Shown: positions 1 to 43,706, counted from the stretch's first letter. The stretch is DNA of 43,706 nucleotides from Thermoanaerobaculia bacterium (GCA_017883235.1 JADGNY010000050.1:1-43706), one strand, 5' to 3'. The notes: a model not told the origin generated them from the letters alone. Numbers and translations are program-made.

Positions 1-246
1 GCGCGTCGCGGTCGTATCGATCTTCATCTAGACATCGACGACTGGCTACGCGAGGTGACAGAGGTACATAGTCTCGAGGTCCTTCCGGTCACACTTGATA
101 TTGCCGTCCGTGCTTCCGAGTTACACGACATCCTTCGCGATCCGATCGATTGCCTTATCACCGCCACCGCCCTCACCCACAACGCATCGCTCGTCACGAA
201 AGACGACCGCATCCGCAAGAGCGGCGTCGTCGCCACGATCTGGTAG
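1..246 (+). CDS. VapC-family PIN-domain toxin, C-terminal part (cut by window start)
   Basis: The reading frame is open from base 1 to the TAG at 244-246, giving the last 81 residues of a protein that begins outside the window. The end reads DPIDCLITATAL, then LVTKDDRI, then a terminal ATIW. This is the usual C-terminal half of a PIN-domain ribonuclease of a type II toxin-antitoxin module: an acidic D-P-x-D motif that helps bind the catalytic metal, followed by a strand and a second Asp (TKDDRI). VapC proteins cleave RNA and are held inactive by a cognate antitoxin, normally encoded just upstream, here outside the window. The gene is followed, not preceded, by the antitoxin-like genes at 402 and 803, so those are probably not its partners. 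The identification rests on the motif only, as half of the protein is missing. Confidence 0.72.
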   Translation, partial: ARRGRIDLHLDIDDWLREVTEVHSLEVLPVTLDIAVRASELHDILRDPIDCLITATALTHNASLVTKDDRIRKSGVVATIW

Positions 247-401
247 CCACGCGTCCACCAAGTCTGAATCGGCTCGCTGGATGTCAGCGACGCGGCCTCC
301 TTCGCAGACGATCTCGCCGAGGCGCTACGCCCCGCGAAACGGCGGGCGGCGGGAGCGTGAGGGAAGTTGAAGGCAGATCGAAGCGGTTCTAGCATTACGC
401 C

Positions 402-758
402 ATGATCACCCAAATCGAAGTTGCCTCGCTCGGGCCTACGTCGGAAGCCTTGGTCGATGACCTCGCCGAAAACGGCGGCGAGATCTGCCTTACGCGCGGC
501 GGCAAGACGGTTGCGAAGTTGATACGAGTTGACAGCGTTCCAGACGTACCGACCGTCGACCAGCCTCGCGCAGATGGCAATGTGCTCTACAACGGTCGAT
601 GGATGATCCCCGCCGCGGCGGAGCGCGAGCGTTCGATCGAACACCTCCATGGGTCCGTGAAGATCCTCGGCGATATCGTCTCTCCGGTCGACGACGGGCC
701 TTTGGCCGGTAGCGTGATCTACGAAGGTGACATCATCAGTCCAATCGACGTGGAGTGA
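402..758 (+). CDS. Phd/VapB-like type II antitoxin, orphan, with duplicated C-terminal motif
   Basis: A 118-residue protein whose N-terminal third (SEALVDDLAENGGEICLTRG, then GKTVAKLIRV) matches the Phd/YefM-VapB fold: a helix, a short strand with an acidic-Gly turn, and the strand 'GKPVAKL' typical of DNA-binding antitoxins. The C-terminal part would be the disordered toxin-neutralising tail. It ends with two similar segments, GDIVSPVDD (about residues 88-96) and GDIISPIDVE (about 109-118); the paralogue at 803 has only one, so this tail seems to have duplicated internally. ATG 402 is preceded by a TAGCAT hexamer about 8 nt upstream and no good ribosome binding site, which suggests a very short leader. 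No toxin gene follows; only a GTG-started stub is seen at 770-793. The family call is firm in type but weak in subfamily. Confidence 0.7.
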   Translation: MITQIEVASLGPTSEALVDDLAENGGEICLTRGGKTVAKLIRVDSVPDVPTVDQPRADGNVLYNGRWMIPAAAERERSIEHLHGSVKILGDIVSPVDDGPLAGSVIYEGDIISPIDVE

Positions 759-769
759 GAAGCTGCGAC

Positions 770-793
770 GTGATCGTGATCGAAATTCGCTAG
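770..793 (+). pseudogene. Possible vapC start remnant after the first antitoxin
   Basis: Twelve bases after the antitoxin stop, GTG-ATC-GTG-ATC-GAA-ATT-CGC-TAG reads M-I-V-I-E-I-R-stop. It aligns with the stub after the second antitoxin (GTGATCGT, then CGA and ATTC in common), whose reading M-I-V-A-D-I-H is a typical VapC N-terminus. I infer a degraded copy of the same toxin start. The stretch is very short, so chance similarity remains possible. Confidence 0.35.
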
Positions 794-802
794 GATGATG
801 CC

Positions 803-1120
803 ATGACGATCGATGTCGAAGTTGCCGAGTTCGGACCAAAGGGAGAAGCGCTGATTGATGACCTCGCCGAAAACGGCGGCGAGATCCGCATTACGCGCCA
901 CGGCAAGGCAGTCGCGAAAATGATACGCGTTGACAGTGTTCCGGACGTGCCAGCCGCGGATCAGCCTCGAGCAGATGGCAGGGTGCTCTACAACGGCCGG
1001 TGGATGATTCCAGCCGCGGCGGAACGCGAGCGTTCGATCGAGCACCTCCGTGGGTCGGGCAAGATCTTCGGTAACATTGTTTCACCCATCGACGACGTGG
1101 AGTGGGACACGTACGAGTGA
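803..1120 (+). CDS. Phd/VapB-like type II antitoxin, second tandem copy
   Basis: A 105-residue paralogue of the 402-758 product. The two share nearly identical blocks: DDLAENGGEI, R(G/H)GK(T/A)VAK(L/M)IRVDSVPDVP, then DQPRADG, LYNGRWMIPAAAERERSIEH, and the tail S-P-(V/I)-D-D. By family knowledge the first 50 residues form the DNA-binding Phd/YefM-like part and the tail binds the toxin. The upstream DNA of the two copies is also similar (both have ATCGAA or CGAAATTC, then TAG(C/G)AT before the ATG), so the duplication unit included the promoter region. The stop codon TGA (1118-1120) overlaps a GTG at 1117, the tight overlap expected with a following vapC, but that toxin gene has lost nearly all its coding sequence. 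The protein is therefore an orphan antitoxin unless it acts in trans. Confidence 0.72.
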   Translation: MTIDVEVAEFGPKGEALIDDLAENGGEIRITRHGKAVAKMIRVDSVPDVPAADQPRADGRVLYNGRWMIPAAAERERSIEHLRGSGKIFGNIVSPIDDVEWDTYE

Positions 1121-1162
1121 TCGTCGCCGACATTCATACTCTGAGTCGAAACGATCTGGTAA
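1117..1162 (+). pseudogene. vapC deletion remnant (start joined to end)
   Basis: From GTG 1117, which overlaps the antitoxin stop, the DNA reads M-I-V-A-D-I-H-T-L-S, a good match to the first beta strand and first catalytic Asp of VapC toxins. Directly afterwards, bases 1151-1162 read ACG-ATC-TGG-TAA in another frame, the same T-I-W-stop ending as the intact VapC at 235-246. The two ends are thus joined with loss of about 100 codons and a frame change. I infer an internal deletion of the toxin gene; the short 3' match could be chance. Confidence 0.5.
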
Positions 1163-3226
<2,064 letters not shown>

Positions 3227-3238
3227 GATGTCCTTTGC

Positions 3239-3328
3239 CGGGGGTCGGGAGTCGGGGGTCGGAGAAGAATCGGCCGGGACTGACGGCGATTCTTTTCTCC
3301 GACACCCGACCCCCGACTCCCGACTCCC
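3239..3328. repeat. Heptamer palindrome, copy 2, upstream of the aconitase-family gene
   Basis: The arms are GGGGGTCGGGAGTCGGGG (3239 onward) and the complementary CCCGACCCCCGACTCCC (to 3328), with a second pair of inner arms GGAGAAGAATCG and CGATTCTTTTCTCC. It lies 12 bases before the aconitase start codon and about 60 bases before the divergent kinase gene, so it occupies the shared promoter region of both. It is the same family as the copies at 2497 and 18915. Confidence 0.85.
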
Positions 3329-3389
3329 TCATCAGATTCTATTCAACGCGCTGCCGAATCGTTGCCATCCCATGACATGATTCCCGCCC

Positions 3390-5972
3390 ATGCTTGCTCC
3401 GGGCAGGATGCTCGGTCCGTACAAAATCCTCACGGCCATCGGTGCGGGCGGCATGGGCGAGGTGTACCGCGCGCAGGATACGCGCCTGGGCCGCGACGTC
3501 GCCGTGAAAGTTCTGACGCGCAACCTCTCCAATGACGCCGACGCGCTACGCCGGTTCGAACAGGAGGCGCGGGCGGCCGGGATGCTCAATCATCCCAACA
3601 TCCTGGCCATTTACGACATCGGCGATGAAGGCGGACTCCGCTACATCGTCTCCGAGCTTCTGGAGGGGGAATCGCTACGGGCTCGCATCAAGCAGAGTCC
3701 CATTCCACCGCGCAAGGCGCTCGACTACGCCGCGCAGATCGCCCGCGGGCTCGCCGCCGCGCACGAGCGGAGCATCGTCCATCGCGATCTCAAGCCGGAG
3801 AACCTCTTCATCACGCGCGACGGCCACGTCAAGATCCTCGACTTCGGTCTGGCCAAGCTCGCCGGCCCGCGGTTACCGAACGCGACGCCGGGAGACGAGA
3901 ACGAGCTCACCCTCCCCACCACCCCCACCGAGCCGGGGAGGCTCATGGGGACGGTGGGCTACATGGCACCGGAGCAGGTGCGCGGCGGCAGCGGCGATAA
4001 CCGCTCCGACATCTTCGCCTTCGGCGTGATTCTCTACGAGATGCTGGCCGGCGTCCCGGCCTTCCGCGGCGAATCTCCCATCGAGACGCTCAACTCCATC
4101 CTGAAAGACGATCCTCCCGATTTCTTCGAGCTCAACGTGCGGGTGCCGGGCGCGCTCGATCGCGTGGTCCGTCACTGTCTCGAGAAGAATCCCGACGAGC
4201 GCTTCCAGTCCGCCCGCGATCTCGCCTTCGACCTCGGGTCGCTCTCCGGCCTTACCAGTCAGGCCATCTCCTTCCACCGCAACTGGCACTTCCGAAAACG
4301 CGACGTCGTGAAACCGGCCGCGATCGTCCTGGCGATTCTCGCCGTGGCCGTGATCGCCTATCTGGCCGGACAGCGCCGCGGAACGCGGCCGCCGCCGGAG
4401 TACAAGCGCCTCACCTTCCGCAGCGGCACGATCTTCAACGCGCGATTCTCGCCCGACGGCGAGACCGTCTTCTACGGCGCGCGGTGGGGCGGCAAGCCGA
4501 TGTCGATCTTCTCGGTTCGCGCCGATTCACCCGAATCGCGCGACCTCCAGATCGGAGAAGACACCGACCTTCTCGCGGTCTCCCGCGACGGACAGCTCGC
4601 CATCTCGCTCCGTCGCCATGTCATCGGCTACCTGCGCGAGAGCGGAACGCTGGCCCAGGTGCCGATCGCCGGCGGTGCTCCACGATCGATTCTCGACGAC
4701 GTCGAATTCGCCGACTGGTCGCCGGACGGCCGGCTGGCCGTGGTCCGGACTGTCGGCGGCCGTTGCCGGCTGGAGTTCCCGATCGGCAACGTCGTCTACG
4801 ACACAAACGGATGGATCGGCCATCCACGTTTCGACCCTGCCGGCAAGTCCATCGGATTGCTCGACCATCCGTTTCTCAATGATGATCGTGGCTCGGTCGT
4901 TCTGGTCACGCTCGCCGGAAAAACGCATCGTGCTCTGACGAAGGAATCGCAGAGCGTCGAGGGGCTGGCGTGGTCGCCGGATGGCAAAGAGATCATCTTC
5001 TCCGCCGAGGATGGCAACACGCCGCGTGCGATCACCGCCGTCACCGTCGGCGGCAAACAGCGGATCGTCGCCGCGAGCGCTGGACCGCTCTGGCTTCACG
5101 ACGTCGCCCCCGACGGCCGTGTGCTCGTCTCGCGCGAGATCGTCCGCGCCGGAATCGTCGGCATCCGGGGAAATGAGCCGCCCCACGATCTGTCGTGGTT
5201 CGACTACTCCGTGGTGCGCGACCTCTCCGCCGATGGAAAGACGATCATCTTCTCCGAGTCGGGGGAAGCCGGCGGCTCGATCTTCGGCGTCTATCTGCGC
5301 GGCATCGACGGCTCGCCAGCAGTCAGGCTTGGCGATGGCACGTCGGAAGCTCTCTCGCCTGACGGGCAATGGGTTCTCTCCATCCCCCGCAACCGCAAGC
5401 CGGCTCCGATCGTCATGCTTCCCACCGGCACCGGCCAGCCGCGCCAGATCACGCACGACCGCATCAACCATCGCAACGCCCGCTGGTTTCCGGGCGGCGC
5501 GCACATCCTCTTTCTCGGCGATGAGAACGGACATCCGCCGCGGCTGTGGATGCAGGCCCTCGACGGCAGCGCGCCGCACGCCATCACTCCCGAGAATGTT
5601 TCCGGAACACAGATCACGCCCGACGGCCGCTTCGTTCTCGGCCGCGACAGCGACCGCAAGTTCTATCTCTATCCCGTCAGCGGCGGCGCACGCCTACCCG
5701 TGCCGGCGCTGAAGTTCGGCGACGTCCCCACACGCTTCACCGCCGACGGCCGTTCGCTCTTTGTGGCCTCGTTCGGAAAAGTACCGGCCATGCTTTACAA
5801 GGTCGACCTTACGAGCGGCGCCCGCACCCTCTCGCGCGAGGCGATGCCGGCCGATCCCTCCGGCCTCATCAACGTCGGCCCGATCTTCGTCACTCCCGAC
5901 GGCGCCACGACGGTGTACAGCTACACGCGGCTGCTGAGCGATCTTTATGTGATCGAGAGCCCGTCGCGATAA
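3390..5972 (+). CDS. Membrane Ser/Thr protein kinase with C-terminal PD40/WD40-like propeller
   Basis: An 860-residue PknB-type kinase. The cytoplasmic kinase domain spans about residues 11-285: glycine loop GAGGMGEVY, Lys40 in [12 protein letters not shown] with catalytic Asp133, DFG at 151-153, and MAPEQ at 192-196, so all catalytic residues are present. One membrane segment follows (about 309-326), then some 530 residues of repeated strands with FSPDG, WSPDG and TPDG motifs, which form a PD40 (TolB-like) beta-propeller, expected outside the membrane. The domain plan (kinase, TM, propeller) is very common in Acidobacteriota and is thought to couple external ligand sensing to phosphorylation; the ligand is unknown. 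ATG 3390 is chosen because it gives the standard N-terminus (P-G-x-x-L-G-P-Y). The gene is divergent from the aconitase-family gene and is followed by a palindrome at 5971. Confidence 0.92.
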
Positions 5973-6060
5973 CCCCCTGGGACCGCGTGCGTCCCCCACG
6001 CGCTTCTTCGCAACATCCTGCCGGACAAACGCGGGCGGGACGCCCGCGGTCCCAGGGGGC
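5971..6060. repeat. Palindromic element with ACCCCCTGGGACCGCG arms
   Basis: The inverted arms 5971-5986 and 6045-6060 are perfectly complementary over most of 16 bases; the loop holds a further GC-rich hairpin (GCGGGCGGGACGCCCGC). The element begins at the stop codon of the kinase gene and ends 21 bases before the next gene. There is no T-run, so I call it a dispersed repeat and not an intrinsic terminator, though it could affect mRNA 3' ends. Confidence 0.7.
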
Positions 6061-6081
6061 TGACCCCGATAGAATGCCGCC

Positions 6082-7344
6082 GTGCCGCAGGTGATCTTCC
6101 TCTCGCTCTTTCTCGGCTTGATCACGGGAACGCAGTCTGTCGAGTTGCAGGTCGATGCGGCGGTCAGGTCGGTGCGCATCGAGCTTGGCGGCCGCGAAGT
6201 TGCCCGGCTGGACAAAGCGCCGTGGTCGGCCAGGGTCGACTTCGGGAGTGAGCTGACGCCGCGCGACTTGACGGCGGTCGCGTTCGATGGCGAAGGGCAC
6301 GAAGTCGGCCGCACCTCGCAATTGATCAACCTCTCGCGCCCCCCCGCCGAGATGGAGATCATCATCCGAAGCGAGGGGCAGCAACCGGTCGAGGCAGAGC
6401 TGGTCGGACGGCATCGGCTGCACAAAGAGCCAACGACCGCGAAACTAGTCGTCGACAACACCGCCGTTCGCGTGGGCCGCGACTTCCGCGCGCGCCTACC
6501 GAAGGTCGACTGGTCTCATCCGCATCTCGTCTCGGCCGAAATGGAGTTTGAAGATGGCGAGATCGCTAAGCGCGACGTCGCCATCGAGGCGGGGTTCTCG
6601 GGCTCCGCGGGATCTGAGCTGGCGCCGATGCTGGTCATGACGAACGGGAAGAAGCAACCCGACTCGCTCGACGGCTGTTTTTCGGCCGGCGGCTCCCCCT
6701 TGCGCGCAACGGCCATCGAAAACGGCGACGCGTTCGTGGTCATGGTGAAGGATCCGGTTACACATCCTCGCTCCGCCGAGTTGCGATTCGATTCGGGGAC
6801 GGCGTTGCGAATCCTCTGGCCGGTGCCGCGCCCCATCAACGCGCCGGGCGAGCCGACCGCGATCGCGTTCCCGCAGTCCGTCAATCACGGCAACGTGTCG
6901 TCGGTGTCGTGGCTGCTGAGCGAACGCCTCTCGCCGCCCCCCTCCGCCACCGAGCCGCGCCAGTTCACCGACGCCGTCGCCGTCGCGGCGATGAGCTCCC
7001 TGGAACGAGGCCGGCGCCGCGCGGTCATCCTCGTCGTGAGCAAAGCACCCGACCGCAGCCTCTACTCTCCGCCGGTCGTGCGCCGCTATCTCGAAGACGT
7101 TGGCGTGCCGCTCTTCGTCTGGTCCGCCGATGGACCGCGGCCCGATCTGGCCGCCGCCTGGGGCACGATCGACGACATCTCCACGACCGCCGGACTCCAG
7201 GCCGCCGTCGGGCGGCTCAATGACGCACTCACGCGGCAACGCCTCGTCTGGGTTGCCGCCGATCCGCTCACGGCACTAAAAGCCGAGGGGGCGGAGCGCT
7301 GCGGGCTAACGCCCGTGGCGCATCACCAGGCACCCAAATCGTGA
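6082..7344 (+). CDS. Secreted protein that precedes a VWFA gene; Ig-like N-terminus
   Basis: A 420-residue protein with a hydrophobic N-terminus (VIFLSLFLGLI) suited to export. Residues 20-90 form a beta-rich segment (VRIELGGREVARL, then NLSRPPAE) of the type found in front of VWFA-related proteins in acidobacteria. The C-terminal part contains AVILVVSKAPDRS and YLEDVGVPLFVWSADGP, which look like the later half of a VWA-like Rossmann fold without a clear metal site. GTG 6082 is the first usable start, because an ATG at 6074 runs into a stop. The next gene starts 12 bases downstream, so the two are almost certainly co-transcribed and may act together outside the cell. The last 18 residues (from AERCGLTPVA) lie over a small palindrome and look like a late extension. 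No specific function can be assigned. Confidence 0.7.
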   Translation: MPQVIFLSLFLGLITGTQSVELQVDAAVRSVRIELGGREVARLDKAPWSARVDFGSELTPRDLTAVAFDGEGHEVGRTSQLINLSRPPAEMEIIIRSEGQQPVEAELVGRHRLHKEPTTAKLVVDNTAVRVGRDFRARLPKVDWSHPHLVSAEMEFEDGEIAKRDVAIEAGFSGSAGSELAPMLVMTNGKKQPDSLDGCFSAGGSPLRATAIENGDAFVVMVKDPVTHPRSAELRFDSGTALRILWPVPRPINAPGEPTAIAFPQSVNHGNVSSVSWLLSERLSPPPSATEPRQFTDAVAVAAMSSLERGRRRAVILVVSKAPDRSLYSPPVVRRYLEDVGVPLFVWSADGPRPDLAAAWGTIDDISTTAGLQAAVGRLNDALTRQRLVWVAADPLTALKAEGAERCGLTPVAHHQAPKS

Positions 7345-7356
7345 TGAGGTGAAACC

Positions 7357-9036
7357 ATGAAATCCATTGTCATCGCCGCAGCCATCGTCCTCAGCGCCGC
7401 CGTTTCGCTTGCACAGACCGCGGCGGAATCGATCGAAGTCCGCGTCGTCAACGTCGACGTCATCGTGCGCGACCGCGCCGGAAAGCCGGTCCCCGGCCTG
7501 ACCAAAGCAGACTTCGAGATCTACGAGAACGGCCAGAAGCGGGAGATCACGAACCTCTACGAAGTGCGTGGGGCTAGCCCCGCCGCGCCATCGGCGAAGA
7601 CACCGGTGCCTGCGAATGCGGCTCCGGCTCCAGCCGAGGGTGCGGCTGTCGAGATTCGTCCGCGCAACATCGTCATGTTCGTCGACAACTACTCGCTCCA
7701 GCCGTTTCGCCGCGACAAGGTCCTCCAATCGCTCCGGAAGTTCATCGACGGTCAGTTGCAGCCGCAGGACCGCGTGATGATCGTTCTCTGCACGCAACAG
7801 GTGAAGGTAATCACGCCGTTCACGAACGATAAGAAGGCCATCGAGGATGGCGTAGAGTCGATCAAGAAGATCGTCAGCGCCAGCTCCAACCGGGCCTCCT
7901 CTCTCGAACGGGTCAAACGTCAGGTCAGTGAGCTCATCGACACCGGCAAGGAGGGAAAGTTTCCCTGGAAGGATGTCTACGGCCAGGCGCTGGGACTGGT
8001 GGAGACTCTCATCGAGGAGGATATTTTCAGCGCAAGGAACACGCTGGCCGGGCTCGGGGCGACCACCGCCGCGCTCGGAGGACTGGAAGGCAAGAACGTC
8101 GTCATCTTCGCAGGCGCTCATCTCCCCGAGCATCCCGGCGCGGAGCTCTATCAGTGGCTCTACAACGCCTTTTCGCCCTACATGGGCAATCTCACACTGG
8201 GATCGGAGACCATCAGCGGCAAGACCGGATCGATGCAGTACTACTCGATCGAGGAGGCCGCCAAACAAGCCAGCGCGAACAATGTCGTGCTCTACCTCAT
8301 CGACGCCGCCGATATGCGCGATGCCGTCAGCGCCGAAAGCAATATTCAGGTCGACAAGATGGAGCAGTTCACCGCCTTCACCAACACGGCCATGGCCTAC
8401 CAGACGCTGGCCCGCATCAGCGGCGGGTTGGCGCTCACCAACTCCGACAATTTCGATTCCGCCTTCCAGACGCTCGCCGCCGATCTCAACTCCTACTACT
8501 CCCTCGGATTCAAGCCCTCCGGTACCGCAACCGACGCGCTGGGCAGGATCGTCGTCAAGATGAAGAACCCCGAGTACCGGTTCCGGGCCAGGGAGACGTA
8601 CGCCGCAAAGGCTCCGGCGGCGCCGCAGGACGAAATGAGCGCCCGCGTCACCACCAACCTCTATGCGACCGATGCCCGCAACGAGTGGGAGATCCATCTC
8701 AAACCGGGAACGCCCGAAAAACAGGGAAACGAATACCGCGTGCCGTTCGAGGTCACGCTGGCGCCGACGATCACGCTCAAACCCGACGGCGAGAACCTCG
8801 TCGGCAACTTTGCAATCTACGTCGTCGTCGGCAGCGGCGAGTCGACGTCGAAGGTGACCAGGAATATGCATGTGGTAAAGGTTCCCGCCGAGGCCGAAGA
8901 CGACTTTCGCGAGAAACAGATCACCTACAAGGCGTCGATCACGATGACGTCGGGGGAGAACATCCTCTCGGTTGCCGTCGTCGATCAGGCCAACAACAGC
9001 GCCGGGTTCGCGAGGGCAAAAGTTGCCGTTCCGTGA
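7357..9036 (+). CDS. VWFA-related domain protein, acidobacterial type
   Basis: A 559-residue exported protein with a clear signal peptide (about residues 1-20, ending AQT). Residues 25-70 carry the signature that opens this family: VRVVNVDVIVRDRAGKPV, then L-T-K-A-D-F-E-I-Y-E-N-G-Q. A linker rich in Ala and Pro follows, then the VWA-like core from about 103 (NIVMFVDNYS). The metal motif DxSxS is degenerate (Asp110-Asn-Tyr-Ser113-Leu), as is usual in this family. The tail (about 415-559) is beta-rich. By family knowledge such proteins are secreted and abundant in Acidobacteriota, with unproven roles in adhesion or protein interaction. The start ATG 7357 has GAGGTG six bases upstream. It follows the 6082 gene by 12 bases in a likely two-gene operon. 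Confidence 0.9.
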   Translation: MKSIVIAAAIVLSAAVSLAQTAAESIEVRVVNVDVIVRDRAGKPVPGLTKADFEIYENGQKREITNLYEVRGASPAAPSAKTPVPANAAPAPAEGAAVEIRPRNIVMFVDNYSLQPFRRDKVLQSLRKFIDGQLQPQDRVMIVLCTQQVKVITPFTNDKKAIEDGVESIKKIVSASSNRASSLERVKRQVSELIDTGKEGKFPWKDVYGQALGLVETLIEEDIFSARNTLAGLGATTAALGGLEGKNVVIFAGAHLPEHPGAELYQWLYNAFSPYMGNLTLGSETISGKTGSMQYYSIEEAAKQASANNVVLYLIDAADMRDAVSAESNIQVDKMEQFTAFTNTAMAYQTLARISGGLALTNSDNFDSAFQTLAADLNSYYSLGFKPSGTATDALGRIVVKMKNPEYRFRARETYAAKAPAAPQDEMSARVTTNLYATDARNEWEIHLKPGTPEKQGNEYRVPFEVTLAPTITLKPDGENLVGNFAIYVVVGSGESTSKVTRNMHVVKVPAEAEDDFREKQITYKASITMTSGENILSVAVVDQANNSAGFARAKVAVP

Positions 9037-9061
9037 ACCCTCCCGCGGTCTGCGACCGCGC

Positions 9062-9187
9062 GGCACAGACAAGAGTGTCTGTGCCACATACGGCTCAGCC
9101 TGTGGCACGTGCAGCCGGTTTGCGGCACGTGCGGCGGGTTTGCGGCACTTGGGAGGCAAATGTGGCACAGACACTCTTGTCTGTGCC
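9062..9187. repeat. Pair of inverted GGCACAGACA hairpins around 20-bp tandem repeats
   Basis: Bases 9062-9085 form a perfect 10-bp stem (GGCACAGACA and TGTCTGTGCC) with a four-base loop; the same hairpin in the opposite orientation is at 9164-9187. Between them lie three imperfect 20-bp direct repeats that begin T-G-(T/C)-G-G-C-A-C. The block fills the gap between the VWFA gene and the next small gene. A third, slightly decayed copy of the hairpin is at 15611. It is a dispersed repeat family without coding capacity. Confidence 0.8.
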
Positions 9188-9239
9188 GTAACGCCCTCCG
9201 CGGCTGTCTCGGCACGCCGTATGCGTTAGTACCCCCATC

Positions 9240-9584
9240 ATGAGAAGACTCGGAATCGCACTCATCACAGTCACCGCCCTCATCGGCACCGCCGCGTATG
9301 GTCAACAACAGGCGACGGTTACGCCAAACCAGACCCCGCCACGGCCGGTCCTGCAGATCATCCCGGATGACGCATCCGCCAACCGGCTCGACGTCGAGGT
9401 CGGCGCGATCCGCCTGAACACCCACAGCGGACGCTACACTTTCGCCTATCTGCCGCTGCTGGCGCCGCTGCAGTCCACCGCCTTCCGCCCTTCGATCGAG
9501 ATGCCGAACGCGCTGGCGTTGACGGGAACGTCGATCCCGCAGAGGCCGCGCAAGGACGCTCGGGCCCGGGTGGACATTCGTTGA
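9240..9584 (+). CDS. Small secreted protein, paralogue of the next gene
   Basis: A 114-residue protein with a signal peptide (LGIALITVTALIGTAAYG, cleavage near residue 21). The mature part has VEVGAIRL, then TFAYLPLLAPL and PNALALTGT. The same pattern, G-A-I, then F-x-Y-L-P-x-L-A-P-L, then P-N-A-(L/F)-A-L-T, is found in the product of 9624-10049 at the same spacing, so the two are paralogues in tandem. I do not recognise the family. The hydrophobic YLPxLAPL core and the small size suggest a periplasmic or surface protein; nothing points to an enzyme. ATG 9240 is the only start that includes the full signal peptide. Confidence 0.65.
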   Translation: MRRLGIALITVTALIGTAAYGQQQATVTPNQTPPRPVLQIIPDDASANRLDVEVGAIRLNTHSGRYTFAYLPLLAPLQSTAFRPSIEMPNALALTGTSIPQRPRKDARARVDIR

Positions 9585-9623
9585 CGAATTTTTGGTAACC
9601 CTTTCCGGCGAAGCCGCGTCACA

Positions 9624-10049
9624 ATGAGCATGCCGATGAAACGCGCCGCCTTGCTGCTCATCATCCTCGGCGTCGCCGTGCCGCTCGCGGCCGCCGACGC
9701 ACCGAAGCCGGACTATTCGCCCGAGGCCATCTTCCGCTTCGCGCACGACTTCGTCCTTCATCCGCATTCCGAGGTCGGTGACTTCGACCTCGGCAACCTC
9801 GGCGCGATCAACGTCTACAAGTACGGCCTTCACGGCACCTTCAACTACCTCCCCTTCCTTGCCCCGCTCGCCGGGACAAGGCTTGCCGACGTCGCCACGG
9901 TCCCGAACGCCTTCGCGCTGACGAACACGCCCATCGCCCGCTCGATGCCGTTCATGCCCGACGAGGTCTCCCTTTCCCCCGGTGCGAAACGAGAGCTCAA
10001 GCGCGTGATGCAGCTCGAAAAGCAGGCGAATCTCAGCGTCTCCGAGTAG
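9624..10049 (+). CDS. Small secreted protein, paralogue of the previous gene
   Basis: A 141-residue protein with a signal peptide (RAALLLIILGVAVPLAAADA). The mature part contains DLGNLGAINVYKYG, TFNYLPFLAPL and PNAFALTNTPIAR, which match the core of the 9240-9584 product. It is longer at the C-terminus, ending in a charged helix (KRELKRVMQLEKQ). ATG 9624 and an in-frame ATG at 9636 are both possible; the second gives the more usual M-K-R-A start. The two genes are 39 bases apart and probably form one transcript that runs towards the 21-bp array at 10101. No family was recognised. Confidence 0.65.
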   Translation: MSMPMKRAALLLIILGVAVPLAAADAPKPDYSPEAIFRFAHDFVLHPHSEVGDFDLGNLGAINVYKYGLHGTFNYLPFLAPLAGTRLADVATVPNAFALTNTPIARSMPFMPDEVSLSPGAKRELKRVMQLEKQANLSVSE

Positions 10050-10100
10050 GCGGTACCCTTCGATTCAGGCAACCTCGCTATTGTCGACGTCCACGTCGAT

Positions 10101-10374
10101 ATCGACTGAGTCAACATCCGAGTCGACCGAGTCAACGCGTGAATCGACTTCGTCGACTCGCCAATCGACTTCGTCAACTCGCCAATCGACTTCGTCAACT
10201 CGCCAATCGACTTCGTCAACTCGCCAATCGACCTTGGTCAACTCGCCAATCGACTTTGGCAACGTCTGAATCGACCGGGCCAATACGCGAATCGACTTGG
10301 TCAATTCGCCAATCGACTTTGGCAACTTCCGAATCGACTTAGTCGATTCGTCAATCGACTTTGGCAATTCGAGA
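10101..10374. repeat. 21-bp tandem array, 13 units
   Basis: Thirteen units, each opening with ATCGAC (GTCGAC once), follow head to tail: twelve are 21 bp and the seventh is 22 bp. Units 4-6 are identical; those at both ends have diverged. The array fills most of the 352-bp gap between two convergent genes (9624 plus and 10402 minus). Translated, the minus strand gives heptapeptides such as KSIGELT, but the 22-bp unit breaks every frame, so a protein product is unlikely. A 21-bp period equals two turns of B-DNA, which would place each unit on the same face. No spacers are present, so it is not CRISPR. Confidence 0.88.
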
Positions 10375-10401
10375 ATTGCCTAAGTCGATGTCGATGCCAA
10401 C

Positions 10402-12198
10402 TCAACGCTTCTTCAGTCCCCAGAAGTTATCCGTGAGCCACGTCATCAGCGCGGCAGCAGGTACGGGCCGGCTGATGAAGTAGCCCTGGGCGAGATCACA
10501 GCCCATCTCCTCGAGACACTTGAGCGTGACGGCGTCTTCGACGCCCTCGGCGCAAACCTGCTTGCCGAGGTTGTGGGCCAGATCGATCACCGTGCGGACG
10601 ATGGCGGCGTCGGCATCGCTCGTCATCATCCCCATCACGAACGACTTGTCGATCTTGATCTCATCGATCGGCAGCTCGCGGAGGTGCGTGAGCGACGAGT
10701 AGCCGGTGCCGAAATCGTCGACCGACAGCCGCACACCCATCGACTGCAGCATCGACATGATGGCCAGCGCATGCGCCGGGTCGGCCATGATGCTGCTCTC
10801 GGTGATCTCGATCTTGAGAAAGCGCGGATCGACGTTCCACTTGTCGAGCGCCGATTGCACTTTCGACGGCAGCGTCACCTCGAGCAGACTCTTCGCCGAA
10901 ACGTTGACTGCGATGTGCACCGGCGCGCCGGCGTCCTGCCATGCACGGCACTGCTGCAGGGCGCGGTCGAGAATCCAGTCGGTCATCACCTTGATGAGCC
11001 CCGTCCGCTCCGCGATCGGGATGAAGCTCGCCGGAAGCAGCAGGCCGCGCGACGGGTGATTCCATCGCAGCAGCACCTCGGCGCGCGTCATCAGGCCGCT
11101 GCGCAGATGCTGCTTCGGCTGGTAGTAAAGCTCGAACTCCTCGCGCTCGATGCCGCCGCGCATCTCCACAACGAGCGAGAGTTGATCCGGATCGCGCGAC
11201 TCCTGATCATCGCGCTCGTGAAACGTGTACCCGGTATTCGACTGCTTCGTGGCGTACATGGCCACGTCCGCACGGCGCATCAGCGTGCGCGCGTCGCTGC
11301 CGTGCTGCGGGGAGAGAGCGATGCCGATCGACGCCCCCACTTCCAGTACCTGCCCTTCGACGACGAACGGCTGCTGCAGCGTGTTCAGGATGCGGCGCGC
11401 GGTCATGGCCACGGCGTTGGCGTCGAGGGCCGACGTCAGCACGATGGCGAATTCGTCTCCGCCGAGGCGGGCAACGGTATCGTCGAAGTGAAGCTGGTTG
11501 CGGAGGCGGAAGGCCACCTGCTTGAGGAGCACATCGCCGAAGTGATGGCCGAACGTATCGTTCACGTCCTTGAAACGGTCGAGGTCCATGAGCAGCAGGG
11601 CGATGAGCCTGTCTTCGTTACGCCCCATCTCCAGCGCCTCGGCCAGCCGGTCGAACAGCATCATCCGGTTCGGCAGATCGGTCAGCCCGTCGTGCATGGC
11701 CTGGTGACGCAGGGCGACGATCTCGTTGCGGCTGTCGGTCACGTCGCGCAGAAAAGCCACCCAGTGCGTCAGCTCGCCGCCGTCTTCGACCGGAACGAGC
11801 TGAAGATCGAGCTCGAACTCCCGCCCATCCTTCCTGATCGCGGTAACCTCGGCGGCGAACGCCTTCCGCGCGAAGACGTGATGCAGCATCGAATCGAAGA
11901 TCGCGTGATGGCGGTCGACGATCCCGAACGCCACCGGCGTCTCGCCGATGATCTCCTCGCGCGGGCGGCTATAGATCGCGCAGAAGCCGTCGTTGACGAA
12001 GGCGATCCGCGGCCCGAGCGCCTCGACCGCGGGCGTCAGGATGGCAATCCCCTCCCCCGCCACGCGCACCGCACTCCCGAGCACGCGAAGCTGCTCGCTC
12101 TCGAAGCGCTGTTCCGTCAGCTTCCGCAGCAACGTCGATTCCTCGATTGACGTCGTGGTCCACGAGGTTCGCAGTGAGGTGGTGACTTCTTCGGACAT
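10402..12198 (-). CDS. PAS-GGDEF-EAL cyclic-di-GMP signalling protein
   Basis: A 598-residue cytoplasmic protein. A short coiled-coil lead (15-40) precedes a PAS domain (about 40-160), then a GGDEF domain with DLDRFKDVND and the intact active site RLGGDEF (246-250), and a C-terminal EAL domain (about 345-590). The diguanylate cyclase site is complete but the usual RxxD inhibitory site upstream is absent. In the phosphodiesterase domain the signature reads E-V-L-L-R-W, with the catalytic Glu kept and Ala replaced by Val; DDFGTGYSSL, KIDKSFV and GVE are intact, so the domain is probably active. Such proteins make and/or degrade c-di-GMP in response to the PAS ligand. ATG 12198 (M-S-E-E-V) is chosen; the frame extends 17 codons further but without a sensible start. 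No transmembrane segment is seen. Confidence 0.93.
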   Translation of the reverse strand: MSEEVTTSLRTSWTTTSIEESTLLRKLTEQRFESEQLRVLGSAVRVAGEGIAILTPAVEALGPRIAFVNDGFCAIYSRPREEIIGETPVAFGIVDRHHAIFDSMLHHVFARKAFAAEVTAIRKDGREFELDLQLVPVEDGGELTHWVAFLRDVTDSRNEIVALRHQAMHDGLTDLPNRMMLFDRLAEALEMGRNEDRLIALLLMDLDRFKDVNDTFGHHFGDVLLKQVAFRLRNQLHFDDTVARLGGDEFAIVLTSALDANAVAMTARRILNTLQQPFVVEGQVLEVGASIGIALSPQHGSDARTLMRRADVAMYATKQSNTGYTFHERDDQESRDPDQLSLVVEMRGGIEREEFELYYQPKQHLRSGLMTRAEVLLRWNHPSRGLLLPASFIPIAERTGLIKVMTDWILDRALQQCRAWQDAGAPVHIAVNVSAKSLLEVTLPSKVQSALDKWNVDPRFLKIEITESSIMADPAHALAIMSMLQSMGVRLSVDDFGTGYSSLTHLRELPIDEIKIDKSFVMGMMTSDADAAIVRTVIDLAHNLGKQVCAEGVEDAVTLKCLEEMGCDLAQGYFISRPVPAAALMTWLTDNFWGLKKR

Positions 12199-12252
12199 AA
12201 GTAAGGTAGGGGGGATTCTAACTCGCGAGCGGGGCCGCCAGCCTGTCATTTC

Positions 12253-12446
12253 ACTGTCATCCTGAGCCGCCGGAGCCGCGTAATCGCGAAAGCGATTGCG
12301 CGGCGCAGGACGGTCGAAGGACCCCCAGCCTGAAACCCGGCTGGGGCGGGGGGCTGTCGACTCTACCGCCGCCCAACCGGGTCACGAGCTGGGGGTCCTT
12401 CGCCGTCCTCGACCCCTCAGGGGTGTCGGCGGCTCAGGATGACAGT
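12253..12446. repeat. Long nested palindrome with CTGTCATCCTGAGCCGCC arms
   Basis: The outer arms are 12253-12271 (ACTGTCATCCTGAGCCGCC) and 12427-12446 (its complement with GGCGGCTCAGGATGACAG). Inner arms 12308-12329 and 12388-12409 pair GGACGGTCGAAGGACCCCC with its complement. The whole is almost 200 bp and can fold into one long branched hairpin. It fills the gap between the hydrolase gene and the GGDEF-EAL gene. The T-run at 12446 is on the wrong strand to end the minus-strand gene. Repeats with this kind of sequence are familiar from acidobacterial intergenic DNA. Confidence 0.82.
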
Positions 12447-12470
12447 TTTTTCTTCTTGTTCCTACTAATC

Positions 12471-13664
12471 CTACTTCCTCACGAACTCCACGCTCCCCGC
12501 ATATTTCGTCGGATCGAGCAGCGCCTTCGCATTCTTCTTGTCTTTCAGGTACGAGTCCCAGAACATCAGGGAGATCGAACGGATCGACGCGAACGTCCCT
12601 CGGTCGCTGATCTGCGGAGCGCGCGGGTCATCCAGCGAGCTGCGGTTCAGAACCTGTCCGGTGCGGGGATCGGTGATCGGCGCCTCGCGCGTCGTCGCGT
12701 ATTGCTCGCCAAGCCCCGAGGCCACGCCGGTGAAGGTCATGTGGTTGGCGTTCTTGATCAGGACGAAGTACTTGTCGCCCTCTGGTGAGTGATCGAACGC
12801 CGTGCGGCGCCACTCAGGAGTCTCCGCTTCCGTCGCGCCATAGTCGCGCGTGCCGGTCATGAACATCGCCGGTACCTTGACGCCGTGCCAGGAGTCGGCG
12901 GTCAGCCCGCGGTTCTCGGCCACCCCCTGCGGCGACATGGCCACCATCGCCTTGATGCGCGGGTCGGCGAGCGCCAGCGGCGGCGTGCTGAAGGTCTTCG
13001 CCCCACCGACCAGCATCGACGTGAACGCGCCGTACGAATGGCCGCCGACGCCGATACGGGCATGGTCCATCTTCCCGGCCAGCTCGGGATAGTCCTTCTC
13101 CAGATCGTTGAGCGAGTCGAGGATGAGCACGACGTCGCGCGCGCGGTCGCGCCACTGCGGCTCGCGCTCCTTCTCCCAGATCATCTCCGTCGGCGTCGGA
13201 CGCGGCTTTCCCTGTAACTCGGCATTGGCCGGCCGGCGTTCGCGCCGGCGGTCGTTCTTCACCTTGTCGTCACGCCGCATGGCCAGCAGATCGGCCATGG
13301 CATCCTTCAGAGCGCCGGCGTCCGCGTGGGACGGCCGGATGCAGACGTAGCCGTAGCTCGTCCAGTACGAGATCAATCCTTCGTACCCGTGGCTCGATCC
13401 GCCGTATCCGGGCGAGAAGATAATGATAGGAAACGGTCCCGTCCCTCGGGTCGGATATTCGATCGAGATCTCGAGGTTCTTGTTGCGCGCCCCGTCGTGC
13501 AGCATCGCCGACGGGATCACGCCGACCGGCGAGGTTCCCATCTCGAAGCCATACGACGGCGTATACGACGCCGGCGCCGGGGCCGGCGGAGTCTTCTGCT
13601 GATGCGGCGATGAGGCGCAGCCAACCGCGGCGAGCAGAGCAATTGTGACAAAGAGTCGTTTCAT
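12471..13664 (-). CDS. Predicted lipoprotein alpha/beta hydrolase (PAF-acetylhydrolase/dienelactone hydrolase-like)
   Basis: A 397-residue exported hydrolase. The N-terminus MKRLFVTIALLAAVGC is a signal peptide ending at Cys16, a plausible though imperfect lipobox (A-V-G-C). The core begins with IEYPTRG and FPIIIFSPGYGG (oxyanion region, about 78-90) and has the nucleophile elbow GGHSYG with Ser210; a late NANHMTF supplies a likely catalytic His. This arrangement fits the PAF-acetylhydrolase/chlorophyllase/PET-hydrolase-like clan of alpha/beta hydrolases, which cleave esters. The substrate is unknown. ATG 13664 is chosen because GGAGG lies seven bases upstream; an ATG nine codons further up lacks this. 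A charged insert rich in Arg and Lys (about 130-175) separates strand and elbow. Confidence 0.82.
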   Translation of the reverse strand: MKRLFVTIALLAAVGCASSPHQQKTPPAPAPASYTPSYGFEMGTSPVGVIPSAMLHDGARNKNLEISIEYPTRGTGPFPIIIFSPGYGGSSHGYEGLISYWTSYGYVCIRPSHADAGALKDAMADLLAMRRDDKVKNDRRRERRPANAELQGKPRPTPTEMIWEKEREPQWRDRARDVVLILDSLNDLEKDYPELAGKMDHARIGVGGHSYGAFTSMLVGGAKTFSTPPLALADPRIKAMVAMSPQGVAENRGLTADSWHGVKVPAMFMTGTRDYGATEAETPEWRRTAFDHSPEGDKYFVLIKNANHMTFTGVASGLGEQYATTREAPITDPRTGQVLNRSSLDDPRAPQISDRGTFASIRSISLMFWDSYLKDKKNAKALLDPTKYAGSVEFVRK

Positions 13665-13786
13665 GCAACCTCCGTTACAAACGTGGATCATCTCCGTTGA
13701 ATGCTAAATCAGAAGCGGGCATTCTCCGATTGGATCGGAAGGGGCCGTAGAAGGGCCTTCGTTGCAGTCTGTTGACTGGCGTTGGG

Positions 13787-13895
13787 AGGTTGCTGGGTTG
13801 CTGGGTTGCTCGGTTGCTAAGTTGCTGAGGTGGATCGGGTGGCTGAGGGCAATCGAAGAACCCAGCAACCCAGCAACTCAGTAACCAAGCAACCG
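13787..13895. repeat. Octamer palindrome with GGTTGCTG units
   Basis: Five imperfect GGTTGCTG octamers run from 13787 to 13829, and the complementary series (CCCAGCAA, CCCAGCAA and relatives) runs from 13860 to 13893. The arms can pair over about 35 bases with a 30-base loop. The element ends about 10 bases before the stop of the response regulator gene and so lies between it and the hydrolase gene. It has the same architecture (short tandem units in both arms) as the CGGGAGT heptamer family. Confidence 0.82.
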
Positions 13896-13903
13896 ATCGC
13901 CCC

Positions 13904-14506
13904 CTACAACCACCCTTTCTCCCTGGCAATCCGGGCCGCTTCGACGCGGTTTTGCGCACCAAGCTTGCTGATGGCCTCGGATAGATAGTTGCGCACCGTC
14001 CCCTCGGAAAGGTGCAACGACTCGGCGATGTCGCCCGTTGCCTGCCCCTCACCGGCCAGCCGCAGCACCTGCCGCTCGCGGTCGGTCAGCGGATCGGGCT
14101 CGCTCCATGCCTCGGCGGCCAGCTCGGGATCGACAGCCCGGCCGCCGGCGTGCACGCGACGGATGGCATTGGCAAGTTGTTCGGCCGGCGAGTCCTTCAA
14201 CAGATATCCCGACGCCCCCGCTTCGAGCGCACGGCGCAGGTAGCCAGCGCGGGCAAACGTCGTCAGGATCACCACCCGCGTCGGCAACCCTTCCTGCCGC
14301 ACCATCGCCGCGACCTCCAACCCTGTCTTCGACGGCATCTCGATGTCCGTCAGAAGCACGTCCGGCCGATGCGTCCGGACGAGAGCGAGCGCCTCGTCAC
14401 CGTTCCGGGCGCGGGCCACGACCTCGATATCGGATTCGATTTCCAGCAGTGCCGACAAAGCGCCGAGCACCATGGCCTGATCCTCGGCGATGACGACGCG
14501 GATCAT
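13904..14506 (-). CDS. NarL/LuxR-family response regulator (DesR-like)
   Basis: A 200-residue two-component regulator. Receiver domain (1-120): acidic pair E8-D9, phospho-acceptor Asp54 (LLTDIEMP), Thr82/83, and Lys104 (LLKDSP). C-terminal LuxR-type helix-turn-helix (about 138-198): LTDRERQVLRLAGEG, then HLSEGTVRNYLSEAISKLG. All key residues are present. It is encoded with the sensor kinase at 14503-15597; the two genes overlap by four bases (ATGA type), a sign of translational coupling. By similarity of both partners the pair is of the DesK/DesR or LiaS/LiaR type, which often responds to membrane state, but the actual signal is unknown. The targets are not evident from the neighbourhood. Confidence 0.93.
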   Translation of the reverse strand: MIRVVIAEDQAMVLGALSALLEIESDIEVVARARNGDEALALVRTHRPDVLLTDIEMPSKTGLEVAAMVRQEGLPTRVVILTTFARAGYLRRALEAGASGYLLKDSPAEQLANAIRRVHAGGRAVDPELAAEAWSEPDPLTDRERQVLRLAGEGQATGDIAESLHLSEGTVRNYLSEAISKLGAQNRVEAARIAREKGWL

Positions 14507-15597
14507 GCCGAGCGCTCGATGGCGCTGACCGACTGCGGGCCGCTGGCCAGAGGCAGCGTCACGGTCAAGGTCGTGCCGCGCGAACCGTCGAAGGTCACGC
14601 TTCCGCCCAGCGCCGCGATCCGTTCGCGCATGCCGCTGATGCCGGCACCGTCTTCACGGGTGCCGCCGCGGCCATCGTCCGAAACGACCAGGCGAATCTC
14701 GTCACCGCTGCGCCCGAGGGCGATCGTGCACCGCTTCGCCTCGGCGTGGCGGACGACATTCGTCACCGCCTCGCGCAGCGCGAGCGCGAGAATCGCCTCC
14801 TGCGCCGGCGACAGCGGAACCGGATCGAGTTGCGTCGTCAGCACGATCGAGGCCGTGCGCAACATCTCCGTGGCCCCATCGAGCTCGTGCTGCAGTCCCG
14901 CGCGATAGCCGCGCACCGCCTGCCGCACCTCGGACAACGCCTCACGTGAGATGCGCTCCACGTCGCGGATCTCCTCGCGCGCACGCTGCGGATCACGGTC
15001 GGCCAGCTTCGAGGCCAGCTCCGACTTCAGGATGATCAGCGACAGCGTGTGGCCGAGAACGTCGTGAAGATCGCGCGCGATCCGCTCCCGCTCCGCCACC
15101 TTGGCCAGATGCTCGATCTCATCCTGGGCCATCTGCAAGCGTTTGTTGGCGCGGGCCACTTGCGCGAAATGCGCGTTCACCGCGCCGATGACGACGGTGA
15201 AGAACGCGGCCCACCACCAGTACATCGGACTGAGGCCGATGATGAGCACGTCGATGAGCAACACCATAAGGATGATGCCGATGATCGTGACGGCGCGCCG
15301 CACCCCGCCCGCTGCGCCGGCGAACGAGGCCGCGAAGATGAAGAACGCCCCCGCGCCGAGGTTCGACGGCATGAAGGCGACGCCCAATAGCGTGATCGCG
15401 CCGATGACCAGGAGCACGCGATTCCTGCTGACCCGATAGCCGGCCAGATAGATGACGGTGAAGACCGCCGTGGCGAACAAGGTGAGCGCAATCCGCCGCC
15501 CGCTCGCACCCGCCAGAACCGGATAGGCAGCGAACGGGATGATGTAGACCAGCCAGATGTACTTCGTCCAGCCGGCGTAATCGTGCTCAGGAGTCAT
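14503..15597 (-). CDS. Sensor histidine kinase of the HisKA_3/DesK type
   Basis: A 364-residue membrane kinase. The first 145 residues hold about five hydrophobic segments with only short loops (for example 13-30, 36-52, 60-76, 84-98, 103-122), as in DesK. Next comes a coiled-coil linker (AQVARANKRLQMAQDEIEHL), the dimerisation and phospho-acceptor helix with ERERIARDLHD (His178), and the HATPase_c domain with the N box REAVTNVVRHA and the G boxes DDGRGG and GISGMRERI. The domain set is complete. Lack of a large extracellular domain suggests it senses something within the membrane. It lies first in the operon and overlaps the regulator gene. ATG 15597 has no clear ribosome binding site; no better start exists nearby. 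Confidence 0.93.
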   Translation of the reverse strand: MTPEHDYAGWTKYIWLVYIIPFAAYPVLAGASGRRIALTLFATAVFTVIYLAGYRVSRNRVLLVIGAITLLGVAFMPSNLGAGAFFIFAASFAGAAGGVRRAVTIIGIILMVLLIDVLIIGLSPMYWWWAAFFTVVIGAVNAHFAQVARANKRLQMAQDEIEHLAKVAERERIARDLHDVLGHTLSLIILKSELASKLADRDPQRAREEIRDVERISREALSEVRQAVRGYRAGLQHELDGATEMLRTASIVLTTQLDPVPLSPAQEAILALALREAVTNVVRHAEAKRCTIALGRSGDEIRLVVSDDGRGGTREDGAGISGMRERIAALGGSVTFDGSRGTTLTVTLPLASGPQSVSAIERSA

Positions 15598-15610
15598 AGG
15601 AGTAGTTTAT

Positions 15611-15635
15611 GTGGCACAGACACTCTTGTCTTGCC
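15611..15635. repeat. Decayed copy of the GGCACAGACA hairpin
   Basis: The 25 bases match the hairpin at 9164-9187 except for a loss in the 3' arm (CTTGTCTTGCC in place of CTTGTCTGTGCC). The copy lies in the 43-bp gap between the histidine kinase start and the end of the amidohydrolase gene, so it occupies the kinase leader. Confidence 0.8.
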
Positions 15636-15640
15636 TTGCC

Positions 15641-17407
15641 TCACTTCAATCGCACCTCATCCACCACGAAATCAACCGCACCCTGCGCCGGGCCACAGAT
15701 CAGAAACGCCTGCACATCCTTCCCATCAACGCTGAACGCGGACCACGGCAGCGCGATCTCCGTCCAGCCGGCGCCGGCGTGAACCGTCGTCAGACGCGGA
15801 ATCCGTCCGGCACTCGCGGCGAACAGCATCACGCGGAGGTCGGTGTCGCCTTTCGCAAAGAACGAGAGGCCGCCCTTCGACGAGACATCCACCGGCTGCA
15901 TTGGGGTCGCGCCGAGCATCAGCATCGCGCCGGCCCACGGATACATCGAGCCCGGCTTCGTATCGGCGTGGATATGCAGCGCTTTGGCCGTCCCGTTCGC
16001 GCCGCCGTCGACAATGTCCATCGCAGCCGTCGAAGTACCACCCATGATTGAGTCAGTCGAGATCTCCCAGCCGCTGCCGAAGGCCGGCTTCATGTCGCCC
16101 GAATCGAAGTTGCTGAGCATTCCGTCGCCGATGGCCGGGACTACAGCCACGGCGGGCGCCTCTTTCTTCGACTCCGGCTTGCGATCGAGCGCCGCGCCGT
16201 TTCTCCAGATCGTGACGATGTTGCGCGACGCCAGGATGTTGGTGGTCGGATCGCCGTCGACGAGCAGCAGATCAGCGCGCAGTCCCGGAGCGATGCGGCC
16301 GCGGTCATCGAGCTTGAACTGTTTCGCCGGCACCGATGTCGCCGCCGCGAGCGCCTCGGCCGGCGTCAGTCCCGCCTTCACCAGCAGCTCGAGCTCGCGA
16401 TGCATGCTCGCGCCATGCGACGTCCCCGGGTTCGGCGCATCGGTCCCCGCCAGAATCGGAACGCCCGCACGCTTCAACTGCCGCACGGCCTCGAATGCGT
16501 TCTCCATCTTCGCCCCCGCGCCCGTTCGAAACGGGAAGGAAGCCTTCAGGTTGTCCATCTCGTCGGAATTGAGATAGGCGGCCAGATGCGCATCAGTGAT
16601 CAGCGACGCCCCGCTGGCGACGCCGGTCGTGCTCTCGTTGACCGTCAGCGTCGGCACGACAAAGGCGTGATGCGCCGCCACGAACGCGCCGAAGTCAGCG
16701 TCCGGCGGCTTGTCGGCAAAGATGTGTACGAGTGCGTCGGCACCGGCATCGATGGCATCGCGCGCCGCGCTGAGCGTCGAGATGTGCACCACCGCCAGCT
16801 TCCCGCGCTTGTGCGCCGCGGCGATGAGTAGCGTCAGATCGCTCTTCGAGAGCGTCGGGAGCCTCTTCATCCCGTACGCTTCCCCGGTCTCGACGATCAG
16901 CTTGATGTAGTCCGACCCCTCGGCGATGCGCGCATCGATGAAGGCCTGCGGGTCGTCGCCTGTCTTGAACGTCGGGATCGGGAAGTACTCGCTCCCGTGC
17001 CCACCGGCGACCGTGGCGAGGATTCCGGCTGAATAAATGTCCGCCCGACTTGTCACCGGACCCTTGGCCTGCTCGGCGCGCAGCGGTCCCAGCGTCCGGG
17101 GAGAGGTGAACATGTCCATCTCCGTCGTCACCCCGAAGCGCAGCGCACGCTCAAGGATCCCCGGAAAGACATGCGTATGCGAATCGATCAGACCCGGCAG
17201 CAGCGTCTTGCCGCTGCCGTCGACCACCGTCGCCCCCGCGGGAACGGCCACCTTCGCCCCCGCGGCGACGATCCGCGCCCCGTCGATTACGACGGTCGCA
17301 TGCGGAATGACTCTCGTCCCGTCAAAGAGCCGGACGTTCGTGATGGCAGTCTTCTGCGCGGCAAGAGGAGCGGCAAGAAAGAGGATCGCGAATAGAAATC
17401 GTTTCAT
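15641..17407 (-). CDS. Secreted amidohydrolase fused to a CIA30-like domain
   Basis: A 588-residue exported protein. After a signal peptide (FLFAILFLAAPLAAQ) residues 20-410 form an amidohydrolase TIM barrel: the metal motif DSHTH (His77, His79), a candidate bridging Lys169 (SDYIKLIVE), His208, His228 and Asp323 (LAGTDAP). All ligands of a binuclear or mononuclear site are kept, so it should hydrolyse an amide or related bond, in the style of Xaa-Pro or imidazolonepropionase-like enzymes. Residues 430-588 match the CIA30-like galactose-binding fold (SNFDSGDM, then DSIMGGTSTA, and WTEIALPWSAF). The fusion to a carbohydrate-binding-like domain is found in Bacteroidota and Acidobacteriota. ATG 17407 gives the proper signal peptide. 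The gene is divergent from the helicase, 70 bases away. Confidence 0.88.
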   Translation of the reverse strand: MKRFLFAILFLAAPLAAQKTAITNVRLFDGTRVIPHATVVIDGARIVAAGAKVAVPAGATVVDGSGKTLLPGLIDSHTHVFPGILERALRFGVTTEMDMFTSPRTLGPLRAEQAKGPVTSRADIYSAGILATVAGGHGSEYFPIPTFKTGDDPQAFIDARIAEGSDYIKLIVETGEAYGMKRLPTLSKSDLTLLIAAAHKRGKLAVVHISTLSAARDAIDAGADALVHIFADKPPDADFGAFVAAHHAFVVPTLTVNESTTGVASGASLITDAHLAAYLNSDEMDNLKASFPFRTGAGAKMENAFEAVRQLKRAGVPILAGTDAPNPGTSHGASMHRELELLVKAGLTPAEALAAATSVPAKQFKLDDRGRIAPGLRADLLLVDGDPTTNILASRNIVTIWRNGAALDRKPESKKEAPAVAVVPAIGDGMLSNFDSGDMKPAFGSGWEISTDSIMGGTSTAAMDIVDGGANGTAKALHIHADTKPGSMYPWAGAMLMLGATPMQPVDVSSKGGLSFFAKGDTDLRVMLFAASAGRIPRLTTVHAGAGWTEIALPWSAFSVDGKDVQAFLICGPAQGAVDFVVDEVRLK

Positions 17408-17460
17408 GCCGGCAGTATCGGTTGGCGGCGGCGGAAGCAACACTGAGGAACGTCAGCAGA

Positions 17461-17469
17461 AGGAGGTGA
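17461..17469 (+). promoter_or_regulatory. Full-length Shine-Dalgarno that sets the helicase start
   Basis: AGGAGGTGA is a perfect nine-base complement to the 3' end of 16S rRNA and lies eight bases before ATG 17478. It decides the start of the helicase gene, for which a GTG at 17523 and open frame far upstream would otherwise be equal candidates. Confidence 0.75.
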
Positions 17470-17477
17470 CAAGTGTC

Positions 17478-19736
17478 ATGCCTTTGGAGTTGTCGACCCA
17501 CCCCACCTGCTACCCTTTCCCCGTGCCTGAGAAGATCCGCCGTTACACGCTCAAACAGCCCGCGAAAGCGCAGAAGCAGTATCGCGTCCGATACGAAGAC
17601 GAGCTGAATCAGGAACAGCTCGACGTGGTCATGGCCGGCGAGGGGCCGATGCTGGTCATCGCCGGCGCGGGCAGCGGCAAGACGCGCGCGTTGACCTATC
17701 GCGTCTCGCGCCTCATCGAAGACGGCGTCGACCCCTCGGACATCCTCCTCCTCACCTTCACGAACAAGGCGGCGCGCGCGATGCTCAGCCGCGTCGAGCA
17801 GCTCGTCACCATCGACACGCGGCGCATCTGGGGCGGTACGTTCCACTCCATCGGCAACCGTCTTCTGCGCCAGCATGCGGCCACGATCGGCTACCGGTCG
17901 AGCTTCACCATCCTCGACGCCGAAGACGCCAAGGAGATGATGGAATCGGCCATCTCCTCTCTCGGAATCAACACTCTGGAGAAGCGCTTCCCGAAGGGCG
18001 ACGTCCTCATCGACATCTACTCATACCTGATCAACACGCGCACGCCGCTGGAGCTGCACCTCGAGAACAACTATCCGCACTTCGGCATCTATCGCGACGA
18101 GATGATCAACGTGTTCCGCCGCTACAAAGAGCGGAAGCGCGAAGCGAATGCGATGGATTTCGACGACCTGCTGGTGAACTGGAAGCTGCTGCTGGACGAC
18201 TATCCGGACGCCGGCGCGGCGTTGCAGCGGCGCTATCGATACATCCTCGTCGACGAATACCAGGACACGAACAAACTGCAGGCCGAGGTCGTCGATGCCA
18301 TGGCCGCCGTCCGGCGCAACCTCATGGTCGTCGGCGACGACGCGCAATCGATCTACTCCTTTCGCGGCGCGTCGTTCGAAAACATCATCACCTTTCCGCT
18401 CCGGTTCCCCGAGGCGAAGATCTACAAGCTGGAGACTAACTACCGCTCGACGCGCCAGATCCTCAGCCTGGCCAACGCCTCGATCGCGCAGAACCGCTTC
18501 CAGTTCCGCAAAGAATTGCAGGCAGTACGAGGCGACGGGCCCGACCCGGCGGTGGTCGGCGTCGACGACGTATTCGAACAGGCATCGTTCATCGCCCAGC
18601 GCATCCTGGAGCTGCGCGACGAGGGCGAGAGCCTCGGCGAGATCGCCGTGCTCTATCGCTCGCACTACCAGTCGCTCGAGCTGCAGATGGAGCTCTCCCG
18701 CCGCCTGATCCCCTACGAGATCCGCTCGGGCATCCGTTTCTTCGAGCAGGCGCACATCAAAGACGTGATCGCCTATCTGAAGATCGTCACCAACTCGCGC
18801 GACGAGCTTTCGTGGAAGCGCGTGATGAAGCTCTATCCGAAAGTGGGCGAAAAGACGGCGGCCGAGGTATGGGGAAGGATCGGGACGGCGCAGGATCCGT
18901 TGCAGGCGTTCCTGGGGGGGTCGGGAGCCGGGGGTCGGGGGTTGGAGAAAGAACGCGGCACAACCTCCGACTCCCGACGCGCGACTCCCGCCTCCCGTCT
19001 GAAAAATCTACGCGAGATCCTCGGCATCATCGGCAGCGAGTCGATGCAGCACAACCCGTCGGAATCGATCCGGCTCGTCGTCGAGCGCGGCTACGCCGAC
19101 TACGCGCGCTCGAAATTCGCCAACGTCCAGGCTCGGCTCGACGATCTGGAGCAACTGTCCCAATACGCGCTGCGTTACGAGGACACCAACGCCTTCCTCG
19201 ACGAGGTAGCGCTGGCCAATCCGATCGCCGGCGAGGATGTCGCCGTGGTCGGCCCCGAGGACGAGAAGATCGTGCTGTCGTCCGTGCACCAGGCCAAAGG
19301 GCTGGAGTGGCGCATCGTCTTCGTCATCTGGCTCGCCGACGGCCGCTTCCCCTCCCAGCGCGCCCTTCGCGTTCCTGGCGGCATCGTTCGCGTGAAGCCG
19401 AACGAGCTACACGCGGCGTTCGAGCTGACGGACGCGCTGGCTCGGGGGACCACCGAGCTGGCCGCCGAATTGGCCACCGAATTGGCAATTGAGGAGATGC
19501 CGGCCGCGATCGTCGACGACGCCGCGCCGGCCGAGCACGAGATCGTCATCCCGGGCGAAGAAGAAGAGCGCCGCCTCTTCTACGTCGCCGTCACCCGCGC
19601 CAAACAGGAGCTCTATCTCGTCTTCCCGGTGATGGCCCGCGACCGCGGCGGCCTGGATGTGCTCATGGAACCGTCACGCTTCATCCGCGAGCTGCCGGGC
19701 GATTCGTACGAGAAGTGGGTGATCGGTGCGGAGTAA
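17478..19736 (+). CDS. UvrD/PcrA-like superfamily 1 DNA helicase
   Basis: A 752-residue helicase with all SF1A motifs in order: Walker A AGAGSGKT (62-69), Ia (TFTNKAARAM), II (VDEYQDTN), III (GDDAQSIYSFRGA), IV (LETNYRST), V (VHQAKGLEW) and VI (RRLFYVAVTRAK). It should unwind DNA 3' to 5' in repair or replication. Two things are odd. Residues of about 480-508 (between AFL and KNLREIL) are encoded by a palindromic repeat, and a stretch near the C-terminus (LAAELATELAIEEMP, about 660-690) is an Ala/Glu-rich insert just before motif VI. The core region between is normal. The last 11 bases overlap the next gene. Whether it is the housekeeping UvrD or a PcrA-like paralogue cannot be told without comparison. 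Confidence 0.94.
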   Translation: MPLELSTHPTCYPFPVPEKIRRYTLKQPAKAQKQYRVRYEDELNQEQLDVVMAGEGPMLVIAGAGSGKTRALTYRVSRLIEDGVDPSDILLLTFTNKAARAMLSRVEQLVTIDTRRIWGGTFHSIGNRLLRQHAATIGYRSSFTILDAEDAKEMMESAISSLGINTLEKRFPKGDVLIDIYSYLINTRTPLELHLENNYPHFGIYRDEMINVFRRYKERKREANAMDFDDLLVNWKLLLDDYPDAGAALQRRYRYILVDEYQDTNKLQAEVVDAMAAVRRNLMVVGDDAQSIYSFRGASFENIITFPLRFPEAKIYKLETNYRSTRQILSLANASIAQNRFQFRKELQAVRGDGPDPAVVGVDDVFEQASFIAQRILELRDEGESLGEIAVLYRSHYQSLELQMELSRRLIPYEIRSGIRFFEQAHIKDVIAYLKIVTNSRDELSWKRVMKLYPKVGEKTAAEVWGRIGTAQDPLQAFLGGSGAGGRGLEKERGTTSDSRRATPASRLKNLREILGIIGSESMQHNPSESIRLVVERGYADYARSKFANVQARLDDLEQLSQYALRYEDTNAFLDEVALANPIAGEDVAVVGPEDEKIVLSSVHQAKGLEWRIVFVIWLADGRFPSQRALRVPGGIVRVKPNELHAAFELTDALARGTTELAAELATELAIEEMPAAIVDDAAPAEHEIVIPGEEEERRLFYVAVTRAKQELYLVFPVMARDRGGLDVLMEPSRFIRELPGDSYEKWVIGAE
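18915..18999. repeat. Heptamer palindrome, copy 3, in frame inside the helicase gene
   Basis: The left arm is a run of GGGGGTC/GGGAGCC/GGGGGTC-type heptamers (18915-18944), the right arm CCGACTC/CCGACGC/GCGACTC/CCGCCTC (18967-18999). In the gene it is read as Gly-, Ser- and Arg-rich residues followed by Ser, Pro and Arg, about 29 codons with no stop and no frame change. It lies between the motif IV domain and the following helical region. The same family is at 2497 and 3239. Confidence 0.82.
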
Positions 19737-21543
19737 GAGGCTTCTGCTTCTGGCGCTCATCGCCCTGCCGCTTCTCCGCATAGCCTCGACATTCAGTGTC
19801 TTCAGCCAGACCGCCGATGAGCCTTTTCATGTAGCCGCGGGATTCCAGTGGTTAACGACGGCGCGGTACGACCTCGATGCGGAGCACCCGCCGCTGGCAC
19901 GCGTAGCCCTGGCGCTCGATTCCGCGGTCAGCCGAGCCAGGCCCGCCGGCGGCGACGCTCTGTCAATTGGCAACGCCATTCTCGAGCGCAACAATCAGTA
20001 CCGCCGGAACCTGTTCGGGGCGCGCGCCGGCAATCTGCCGTTCTTCCTCCTGGCGGCAGCGGTCGTTGGCCTGTGGACGCGCCGCCTGTTCGGCGACGGT
20101 GCGGCGCTGCTGTCACTGGCACTCTTCGGCGCGCTCCCTCCCATCCTGGGCCACGCCGGTCTGGCCACGACGGACATGGCCGCCGCAGCGACAACGGCCG
20201 CGGCGCTCTTTCTTCTCGCCCGATGGCTCGACGTCCCCTCGTGGCCGAACGCTCTCATGGTCGCCGCTGGCTGCGGCTTAGGTCTGTTGGCCAAGTTTTC
20301 GTTCCTCGTCTTCTTCCCGGCGGGGGCGGCCGTGCTCGTCCTGGCCCGCATCGTGTCGCGGACCGCGCTAATTGCGCCCCGCAGACGCCTCCCTCAGATC
20401 GCCACCAGCCTTTTCATCGCGTTCGTAATGGTCTGGGCAGGCTACAAGTTCTCCGTCGGCTCCCTCAACGATGCACGTCTCAAAGAGTTCACGCCGAGTC
20501 TGCCTCCGCACGCGGCGGCCGAGTACGCAACCAAACCGGGCTACGACTGGGTACGCCTCGACCTTCTGGAACGCTACTACCACTACTCCGAGGACGCCGC
20601 GAAACGAGTGGGCCATGGCGTCGACTTCGTCGATTGGGCAAAGGCGGCCGGCTACCCCTCGCCGCTGGCGGGCCGCCACGGAGATACGATGGCCGGTGCG
20701 CCACCGCTTCCTTCTCCCTCGATCGCGGACCGCCTCCTCGAACCGATCCGTTCCGGGTGGCAGGGAATTGCCGTTCGTCATCAGATCCCGGCGCCGCTCT
20801 TTTTCGCAGGGCTGGAGCTGGTACAGCGCCATTCGTCCGCGGGTCACGCCGGGTTTCTCCTGGGCAGATATCGCGATCACGGCTGGTGGTACTACTTCCC
20901 GGTCATCCTTTTTTTTAAGACGCCGTTGGCTTTCCTGCTCCTTGCGTCAACCGGGATTGTGGCCATGATCCGTTCGCGGAATGCCGAAGCCATCGGTGTC
21001 GCCCTGGCCCCGGCGGCCATGCTTCTGCCGGCGCTGACAACCGGCATCAATATCGGAGTACGGCACGTCCTCCCGCTTTACCCGTTGCTCACGATCTGTG
21101 CGGCGTACGCCGTCGTGGCGCTGTGGCACCGCTGGCGCGTCGTGGTCATCGTTCTCGTGGCGTGGTACTTCCTGGCGACCGCCCTGGCCCATCCCGACTA
21201 CATGAGCTACTTCAATGAGGCGGCGGGAAGACATCCGGAGCGGATCGCGCTCGACAGCAACCTCGATTGGGGCCAGGATCTGTTGCGGCTGGCGAGCGTC
21301 GTCAGACGCGAGCACATCGATCATCTCTATCTCGCGTACTTCGGCACGGCCGACTGGCACCGTCTCGTTCCCTCGGCGGAGGAACTACCGCAGTTCAAGC
21401 CTGTGCACGGGTGGGTAGCCGTCAGTGAGAACGAGTTGGCATTCGGCTGGCCTACGAACCGGCGCGATGCCTTCGCCTGGCTGCGGGCGTACGAGCCGGC
21501 CGTTCGCGTCGGCAAATCGATCCGGCTCTATCGCATTCCGTGA
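19726..21543 (+). CDS. Membrane glycosyltransferase, GT-C/PMT-like
   Basis: A 605-residue protein with about eleven hydrophobic segments. The first loop holds TADEPFHVAAG (Asp31-Glu32) and, twenty residues later, DAEHPPLA (51-58), the pattern of GT-C fold transferases such as ArnT and dolichyl-phosphate-mannose mannosyltransferases, in which the acidic pair is catalytic. A later segment NIGVRHVLPLYPL and a periplasmic tail (LDSNLDWGQDLLRLA) also fit. It should move a sugar from a polyprenyl-phosphate carrier to a protein, lipid or glycan on the outer face; the donor and acceptor are unknown. GTG 19726 overlaps the helicase stop by 11 bases, which makes translational coupling likely, although no functional link to DNA unwinding is evident. 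Confidence 0.85.
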   Translation: MRSKRLLLLALIALPLLRIASTFSVFSQTADEPFHVAAGFQWLTTARYDLDAEHPPLARVALALDSAVSRARPAGGDALSIGNAILERNNQYRRNLFGARAGNLPFFLLAAAVVGLWTRRLFGDGAALLSLALFGALPPILGHAGLATTDMAAAATTAAALFLLARWLDVPSWPNALMVAAGCGLGLLAKFSFLVFFPAGAAVLVLARIVSRTALIAPRRRLPQIATSLFIAFVMVWAGYKFSVGSLNDARLKEFTPSLPPHAAAEYATKPGYDWVRLDLLERYYHYSEDAAKRVGHGVDFVDWAKAAGYPSPLAGRHGDTMAGAPPLPSPSIADRLLEPIRSGWQGIAVRHQIPAPLFFAGLELVQRHSSAGHAGFLLGRYRDHGWWYYFPVILFFKTPLAFLLLASTGIVAMIRSRNAEAIGVALAPAAMLLPALTTGINIGVRHVLPLYPLLTICAAYAVVALWHRWRVVVIVLVAWYFLATALAHPDYMSYFNEAAGRHPERIALDSNLDWGQDLLRLASVVRREHIDHLYLAYFGTADWHRLVPSAEELPQFKPVHGWVAVSENELAFGWPTNRRDAFAWLRAYEPAVRVGKSIRLYRIP

Positions 21544-21640
21544 TTGCGGAGATCGGCGAGTTGCTCACTCCACCGTGATTTGAGGAACGTCCGTGTACGG
21601 CGCCGCCGTCACGCGAACCGGCAGCGTGATGGTCTTCCGC

Positions 21641-21826
21641 TTAGAGCGGACTTCCATCATGTACGGCCACGGCGAAATAGCCGGCGATCGCACCGCCAAG
21701 CTCCATCGGAATGCCGGCGATCGTTCCCTTGATCGTGGCCGTCGATTTCAACGTCACAAACAACACCACCGCCGGGATCAACGGGACCAATACGAGAATC
21801 GCGTAAATCAGAAGCTTTTCCAACAT
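21641..21826 (-). CDS. Small membrane protein of 61 residues
   Basis: From ATG 21826 the product is almost wholly hydrophobic: LLIYAILVLVPLIPAVVLFV is a membrane segment, followed by TIKGTIAGIPMELGGAIAGY, a Gly-rich second hydrophobic stretch, and a short polar tail. GAGGTGG lies four bases before the start. The frame is open further upstream, but that part runs over the palindrome at 21887 and is probably not translated. No family was recognised; the motif G-x-P-M-E-L-G-G may be useful for a search. Confidence 0.55.
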   Translation of the reverse strand: MLEKLLIYAILVLVPLIPAVVLFVTLKSTATIKGTIAGIPMELGGAIAGYFAVAVHDGSPL

Positions 21827-21886
21827 GGACCACCTCACTTTTGAAGGCAGTGAGGTGAACGAGCGGAACGTCACACGGCACGCCCA

Positions 21887-22012
21887 GGAGCGCTGGCGTC
21901 TCGCCGGCTGGCTCGGGGGCGTCTCGCCCCCGCGCTGCAAGACTCCACACATTCGCTGGTAACCGCGGCGGCGAGACGCACGCCGGGCCAGCCGGCGAGA
22001 CGCCAGCGCTCC
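21887..22012. repeat. Palindrome with perfect 26-bp arms
   Basis: Arm 21887-21912 starts GGAGCGCTGGCGTCTCGCC and arm 21987-22012 is its exact complement over 26 bases. The loop of about 74 bases holds a second hairpin (GGGGGCGTCTCGCCCCC). The element lies between the small membrane protein gene and the end of the FKBP gene, seven bases from the latter's stop codon. It belongs to a family of its own, unrelated in sequence to the other palindromes in the window. Confidence 0.85.
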
Positions 22013-22018
22013 GTGGCG

Positions 22019-22789
22019 CTACCGGATCTTGATCAGCTCCACGTCGAACACCAGCATCCCTGCCGGCATCCCGGGCTGACCTCTGTAGGCGATCTTCTGC
22101 GGAATCCAGAAGCGGACCTTCTCCCCTTCGGTCATGAGCTGGATCCCCTCGGTCCAGCCGGGAATCACTTTGTCGAGCCCAAACTCCGCCGGCTCGCCGC
22201 GAAGGACGGAGGTGTCGAACATCTGCCCGTCCGTGGTCCAGCCACTGTAATGAACGACTACCGTGCTGCGGCCCTTCGGATGCACGGTTCCGGATCCGGG
22301 GAGGAGAACCTTGTACGCGAGGCCGGAGGGGGTTTTCGTCGCATCGGCAGGTGGCGCGGCGACATCCGCGGGCGCCGCCGGCGGATGCACGATGTCCACG
22401 AGCTGTCCATCGACGACGAATGTCTCGCCCGCGGCGATCTTGCCGCCGCCGAGGGATGCCGGAATCCAGGCGCGGCGCCGCTCGCCCGGCGTCATCTGCT
22501 CGAACATCTCCCGCATGCCGGGCAGCAGCTTTGCCGCCTCGACGAATGACGTCCCCTCGGTGCGCGTGTAGTCGACCACGGAGCCGTCGGAGGCTTTCCA
22601 CACCGCATAGCGGATGTGGATGTAGTCGCCTTTGCCCGGGTGTTCGGCTGAGGTCCCGGCCTCGAGCGGTTTCGAGACCAACCCATCAGCGCTCTTCTGC
22701 GCGTCGGCAGGAGGCGCGGTGAGATCAGGCGGCGGGGCGGGAGCAGGCTTCATGGTGACGGCGGCAGCGAAAAAGAGAGCAAGCATCAT
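22019..22789 (-). CDS. Secreted FKBP-type peptidyl-prolyl isomerase with two FKBP domains
   Basis: A 256-residue exported protein. After a hydrophobic start (MMLALFFAAAVTM) come two FKBP-like units, each introduced by an A-P-P-A-D-A linker and a short S-G-L/D-G-L motif. Unit 2 (about 155-256) has the canonical pocket: VVVHYSGW (Tyr181), FDTS (Phe191-Asp192), VIPGW (208-212) and MLVFDVELI. Unit 1 (about 36-134) keeps the fold (IHIRYAVW, then LLPGMREMF) but lacks the Phe-Asp and Trp positions, so it is probably not catalytic and may act as a chaperone. Such proteins speed the folding of proline-containing proteins in the periplasm. The gene is divergent from pepE with only 15 bases between start codons. 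No ribosome binding site stands out. Confidence 0.85.
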   Translation of the reverse strand: MMLALFFAAAVTMKPAPAPPPDLTAPPADAQKSADGLVSKPLEAGTSAEHPGKGDYIHIRYAVWKASDGSVVDYTRTEGTSFVEAAKLLPGMREMFEQMTPGERRRAWIPASLGGGKIAAGETFVVDGQLVDIVHPPAAPADVAAPPADATKTPSGLAYKVLLPGSGTVHPKGRSTVVVHYSGWTTDGQMFDTSVLRGEPAEFGLDKVIPGWTEGIQLMTEGEKVRFWIPQKIAYRGQPGMPAGMLVFDVELIKIR

Positions 22790-22804
22790 TAGACTTGGCA
22801 GAAC

Positions 22805-23470
22805 ATGCGCCTTCTTCTGATCTCTTCCTCCAACGTACACGGCTACGGTTACCTCGATCATCCCGAGCCGGCGATGCGAGAGTTCCTCGGCGCCGGCCGG
22901 CGCGTAGCCTTCGTGCCGTTCGCCTTGCACGATCACGCCGCGTACACCGCCAAGGTTCGCGAACGCCTTGGGCGGATGGATCTCGACGTCATCCCGATCG
23001 ACGATCTGGACCACGCCGATGCGGTCTTCGTCGGCGGCGGCAACACCTTCCGCCTGCTAAAGACGTTGTACGACCGCGAACTGCTGGCGCCGATCCGTGA
23101 CCGCGTGCGCGCCGGCCTCCCCTACCTCGGCGCCAGCGCCGGCACAGTCATCGCCGCTCCGACGATGAGGACGACGAACGACATGCCCATCGTCGAGCCT
23201 CCGTCATTTAACGCGCTATCCCTGATGACCTTCCAGATCAACGCCCACTACATCGATCCCGATCCGCAATCGACGCACAAAGGCGAAACGCGCGAAGAAC
23301 GCATCCGCGAGTTCCTCGAAGAAAACGACGTGCCGGTGGTCGGCCTCCGCGAAGGATCGATCCTCCGCGTCGAGGACGGCACGACAACACTCCTCGGCGA
23401 AAAGACGGCCCGAGTGTTTCGGCGGGGGGCGGAGCCGGTTGAGAAGGCTCCGGGCAGGATCGACGTGTGA
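22805..23470 (+). CDS. pepE: Peptidase E (alpha-aspartyl dipeptidase), family S51
   Basis: A 221-residue cytoplasmic serine peptidase. GGGNTFRLL (78-86) and the nucleophile elbow GASAGT with Ser111 are the family signatures; INAHY (145-149) and THKGETREERIREF (157-170) provide the acidic partner region and the catalytic His158. PepE cleaves dipeptides with an N-terminal aspartate. Length fits the family (about 230). ATG 22805 is the natural start, giving LLLISSSN, the usual first strand. It stands alone between the FKBP gene and a convergent membrane protein gene. Confidence 0.93.
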   Translation: MRLLLISSSNVHGYGYLDHPEPAMREFLGAGRRVAFVPFALHDHAAYTAKVRERLGRMDLDVIPIDDLDHADAVFVGGGNTFRLLKTLYDRELLAPIRDRVRAGLPYLGASAGTVIAAPTMRTTNDMPIVEPPSFNALSLMTFQINAHYIDPDPQSTHKGETREERIREFLEENDVPVVGLREGSILRVEDGTTTLLGEKTARVFRRGAEPVEKAPGRIDV

Positions 23471-23481
23471 ACACCTCGCGT

Positions 23482-24984
23482 CTATGCGGCAGCAGCCGCA
23501 TTTCCATCCGGCTCGCGTTGCGCGGAGTGTTGCCGGAACCGGTACAACTGCTCGACCGTGTAGTCGAGCCAGAGGTTTACGCAGATCATCTCCAATGCGT
23601 CGCGTGAAATCCTGCTTCGCGTCGCCAGTTCGTCGAGAGTCCTCCATGCACGAGCCGCGTAGCTTGTGTCTGTAGGCGCCGGTGCCGCGAGCTGCTGCGA
23701 CGCTCGCGCCGCGTCCGCCTGGCCCATTTCCGGAGTGTCTGCAACCGCCGTCACGTGCGGAACCGGCAACGCGGCAGGGAGCTGTTCCTGCAGAGGTGTT
23801 TGCTCCGGCGTACCGGGCCGGTTGCCCTCCACGATGAAGCTGTACAAAAGCATCAGATCAATGGCGCCCCGGATGCCAAGGTCTCGGGCAGCGGGGATGT
23901 TGCGCCGAAGGTAGTTGATGAGAACGGCCTGATCGATCCAATCGGCGACGCGATTGAAGGGGTAGAGCGTGCGCAGCGTGAGCTCGCCCGGTTCGCACGT
24001 GGCAAGATGTTCGATGTCCCAGATTCCAATCTCGTCGAGGATGTCGATCACTCCGTCGTCGAGACCATCCACCATATCGAGCGGGAGCTGGTCGGCGGTC
24101 TGATTGGCTGTCGGATCGAACACCGTTCTTGCTCGATTGCGAAGCGCGTCAAGAGCCCAGTCGGTAAACAAACCGGTGAGAAAGAGGACGGTCTCGCGCG
24201 GCCCGTTTGGATTGAGAAATCCGAACAGATCGAATTGGCCGGCAGCCAGACCAATCATCATCGCGATCGCGCTGCGGAGTGCCGCCGTGAACAAAAAGCG
24301 AGCCGTCAGCGCGTTCGAATTGATTCGCTTGATCATCCGCCACATGACGGAAACGAATGCGCCGAGCGCGGCAAAGATCAAGCCGTTCATCGCTTTCGTC
24401 TGGATGACGAGACTGTCGTTCTTCGCGGCGTCTGCCGTGGTGCCGGTAGTGAGTCCAGTCCGCTCCGTCCTGGTCGATGACAGCGACATCGTTACTGTCT
24501 GTCCCACTAACTCCGGGAAGCGGCCCGAGAGTTTGCTGTGATCGTCCGCCATCGATGCCGCGATCATGAACACGAATGTCAGGCAGATCGAGGCCCAAAG
24601 AGTGGAAGCGAAATAGGGCCGATCGACCGTCGGCGCCGTGGATGACGGGCTTTTGAAGGCAGGGATGACATCTCGCTGACATTGGAGTCCCAGACTCGCC
24701 ATCTTCCGGGGCCATCCCGTCTCCTGCCACCAGCGGTCGTACGATTGGCAGAAGTGAATGTAATCCGTAATCCCTTCCTGATGGGTGAGATACCTCGGAA
24801 GCGCACTCCCAAAGTAGTAGATGAGTGCGATCGAGGCAGGCAGAAGAGCGAGCAGCGCGAACCGCGTCCTCGGTATGAACTGCATGCCCCATAGGCGCCA
24901 CCCGCCGATGATGGCGACTGCCGCGATGACGCCCCCCACATCGACGATTCCGCTGTAGGTCAGCTTGATCCTACCGATGCTCAT
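23482..24984 (-). CDS. Unrecognised five-TM membrane protein with helix-hairpin-helix-like segment
   Basis: A 500-residue protein that I cannot place in a family. Hydrophobic segments lie at about 11-33, 42-60, 126-145, 200-217 and 230-250. Between the second and third is a Trp-rich soluble loop with two Cys (79 and 102); between the third and fourth a Thr/Ser-rich loop. The cytoplasmic C-terminal half has VDGLDDGVIDILDEIGIWDI, then LATCEPGEL, a pattern like the 'L-x-x-x-G-I-x-x-x-x-x-L-A' of helix-hairpin-helix domains (about 305-360), then a Pro/Ala-rich linker and a helical end that stops in five alanines. It has no evident partner; it is convergent with pepE, 11 bases apart. The start ATG 24984 has no good ribosome binding site. 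Confidence 0.7.
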   Translation of the reverse strand: MSIGRIKLTYSGIVDVGGVIAAVAIIGGWRLWGMQFIPRTRFALLALLPASIALIYYFGSALPRYLTHQEGITDYIHFCQSYDRWWQETGWPRKMASLGLQCQRDVIPAFKSPSSTAPTVDRPYFASTLWASICLTFVFMIAASMADDHSKLSGRFPELVGQTVTMSLSSTRTERTGLTTGTTADAAKNDSLVIQTKAMNGLIFAALGAFVSVMWRMIKRINSNALTARFLFTAALRSAIAMMIGLAAGQFDLFGFLNPNGPRETVLFLTGLFTDWALDALRNRARTVFDPTANQTADQLPLDMVDGLDDGVIDILDEIGIWDIEHLATCEPGELTLRTLYPFNRVADWIDQAVLINYLRRNIPAARDLGIRGAIDLMLLYSFIVEGNRPGTPEQTPLQEQLPAALPVPHVTAVADTPEMGQADAARASQQLAAPAPTDTSYAARAWRTLDELATRSRISRDALEMICVNLWLDYTVEQLYRFRQHSAQREPDGNAAAAA

Positions 24985-25140
24985 TACTTAAGGAGAGGGA
25001 CAAGGACCGTTTTTTTCCTTGCGGCGGAAACCAGGCTGACTTGACCCGAAGGCTCAACCGCACTTGGCCGCGGATAAGATTTTCTTTACTCGCGGAATCG
25101 ACAAGCTGCGCCCCGATCGATTCGACCCACGAGTGCTCGC

Positions 25141-25146
25141 TATACT
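25141..25146 (+). promoter_or_regulatory. Likely -10 box for a leaderless brnT
   Basis: TATACT lies seven bases before GTG 25153, so transcription from it would start at or next to the first codon. No convincing -35 box is seen and no Shine-Dalgarno precedes the GTG, which fits a leaderless mRNA. Confidence 0.45.
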
Positions 25147-25152
25147 TTGGGG

Positions 25153-25428
25153 GTGGAATTCGAGTGGGATCCGGTGAAGGATCGGAGTAACCAGGAGAAG
25201 CACGGCGTTTCATTCACCGAGGCTCGCACGGTTTTCGGCGATCCCCTCCATCGGACCGTCGTGGACCCGAGATACTCCGTTGGTGAATCCCGATATCTCA
25301 CAACGGGTTACACTTCTACACACCGGCTTCTCATCGTTGCCCACACCGATCGGGCTGAACGGATCAGAATCATCACTGCGCGTGAAGCACTGCCGAAAGA
25401 GCGTCGATTCTATGAACAACACAACTGA
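25153..25428 (+). CDS. brnT: BrnT-family toxin
   Basis: A 91-residue protein that matches the BrnT (DUF497) ribonuclease toxin family over its whole length: VEFEWDPVKDRSN at the start, EKHGVSF, FGDP, RYSVGESRY, LLIVAHTDR and IRIITAREALPKERRFYE at the end. BrnT inhibits translation by RNA cleavage and is neutralised by BrnA. The start is GTG 25153, which gives the standard F-E-W-D-P opening; TTG 25147 is an in-frame alternative. As usual for this type, the toxin gene precedes the antitoxin gene, here with a 17-base overlap. The module has no mobile-element neighbours. Confidence 0.9.
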   Translation: MEFEWDPVKDRSNQEKHGVSFTEARTVFGDPLHRTVVDPRYSVGESRYLTTGYTSTHRLLIVAHTDRAERIRIITAREALPKERRFYEQHN

Positions 25429-25639
25429 TCAGACCGAGGACGATGACATCCCGGAGATGGACCTTACCGGGGGTGTTCGCGGCAAGTACTACGAGCGGTA
25501 CATGAGAAGTACCAATGTAGTCTTGCTCGAGCCTGATATGGCGTTAGCCTTTCGCGATTCTGCAGCGGTAAACCAAGCGCTCCGGGAGTACCTATCCGAG
25601 CATGGCGCGCCGCCGGACGTCACGAAGCGCTCAGGCTAG
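25412..25639 (+). CDS. BrnA-like antitoxin partner of brnT
   Basis: A 75-residue acidic protein from ATG 25412. It contains VRGKYYERYMRSTNVVLLEP, then FRDSAAVNQALREYL, which is the standard sequence of the small proteins encoded directly after DUF497 toxins: R-G-K-Y, N-V-V-L-L-x-P-D, and V-N-x-A-L-R. It would bind the toxin and, with it, the promoter. It overlaps brnT by 17 bases and so is translated from the same message. It ends nine bases into the 3' end of a convergent small frame at 25631. Confidence 0.85.
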   Translation: MNNTTDQTEDDDIPEMDLTGGVRGKYYERYMRSTNVVLLEPDMALAFRDSAAVNQALREYLSEHGAPPDVTKRSG

Positions 25640-25792
25640 AATACGATGGCCGTCGTGTTGACATAGGGTCTTTGCCACGATCGCGATGCTCAACACGCCG
25701 AGGACGATCGCGACGAGCCAGAGTGCCTTGGGCGTGACTGGGATCGGATGACGATACCACCAGACCGGGGCCATCAAGGTTCTTCCATTCAT
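25631..25792 (-). CDS. Possible single-TM small protein after the kinase gene
   Basis: A 53-codon frame starting 17 bases after the stop of the 25810-28434 kinase gene. The product has ALWLVAIVLGVLSIAIVAKTL, a good membrane segment, preceded by PIPVTPK and followed by a short Cys/His tail. GGAAGG directly abuts the ATG 25792, so ATG 25774 (M-A-P-V-W-W-Y) may be the true start. It overlaps the antitoxin gene end by nine bases. Its reality is supported only by the membrane segment and by its position in the kinase operon. Confidence 0.4.
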   Translation of the reverse strand: MNGRTLMAPVWWYRHPIPVTPKALWLVAIVLGVLSIAIVAKTLCQHDGHRILA

Positions 25793-25809
25793 CCTTCCGC
25801 CTTCTGCTT

Positions 25810-28434
25810 TCACTTCCTCGCCAGCAGCCGCTCCGCTTCCTCCTTCCATCCGACGAACACGTTCAGCGGCTGGGTGGCGGGGGCGATGAGGCGGGTGGCG
25901 ACGAGGAGGCGGCCGTCGGGGGCGGCGTCGACGAAGGAGATCTCCTGATCGGTGGAGTAGATCCGGGTCGGAGGAGCGAAATCGATGGAGTCGCCGGTCG
26001 TCTTCACGGCCGCGGCGTAAACACCGCTGCCGGCGACGAAGTAGAGCTCGCGGCCGTCGCGGCTCCATGCAGGCGCGCGTCCGCTGTCGACTGACACGCG
26101 GATGCGGTCGGCGTGGTGATCGAAGGGGGCGACGTAGACCTCCTGCCGCCCGGAGTCGTCGGAGACGTAGGCCACCCAGCGCTGATCGGGCGAGATCCGC
26201 GCGCCTGATTCGCCGGCCGGCGTCTGCAGCCACGGCTTGCTGCTGCCGTCGCTGCTCGTAACGTAAATGTCGGAGCCGCTGGCCGGCTCGCCCGACGTGT
26301 AGAGGATGCTACCGTCGCGCATCCAATCGTCGACGCGCTGAATAGTGCCGGGCTTCGTGACCGGACGCTCTTCACCGCCGCCGAGCTGTTTCACGAACAC
26401 GCTCGGCGGGCCGTCGCGATTGGCGTTGAAGGCGATGGAACGTCCGTCGGGCGACCACACCGGCCGGCCGTGGTCGTGATCGGCGAAGGTGAGGCGGGTG
26501 AGCGACTTTCGCAGCAGGTCGGCGGTGTAGATGTCGCCGGTCAGCGTGCCGGCGGCGACGATGGCGGTGACGAGACGACTGCCATCGGGCGAGATGCGTC
26601 CCTGCACGTAGGCGGCGGGCGGAAGAGCCTCGCCGAGGACATGACCGGTTCGATCGACCCAGGTCAGGGCGGTGGACTGCTTCGCGTCGGCCCAGACCAA
26701 CTCGTCGCCGCCGGCGTCGTGCTGTGAGACGCCGGTGGGCGCGTAGAACAGGACGCCGTGGACGAGCGGCACGGCGTTGCCGGCGAGCTGAAAGCCCTTC
26801 TCGTCAAAGCGCTGCGCGAAGAGCGTTCCGTCGCGAACGAAGGTGAGCCAGGGGGCGTCGTATTGCGCGCGTCCGGCAACGTCGATCAGTTTGCGCGGAG
26901 CGCCGCCGGCGGTATCGACGATCCAAAGCGCCGTGCCGCTCTGGTCGATGGTGTTGAAAAAGAAATGATTCGTGGCTCCGATCGCCTGCGGCCCGCCGAC
27001 GTCGGTGCCCTCTTTCATGGCGAAGAGTTTGCGCGGCGTGCCGCCGCCGCTCGGGACGGCGAACATGCCGTGGCTGGTGGGAACCTGGGCGAAGACGATC
27101 GTGCCGTCGGACATCCAGGCCGCGCCAAGGCCGCCTGTGGTCGCGTCGCAGACCGTCTGCGGCGTCCCATCGTCGATTGAAACGGTCTTCAGCTTCGAAC
27201 CATCCAGGAATCCGATGGATCGGCCGTCGGGCGACCAGAACGGCCCCGAAACGAGGGTGGTCGATTCGAGCGGTTTGGCCACGCCGCGCCCGAGATGGTA
27301 GATCCACAACTGGCGCACATTCTTTGCGTCGCGCGCGGTGTAGGCGATCTTCGTTCCGTCGGGTGAGACGGCGATGGCCCCCGACGTGGTCGGCAAGGCG
27401 AAGCCGCCCCCAGCCGGCGGGGGAATCGAGAATCGCAGCGCGTGCATGACGGGCGCGGGACGGCGAAGCAGGGCCATTCCCAGGATGATGGCCAGGAGCA
27501 CGCTCACGCCGGCGACGGACCAGGCGGCCAGCGGACGTCGAGAGGTCGTCGTCACCACCGCCGGCTCTTCGCGCTCCGGGATCGAGCGCAGTTCGCTGGC
27601 GACATCCGCCGCGCACTGCCACCGCTCGTCAGGATCCTTGGCAAGGCACTTCATGATGAGCCGGTGCAGGGCTGCCGGCGCTATCGGCTGCAACTCTCCG
27701 ATCGGCGTGGGGTGCTCGGACATGATCTTGGTGATCAGGCTGGCCTGGCTCTTGGCGCTGAAGGCGCGCCGGCCGGTGGTCATTTCGTACAGCACAGTGC
27801 CGAGTGCGAAGATGTCCGTGCGGGCGTCGGTGGCTTCTCCTTCGAGCTGTTCAGGCGCCATGTACGGCAGCGTGCCGAGGATTGTGCCCTCGGCTGTAAG
27901 GGCCTCCTTCTCCACCCTGGTCTCCGCGTCAGGCGAGGTGGTCCCCATCTCCTCGGCCGCCTTGCGCGCCAGGCCGAAATCGAGCAGCTTCGGGCCGCTC
28001 TTCGTCAGCATGATGTTGGCGGGCTTGAGGTCGCGATGGACGATGCCGCTGTGGTGCGCTTTCGCGAGCGCGCCGGCGACGGCGGCGCCGATGCGCAGCA
28101 CGGCATCGAGCGGCAGCGGGCCTTTGCCGATACGATCGCTGAGCGCCTCGCCGTCGATGAGCTCCATCACCAGGTACTCGGTGCCGTTCTCGCTACCGAC
28201 GTCGAAGAGCGTGCAGATGTTCGGGTGGTTGAGCGCGGAGATGGCGCGAGCCTCTCGCTCGAAGCGCTCGCGCCCGCTCGATGTCGCGGAAACGTGCTGC
28301 GGCAGGACCTTCAGAGCGACGGTGCGGTCGAGGCGCGTGTCGCGCGCGCGGTAAACCTCCCCCATCCCGCCGGCTCCGATGAGCGAAACGACTTCATACG
28401 GCCCGAGCCGCGTACCGGGAGAGAGGGCGGTCAT
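25810..28434 (-). CDS. Membrane Ser/Thr protein kinase with C-terminal PD40/WD40-like propeller (second copy)
   Basis: An 874-residue relative of the 3390-5972 product with the same plan. Kinase domain about 12-280: GAGGMGEVY, Lys42 (VALK), HRDLKPAN with Asp135, DFG at 152-154, MAPEQ. A membrane segment (about 303-325, WSVAGVSVLLAIILGMALL) leads to a propeller of about 530 residues with repeated VSPDGTKI, WSPDGRSI and ISPDQRW motifs. All catalytic residues are present. The overall sequence differs enough from the first copy that they are old paralogues. A TATAGT box lies 12 bases before the start codon, which implies a leader of only a few bases. The two following genes on this strand (upstream in transcription) encode secreted propellers, but the intergenic gap of 84 bases makes co-transcription uncertain. 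Confidence 0.93.
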   Translation of the reverse strand: MTALSPGTRLGPYEVVSLIGAGGMGEVYRARDTRLDRTVALKVLPQHVSATSSGRERFEREARAISALNHPNICTLFDVGSENGTEYLVMELIDGEALSDRIGKGPLPLDAVLRIGAAVAGALAKAHHSGIVHRDLKPANIMLTKSGPKLLDFGLARKAAEEMGTTSPDAETRVEKEALTAEGTILGTLPYMAPEQLEGEATDARTDIFALGTVLYEMTTGRRAFSAKSQASLITKIMSEHPTPIGELQPIAPAALHRLIMKCLAKDPDERWQCAADVASELRSIPEREEPAVVTTTSRRPLAAWSVAGVSVLLAIILGMALLRRPAPVMHALRFSIPPPAGGGFALPTTSGAIAVSPDGTKIAYTARDAKNVRQLWIYHLGRGVAKPLESTTLVSGPFWSPDGRSIGFLDGSKLKTVSIDDGTPQTVCDATTGGLGAAWMSDGTIVFAQVPTSHGMFAVPSGGGTPRKLFAMKEGTDVGGPQAIGATNHFFFNTIDQSGTALWIVDTAGGAPRKLIDVAGRAQYDAPWLTFVRDGTLFAQRFDEKGFQLAGNAVPLVHGVLFYAPTGVSQHDAGGDELVWADAKQSTALTWVDRTGHVLGEALPPAAYVQGRISPDGSRLVTAIVAAGTLTGDIYTADLLRKSLTRLTFADHDHGRPVWSPDGRSIAFNANRDGPPSVFVKQLGGGEERPVTKPGTIQRVDDWMRDGSILYTSGEPASGSDIYVTSSDGSSKPWLQTPAGESGARISPDQRWVAYVSDDSGRQEVYVAPFDHHADRIRVSVDSGRAPAWSRDGRELYFVAGSGVYAAAVKTTGDSIDFAPPTRIYSTDQEISFVDAAPDGRLLVATRLIAPATQPLNVFVGWKEEAERLLARK

Positions 28435-28518
28435 GCGTTCAGGAGACTATACACGGGACGTTCGGAGGGGAGTTTCGATCGGCGGAGCCGAGTCACGTTT
28501 CGCGCAATGAGTGGCCGC

Positions 28519-29598
28519 CTACGGCATTTCGAACCGCTTGACCAGCGTTGGCTTGCCATTGGGCGCGAGCTGGTCTGTGTCATAGAGCAGCACGCTCACG
28601 CCATCGATGCCGAGGGCGGCCCATCTTCCGTCCGCGCTCGCAGCAAACGAGGTCATCATGCGAGCGTCGAGGTCTTCGCGGGCTCCGATCGCCCAGCGAA
28701 CGCCACGATCCGAGTACCCCGTGACACCCGAGGAGCTGTAGCAGAGACGCCGGCCCTTTCCAAACTCTGAGCAAGCGCCCTGGTACTCGACGTCGAAGCC
28801 CGATCTCTCCTCCGAAGTGTCATCGAGGCGCAACGAACGCTTGATTTTACTGGGGAGCTTTGTTGCCTCCAGGATTTCCACGAACTCCAGATTGCCCTCG
28901 ATCTCATGCGCGTACGGCCCCTCCATTCTCGCGCGGTCCGTAAAGTTCGTCCGGGCTACGATCGAGCCATCATCGAGGTCGCAGACACAGAACTGCCACC
29001 CGAGCTTATCGTCCTGGCAGGACCCTTTGATCAGCGCATACCGGCCATCGCTCGAGAGCGACAAGTTGGTGCGGTCGACGCTTTTCACGGCCGTGATGGC
29101 GGGACCGACCTGCTTCCCACCGCCCTCGCCCAATGACCATTGAGTGAGGCCGCCCTTTGGCTGCCAGACCACCAGCCGCTCTTCGGTTGGGTGGAGCTCG
29201 TAAGCCATCGAGGCGTCGTCGAGGATCAGCCGCGATTCTCCGGTGACGGTATTCCACACGCGGACTGAGCCTTCGACGTGGAAACTACCTGCGTGAAAGA
29301 AGACGGCGAGAAATTTGCCGTTGGGCGATGTCTTGATCGTTTCAACAGGCACTTTGGCAGGGCCCTCGAGCTTCTGGACGACCTCCATCTCCGGGTATCG
29401 CAGGAGTACCGCGGATCGGCCGCGCTCAGCCGCCACCAGAAAGGGCTGCCCTACGACGAAAAAAAGATAGGGGTCGTTTCCGCCGCGCCAGAGGACCATC
29501 TTCCGTCTCTTCCCGGCCCCTTCAGCCGCTCCCGTCATGGCTAAGATTCCGAGGGCTACGAGCAGGGCGATGGGCTTCAACTGTTTCTTGCTGAGCAT
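28519..29598 (-). CDS. Secreted WD40-like beta-propeller protein
   Basis: A 359-residue protein with a signal peptide (PIALLVALGILAMTGAAEG). Repeats of the WD40/YVTN kind follow: TIKTSPNGKFLAVFF, then VRVWNTVTGESRLI, LSLSSDGRYALIKG, CVCDLDDGSIVA, and FAASADGRWAALGIDG. This is a propeller in the periplasm or on the surface, with no catalytic motif. GGAG eight bases before ATG 29598 fixes the start. The gene lies 27 bases after 29625-30548 in transcription order, and the two products resemble each other in layout and in the ending (L-x-K-F-x-x-(M/I)-P), so they are diverged tandem paralogues in one operon. Function unknown. Confidence 0.75.
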   Translation of the reverse strand: MLSKKQLKPIALLVALGILAMTGAAEGAGKRRKMVLWRGGNDPYLFFVVGQPFLVAAERGRSAVLLRYPEMEVVQKLEGPAKVPVETIKTSPNGKFLAVFFHAGSFHVEGSVRVWNTVTGESRLILDDASMAYELHPTEERLVVWQPKGGLTQWSLGEGGGKQVGPAITAVKSVDRTNLSLSSDGRYALIKGSCQDDKLGWQFCVCDLDDGSIVARTNFTDRARMEGPYAHEIEGNLEFVEILEATKLPSKIKRSLRLDDTSEERSGFDVEYQGACSEFGKGRRLCYSSSGVTGYSDRGVRWAIGAREDLDARMMTSFAASADGRWAALGIDGVSVLLYDTDQLAPNGKPTLVKRFEMP

Positions 29599-29624
29599 GT
29601 TGGCAACTCCGTTCGCGCGATGAC

Positions 29625-30548
29625 TCAGGGAATGCGAATGAACTTCTCCAGGGCGGGGCCGTCCGGCGTGACCCGGTAGAGATAGAGTCGCTTCTGGTAA
29701 GTCGAAGTGCTTGTTTTCCATCGACCGTCCGGGCTGACGGCCATGAGCTGGTCTCCAGGGGCCGAGCGGCTGCCTGGGTACGACCGTTGCTGACCGCGCT
29801 GTTGGACAAACATCTTTCCCACCACATGCAGGTCGCCTGTCTTGAGAAAGCAAATGTCATAGGCCGGCGGGTTTGCGAGGTCGTCGAGCATCACCAGGAT
29901 CCGGGCGTCCTCCAGGTAGACCAGATCGACCGGAGGGCCGTTTTTCGATTCATTGAAGATCTGCCCGCGGGATCCTGCGGCCACTACATTCTTCTCGTCG
30001 ATCGCGTAGAAGCAGACGTCGCCGCTGACGGAGCCTGAGCTGCAGGAGCCGAAGATGATGAGGTCATGGCCGTCGGGTGACGCGGCCATGCGCTCGACGT
30101 TCTTGACGGCCTCGACAACGCCCACCTCGCGACCTTGTTTCACATCCCAGATGGTCAGGTTCTTTTGATAGATGAAGAGAGTGTCGGTGCCGGGACGGAA
30201 GAGGTAGACCAGAGCAGGGTCGTGGGCGACGGGAACGGAAGCTTGCGCTTCACTGCTTTGCAGGTCCCAGATCCGAAGGTCTCCCGCTCCATCGTCAGCG
30301 GCGAGCCACCGGCCGCTCGGCGAGACGGCCGCGCTTCTGAGGCGGCGTCCGGGTTCGATGGGAAAGGAGTGGACCTCTTTCATATCGGGGACGCTTAGCA
30401 CCTTGACGCCGTCGCGATGCGAGGCGACGACGAGCCGGCTGTCGTTCGTAAAGGCGACAAAGAACGTGACGGGATCGTCGGACGACATCAAGGCTGCAGG
30501 CCACGCACACAAGAGGAACAGCATGGTGAGAGTTGCACGACGCTTCAC
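29625..30548 (-). CDS. Secreted WD40-like beta-propeller protein, tandem paralogue
   Basis: A 307-residue protein with a signal peptide (ATLTMLFLLCAWPAALMSS). Propeller repeats: FVAFTNDSRLVVASHRDG, AAVSPSGRWLAADDG, DLRIWDLQSS, NLTIWDVKQGRE, MAASPDGHDLIIFG and MAVSPDGRWKTS. It ends LEKFIRIP, very like the VKRFEMP end of the next gene. GTG 30548 is chosen since GGAGGAA lies six bases upstream; a TTG 15 bases earlier lies inside that ribosome binding site. It is the first gene of the pair. No enzyme motif is seen; a role in binding a partner is likely by fold only. Confidence 0.75.
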   Translation of the reverse strand: MKRRATLTMLFLLCAWPAALMSSDDPVTFFVAFTNDSRLVVASHRDGVKVLSVPDMKEVHSFPIEPGRRLRSAAVSPSGRWLAADDGAGDLRIWDLQSSEAQASVPVAHDPALVYLFRPGTDTLFIYQKNLTIWDVKQGREVGVVEAVKNVERMAASPDGHDLIIFGSCSSGSVSGDVCFYAIDEKNVVAAGSRGQIFNESKNGPPVDLVYLEDARILVMLDDLANPPAYDICFLKTGDLHVVGKMFVQQRGQQRSYPGSRSAPGDQLMAVSPDGRWKTSTSTYQKRLYLYRVTPDGPALEKFIRIP

Positions 30549-30582
30549 TGTTGCTTCCTCCAATATCGCTCAGGGCGATCGG

Positions 30583-33021
30583 TCAGTTTGTCTTGGCTAA
30601 CCCCGTCACTCGCAGCCCGTCATGGCTACTGGCCTTCGCGCCTTCCAGGGAACCGGGCGTGACCGGAGATGCCTCCGTCGCGGTCAAGCTCACGGTGGTG
30701 ATGCTCGTCTTCACCCCGTCGGAGGCGGTGAGCTGGAAGACGTAGAGATCGGCGACGTCGGGGATGAACGAAGGATTCCGCATCGAGGCGGAGGAAAGCG
30801 CACTGCGCGAGCCCGCCGGCTGCCGGACGATGCGCCATCGCCAGCTCGTCGCGGTTTGCGGATAGGTGCCGAGCTGTCGCATCCCGCCGACCGCGCCGGT
30901 GGCGATATCGATGGTGGCGACGTCGGCAAGTGCCGGCCTTCCGATGCGGATCTTGTTGTTACCCGTGTCAGCGACGTAGACATTTCCGCTGCGGTCGGTC
31001 GCCACTCCCATGGGGCTGTTGAAGCGCGCGACGCTGCCTGTGCCATCCTCGCTGCCAACGTGGCGCAGCGAAGAGGCCAGGGTCGTCACGACGCCAGCTG
31101 GAGTGATCTTTCGGATCGTGGCGTTGTCCCTTTCGGCCACGTAGACGTTTCCGCCGCCGTCGGTCGCTACGCTCATCGGAAAGTTGAAGCGCGCGGCGCT
31201 GCCGGTTCCATCTACGTAATCGAGGAGACGTGCCGAACCGGCCAGGGTCGTCACGATCCCCGCCGGGGTGATCTTTCGGATCGTGCTGTTGAAGTCCTCG
31301 GCCACATAGATGTTGCCGCCGCTGTCGGTTGCCACAGCCGTGGGGCGGCTGAAGCGCGCTACGCTGCGGGTTCCGTCCGCACTGCCATCGAGGCCCGCTG
31401 AGCCCGCGAGTGTCGTCACCATACCCTTCGGCGTGATTTTTCGGATGGTGTAGTTATCCCTGTCGGCTACATACACATCCCCAGCCCTGTCGGTTGCCAC
31501 ACCCGTAGGATATTGGAAGTGCGCCGCGCTGCCCGGTCGCTGCGCGCTACCGGTGGGATCCGTCGTCGCCGAGCCGGGAAGTGTCGTCACGACTCCCGCC
31601 GGAGTGATCTTTCGGATACTGTTGTTGAATTGGTCGGCGACGTAGACGTTTCCGTCGCTGTCGGTCGCCACTCCCGCGGGAGTGAAGAAGCGCGCGGCGC
31701 TGCCGGTTCCATCCGCACTTCCGCCAGCGTTGCCCGGCGAACCCGCGAGAGTCGTCACCACTCCGGCCGGGGTGATCTTTCGGATCGTGTCATTGCGTTG
31801 GTCGGCCACATAGACGTTCCCGGCGCTGTCGGCGGCCAGCGCGACAGGAGAATTGAAGCGCGCGGCGCTGCCGGTTCCGTCCGCGCTGCCTATGGGGCTC
31901 GGCGAACCCGCGAGAGTCGTCACTACCCCGGCCGGCGTGATTTTTCGGATGGTGTCGTAGTCGCTGTCAGCGACATAGATGCTCCCGTCGCTGTCGGTCG
32001 CAAGTGCAGTGGGAGACCTGAATCGCGCTGCATCGCCGGTTCCATCTTTGCTGCCTGAACGAGCCTTCGCTGAGCCGGCCAGTGTGGTCACCTCTCCCGC
32101 CGGCGTGATCTTCCGAATCGTGCCGCTCACGGAGTCGGCCACGTAGACGTTCCCGCCGCTGTCGGTCGCCAGCCCGGTGGGAGAGTGGAAGCGCGCTGCG
32201 CTGCCGGTTCCATCGTCGCTGCCTGCGGGAGCCGTCGCCGAGCCGGCGAGTGTCGTCACCACGCCGGCCTGCGTGATCTTCCGGATGGTGCGGTTCTCGC
32301 TGTCAGCGATATAGACGTTTCCGCCGCTGTCGGTCGCCATTCCTGTGGGAGAGTGGAAGCGGGCGGTGCTGCCCGTTGCATCGGCGTAGCCCCCGAGGCC
32401 CGCCGAGCCCGCGAGAGTGGTCACGATTCCTGCCGGGGTGACCTTGCGGATCGTGTTGTTGAACTGGTCGGCCACGTAGATGTTCCCGTCGCTGTCGGTT
32501 GTCACTCCCGTGGGAGAGTGGAAGCGCGCGGCGCTGCCGGTGCCATCCGCGCTACCGGCGGGAGACGACGCCGAGCCAGCCAGCGTCGTCACGACCCTCC
32601 CCTGGGTGATCTTTCGGATCGTGTTGTTGGATGTGTCGGCGACGTAGACATTCCCGCCGCTGTCGGTCGCCACTCCAAAGGGAGCGACGAAGCGCGCTGC
32701 GCTGCCGGTTCCATCGTCGTTGCCCATGAGGTTGGCGCAGCCAGCGAGAGTCGTTACGACTCCCGCCGGGGTGATCATTCGAATCGTGTGGTTGATCTGG
32801 TCGGCGACGTAGACGTTGCCTCGGCTGTCGGTTGCCACTCCTCGAGGATTGTTGAAGCGTGCGTCACTACCGGCTCCGTCCGCCGATGCCGGGCCGCCCG
32901 CCGGCCCTGCGAGCGTGGTGAAAGTCAGTGGTTGGGCGTGGACCGTGAACGTGGTCGCCGCAAGAACGCAGCACCCGCTCAGAACGCGGAATGTGAACCG
33001 CCCGAGGTTGCGTAACATCAT
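30583..33021 (-). CDS. Secreted NHL-repeat protein, 12 repeats plus Ig/PKD-like end
   Basis: About 812 residues. Signal peptide (VLSGCCVLAATTFTVHAQ), then twelve repeats of 54-56 residues with the consensus G-V-A-T-D-S-x-G-N-V-Y-V-A-D, then N-x-T-I-R-K-I-T-P-A-G-V-V-T-T-L-A-G-S, then D-G-T-G-S-A-A-R-F. These are NHL beta-propeller blades; twelve would close two six-bladed propellers. The last repeat ends N-N-K-I-R-I-G-R-P-A-L, a cap shared by all three paralogues, followed by a beta domain of about 90 residues (TSWRWRIVRQPAG, DLYVFQLTASDGVKTSITTV) of Ig/PKD type. ATG 33021 or the adjacent ATG 33018 is the start, behind AAGGA. The very even repeats point to recent duplication. It is likely a surface binding protein; the ligand is unknown. 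Confidence 0.85.
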   Translation of the reverse strand: MMLRNLGRFTFRVLSGCCVLAATTFTVHAQPLTFTTLAGPAGGPASADGAGSDARFNNPRGVATDSRGNVYVADQINHTIRMITPAGVVTTLAGCANLMGNDDGTGSAARFVAPFGVATDSGGNVYVADTSNNTIRKITQGRVVTTLAGSASSPAGSADGTGSAARFHSPTGVTTDSDGNIYVADQFNNTIRKVTPAGIVTTLAGSAGLGGYADATGSTARFHSPTGMATDSGGNVYIADSENRTIRKITQAGVVTTLAGSATAPAGSDDGTGSAARFHSPTGLATDSGGNVYVADSVSGTIRKITPAGEVTTLAGSAKARSGSKDGTGDAARFRSPTALATDSDGSIYVADSDYDTIRKITPAGVVTTLAGSPSPIGSADGTGSAARFNSPVALAADSAGNVYVADQRNDTIRKITPAGVVTTLAGSPGNAGGSADGTGSAARFFTPAGVATDSDGNVYVADQFNNSIRKITPAGVVTTLPGSATTDPTGSAQRPGSAAHFQYPTGVATDRAGDVYVADRDNYTIRKITPKGMVTTLAGSAGLDGSADGTRSVARFSRPTAVATDSGGNIYVAEDFNSTIRKITPAGIVTTLAGSARLLDYVDGTGSAARFNFPMSVATDGGGNVYVAERDNATIRKITPAGVVTTLASSLRHVGSEDGTGSVARFNSPMGVATDRSGNVYVADTGNNKIRIGRPALADVATIDIATGAVGGMRQLGTYPQTATSWRWRIVRQPAGSRSALSSASMRNPSFIPDVADLYVFQLTASDGVKTSITTVSLTATEASPVTPGSLEGAKASSHDGLRVTGLAKTN

Positions 33022-33027
33022 CGTCCT

Positions 33028-33047
33028 TCCCCCTGTATGGATGGACC
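33028..33047 (-). promoter_or_regulatory. Shared leader motif of the NHL genes, copy 1
   Basis: Read on the minus strand this is GGTCCATCC followed by ATACAGGGGGA, ending seven bases before the start codon. The same block precedes the other two NHL genes (35912-35931 and 37809-37827), and its CAGGGGGA core precedes the small lipoprotein-like gene at 36583. It includes the ribosome binding site but is longer than one, so it may be a binding site for a regulator or small RNA, or just a trace of duplication. Confidence 0.5.
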
Positions 33048-33558
33048 TGCATTTTTCGCGAACTGAATAGCGTAGTTCCCGCACTCCCTTTTCGCAAGCC
33101 GGACTGTGCCGGCCACACCACGCGCACGCGTGCTGAGCAAAGACGGCCCATCTTCCGCGGCACCCACCAAAGGCTTTGGGCGCTGTCGGGTGCACGCCGA
33201 AGCTTTCGGGGCAACCCGCGCTACGCGGTGCGCAGAATGATGTCGTCGGGCGGTTGCCCGCTGGACCGGTTCACCGCGCCCTGGCCGGCGACGAACTGGA
33301 ATCCGCTTCGATGCCGCGAAGATCGCCGAGGCCCTCGCGATCGGGGCCGAGAATGCTCGCGGCGAGGCCGTGGATCAGGAACTGATTCGGCGCGAGGTCG
33401 AGGTCCTTCGATGCCGTTCCTCCACACTGCAGCCTCGAGCCCGCCGGGAACGAGAATCGAGGCATGATCGGCACGGGCGCGCTGCTGCCCGCTCGTCTCC
33501 GGTCCGAACTTCGTGCGGAAGGTAACCAGGGCGGCGCGAGCAACGTTGTCCGTCACGG
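33048..33558. other. Gene-free stretch between NHL genes with degraded coding-like DNA
   Basis: About 510 bases without a gene I can support. Several frames on both strands stay open for 60-100 codons, and pieces look coding-like, such as VARAALVTFRTKFG and ILVPGGLEAAVWRN on the minus strand, and FDAAKIAEALAIGAENARGE on the plus strand, but no frame has a start, a full domain and a stop together. It may hold the remains of a gene. At its left edge (33551-33572) there is a block GTCACGGCT(T)AGTGACCTACCG that recurs after the third NHL gene (36750-36771). Confidence 0.4.
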
Positions 33559-35908
33559 CTAGTGACCTACCGCGCGGTGTCTGGGACCGGGTTTGACCGA
33601 AGTTGCCGTCAACTCCACGTTCGTGATGCTCGTCTTCACTCCGTCGGAAGCGGTGAGCTGGAAGATGTAGAGGTCGGCCACGTCGGGGGTAAAGACGGGA
33701 TTGCGGATCGAGGTGGAGGAGAGCTGTACCGCTGAGGCGGCGGGCTGACGAATCAGAGTCCATTGCCAGCTCGTGGCGGTCTGCGGAGATGTGCTGAGCT
33801 GGCGCGTCGTGGCGATGGCTCCGGTAGGAAAGTCGATCACGGCGGTGTCTGAGAGCGCTGGTCTGCCGATGCGGATCTTGTTGTTGAACGAGTCGGCTAC
33901 ATAGACGTTCCCAAGGCTGTCGGTCGCCACTCCATCGAAAAAGTCGCCACCGGACACTGCCATGGGTGAATAGAAGCGCGCGACGCTGCCGGTTCCATCC
34001 TCGTTGCCCGAGAGCGCGCTCGACGAGCCGGCCAGCGTCGTCACCACCCCAGCCGGCGTGATCTTCCGAATCGTTGCGCCAAACAGGTCCACCACATAGA
34101 GGTTTCCGCCGCTGTCAGTCGCCAATCCAGCGGGAAAGCTGATGCCTGCGGCGGCCATGGTGGTTACCACGCCATCCGGCGTGACCTTTCGCATCTTGAA
34201 CTGGTCGGATACATAGACGTTTCCGCCGCCGTCGGCCGCTACTCCTGTAGGATTTTCGAAGCGTGCGACACTGCCTGTTCCATCCACACTGCCGGAGAGA
34301 CCCGCCGAGCCGGCCAGGGTCGTCACAACCCCCGCCGACGTGATCTTCCGGATCGTCTTGTTGAGCGAATCGGCCACATAGACGTTCCCGCCGCTGTCGG
34401 TCGCTACCCCCGCGAGAACGTTGAAGCGGGCCGCGCTGCCAGTCCCATCCGCGCTACCGGAGGGATCCGTCGCCGAGCCGGCCAGGGTCGTCACCACTCC
34501 CGCCGGGGTGACCTTCCGGAGCGTGTAGCCGTCGGCCACATAGAGGTTCCCGGCGCTGTCGGTCGCCACTCCCTCGGGAGAGCCAAAGCGTGCAGCGCTT
34601 CCGGTTCCATTGGCAAAGCCGGGAACGCCCGCCAGGCCAGCCAGTGTCGTCACCACCCCCGCCGGGGTGATCTTCCGGATCGTGGAGTTGTCCGAGTCGG
34701 CCACATAGACGTTTCCGCTGCTGTCGGCCGCCAAACCTCGAGGAGTGGAGAAGCGCACGGCAGTGCCGGTACCATCCGTGCTGCCAGAGGGGCCCGCCGA
34801 GCCGGCCAGCGTGTTCACGACGCCTGCCGGAGTGATCTTCCGGATCGCGTAACCGTCGGCCACATAGACGTTCCAGCCGCTGTCGGTCGCCACTCCCTCG
34901 GGAAAGAAAAAGCGCGCGGCGCTGCCGGTTCCATCCGCGCTGCCAAAGAGGCTAGCCGAGCCCGCGAGAGTCGTCACGACGCCGCCCGCGGTGATCTTCC
35001 GGATCGTGGAGTTCCCGTAGTCGGCCACATAGACCGTTCCCGCCGCTGCCGGTCGCCACTCCAACTGGATTGTTGAAGCGGGCGGCGCTGCCGGTTCCAT
35101 CCGCACTGCCGTAGACGCTGGCCGAGCCGGCCATAGTTGTCACCACTCCCGCCGGGGTGATCTTCCGGATGGTGTTGTTTCCCCTGTCGACCACATAGAC
35201 GTTCCCGCCGCTGTCGGTCGCCACTCCCGTAGGATCGTTGAAGCGCGCGGCACTGCCGGTTCCGTCCGCGCTACCACTGTGGCCCGCCGAGCCCGCGACA
35301 GTCGTCACCACTCCGGCCGGAGTGATCTTCCGGATGATGTCGCTGAAGCTGTCGGCCACATAGACGTTCCCGCTGCTGTCGATCCCCACTCCAAAGGGAC
35401 CGTCGAAACGAGCGGCGCTGCCGGTTCCGTCCGCGCTATCGGAGAAATCCGTCGCCGAGCCGGCCAGCGTCGTCACCACCCCCGCCGGGGTAATTTTTCG
35501 GATCGTGGAGTTCAACAGGTCGGCCACATAGACGTTCCCTCCACTGTCGATCGCCAAGCCCCTCGGGAAGTGAAAGCGTGCGGCGCTACCGGTTCCATCC
35601 GCGCGACCGGGCTGGCCCGTCGAGCCGGCCAGGGTCGTCACCACCCCCGCCGCGGTGATCTTCCGGATCGTATGGCGATCGGAGTCCGCCACATACGCGT
35701 TCCCGGCGCCGTCGATCGCCACGCTCATGGGATTCGTGAAGCGCGCAGCGCTGCCGGTGCCATCCACCGACCCCGGGCCGCCCGACGGTCCGGCGAAGGT
35801 GGTGAAAGTCAGTGGCTGGGCGTGTACAGTGAACGCTGACAGCGCGAGAACGCAGCATAAGCTCAGCACGCGGAACGTGAACCGCTTGAGGTTGCTCAGC
35901 TTGATCAT
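33559..35908 (-). pseudogene. Secreted NHL-repeat protein with a +1 frameshift (12 repeats)
   Basis: Two overlapping frames together encode one NHL protein of about 782 residues. The first part runs from ATG 35908 (signal peptide VLSLCCVLALSAFTVHAQ) through four and a half repeats, then goes out of frame; the second continues the fifth repeat at T-V-Y-V-A-D-Y-G-N-S and runs to TAG at 33559. The cause is one extra C at 35034/35035: this copy reads AGACCGTTCC where all other repeats read AGACGTTCC. The full protein would have twelve repeats (two of them shortened), the N-N-K-I-R-I-G-R-P-A-L cap and an Ig/PKD-like end, as in the neighbours. It is either a recent pseudogene or an assembly error. 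A truncated protein would hold fewer than five blades. Confidence 0.8.
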
Positions 35909-35911
35909 TTC

Positions 35912-35931
35912 TCCCCCTGTCCGGATGGACC
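35912..35931 (-). promoter_or_regulatory. Shared leader motif of the NHL genes, copy 2
   Basis: On the minus strand GGTCCATCC followed by GGACAGGGGGA, ending four bases before ATG 35908. It differs from copy 1 in only two positions over 20. Confidence 0.5.
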
Positions 35932-35935
35932 GAGA

Positions 35936-36583
35936 TCACCTGGGACCGTGCTGTACGAGAATCTGGTTGATGATGTCTTCCATCATCGCCACGATGTACT
36001 GGTCGTCTGTCTTGATTGCTGATGAAACGACAGTCGCGACTTTCAGAATCGTATCCAGCCTCCCGAAACCTCTTGAGCTGCCCGCGAAGGGTGAATACTC
36101 TGCGTGGTATACGTACTTGCCGATCAGTTGATCAGACTCATTGTACAGCGACAGCATCACTTCCATCGTAGACTTGTCTCCCCCAACCAGACCTGAAGCT
36201 CTGCCGAGGACCGGCAGACTCATCTCCGTCACGACCAGTTCAAGTTTGACTTTGTTATCTCCCAGGAACGTCAGATTCTTCCTGGCACGTTGTGAAAAGA
36301 GTAACTGCACGCGCTCGACAGTCAGCGGCTGGTCTTTCTCTAAGACGCCAGTCGCTGCGACTGCCTCCACCCTGTTCAACTGTGCCGCGGCGATGCTGGT
36401 GATTGTTTGATTCACACCGGTGGCGGTGTCGACGCGGACGTCGCTCACTCCCAATCTGTGCTCAAAGTTTCCGGGTAACGGCAAAATCGCGTTGCTGGTA
36501 CTGGCACAGTTCGTCGCCGCAAGAATGACCAAGAGTGCGAGCATTGTGCGACATGACTGGTTCCTGTTCATCTGAATTCTCAT
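35936..36583 (-). CDS. Small exported protein, lipoprotein-like, within the NHL cluster
   Basis: A 215-residue protein starting at ATG 36583 with GGGGGA seven bases upstream. The N-terminus (RTMLALLVILAATNC) is a signal peptide with a possible lipidated Cys, though A-T-N-C is a poor lipobox. The mature part is mixed alpha/beta: LGVSDVRVDTATGVNQTI, LTVERVQLLFSQRARKNLTFLGD, VKLELVVTEMSLPVLGR and MEVMLSLYNESDQLIGKYVYHAEYSPFAG, ending in a helix with Met and Ile. This layout, a beta sheet giving a lipid-anchored periplasmic domain, recalls the DUF4410-like lipoproteins, but I cannot claim the family. It lies in the same orientation as the NHL genes and shares their CAGGGGGA leader core, so it may be expressed with them. 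Confidence 0.65.
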   Translation of the reverse strand: MRIQMNRNQSCRTMLALLVILAATNCASTSNAILPLPGNFEHRLGVSDVRVDTATGVNQTITSIAAAQLNRVEAVAATGVLEKDQPLTVERVQLLFSQRARKNLTFLGDNKVKLELVVTEMSLPVLGRASGLVGGDKSTMEVMLSLYNESDQLIGKYVYHAEYSPFAGSSRGFGRLDTILKVATVVSSAIKTDDQYIVAMMEDIINQILVQHGPR

Positions 36584-36620
36584 ATCGTCCCCCTGTTTTT
36601 GACGCCCTTGTCTCAATGCA

Positions 36621-37805
36621 CTAACAGCCAATCCGGCTCCGCCATGGCTGATCAGAACCGGCTTTCTCAACTAACTCACTGTTTCTTCTACTCATTCGCC
36701 GAGTTTCGCCCTCGGCGCCCAAGCTGGTTGGCCATCGCCTGTGTTGCCGGTCACGGCTTAGTGACCTACCGAGCGTCGGTCTGCTACTGACCGGCGTTGC
36801 TGTCAAACTTATGGTCGTGATGCTCGTTCTCACCCCATTGGAGGCGGTGAGCTGGAAGATGTAGAGGTCGGGCACGTCGGGGGTGAAGACTGGATTGCGG
36901 ATCGAGGTGGAGGAGAGCGTGGCGGTGGAGGCTGAAGGCCGGCGAATCAGAGTCCACTGCCAGCTCGTGGCGGTCTGCGCAGAGGTGCTGATTCGACGCG
37001 TCGTGCCAACGGTGCCGGTAGAAAAGTCGATGGTGGCGGAGTCGGCGAGTGCCGGCCTGCCGACACGGATCTTGTTGTTGAATGTGTCGGCGACAAAGAC
37101 GTTCCCTCTGCTGTCAGTCGCCACTCCCTGGGGACCGCTGAAGCGCGCGGCGCTGCCGGTTCCATCCGCGATGCCGGAGAGGCCCGCCGAGCCCGCGAGA
37201 GTCGTCACCACCCCGGCCGGGGTGATTTTTCGAATGGTGCTGTTAGACGAGTCTGCCACAAAGACGTTCCCGCCGCTGTCGGTGGCCACTCCCGTGGGAG
37301 AGTTGAAGCGCGCGGCGCTGCCGGTTCCATCCACGCTGCCGGAGACGCGTGGAGAGCCGGCGAGGGTCGTCACCAGCCCAGCCGGGGTGATCTTGCGGAT
37401 CGTGTGGTTACTCCATTCGGCAACATAAACGTTCCCTCCGCTGTCAGTCGCCACTCCCGCGGGCAGCGCAAACCTCGCGGCGCTGCCGATTCCATCCGCG
37501 CTGCCGCTTAAGCCCGCCGAGCCGGCCAGGGTGGTCACCACTCCCGCCGGAGTGATCTTTCGGATCGTGTTGTTACCCCATTCGGAAACATAAACGTTCC
37601 CGCCGCTGTCGGTCGCCACTCCAACGGGAAAGTCGAAGCGCGCGGCGCTGCCGGTTCCGTCCGCCGATCCCGGGCCGCCCGCCGGTCCGGCGAAGGTGGT
37701 AAAGGTTAGCTGCTGAGCGTGTACGGTGAACGTGGTCGCCGCGAGAAGGCAACATCCGCTCAGCACACGAAGTGTGAACCGACCGAGGTCGTGCAGCTTG
37801 ATCAC
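36621..37805 (-). CDS. Secreted NHL-repeat protein, short form (4 repeats)
   Basis: A 394-residue paralogue of the two other NHL proteins. GTG 37805 starts a signal peptide (VLSGCCLLAATTFTVHAQ), followed by only four 55-residue repeats, the N-N-K-I-R-V-G-R-P-A-L cap and the Ig/PKD-like domain (TSWQWTLIRRPS, DLYIFQLTASNGVRTSI). Four blades cannot close a six-bladed propeller alone, so oligomers or a loss of function are possible. After TATPVS the last 55 residues are Arg- and Ser-rich and match nothing in the paralogues; the DNA still aligns to the 3' end of the middle gene, with a one-base shift past the stop, so this tail is probably translated read-through. The repeats are close to those of the larger genes, which fits loss or gain of units by recombination. 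Confidence 0.82.
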   Translation of the reverse strand: MIKLHDLGRFTLRVLSGCCLLAATTFTVHAQQLTFTTFAGPAGGPGSADGTGSAARFDFPVGVATDSGGNVYVSEWGNNTIRKITPAGVVTTLAGSAGLSGSADGIGSAARFALPAGVATDSGGNVYVAEWSNHTIRKITPAGLVTTLAGSPRVSGSVDGTGSAARFNSPTGVATDSGGNVFVADSSNSTIRKITPAGVVTTLAGSAGLSGIADGTGSAARFSGPQGVATDSRGNVFVADTFNNKIRVGRPALADSATIDFSTGTVGTTRRISTSAQTATSWQWTLIRRPSASTATLSSTSIRNPVFTPDVPDLYIFQLTASNGVRTSITTISLTATPVSSRPTLGRSLSRDRQHRRWPTSLGAEGETRRMSRRNSELVEKAGSDQPWRSRIGC

Positions 37806-37808
37806 CTA

Positions 37809-37827
37809 TCCCCCTTTCGGATGGATC
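37809..37827 (-). promoter_or_regulatory. Shared leader motif of the NHL genes, copy 3
   Basis: On the minus strand GATCCATCC followed by GAAAGGGGGA, ending three bases before GTG 37805. It is the most diverged of the three copies, with one base less and A for C before the G-run. Confidence 0.45.
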
Positions 37828-37959
37828 AGCTTTCTTTAATGAGATCAGCAGTGTAAGTCCCGATCTCGATCACCGCAAGGTGAATGGGCGGCTACCTCGG
37901 TGGGACCGCGCGGCCGATCGGGCTTTAGAGTCCGACCTACGTTATCCCCCCAACAGAGC

Positions 37960-40854
37960 CTACGCCGCCGCGGACTGCTTCCGCTTCTGCATCTGCACCG
38001 TATCGAGGTCGTGCAGCAGTTCGCCGGCGTTTCCGTAGCGCGCCTTCGGATCCTTGGCCAGACAGCGCATGACGATGGCGTTCACCTCGCGCCCGATCTC
38101 GGGACGCAGCTCGATCGGCGGCCTGGCGTTCTCGGTGATGTGCGCGGTCAGGACGCCGGTCAGCGACGAGGAGACGAACGGCTTCTGTCCGGCCAGCATC
38201 TCGTACAGCATCACGCCCATCGAATAGACGTCGCTGCGCGGGTCGAGCTGTTTGCCCTGCACCTGCTCGGGACTCATGTAGTGCGGCGTTCCGACGATGA
38301 GCCCCGCCTGCGTCATCCCCTCATGCACCTCGGCCATGCGCGCGATGCCGAAGTCCATCAGCTTCACCTCGCCCTTGTGGTCGATGAGGACGTTCTGCGG
38401 CTTGATGTCGCGATGAATGATTCCCTGCTCGTGCGCTGCTTCCAGTCCCCGGCAGATCTGGCGGGCGATGCCCATGCCGACGCGCGGGACCATCTGATGC
38501 GCCGGCGCTTCCTCCAGCAACTCCGCCAGCGTGTAGCCGCGCACGAATTCCATCGAGATGAAGTAGACCCCTTCGGCCTCGCCGTAGTCGTACGTGCGCA
38601 GGACGTTGCGATGCGTGATCTTGCGGGCCAGACGGATCTCGCGCTTGAACCGCTCCAGATCCTCCGGCGAGCGCGACATCACATCTCCCGGCAGCGTCTT
38701 GATGGCCACCGTCTCGTCGAGTTGCGCGTCGACCGCTTTGTAAACGACCCCCATGCCGCCGCGGCCGATGATCGAATCGATACGGTAGCGGTTCGCGAAA
38801 ACCGATCCCGGCACCAGTTCCTGTGCGGTGATGGCACCGGGCGCGGTCTGTCCCGGGGTCGTCTCGTCGATGCGCATGGTGGCCATCGCGCTCGGCGTCT
38901 GCCCGATCGCGCGCATCATGTTCGTGGTCAGACTCACCAGCGGCATCGACGCCACCGGCAGCGGCTGCGGAAGCCACTTGAGCTGCACCTGCTCGCGCGA
39001 CGACGTAGAGATGATCTCGCCGCCCGCCGCTTGCGCCGTTTCATACGAGATGTAGGCGTACCCGGTCGGTGCGTGCCAGGCGAAAAGCATCGCCAGCAAA
39101 GGAGCGTTGCCGACGATGGCGATGCCGTTATCGCCCTGAAGGTCGACCGATCCTGTGACGAACTCGCCGGTGGCGATGCCGGCGCCGATGGTCATGTGCC
39201 TCTCGCCCATCGTGGCCAGCTCCTCGTTGATGGCGCGGGCGGCGCGGATGGCGTGAAGGATTCCGCGGTCTCCGCGGAAGATACTGACCAGATGATGCCC
39301 AAGGATCTCGCGGACGAAGCCATCCTGCCGCTCCACTTCCGCTTCCTGCAGCTTCATGGCCTTGCTGACGGCGGCAATCACGTTTCCGGCGTCGCCTGCG
39401 CCGACGGTGGCGGGAAGGTCGCGGAGATCGGTGACCAGCACCGTTCCTTCGTCGAGTTTGGCAGCCTCGCTCTGGCGCGGCGCACCAACGGCCTCGCGCT
39501 CCTGCGATTTGGCCGCCATCTGCTCGTACAGCTCCTCGATCTCGGCCTTGTCGCGGAGGGCGGTGATCATCTTGGCGAAGGAGCGCCCGAGGATTCCGAC
39601 TTCGTCGCTGCGGTCGATTGGCGGATGGACGGTGTAATCGCCACCCGTCACGGACTGCGCGATCATGGCCAGCTCTTCGATCGGATGCGTCACCCGTTTG
39701 GCGATGAGCCACGAGAAGACGAAGGCCAGCAGCAGCGCGGCGCCGCCGCCGGCCAGCAGCGCGTTCTCGATCTCCTTGAACGGTTTCAACTCGCTATCGA
39801 GCGAACGAAGGAACACCGCCGCGCCAACGGTCTGGCTACCGAAGCTGCTTTTTTCATCCAGAACGACGACTGACTGCAGCGGCCCGCCGGTCATGACGTA
39901 CTTGCTGCGCTCGATCTCGACGGTCGAAGGCTTGACGTCCTTGCCGGTCTTGAGAATCGGGTCGACCACGGTGATCTGGGCCATGTTGAAAATCGGCGCT
40001 TCCTTCGAGCGGACGGGCGGATTGGTCGCGTCCGCCGATGCGAAGATGACCTCGGCATTGGTCGACTCGGCGATGCGGTTCGCAAAGACGTCGTCGATCA
40101 GGTATGCGTTGATGAGATAGCCGACCCGGACGTTGTTCGCGCCCAGACTCATCGGCGCGATCGCGGCGTGATACAGATGGTCCCCCGTGGTGATGACTCC
40201 CTGGTCGACGGGGACCGTGGGCTCGTCGACGATGTGCTTCACCATTGGCATCGTCGTGTAGAGGTCTTCCATCTTGTCGCCGGACAGCTCCGGGCGATCC
40301 GTGCGCGACAGAACGCGTCCCTGACCGTCGAGGACGATCATGAGATCGCTGCGGAGAAAGTCCTTCTTCTCCGTCAATTGATCGAGGATGTCCGCGAAAT
40401 CGATCGCGGTCGTGCCTGCAGGCTGAGGTGACGCCGGCGTGACGGCCTCCGTCGCGGCCGGCGGTTGCGGCGAGGCGGGGGCTCCGGCGACTGGCCCGGG
40501 AGCAATCTCGCTCATCGCGGTCATGGCGTGCTGCATGTACGCCACGAACGAGGGATCGCGGCCAAGGAACTTGGCACTGAGCGCCAGCCTTCCGAGACGC
40601 TGGCGTTCGAGCTCCTTGAAAAGCTTTGCGGCGCTGGCAATGGACTTATCGACGGTCGTGTTCGCGATCGCATTCGCCCGCTGGATGGTGATTCCGATGG
40701 CGATGCCGACGACGATGACGATGAGAAGTGCGGTCAGGCCGAAGAGTTTCCAGACCAGCGGAAACTTTGCCTTCTCCACGACAGGCGCCTTTCGCTTCGG
40801 CAATTCGCCGGTAGTGGTTTGCCCGGCCGGCGCGACATTCGACTCAGCGGTCAA
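37960..40854 (-). CDS. Receptor Ser/Thr kinase with HAMP and degenerate nucleotide-cyclase domain
   Basis: A 964-residue protein with an unusual order: TM1 (about 35-57), a periplasmic sensor of about 305 residues (60-365, Cache-like, with a Pro/Ala-rich insert at 118-150), TM2 (366-386), HAMP (387-440), a class III nucleotide-cyclase-like domain (468-612), a linker, and a C-terminal kinase (690-960). The kinase is complete: GRGGMGVVY, Lys719, HRDIKPQN (Asp816), DFG 834-836, MSPEQ. The cyclase domain keeps the first metal Asp (VTDL, Asp476) but the second is His520 (G-H for G-D), and the N-x-x-x-R pair is lost (VGNAPLLAMLF), so it is probably not a cyclase and may bind a nucleotide or transmit signal. 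TTG 40854 lies one base after the stop of the cupredoxin gene and has GAGGGAG seven bases upstream, so translation is coupled. Confidence 0.85.
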   Translation of the reverse strand: MTAESNVAPAGQTTTGELPKRKAPVVEKAKFPLVWKLFGLTALLIVIVVGIAIGITIQRANAIANTTVDKSIASAAKLFKELERQRLGRLALSAKFLGRDPSFVAYMQHAMTAMSEIAPGPVAGAPASPQPPAATEAVTPASPQPAGTTAIDFADILDQLTEKKDFLRSDLMIVLDGQGRVLSRTDRPELSGDKMEDLYTTMPMVKHIVDEPTVPVDQGVITTGDHLYHAAIAPMSLGANNVRVGYLINAYLIDDVFANRIAESTNAEVIFASADATNPPVRSKEAPIFNMAQITVVDPILKTGKDVKPSTVEIERSKYVMTGGPLQSVVVLDEKSSFGSQTVGAAVFLRSLDSELKPFKEIENALLAGGGAALLLAFVFSWLIAKRVTHPIEELAMIAQSVTGGDYTVHPPIDRSDEVGILGRSFAKMITALRDKAEIEELYEQMAAKSQEREAVGAPRQSEAAKLDEGTVLVTDLRDLPATVGAGDAGNVIAAVSKAMKLQEAEVERQDGFVREILGHHLVSIFRGDRGILHAIRAARAINEELATMGERHMTIGAGIATGEFVTGSVDLQGDNGIAIVGNAPLLAMLFAWHAPTGYAYISYETAQAAGGEIISTSSREQVQLKWLPQPLPVASMPLVSLTTNMMRAIGQTPSAMATMRIDETTPGQTAPGAITAQELVPGSVFANRYRIDSIIGRGGMGVVYKAVDAQLDETVAIKTLPGDVMSRSPEDLERFKREIRLARKITHRNVLRTYDYGEAEGVYFISMEFVRGYTLAELLEEAPAHQMVPRVGMGIARQICRGLEAAHEQGIIHRDIKPQNVLIDHKGEVKLMDFGIARMAEVHEGMTQAGLIVGTPHYMSPEQVQGKQLDPRSDVYSMGVMLYEMLAGQKPFVSSSLTGVLTAHITENARPPIELRPEIGREVNAIVMRCLAKDPKARYGNAGELLHDLDTVQMQKRKQSAAA

Positions 40855-40855
40855 C

Positions 40856-41533
40856 TCAGTACTCCCTCGTGCTCGACGGCTGATAGGGCTTGCCGACTTT
40901 GTTCATGTGCACCGTGGCGCGGTAGTTGCGGCTGTCGAGCGTGAGAGTGACCGCCTGGCTCAGCCCACTGGTCGTGACGTCGATCACTGGTGCTTCGCTC
41001 TGCCCGCCCTGTTCGTTCCAGACCACGAGGCGGTATTTGCCCGGCGGGACATCGCCGACGGAAAAACCGCCGTTCGCGTCCGCGAAGCCGAAGTAGGGCG
41101 TCGACAGGACATGGATGACCGCCGACATGTTCGGGTGGACGTTGCAATAAATGTTGACGATGCCCGGCGTATCGAATTTCTGTGTCTTGCCTGTGCCCTT
41201 GCGGTAGAGCCCGAGGTCGAAGGCGTTGTTCGACGAGAGCGAGAAAAGGTTGTGCGAAATAGGATCGTCGTTGGGAAACCCGACGGTCGACCCGACGGGA
41301 ATGGCCAGCACGTGCGGAATCAGGATCTTGTTCCGGGTGACGATCTGAAACGTTCCGGGAGTGCGGCGCGGAACCTTGCCGCCGAGCGGCTCGAGCCAGA
41401 CCAGCGTTTCGGCCGGCACCGGGTTCTGCCCGCGCTTCGTCACGAAGGCGATTTTCCCGGTGACGTTAGCCGCTGCCAAGGGAAGCGCAGCGATCGCGAA
41501 GAACACCGCAAGAAAAGCCGGAAGTCGTTTCAT
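40856..41533 (-). CDS. Secreted cupredoxin with carboxypeptidase-regulatory-like domain
   Basis: A 225-residue exported protein. Signal peptide: LPAFLAVFFAIAALPLAA. Residues 60-142 form a plastocyanin-like fold with the type 1 copper ligands His94 (PISHNLF), Cys130, His133 and Met136 (IYCNVHPNM), as in the methylamine-utilisation-like and plastocyanin/azurin families. Residues 145-205 are a beta-sandwich of carboxypeptidase-regulatory type (ADANGGFSVGDVPPGKYRLVV). It could carry electrons or sense copper or redox state; no partner oxidase is nearby. It is the first gene of a two-gene unit and its stop codon is followed after one base by the start of the receptor kinase gene, so the two are made together. 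That pairing is the main hint of a role as the extracellular part of a signalling pathway. Confidence 0.85.
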   Translation of the reverse strand: MKRLPAFLAVFFAIAALPLAAANVTGKIAFVTKRGQNPVPAETLVWLEPLGGKVPRRTPGTFQIVTRNKILIPHVLAIPVGSTVGFPNDDPISHNLFSLSSNNAFDLGLYRKGTGKTQKFDTPGIVNIYCNVHPNMSAVIHVLSTPYFGFADANGGFSVGDVPPGKYRLVVWNEQGGQSEAPVIDVTTSGLSQAVTLTLDSRNYRATVHMNKVGKPYQPSSTREY

Positions 41534-41623
41534 CTCAATTAGCTCCGGAAAGCTGGGATGGTAGCACAGGGCGTTGGGCGGCCGCCCGGCGGGCGCGCGC
41601 GGACAAACGCAGAAAATTGGGTG

Positions 41624-41651
41624 TTGCTATTACAGTCGAAAAATGTATCAT
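41624..41651 (+). promoter_or_regulatory. Candidate sigma-70-type promoter
   Basis: TTGCTA (41624-41629) and TATCAT (41646-41651) are separated by 16 bases, in an AT-rich island within GC-rich DNA. Transcription would start near 41658, directly at the ATG 41659, so any coding message would be leaderless. It faces away from the cupredoxin gene and towards the terminator at 41993. Confidence 0.5.
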
Positions 41652-41658
41652 CTTCCGC

Positions 41659-41970
41659 ATGCTCGAACGGTTACGGGAGGGTGAGCTGGAAGAAACAGCC
41701 CCGCCACGCGTTTACTTGCGAGTATACGTTTTGGATGTGGCTGCCGGCCGCATCGTTCTTTGAACGCAGCTTGAAGACGAGACATCAAGTTCCCGCTCCT
41801 CCCTTCCACCACGGGGCGAGTAGGAGCGGTCGATCCGGTCCGCGACGCTGGCGAGGTGGGCTGCTGAACCATGGCAGCGGCGCTTGTTGCGGGTCCGCCG
41901 GAAATTCATGGGGGAGGAGGTACTAATTTCGATGGATTGTCCTAGTAAACCTGAGGGGGTTAGCTCGTAA
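41659..41970 (+). other. Unassigned transcript region: decayed gene or non-coding RNA
   Basis: One frame from ATG 41659 reads 34 codons (M-L-E-R-L-R-E-G-E-L-E-E, ending AAGRIVL) to a TGA at 41761-41763, goes on for 19 codons to a TAG at 41821-41823, then 48 codons to a TAA at 41968-41970. All three parts lie in the same frame, which would fit a decayed gene of about 103 codons. Alternatively this is a non-coding RNA of about 360 bases. Near its end GGAGGAGGT (41913-41921) precedes ATG 41932 by ten bases and could start a 12-codon peptide (MDCPSKPEGVSS). The segment is bounded by a promoter-like and a terminator sequence. The whole gap 41534-42143 holds nothing else that I recognise. Confidence 0.4.
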
Positions 41971-41992
41971 GGGCTGGTCTCCACCCCGGAAG

Positions 41993-42024
41993 GGCGCCCG
42001 TAAAACGGCGCCCTTTTTCTTTTG
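41993..42024 (+). terminator. Intrinsic terminator
   Basis: A perfect 7-bp GC stem (GGGCGCC and GGCGCCC), an eight-base loop CGTAAAAC and then TTTTTCTTTT. It is a textbook Rho-independent terminator on the plus strand and ends whatever is made from the promoter at 41624. It is the clearest intrinsic terminator in the window. Confidence 0.85.
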
Positions 42025-42143
42025 CGCGGAGCGCGTTGTCTGTGCTCCGGCCAGCGCGGTGATGCCTCCCCCGTATCACTTGCAAGGAGGCGCCAGGATC
42101 TTCAGGAGCCCTATGCCTCCAGCATTTTCAGCTACGAGGACAA

Positions 42144-42668
42144 CTACCGCGCGACCGGCGCGCTGAACGTGACGTCATCCTGAAAGACCACCCCGTTGCC
42201 CATGTCCCGGAAGTTGTGCGGTGAGGCCATCGAGTGGCGGCCGGCGATGGTCTTGCCATCGTCCGTCTTCGTCTCGAACCGGTCGTCGCCGGTGAGGCGC
42301 ATCGGCTGTTGGGAGCCGTTGAAGGCGGCGTCGTAGATCTCGTTGTAGAGGGCGATCTTTCCCGGGTGGCCCATCGGATCGTCGCCGAGCAATAACTCCA
42401 TCGCATGCAGTTTCCCGGCGGTGGCCAGCGCCTCGCGGTTTTTGGCACTGGCAAGATCGTCAGCGCTGATCGGCACGTCCGAGAGGATGACGCGAATCTC
42501 GATCTTCTTCTTGTCGGACCGGCCCGGCATCGCGGTGGCGTAGACGTGCGTCAGTTTGACGATCTTCCCGTTGACGACCATCTGGCCGGTAACCGTTCCC
42601 GGATCTGCCGCCGAGACGGCCGGCGAAGAGAGAGCGAGGGCGAGCAGCACGACGAAGCAGATCTTCAT
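42144..42668 (-). CDS. Small secreted protein of unknown function
   Basis: A 174-residue protein with a strong signal peptide (ICFVVLLALALSSPAVSA, cleavage near 20). The mature part begins TVTGQMVVNGKIVKLTHVYA and goes on with KKKIEIRVILSDVPISADDL, AMELLLGDDPM, and VVFQDDVTFSAPVAR; it is a beta-rich domain of about 150 residues. No cysteine lies in the mature part and there is no known catalytic motif. ATG 42668 has AAAGG seven bases upstream. It stands alone, convergent with the transcript region at 41659 and divergent from the gene at 43449 across the second 21-bp array. I do not recognise the family. Confidence 0.65.
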   Translation of the reverse strand: MKICFVVLLALALSSPAVSAADPGTVTGQMVVNGKIVKLTHVYATAMPGRSDKKKIEIRVILSDVPISADDLASAKNREALATAGKLHAMELLLGDDPMGHPGKIALYNEIYDAAFNGSQQPMRLTGDDRFETKTDDGKTIAGRHSMASPHNFRDMGNGVVFQDDVTFSAPVAR

Positions 42669-42842
42669 GGAGGTTGCCTTTCGTTAGGTTGATTCGAGCC
42701 CGGGAACGGTAGGGCGGTCAGCCTATACCTGACGGGGGTCCGCGTCCACGCGGAGCTGCAATCGGGCGCTGGTACCACGGGCCACTCAGATGCTTGCGTC
42801 CAATACGAAAACGAAGGCCTGGCCCTGCGTGCTCCCCTTGCC

Positions 42843-43199
42843 GAAGATTCGGAGTGAACGATCGATTCTGCGGAGTGAACGATCGATTCTGCGGAGTCAG
42901 CAATCGATTCTGCGGAGTCAGCAATCGATTCTGCGGAGTCAGCAATCGATTCTGCGGAGTCAGGGATCGATTCTACGGAGAGAGGAATCCTCTCTCCGCA
43001 TTCAGAAATGGTTACTCCGCATTCAGAAATGTTCACTCTGCATGCAGCAATCGATACTCCGCAGTCAGAGATCGTGACTCCGCATTCAAGGATCGATCCT
43101 GCGCAGTCAGACATCGTGACTCGGCATTCAACGACCGATACTGCGCAGTCAGAGATCGTGACTCGGTATTCAGCAATCGATTCTACGCAGTCAAAATCG
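42843..43199. repeat. 21-bp tandem array, 17 units
   Basis: Seventeen head-to-tail units of exactly 21 bp, the clearest being GATTCTGCGGAGTCAG plus CAATC. Units 3-5 are identical; towards 43199 they diverge and alternate between GATTCTGCG-type and GTGACTCGG-type openings. All frames on the plus strand and at least one on the minus strand stay open through the array, because no stop occurs in the unit, so openness is not evidence of coding. It fills the gap between a minus-strand gene (start 42668) and a plus-strand gene (start 43449) and is followed by an AT-rich stretch. Its minus-strand unit shares the core TCGATTG-x-x-GA-x-T with the array at 10101. Confidence 0.88.
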
Positions 43200-43448
43200 C
43201 GTCAAAAGTGCGATTTGGCGGTTTGAAACCACGCGAAAATGGTAAGTCGTGCGTTCGACTGAAAACTTTTTGCATTTTTGGTGACTTTTGACCGGCCTGA
43301 TCCGTCTGCATGGAAGGCTAATCGATTACCTCGCCCGGCAGCGCGTCGCGGCCGCGGCAGAGAGCTGGCTCGAAATAACTCAACCCGTCAACCGCGCGGG
43401 GCTGGTCGTAGTCTGGCCTCGCGCGGATTCCAGGAGAGCGAGTTTCTT
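43200..43448. other. AT-rich upstream region of the last gene
   Basis: The 249 bases between array and gene include AT-rich stretches (for example CTTTTTGCATTTTTGG at 43268) unlike the rest of the window. It could hold the promoter of the 43449 gene, but I cannot place -35 and -10 boxes with confidence. AGGAG at 43432-43436 is the likely ribosome binding site. Confidence 0.35.
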
Positions 43449-43706
43449 ATGAGCGAATCCACCGAGAATACCCAAACGACGACCACCACAACCGCCAGCA
43501 CCAGCACCGACCCCGTCCCGAAACCGGCCGCAGCGCCGGCCGACACATCCGATGCCGCCATTGCCGCACAGGTGATCGGACTGATCGACCAGATCGAAGC
43601 CCTCGTACCCGGTTTCCTGCATCACGATTCGAATGACGCGAAGCGCGTGGCCTCCGCGGCGCGATTTGCCAGGGACCTCGTCCCGCCGACCATTACCGCC
43701 GCGACG
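43449..43706 (+). CDS. N-terminal part of an unrecognised protein (cut by window end)
   Basis: Eighty-six codons from ATG 43449 to the edge of the window without a stop. The first 35 residues are a low-complexity lead rich in Thr, Ser, Pro and Ala (TQTTTTTTASTST, then PKPAAAPADTS). Then a helical, well-conserved-looking segment begins: AQVIGLIDQIEALVPGFL, HHDSNDAKRVASAARFARDL, PPTITAAT. No signal peptide or membrane segment is seen so far. The ribosome binding site AGGAG lies 12 bases upstream. I do not recognise the family. Confidence 0.7.
   Translation, partial: MSESTENTQTTTTTTASTSTDPVPKPAAAPADTSDAAIAAQVIGLIDQIEALVPGFLHHDSNDAKRVASAARFARDLVPPTITAAT

Follow-up and report, generated by a model that had tools for sequence, protein, structure and literature searches.

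A cupredoxin gene and a receptor kinase gene lie side by side on the minus strand of the stretch of Thermoanaerobaculia DNA analysed here (JADGNY010000050.1, 43,706 nucleotides, hereafter the window); all coordinates given below are window positions and all features are on that strand. The cupredoxin is a reading frame of 225 amino acids (41533..40856), assigned from the open reading frame, its PDB matches and its orthologues, and the receptor kinase (40854..37960; 964 amino acids) was assigned from the open reading frame, Pfam and orthologues. The first gene starts with ATG and stops with the TGA at 40858-40856, a single base (40855) follows, and the second gene then starts with TTG. This TGA-G-TTG arrangement, one base and a TTG restart, had been picked out in the earlier note and is confirmed. 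The junction as a whole (40852..40867) also takes in a Shine-Dalgarno-like AGGGAG that is spelled by the final cupredoxin codons. Across the window's family, AGGGAG or AAGGA is found in the last cupredoxin codons just 5′ of the receptor start, and the gap measures 0-5 nt at all 13 intact loci. In several other families the genes overlap (-14 or -17 nt), and in a wider scan of 80 loci, 71 of which could be scored, 64 have their nearest start overlapping the cupredoxin stop or no more than 5 nt away, so the tight junction is conserved across genomes. Judged by this spacing, the cupredoxin and the receptor are translationally coupled. With AGGGAG so placed, the receptor has a Shine-Dalgarno-like ribosome site of its own as well, and for this reason we do not adopt the earlier proposal that the two proteins are made in a fixed ratio. 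A search of the neighbourhoods of the window's family for a conserved functional neighbour found only housekeeping genes, which give no clue to a target. Named by sight only, these include a sigma factor, a DNA primase, a MutS2-like protein and an acyl-CoA dehydrogenase.

The cupredoxin consists of a type-1 copper domain and a C-terminal CarboxypepD_reg-like domain, preceded by what reads as a probable Sec signal peptide (MKRLPAFLAVFFAIAALPLAAA; 41468..41533). Its PDB matches are blue copper proteins (E 2e-6). Profile matches to amicyanin and to Copper-bind are weak, the amicyanin family TIGR02657 scoring 16.5 bits against a curated cut-off of 110.2. The residues H94, C130, H133 and M136 (41126..41254) stand in the His, Cys, His, Met arrangement of the blue copper proteins that marks a type-1 cupredoxin, and all four are unchanged in every one of the 24 kinase-paired cupredoxins aligned. 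On this sequence evidence the secreted protein is a type-1 copper protein with an intact copper site. The ligand spacing, C-x2-H-x2-M, is shared with amicyanin and other type-1 cupredoxins, but the window protein falls below the family cut-offs and differs from them in having an extra C-terminal beta domain and a distinctive tail.

This tail (HMNKVGKPYQPSSTREY; residues 209-225, 40859..40909) has the form HxNKxGxxY...Y and is specific to cupredoxins whose partner receptor carries a kinase, histidine kinase or cyclase. Its residues H209, N211, K212, Y217 and Y225 do not vary among the 24 aligned kinase-paired cupredoxins. The tail is present in 51 of 52 kinase-receptor pairs, where the one cupredoxin without it is a fragment from a broken gene, in 33 of 37 histidine-kinase pairs and in all four cyclase pairs; it is found in none of the eight GGDEF-type pairs and in none of the 11 cupredoxins that stand without a receptor at uncut loci. 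Of the tailed cupredoxins, four have no receptor; they are located at contig ends or beside truncated receptors. The tail is the best hint in the sequence of a contact with the receptor. Part of the conservation of its final tripeptide may reflect a constraint on the DNA, because the last codons also spell the Shine-Dalgarno-like site.

The receptor runs from an N-terminal helix through a periplasmic domain, a HAMP domain and a further domain at residues ~467-640 to a kinase at residues 690-944. Its sensor and its cyclase-like domain were recognised by profile comparison and structure prediction, beyond Pfam alone. The first transmembrane helix and the periplasmic dCache-type sensor occupy residues 34-365 (39760..40755), where Pfam did not recognise dCache_3 in the window receptor and returned only a weak CHASE4 match. 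The AlphaFold2 model of the sensor has a pLDDT of 89.6 and is matched by Foldseek to Cache receptors in the PDB, LuxQ included; among relatives, dCache_3 is recognised in 25 of 35 (best E 7.8e-17) and in 12 of 25 (best E 1.5e-11), and HAMP in all. The second transmembrane helix and HAMP follow at residues 366-437 (39544..39759; Pfam HAMP at 383-435, E 4.6e-12). Model and Foldseek matches together indicate a periplasmic domain of double-Cache fold, flanked by two transmembrane helices and ahead of HAMP, as is characteristic of dCache receptors. The C-terminal Ser/Thr kinase (38023..38787) is recognised by Pfam (Pkinase at 690-944, E 2.4e-57) and has PknB as its best PDB match (E 7e-57). It has a GRGGMG glycine loop, and in alignment the catalytic residues of a PknB-type kinase are all kept (VAIK K719, E739, HRD D816, DFG D834), so we propose that it is active. 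The kinase domain and its catalytic residues are common to the PknB family of Hanks-type kinases, but that family has extracellular PASTA repeats, whereas the window receptor has a dCache-HAMP sensor, here with a pseudo-cyclase, and carries its kinase at the C terminus; the PASTA-kinase family NF033483 scores 337 bits, on the kinase part only, against a cut-off of 450. Pfam, the models and Foldseek thus bear out the architecture that had been read from the sequence, namely a Cache-like sensor, HAMP, a class III cyclase fold and a full C-terminal kinase.

The domain between HAMP and kinase (residues 467-640; 38935..39456) is a degenerate class III cyclase, for which the Pfam Guanylate_cyc match stays below threshold. 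An hhalign comparison of a profile of 18 such domains with the intact class III cyclases of sister receptors gave a probability of 99.1 (E 8e-19), the AlphaFold2 model has a pLDDT of 88, and the best Foldseek matches are the guanylyl cyclase Cya2 and the adenylyl cyclase CyaC (E 1e-13); profile, model and Foldseek agree on the class III fold. The active-site residues were mapped with reference to L122 and L157, two receptors with Pfam-positive, intact class III cyclases that are encoded convergently. From the active set of two Asp, Lys, Asn and Arg, the window receptor retains the first Asp (D476), while the second metal-binding Asp is replaced by His520 (39295..39297), the substrate Lys by E516, the Asn by L586 and the Arg by L590. 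The earlier note had described the change of Asp to His at 520 and the loss of Asn and Arg, and these changes extend to the orthologues rather than being confined to the window. Of the 12 family receptors that carry the domain, 11 have His at position 520 and one has Gln; none retains the catalytic Asn or Arg, and the second metal Asp and the substrate Lys are replaced in every case. Outside the family, both Asp are missing in L126, L167 and L186, and the cyclase at the same position in L129 is near intact, with both Asp and the Arg kept and the Asn changed to His. By its residues and its modelled structure, then, the domain is catalytically dead but still class III in fold. It is also under strong purifying selection, with no decay, as judged by dN/dS between the window and a congener (0.07, compared with 0.054 for the kinase and 0.20 for the sensor).

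It is conceivable that such a conserved domain binds nucleotide, or forms a product of an unusual kind, and so acts as an allosteric input to the kinase, an idea compatible with the reading that we prefer. The retained D476 and fold, the low dN/dS and the near-intact cyclase of L129 fit this idea, but the replacement of Asp2, substrate Lys, Asn and Arg in the window's family, together with the existence of sister receptors that have the same sensor and kinase without the domain, speaks against it, and we consider it unlikely. In most cupredoxin-coupled kinases (26 of the 47 rows of our kinase tree) HAMP is joined straight to the kinase. The receptors with a pseudo-cyclase require only three label changes on this tree, and L115 and L118, which have no cyclase domain, nest within the window's family; the domain was therefore lost in these two while sensor, kinase and cupredoxin were retained. 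Being absent from most pairs and lost within the family, the pseudo-cyclase would be no more than a dimer or relay spacer and not the core of the system. The suggestion that it is the defining relay is not supported by these comparisons: it is an optional insert, and there are receptors with a histidine kinase or an intact cyclase instead. HAMP receptors, like class III cyclases, work as dimers, and the dead cyclase, placed between HAMP and a kinase whose type is activated by dimerisation, is thus most simply regarded as a dimer or relay spacer.

Orthologues of the receptor are found throughout the window's family, with remoter ones in the class (61 relatives), and the cupredoxin gene lies directly upstream. 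In the window's class 28 receptors could be assessed, 27 of which have a cupredoxin partner. The sole exception, G041, has no cupredoxin adjacent to its receptor; its cupredoxin is coupled instead to a GAF/sigma-54 activator, and the receptor is encoded elsewhere. A scan from the cupredoxin side covered 84,980 genomes and yielded 472 relatives, of which the best 80 were analysed. These 80 come from Acidobacteriota, Gemmatimonadota and Lysobacterales, and every locus among them with enough flank adjoins a homologous dCache-HAMP receptor, mostly across a 0-5 nt gap or a short overlap. From the receptor side, a profile of the sensor was run over 297 Acidobacteriota genomes and gave 97 receptor matches outside the groups already read; a cupredoxin lies within 6 kb of 82 of these and is directly adjacent in 49 (33 on the same strand and 16 divergent). 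The co-occurrence of the two genes, on which the earlier note had staked its interpretation, is therefore the rule both in the class and in other Acidobacteriota. Neither of the two outcomes that the note had named as refuting it was thus obtained, since the receptors are not mostly without a cupredoxin and their cyclase residues are not mostly intact. Short gaps are common in bacterial operons, and the pair might on that account be merely co-transcribed, with no functional link. Against this, a rough estimate from ~3 cupredoxin matches per 4.7 Mb genome gives a chance of 1% per receptor, or ~1 of 97 expected compared with the 82 observed, and the linkage is kept over several phyla and in different orientations, which makes simple co-transcription very improbable indeed. 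In genomes of the f34 and f20 types the cupredoxin is divergent from the receptor or lies ~2.4 kb downstream, and these layouts fit co-regulation as well as a complex. As far as gene arrangement can tell, tailed cupredoxins are coupled to dCache-HAMP receptors across Acidobacteriota, Gemmatimonadota and Lysobacterales, and a partner gene that stays adjacent to its receptor across lineages is the pattern of receptors with a periplasmic partner.

What lies behind the sensor is variable. The same sensor is followed by a Ser/Thr kinase with or without the pseudo-cyclase, by a histidine kinase or by a class III cyclase, and the 35 non-kinase receptors include 32 with HisKA and 31 with HATPase_c. 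A paralogous cupredoxin that lacks the tail is coupled to dCache-HAMP-GGDEF-EAL receptors. The domain assignments thus indicate that outputs swap behind one sensor.

Some neighbouring genes were also recorded. Porin-like genes are found near the histidine-kinase and Lysobacterales loci (Pfam Porin_5 only in Lysobacterales), the operons at the histidine-kinase loci contain response regulators, and three cupredoxins of the superfamily (L091, L093 and L107) lie beside cytochrome oxidase-like genes. These neighbours lend themselves to the main rival explanation, according to which the cupredoxin is the effector, as an electron carrier or in copper handling, of a process controlled by the receptor, and is made with the receptor on that account. 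With porin-like genes close by, the cupredoxin could be an output, in transport or electron transfer, and not an input. Small ligands are the usual partners of dCache domains, and the dCache domain here might bind one of its own, in which case the receptor would sense a molecule separate from the copper protein. However, the pairing survives when the output switches from one kind of phosphorylation to another or to cyclic nucleotides, as would be expected of a common input more than of a common target; no link at these loci is tighter or better conserved than the junction with the receptor, the other neighbours being variable; and the tail is restricted to receptor-paired cupredoxins. We therefore regard an effector role as somewhat unlikely, albeit the strongest of the alternatives. 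A different possibility is that the receptor controls how the cupredoxin folds or is loaded with copper, or that the pair performs periplasmic copper quality control, with apo-cupredoxin sensing copper stress. The invariant copper ligands and the one-to-one coupling speak for such a system, but no genes for copper export, chaperones or multicopper oxidases were recognised in the family neighbourhoods, and this appears quite improbable.

In soil Acidobacteria and some of their relatives, the copper protein is almost always made with a receptor whose inner signalling part varies by lineage, and for this reason it is probably part of a sensor. In the reading that we favour, to which we assign a probability of roughly one half, the cupredoxin serves the dCache receptor as a periplasmic sensing subunit, and the pair forms one sensory unit that relays via the dead cyclase to the kinase. 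The cupredoxin would be secreted to the periplasm, load copper in its type-1 site and act as a sensing or regulatory subunit of the inner-membrane receptor, in direct contact with it, probably through the conserved HxNKxGxxY...Y tail. Copper occupancy, redox state or the mere presence of the cupredoxin would then alter the conformation of dCache and HAMP, and the change would be relayed through the dead cyclase, which has kept its fold and would serve as a dimer or relay spacer, to the active PknB-like Ser/Thr kinase. Copper or redox as the signal is suggested by analogy, and the relay role of the pseudo-cyclase is likewise a supposition. The proposal of a sensing subunit draws on LuxQ, which the sensor model resembles and which is governed by the periplasmic protein LuxP. 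More tentatively, and at slightly less than even odds, the pairs may constitute a widespread and hitherto undescribed class of cupredoxin-gated receptors in which one copper-protein/dCache input serves exchangeable outputs and the tail docks on the receptor, the c-di-GMP outputs (GGDEF/EAL) being served by the paralogue.

Several known systems resemble the pair in part. In animal receptor guanylyl cyclases such as GC-A a pseudokinase precedes an active cyclase. These enzymes and the window receptor both join an extracellular sensor, an inactive domain of catalytic type and an active enzyme domain, but the window receptor is the mirror image, in that its pseudo-cyclase comes first and is followed by a kinase with intact residues, and the sensors and HAMP are unrelated. 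The YfiB-YfiR-YfiN system extends from the outer membrane through the periplasm to an inner-membrane diguanylate cyclase, and in it a redox-active periplasmic protein controls a HAMP receptor. It is like the cupredoxin pair in this envelope-spanning layout; YfiR is not a cupredoxin and YfiN, unlike the window receptor, is a GGDEF enzyme. In LuxP/LuxQ, too, a separate periplasmic protein is encoded beside a membrane sensor, and the periplasmic domain of LuxQ is among the Foldseek matches. DbfQ-DbfRS (PMC12714742) and PlrP-PlrSR (PMC13001219) likewise have a periplasmic protein encoded beside a membrane sensor kinase, and co-component systems (PMC9214523) provide further known periplasmic partners of sensor kinases. 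The partners in LuxP/LuxQ, DbfQ-DbfRS and PlrP-PlrSR are, as far as is known, not copper proteins, and each of these systems has a single histidine-kinase output, whereas the cupredoxin receptors have a swapped set. A literature search for a cupredoxin with a receptor kinase, histidine kinase, GGDEF protein, HAMP protein or Hanks-type kinase, in which subscription papers were scarcely covered, found no description of the pair. In the literature searched the cupredoxin-receptor pair is thus undescribed, while periplasmic partners of sensor kinases as such are already known.

Since lineages differ in the output to which this one input is wired, the system can be tested by domain exchange. One receptor family also offers a natural series of cyclase domains, from intact through near intact (L129) to dead. 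If our reading is correct, copper proteins would join the list of periplasmic sensing partners, and the cupredoxin would count among the handful of candidate inputs for Ser/Thr receptor kinases of bacteria, only a minority of which have a known signal.

In the window, a series of minus-strand genes for NHL-repeat beta-propellers (30583-37805) lies downstream of the receptor kinase gene; relatives do not share this series next to their cupredoxin-receptor pair. Upstream of the cupredoxin lie tandem arrays of 21-bp and 42-bp repeats (42850-43199), including one of period 21 with 6.2 copies and a 94% match. Another two Ser/Thr kinases, at 3390-5972 and 25810-28434, look on inspection to be fused to C-terminal propeller-like repeats, and Hanks-type kinases appear to be abundant in this genome.

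Among relatives, the cupredoxin gene of one genome (G007, L040:6899-7505) contains an in-frame stop or a shift of frame, and that of another (G015, L119) is interrupted by masked bases. The receptor reading frame is still open beside both, and the interruptions are possibly assembly errors. In G041, a GAF/sigma-54 activator takes the receptor's place (L105:2695-4978), overlapping the cupredoxin by 35 nt, and the receptor lies about 90 kb away. At L129, a near-intact cyclase domain (7811-8356) between HAMP and kinase retains both metal Asp residues and the Arg, with Asn replaced by His; it may represent an intermediate between active and dead forms.

Paralogous loci of the same family and order (L094-L101) hold a second cupredoxin that lacks the C-terminal HxNKxGxxY...Y tail. 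Its gene is coupled to a dCache-HAMP-GGDEF-EAL receptor gene through an overlap (-14 or -4 nt), and a predicted outer-membrane protein gene often adjoins the two.

A porin-like protein gene is found 5' of the cupredoxin at five loci whose paired receptor ends in a histidine kinase (L127, L130, L139, L143 and L166), some of which also have an OmpR-type response regulator upstream. The porin-like gene overlaps the cupredoxin start at all five, and its products have similar C-termini ending in AYLF or AYIF. This arrangement may represent a unit reaching from the outer to the inner membrane.
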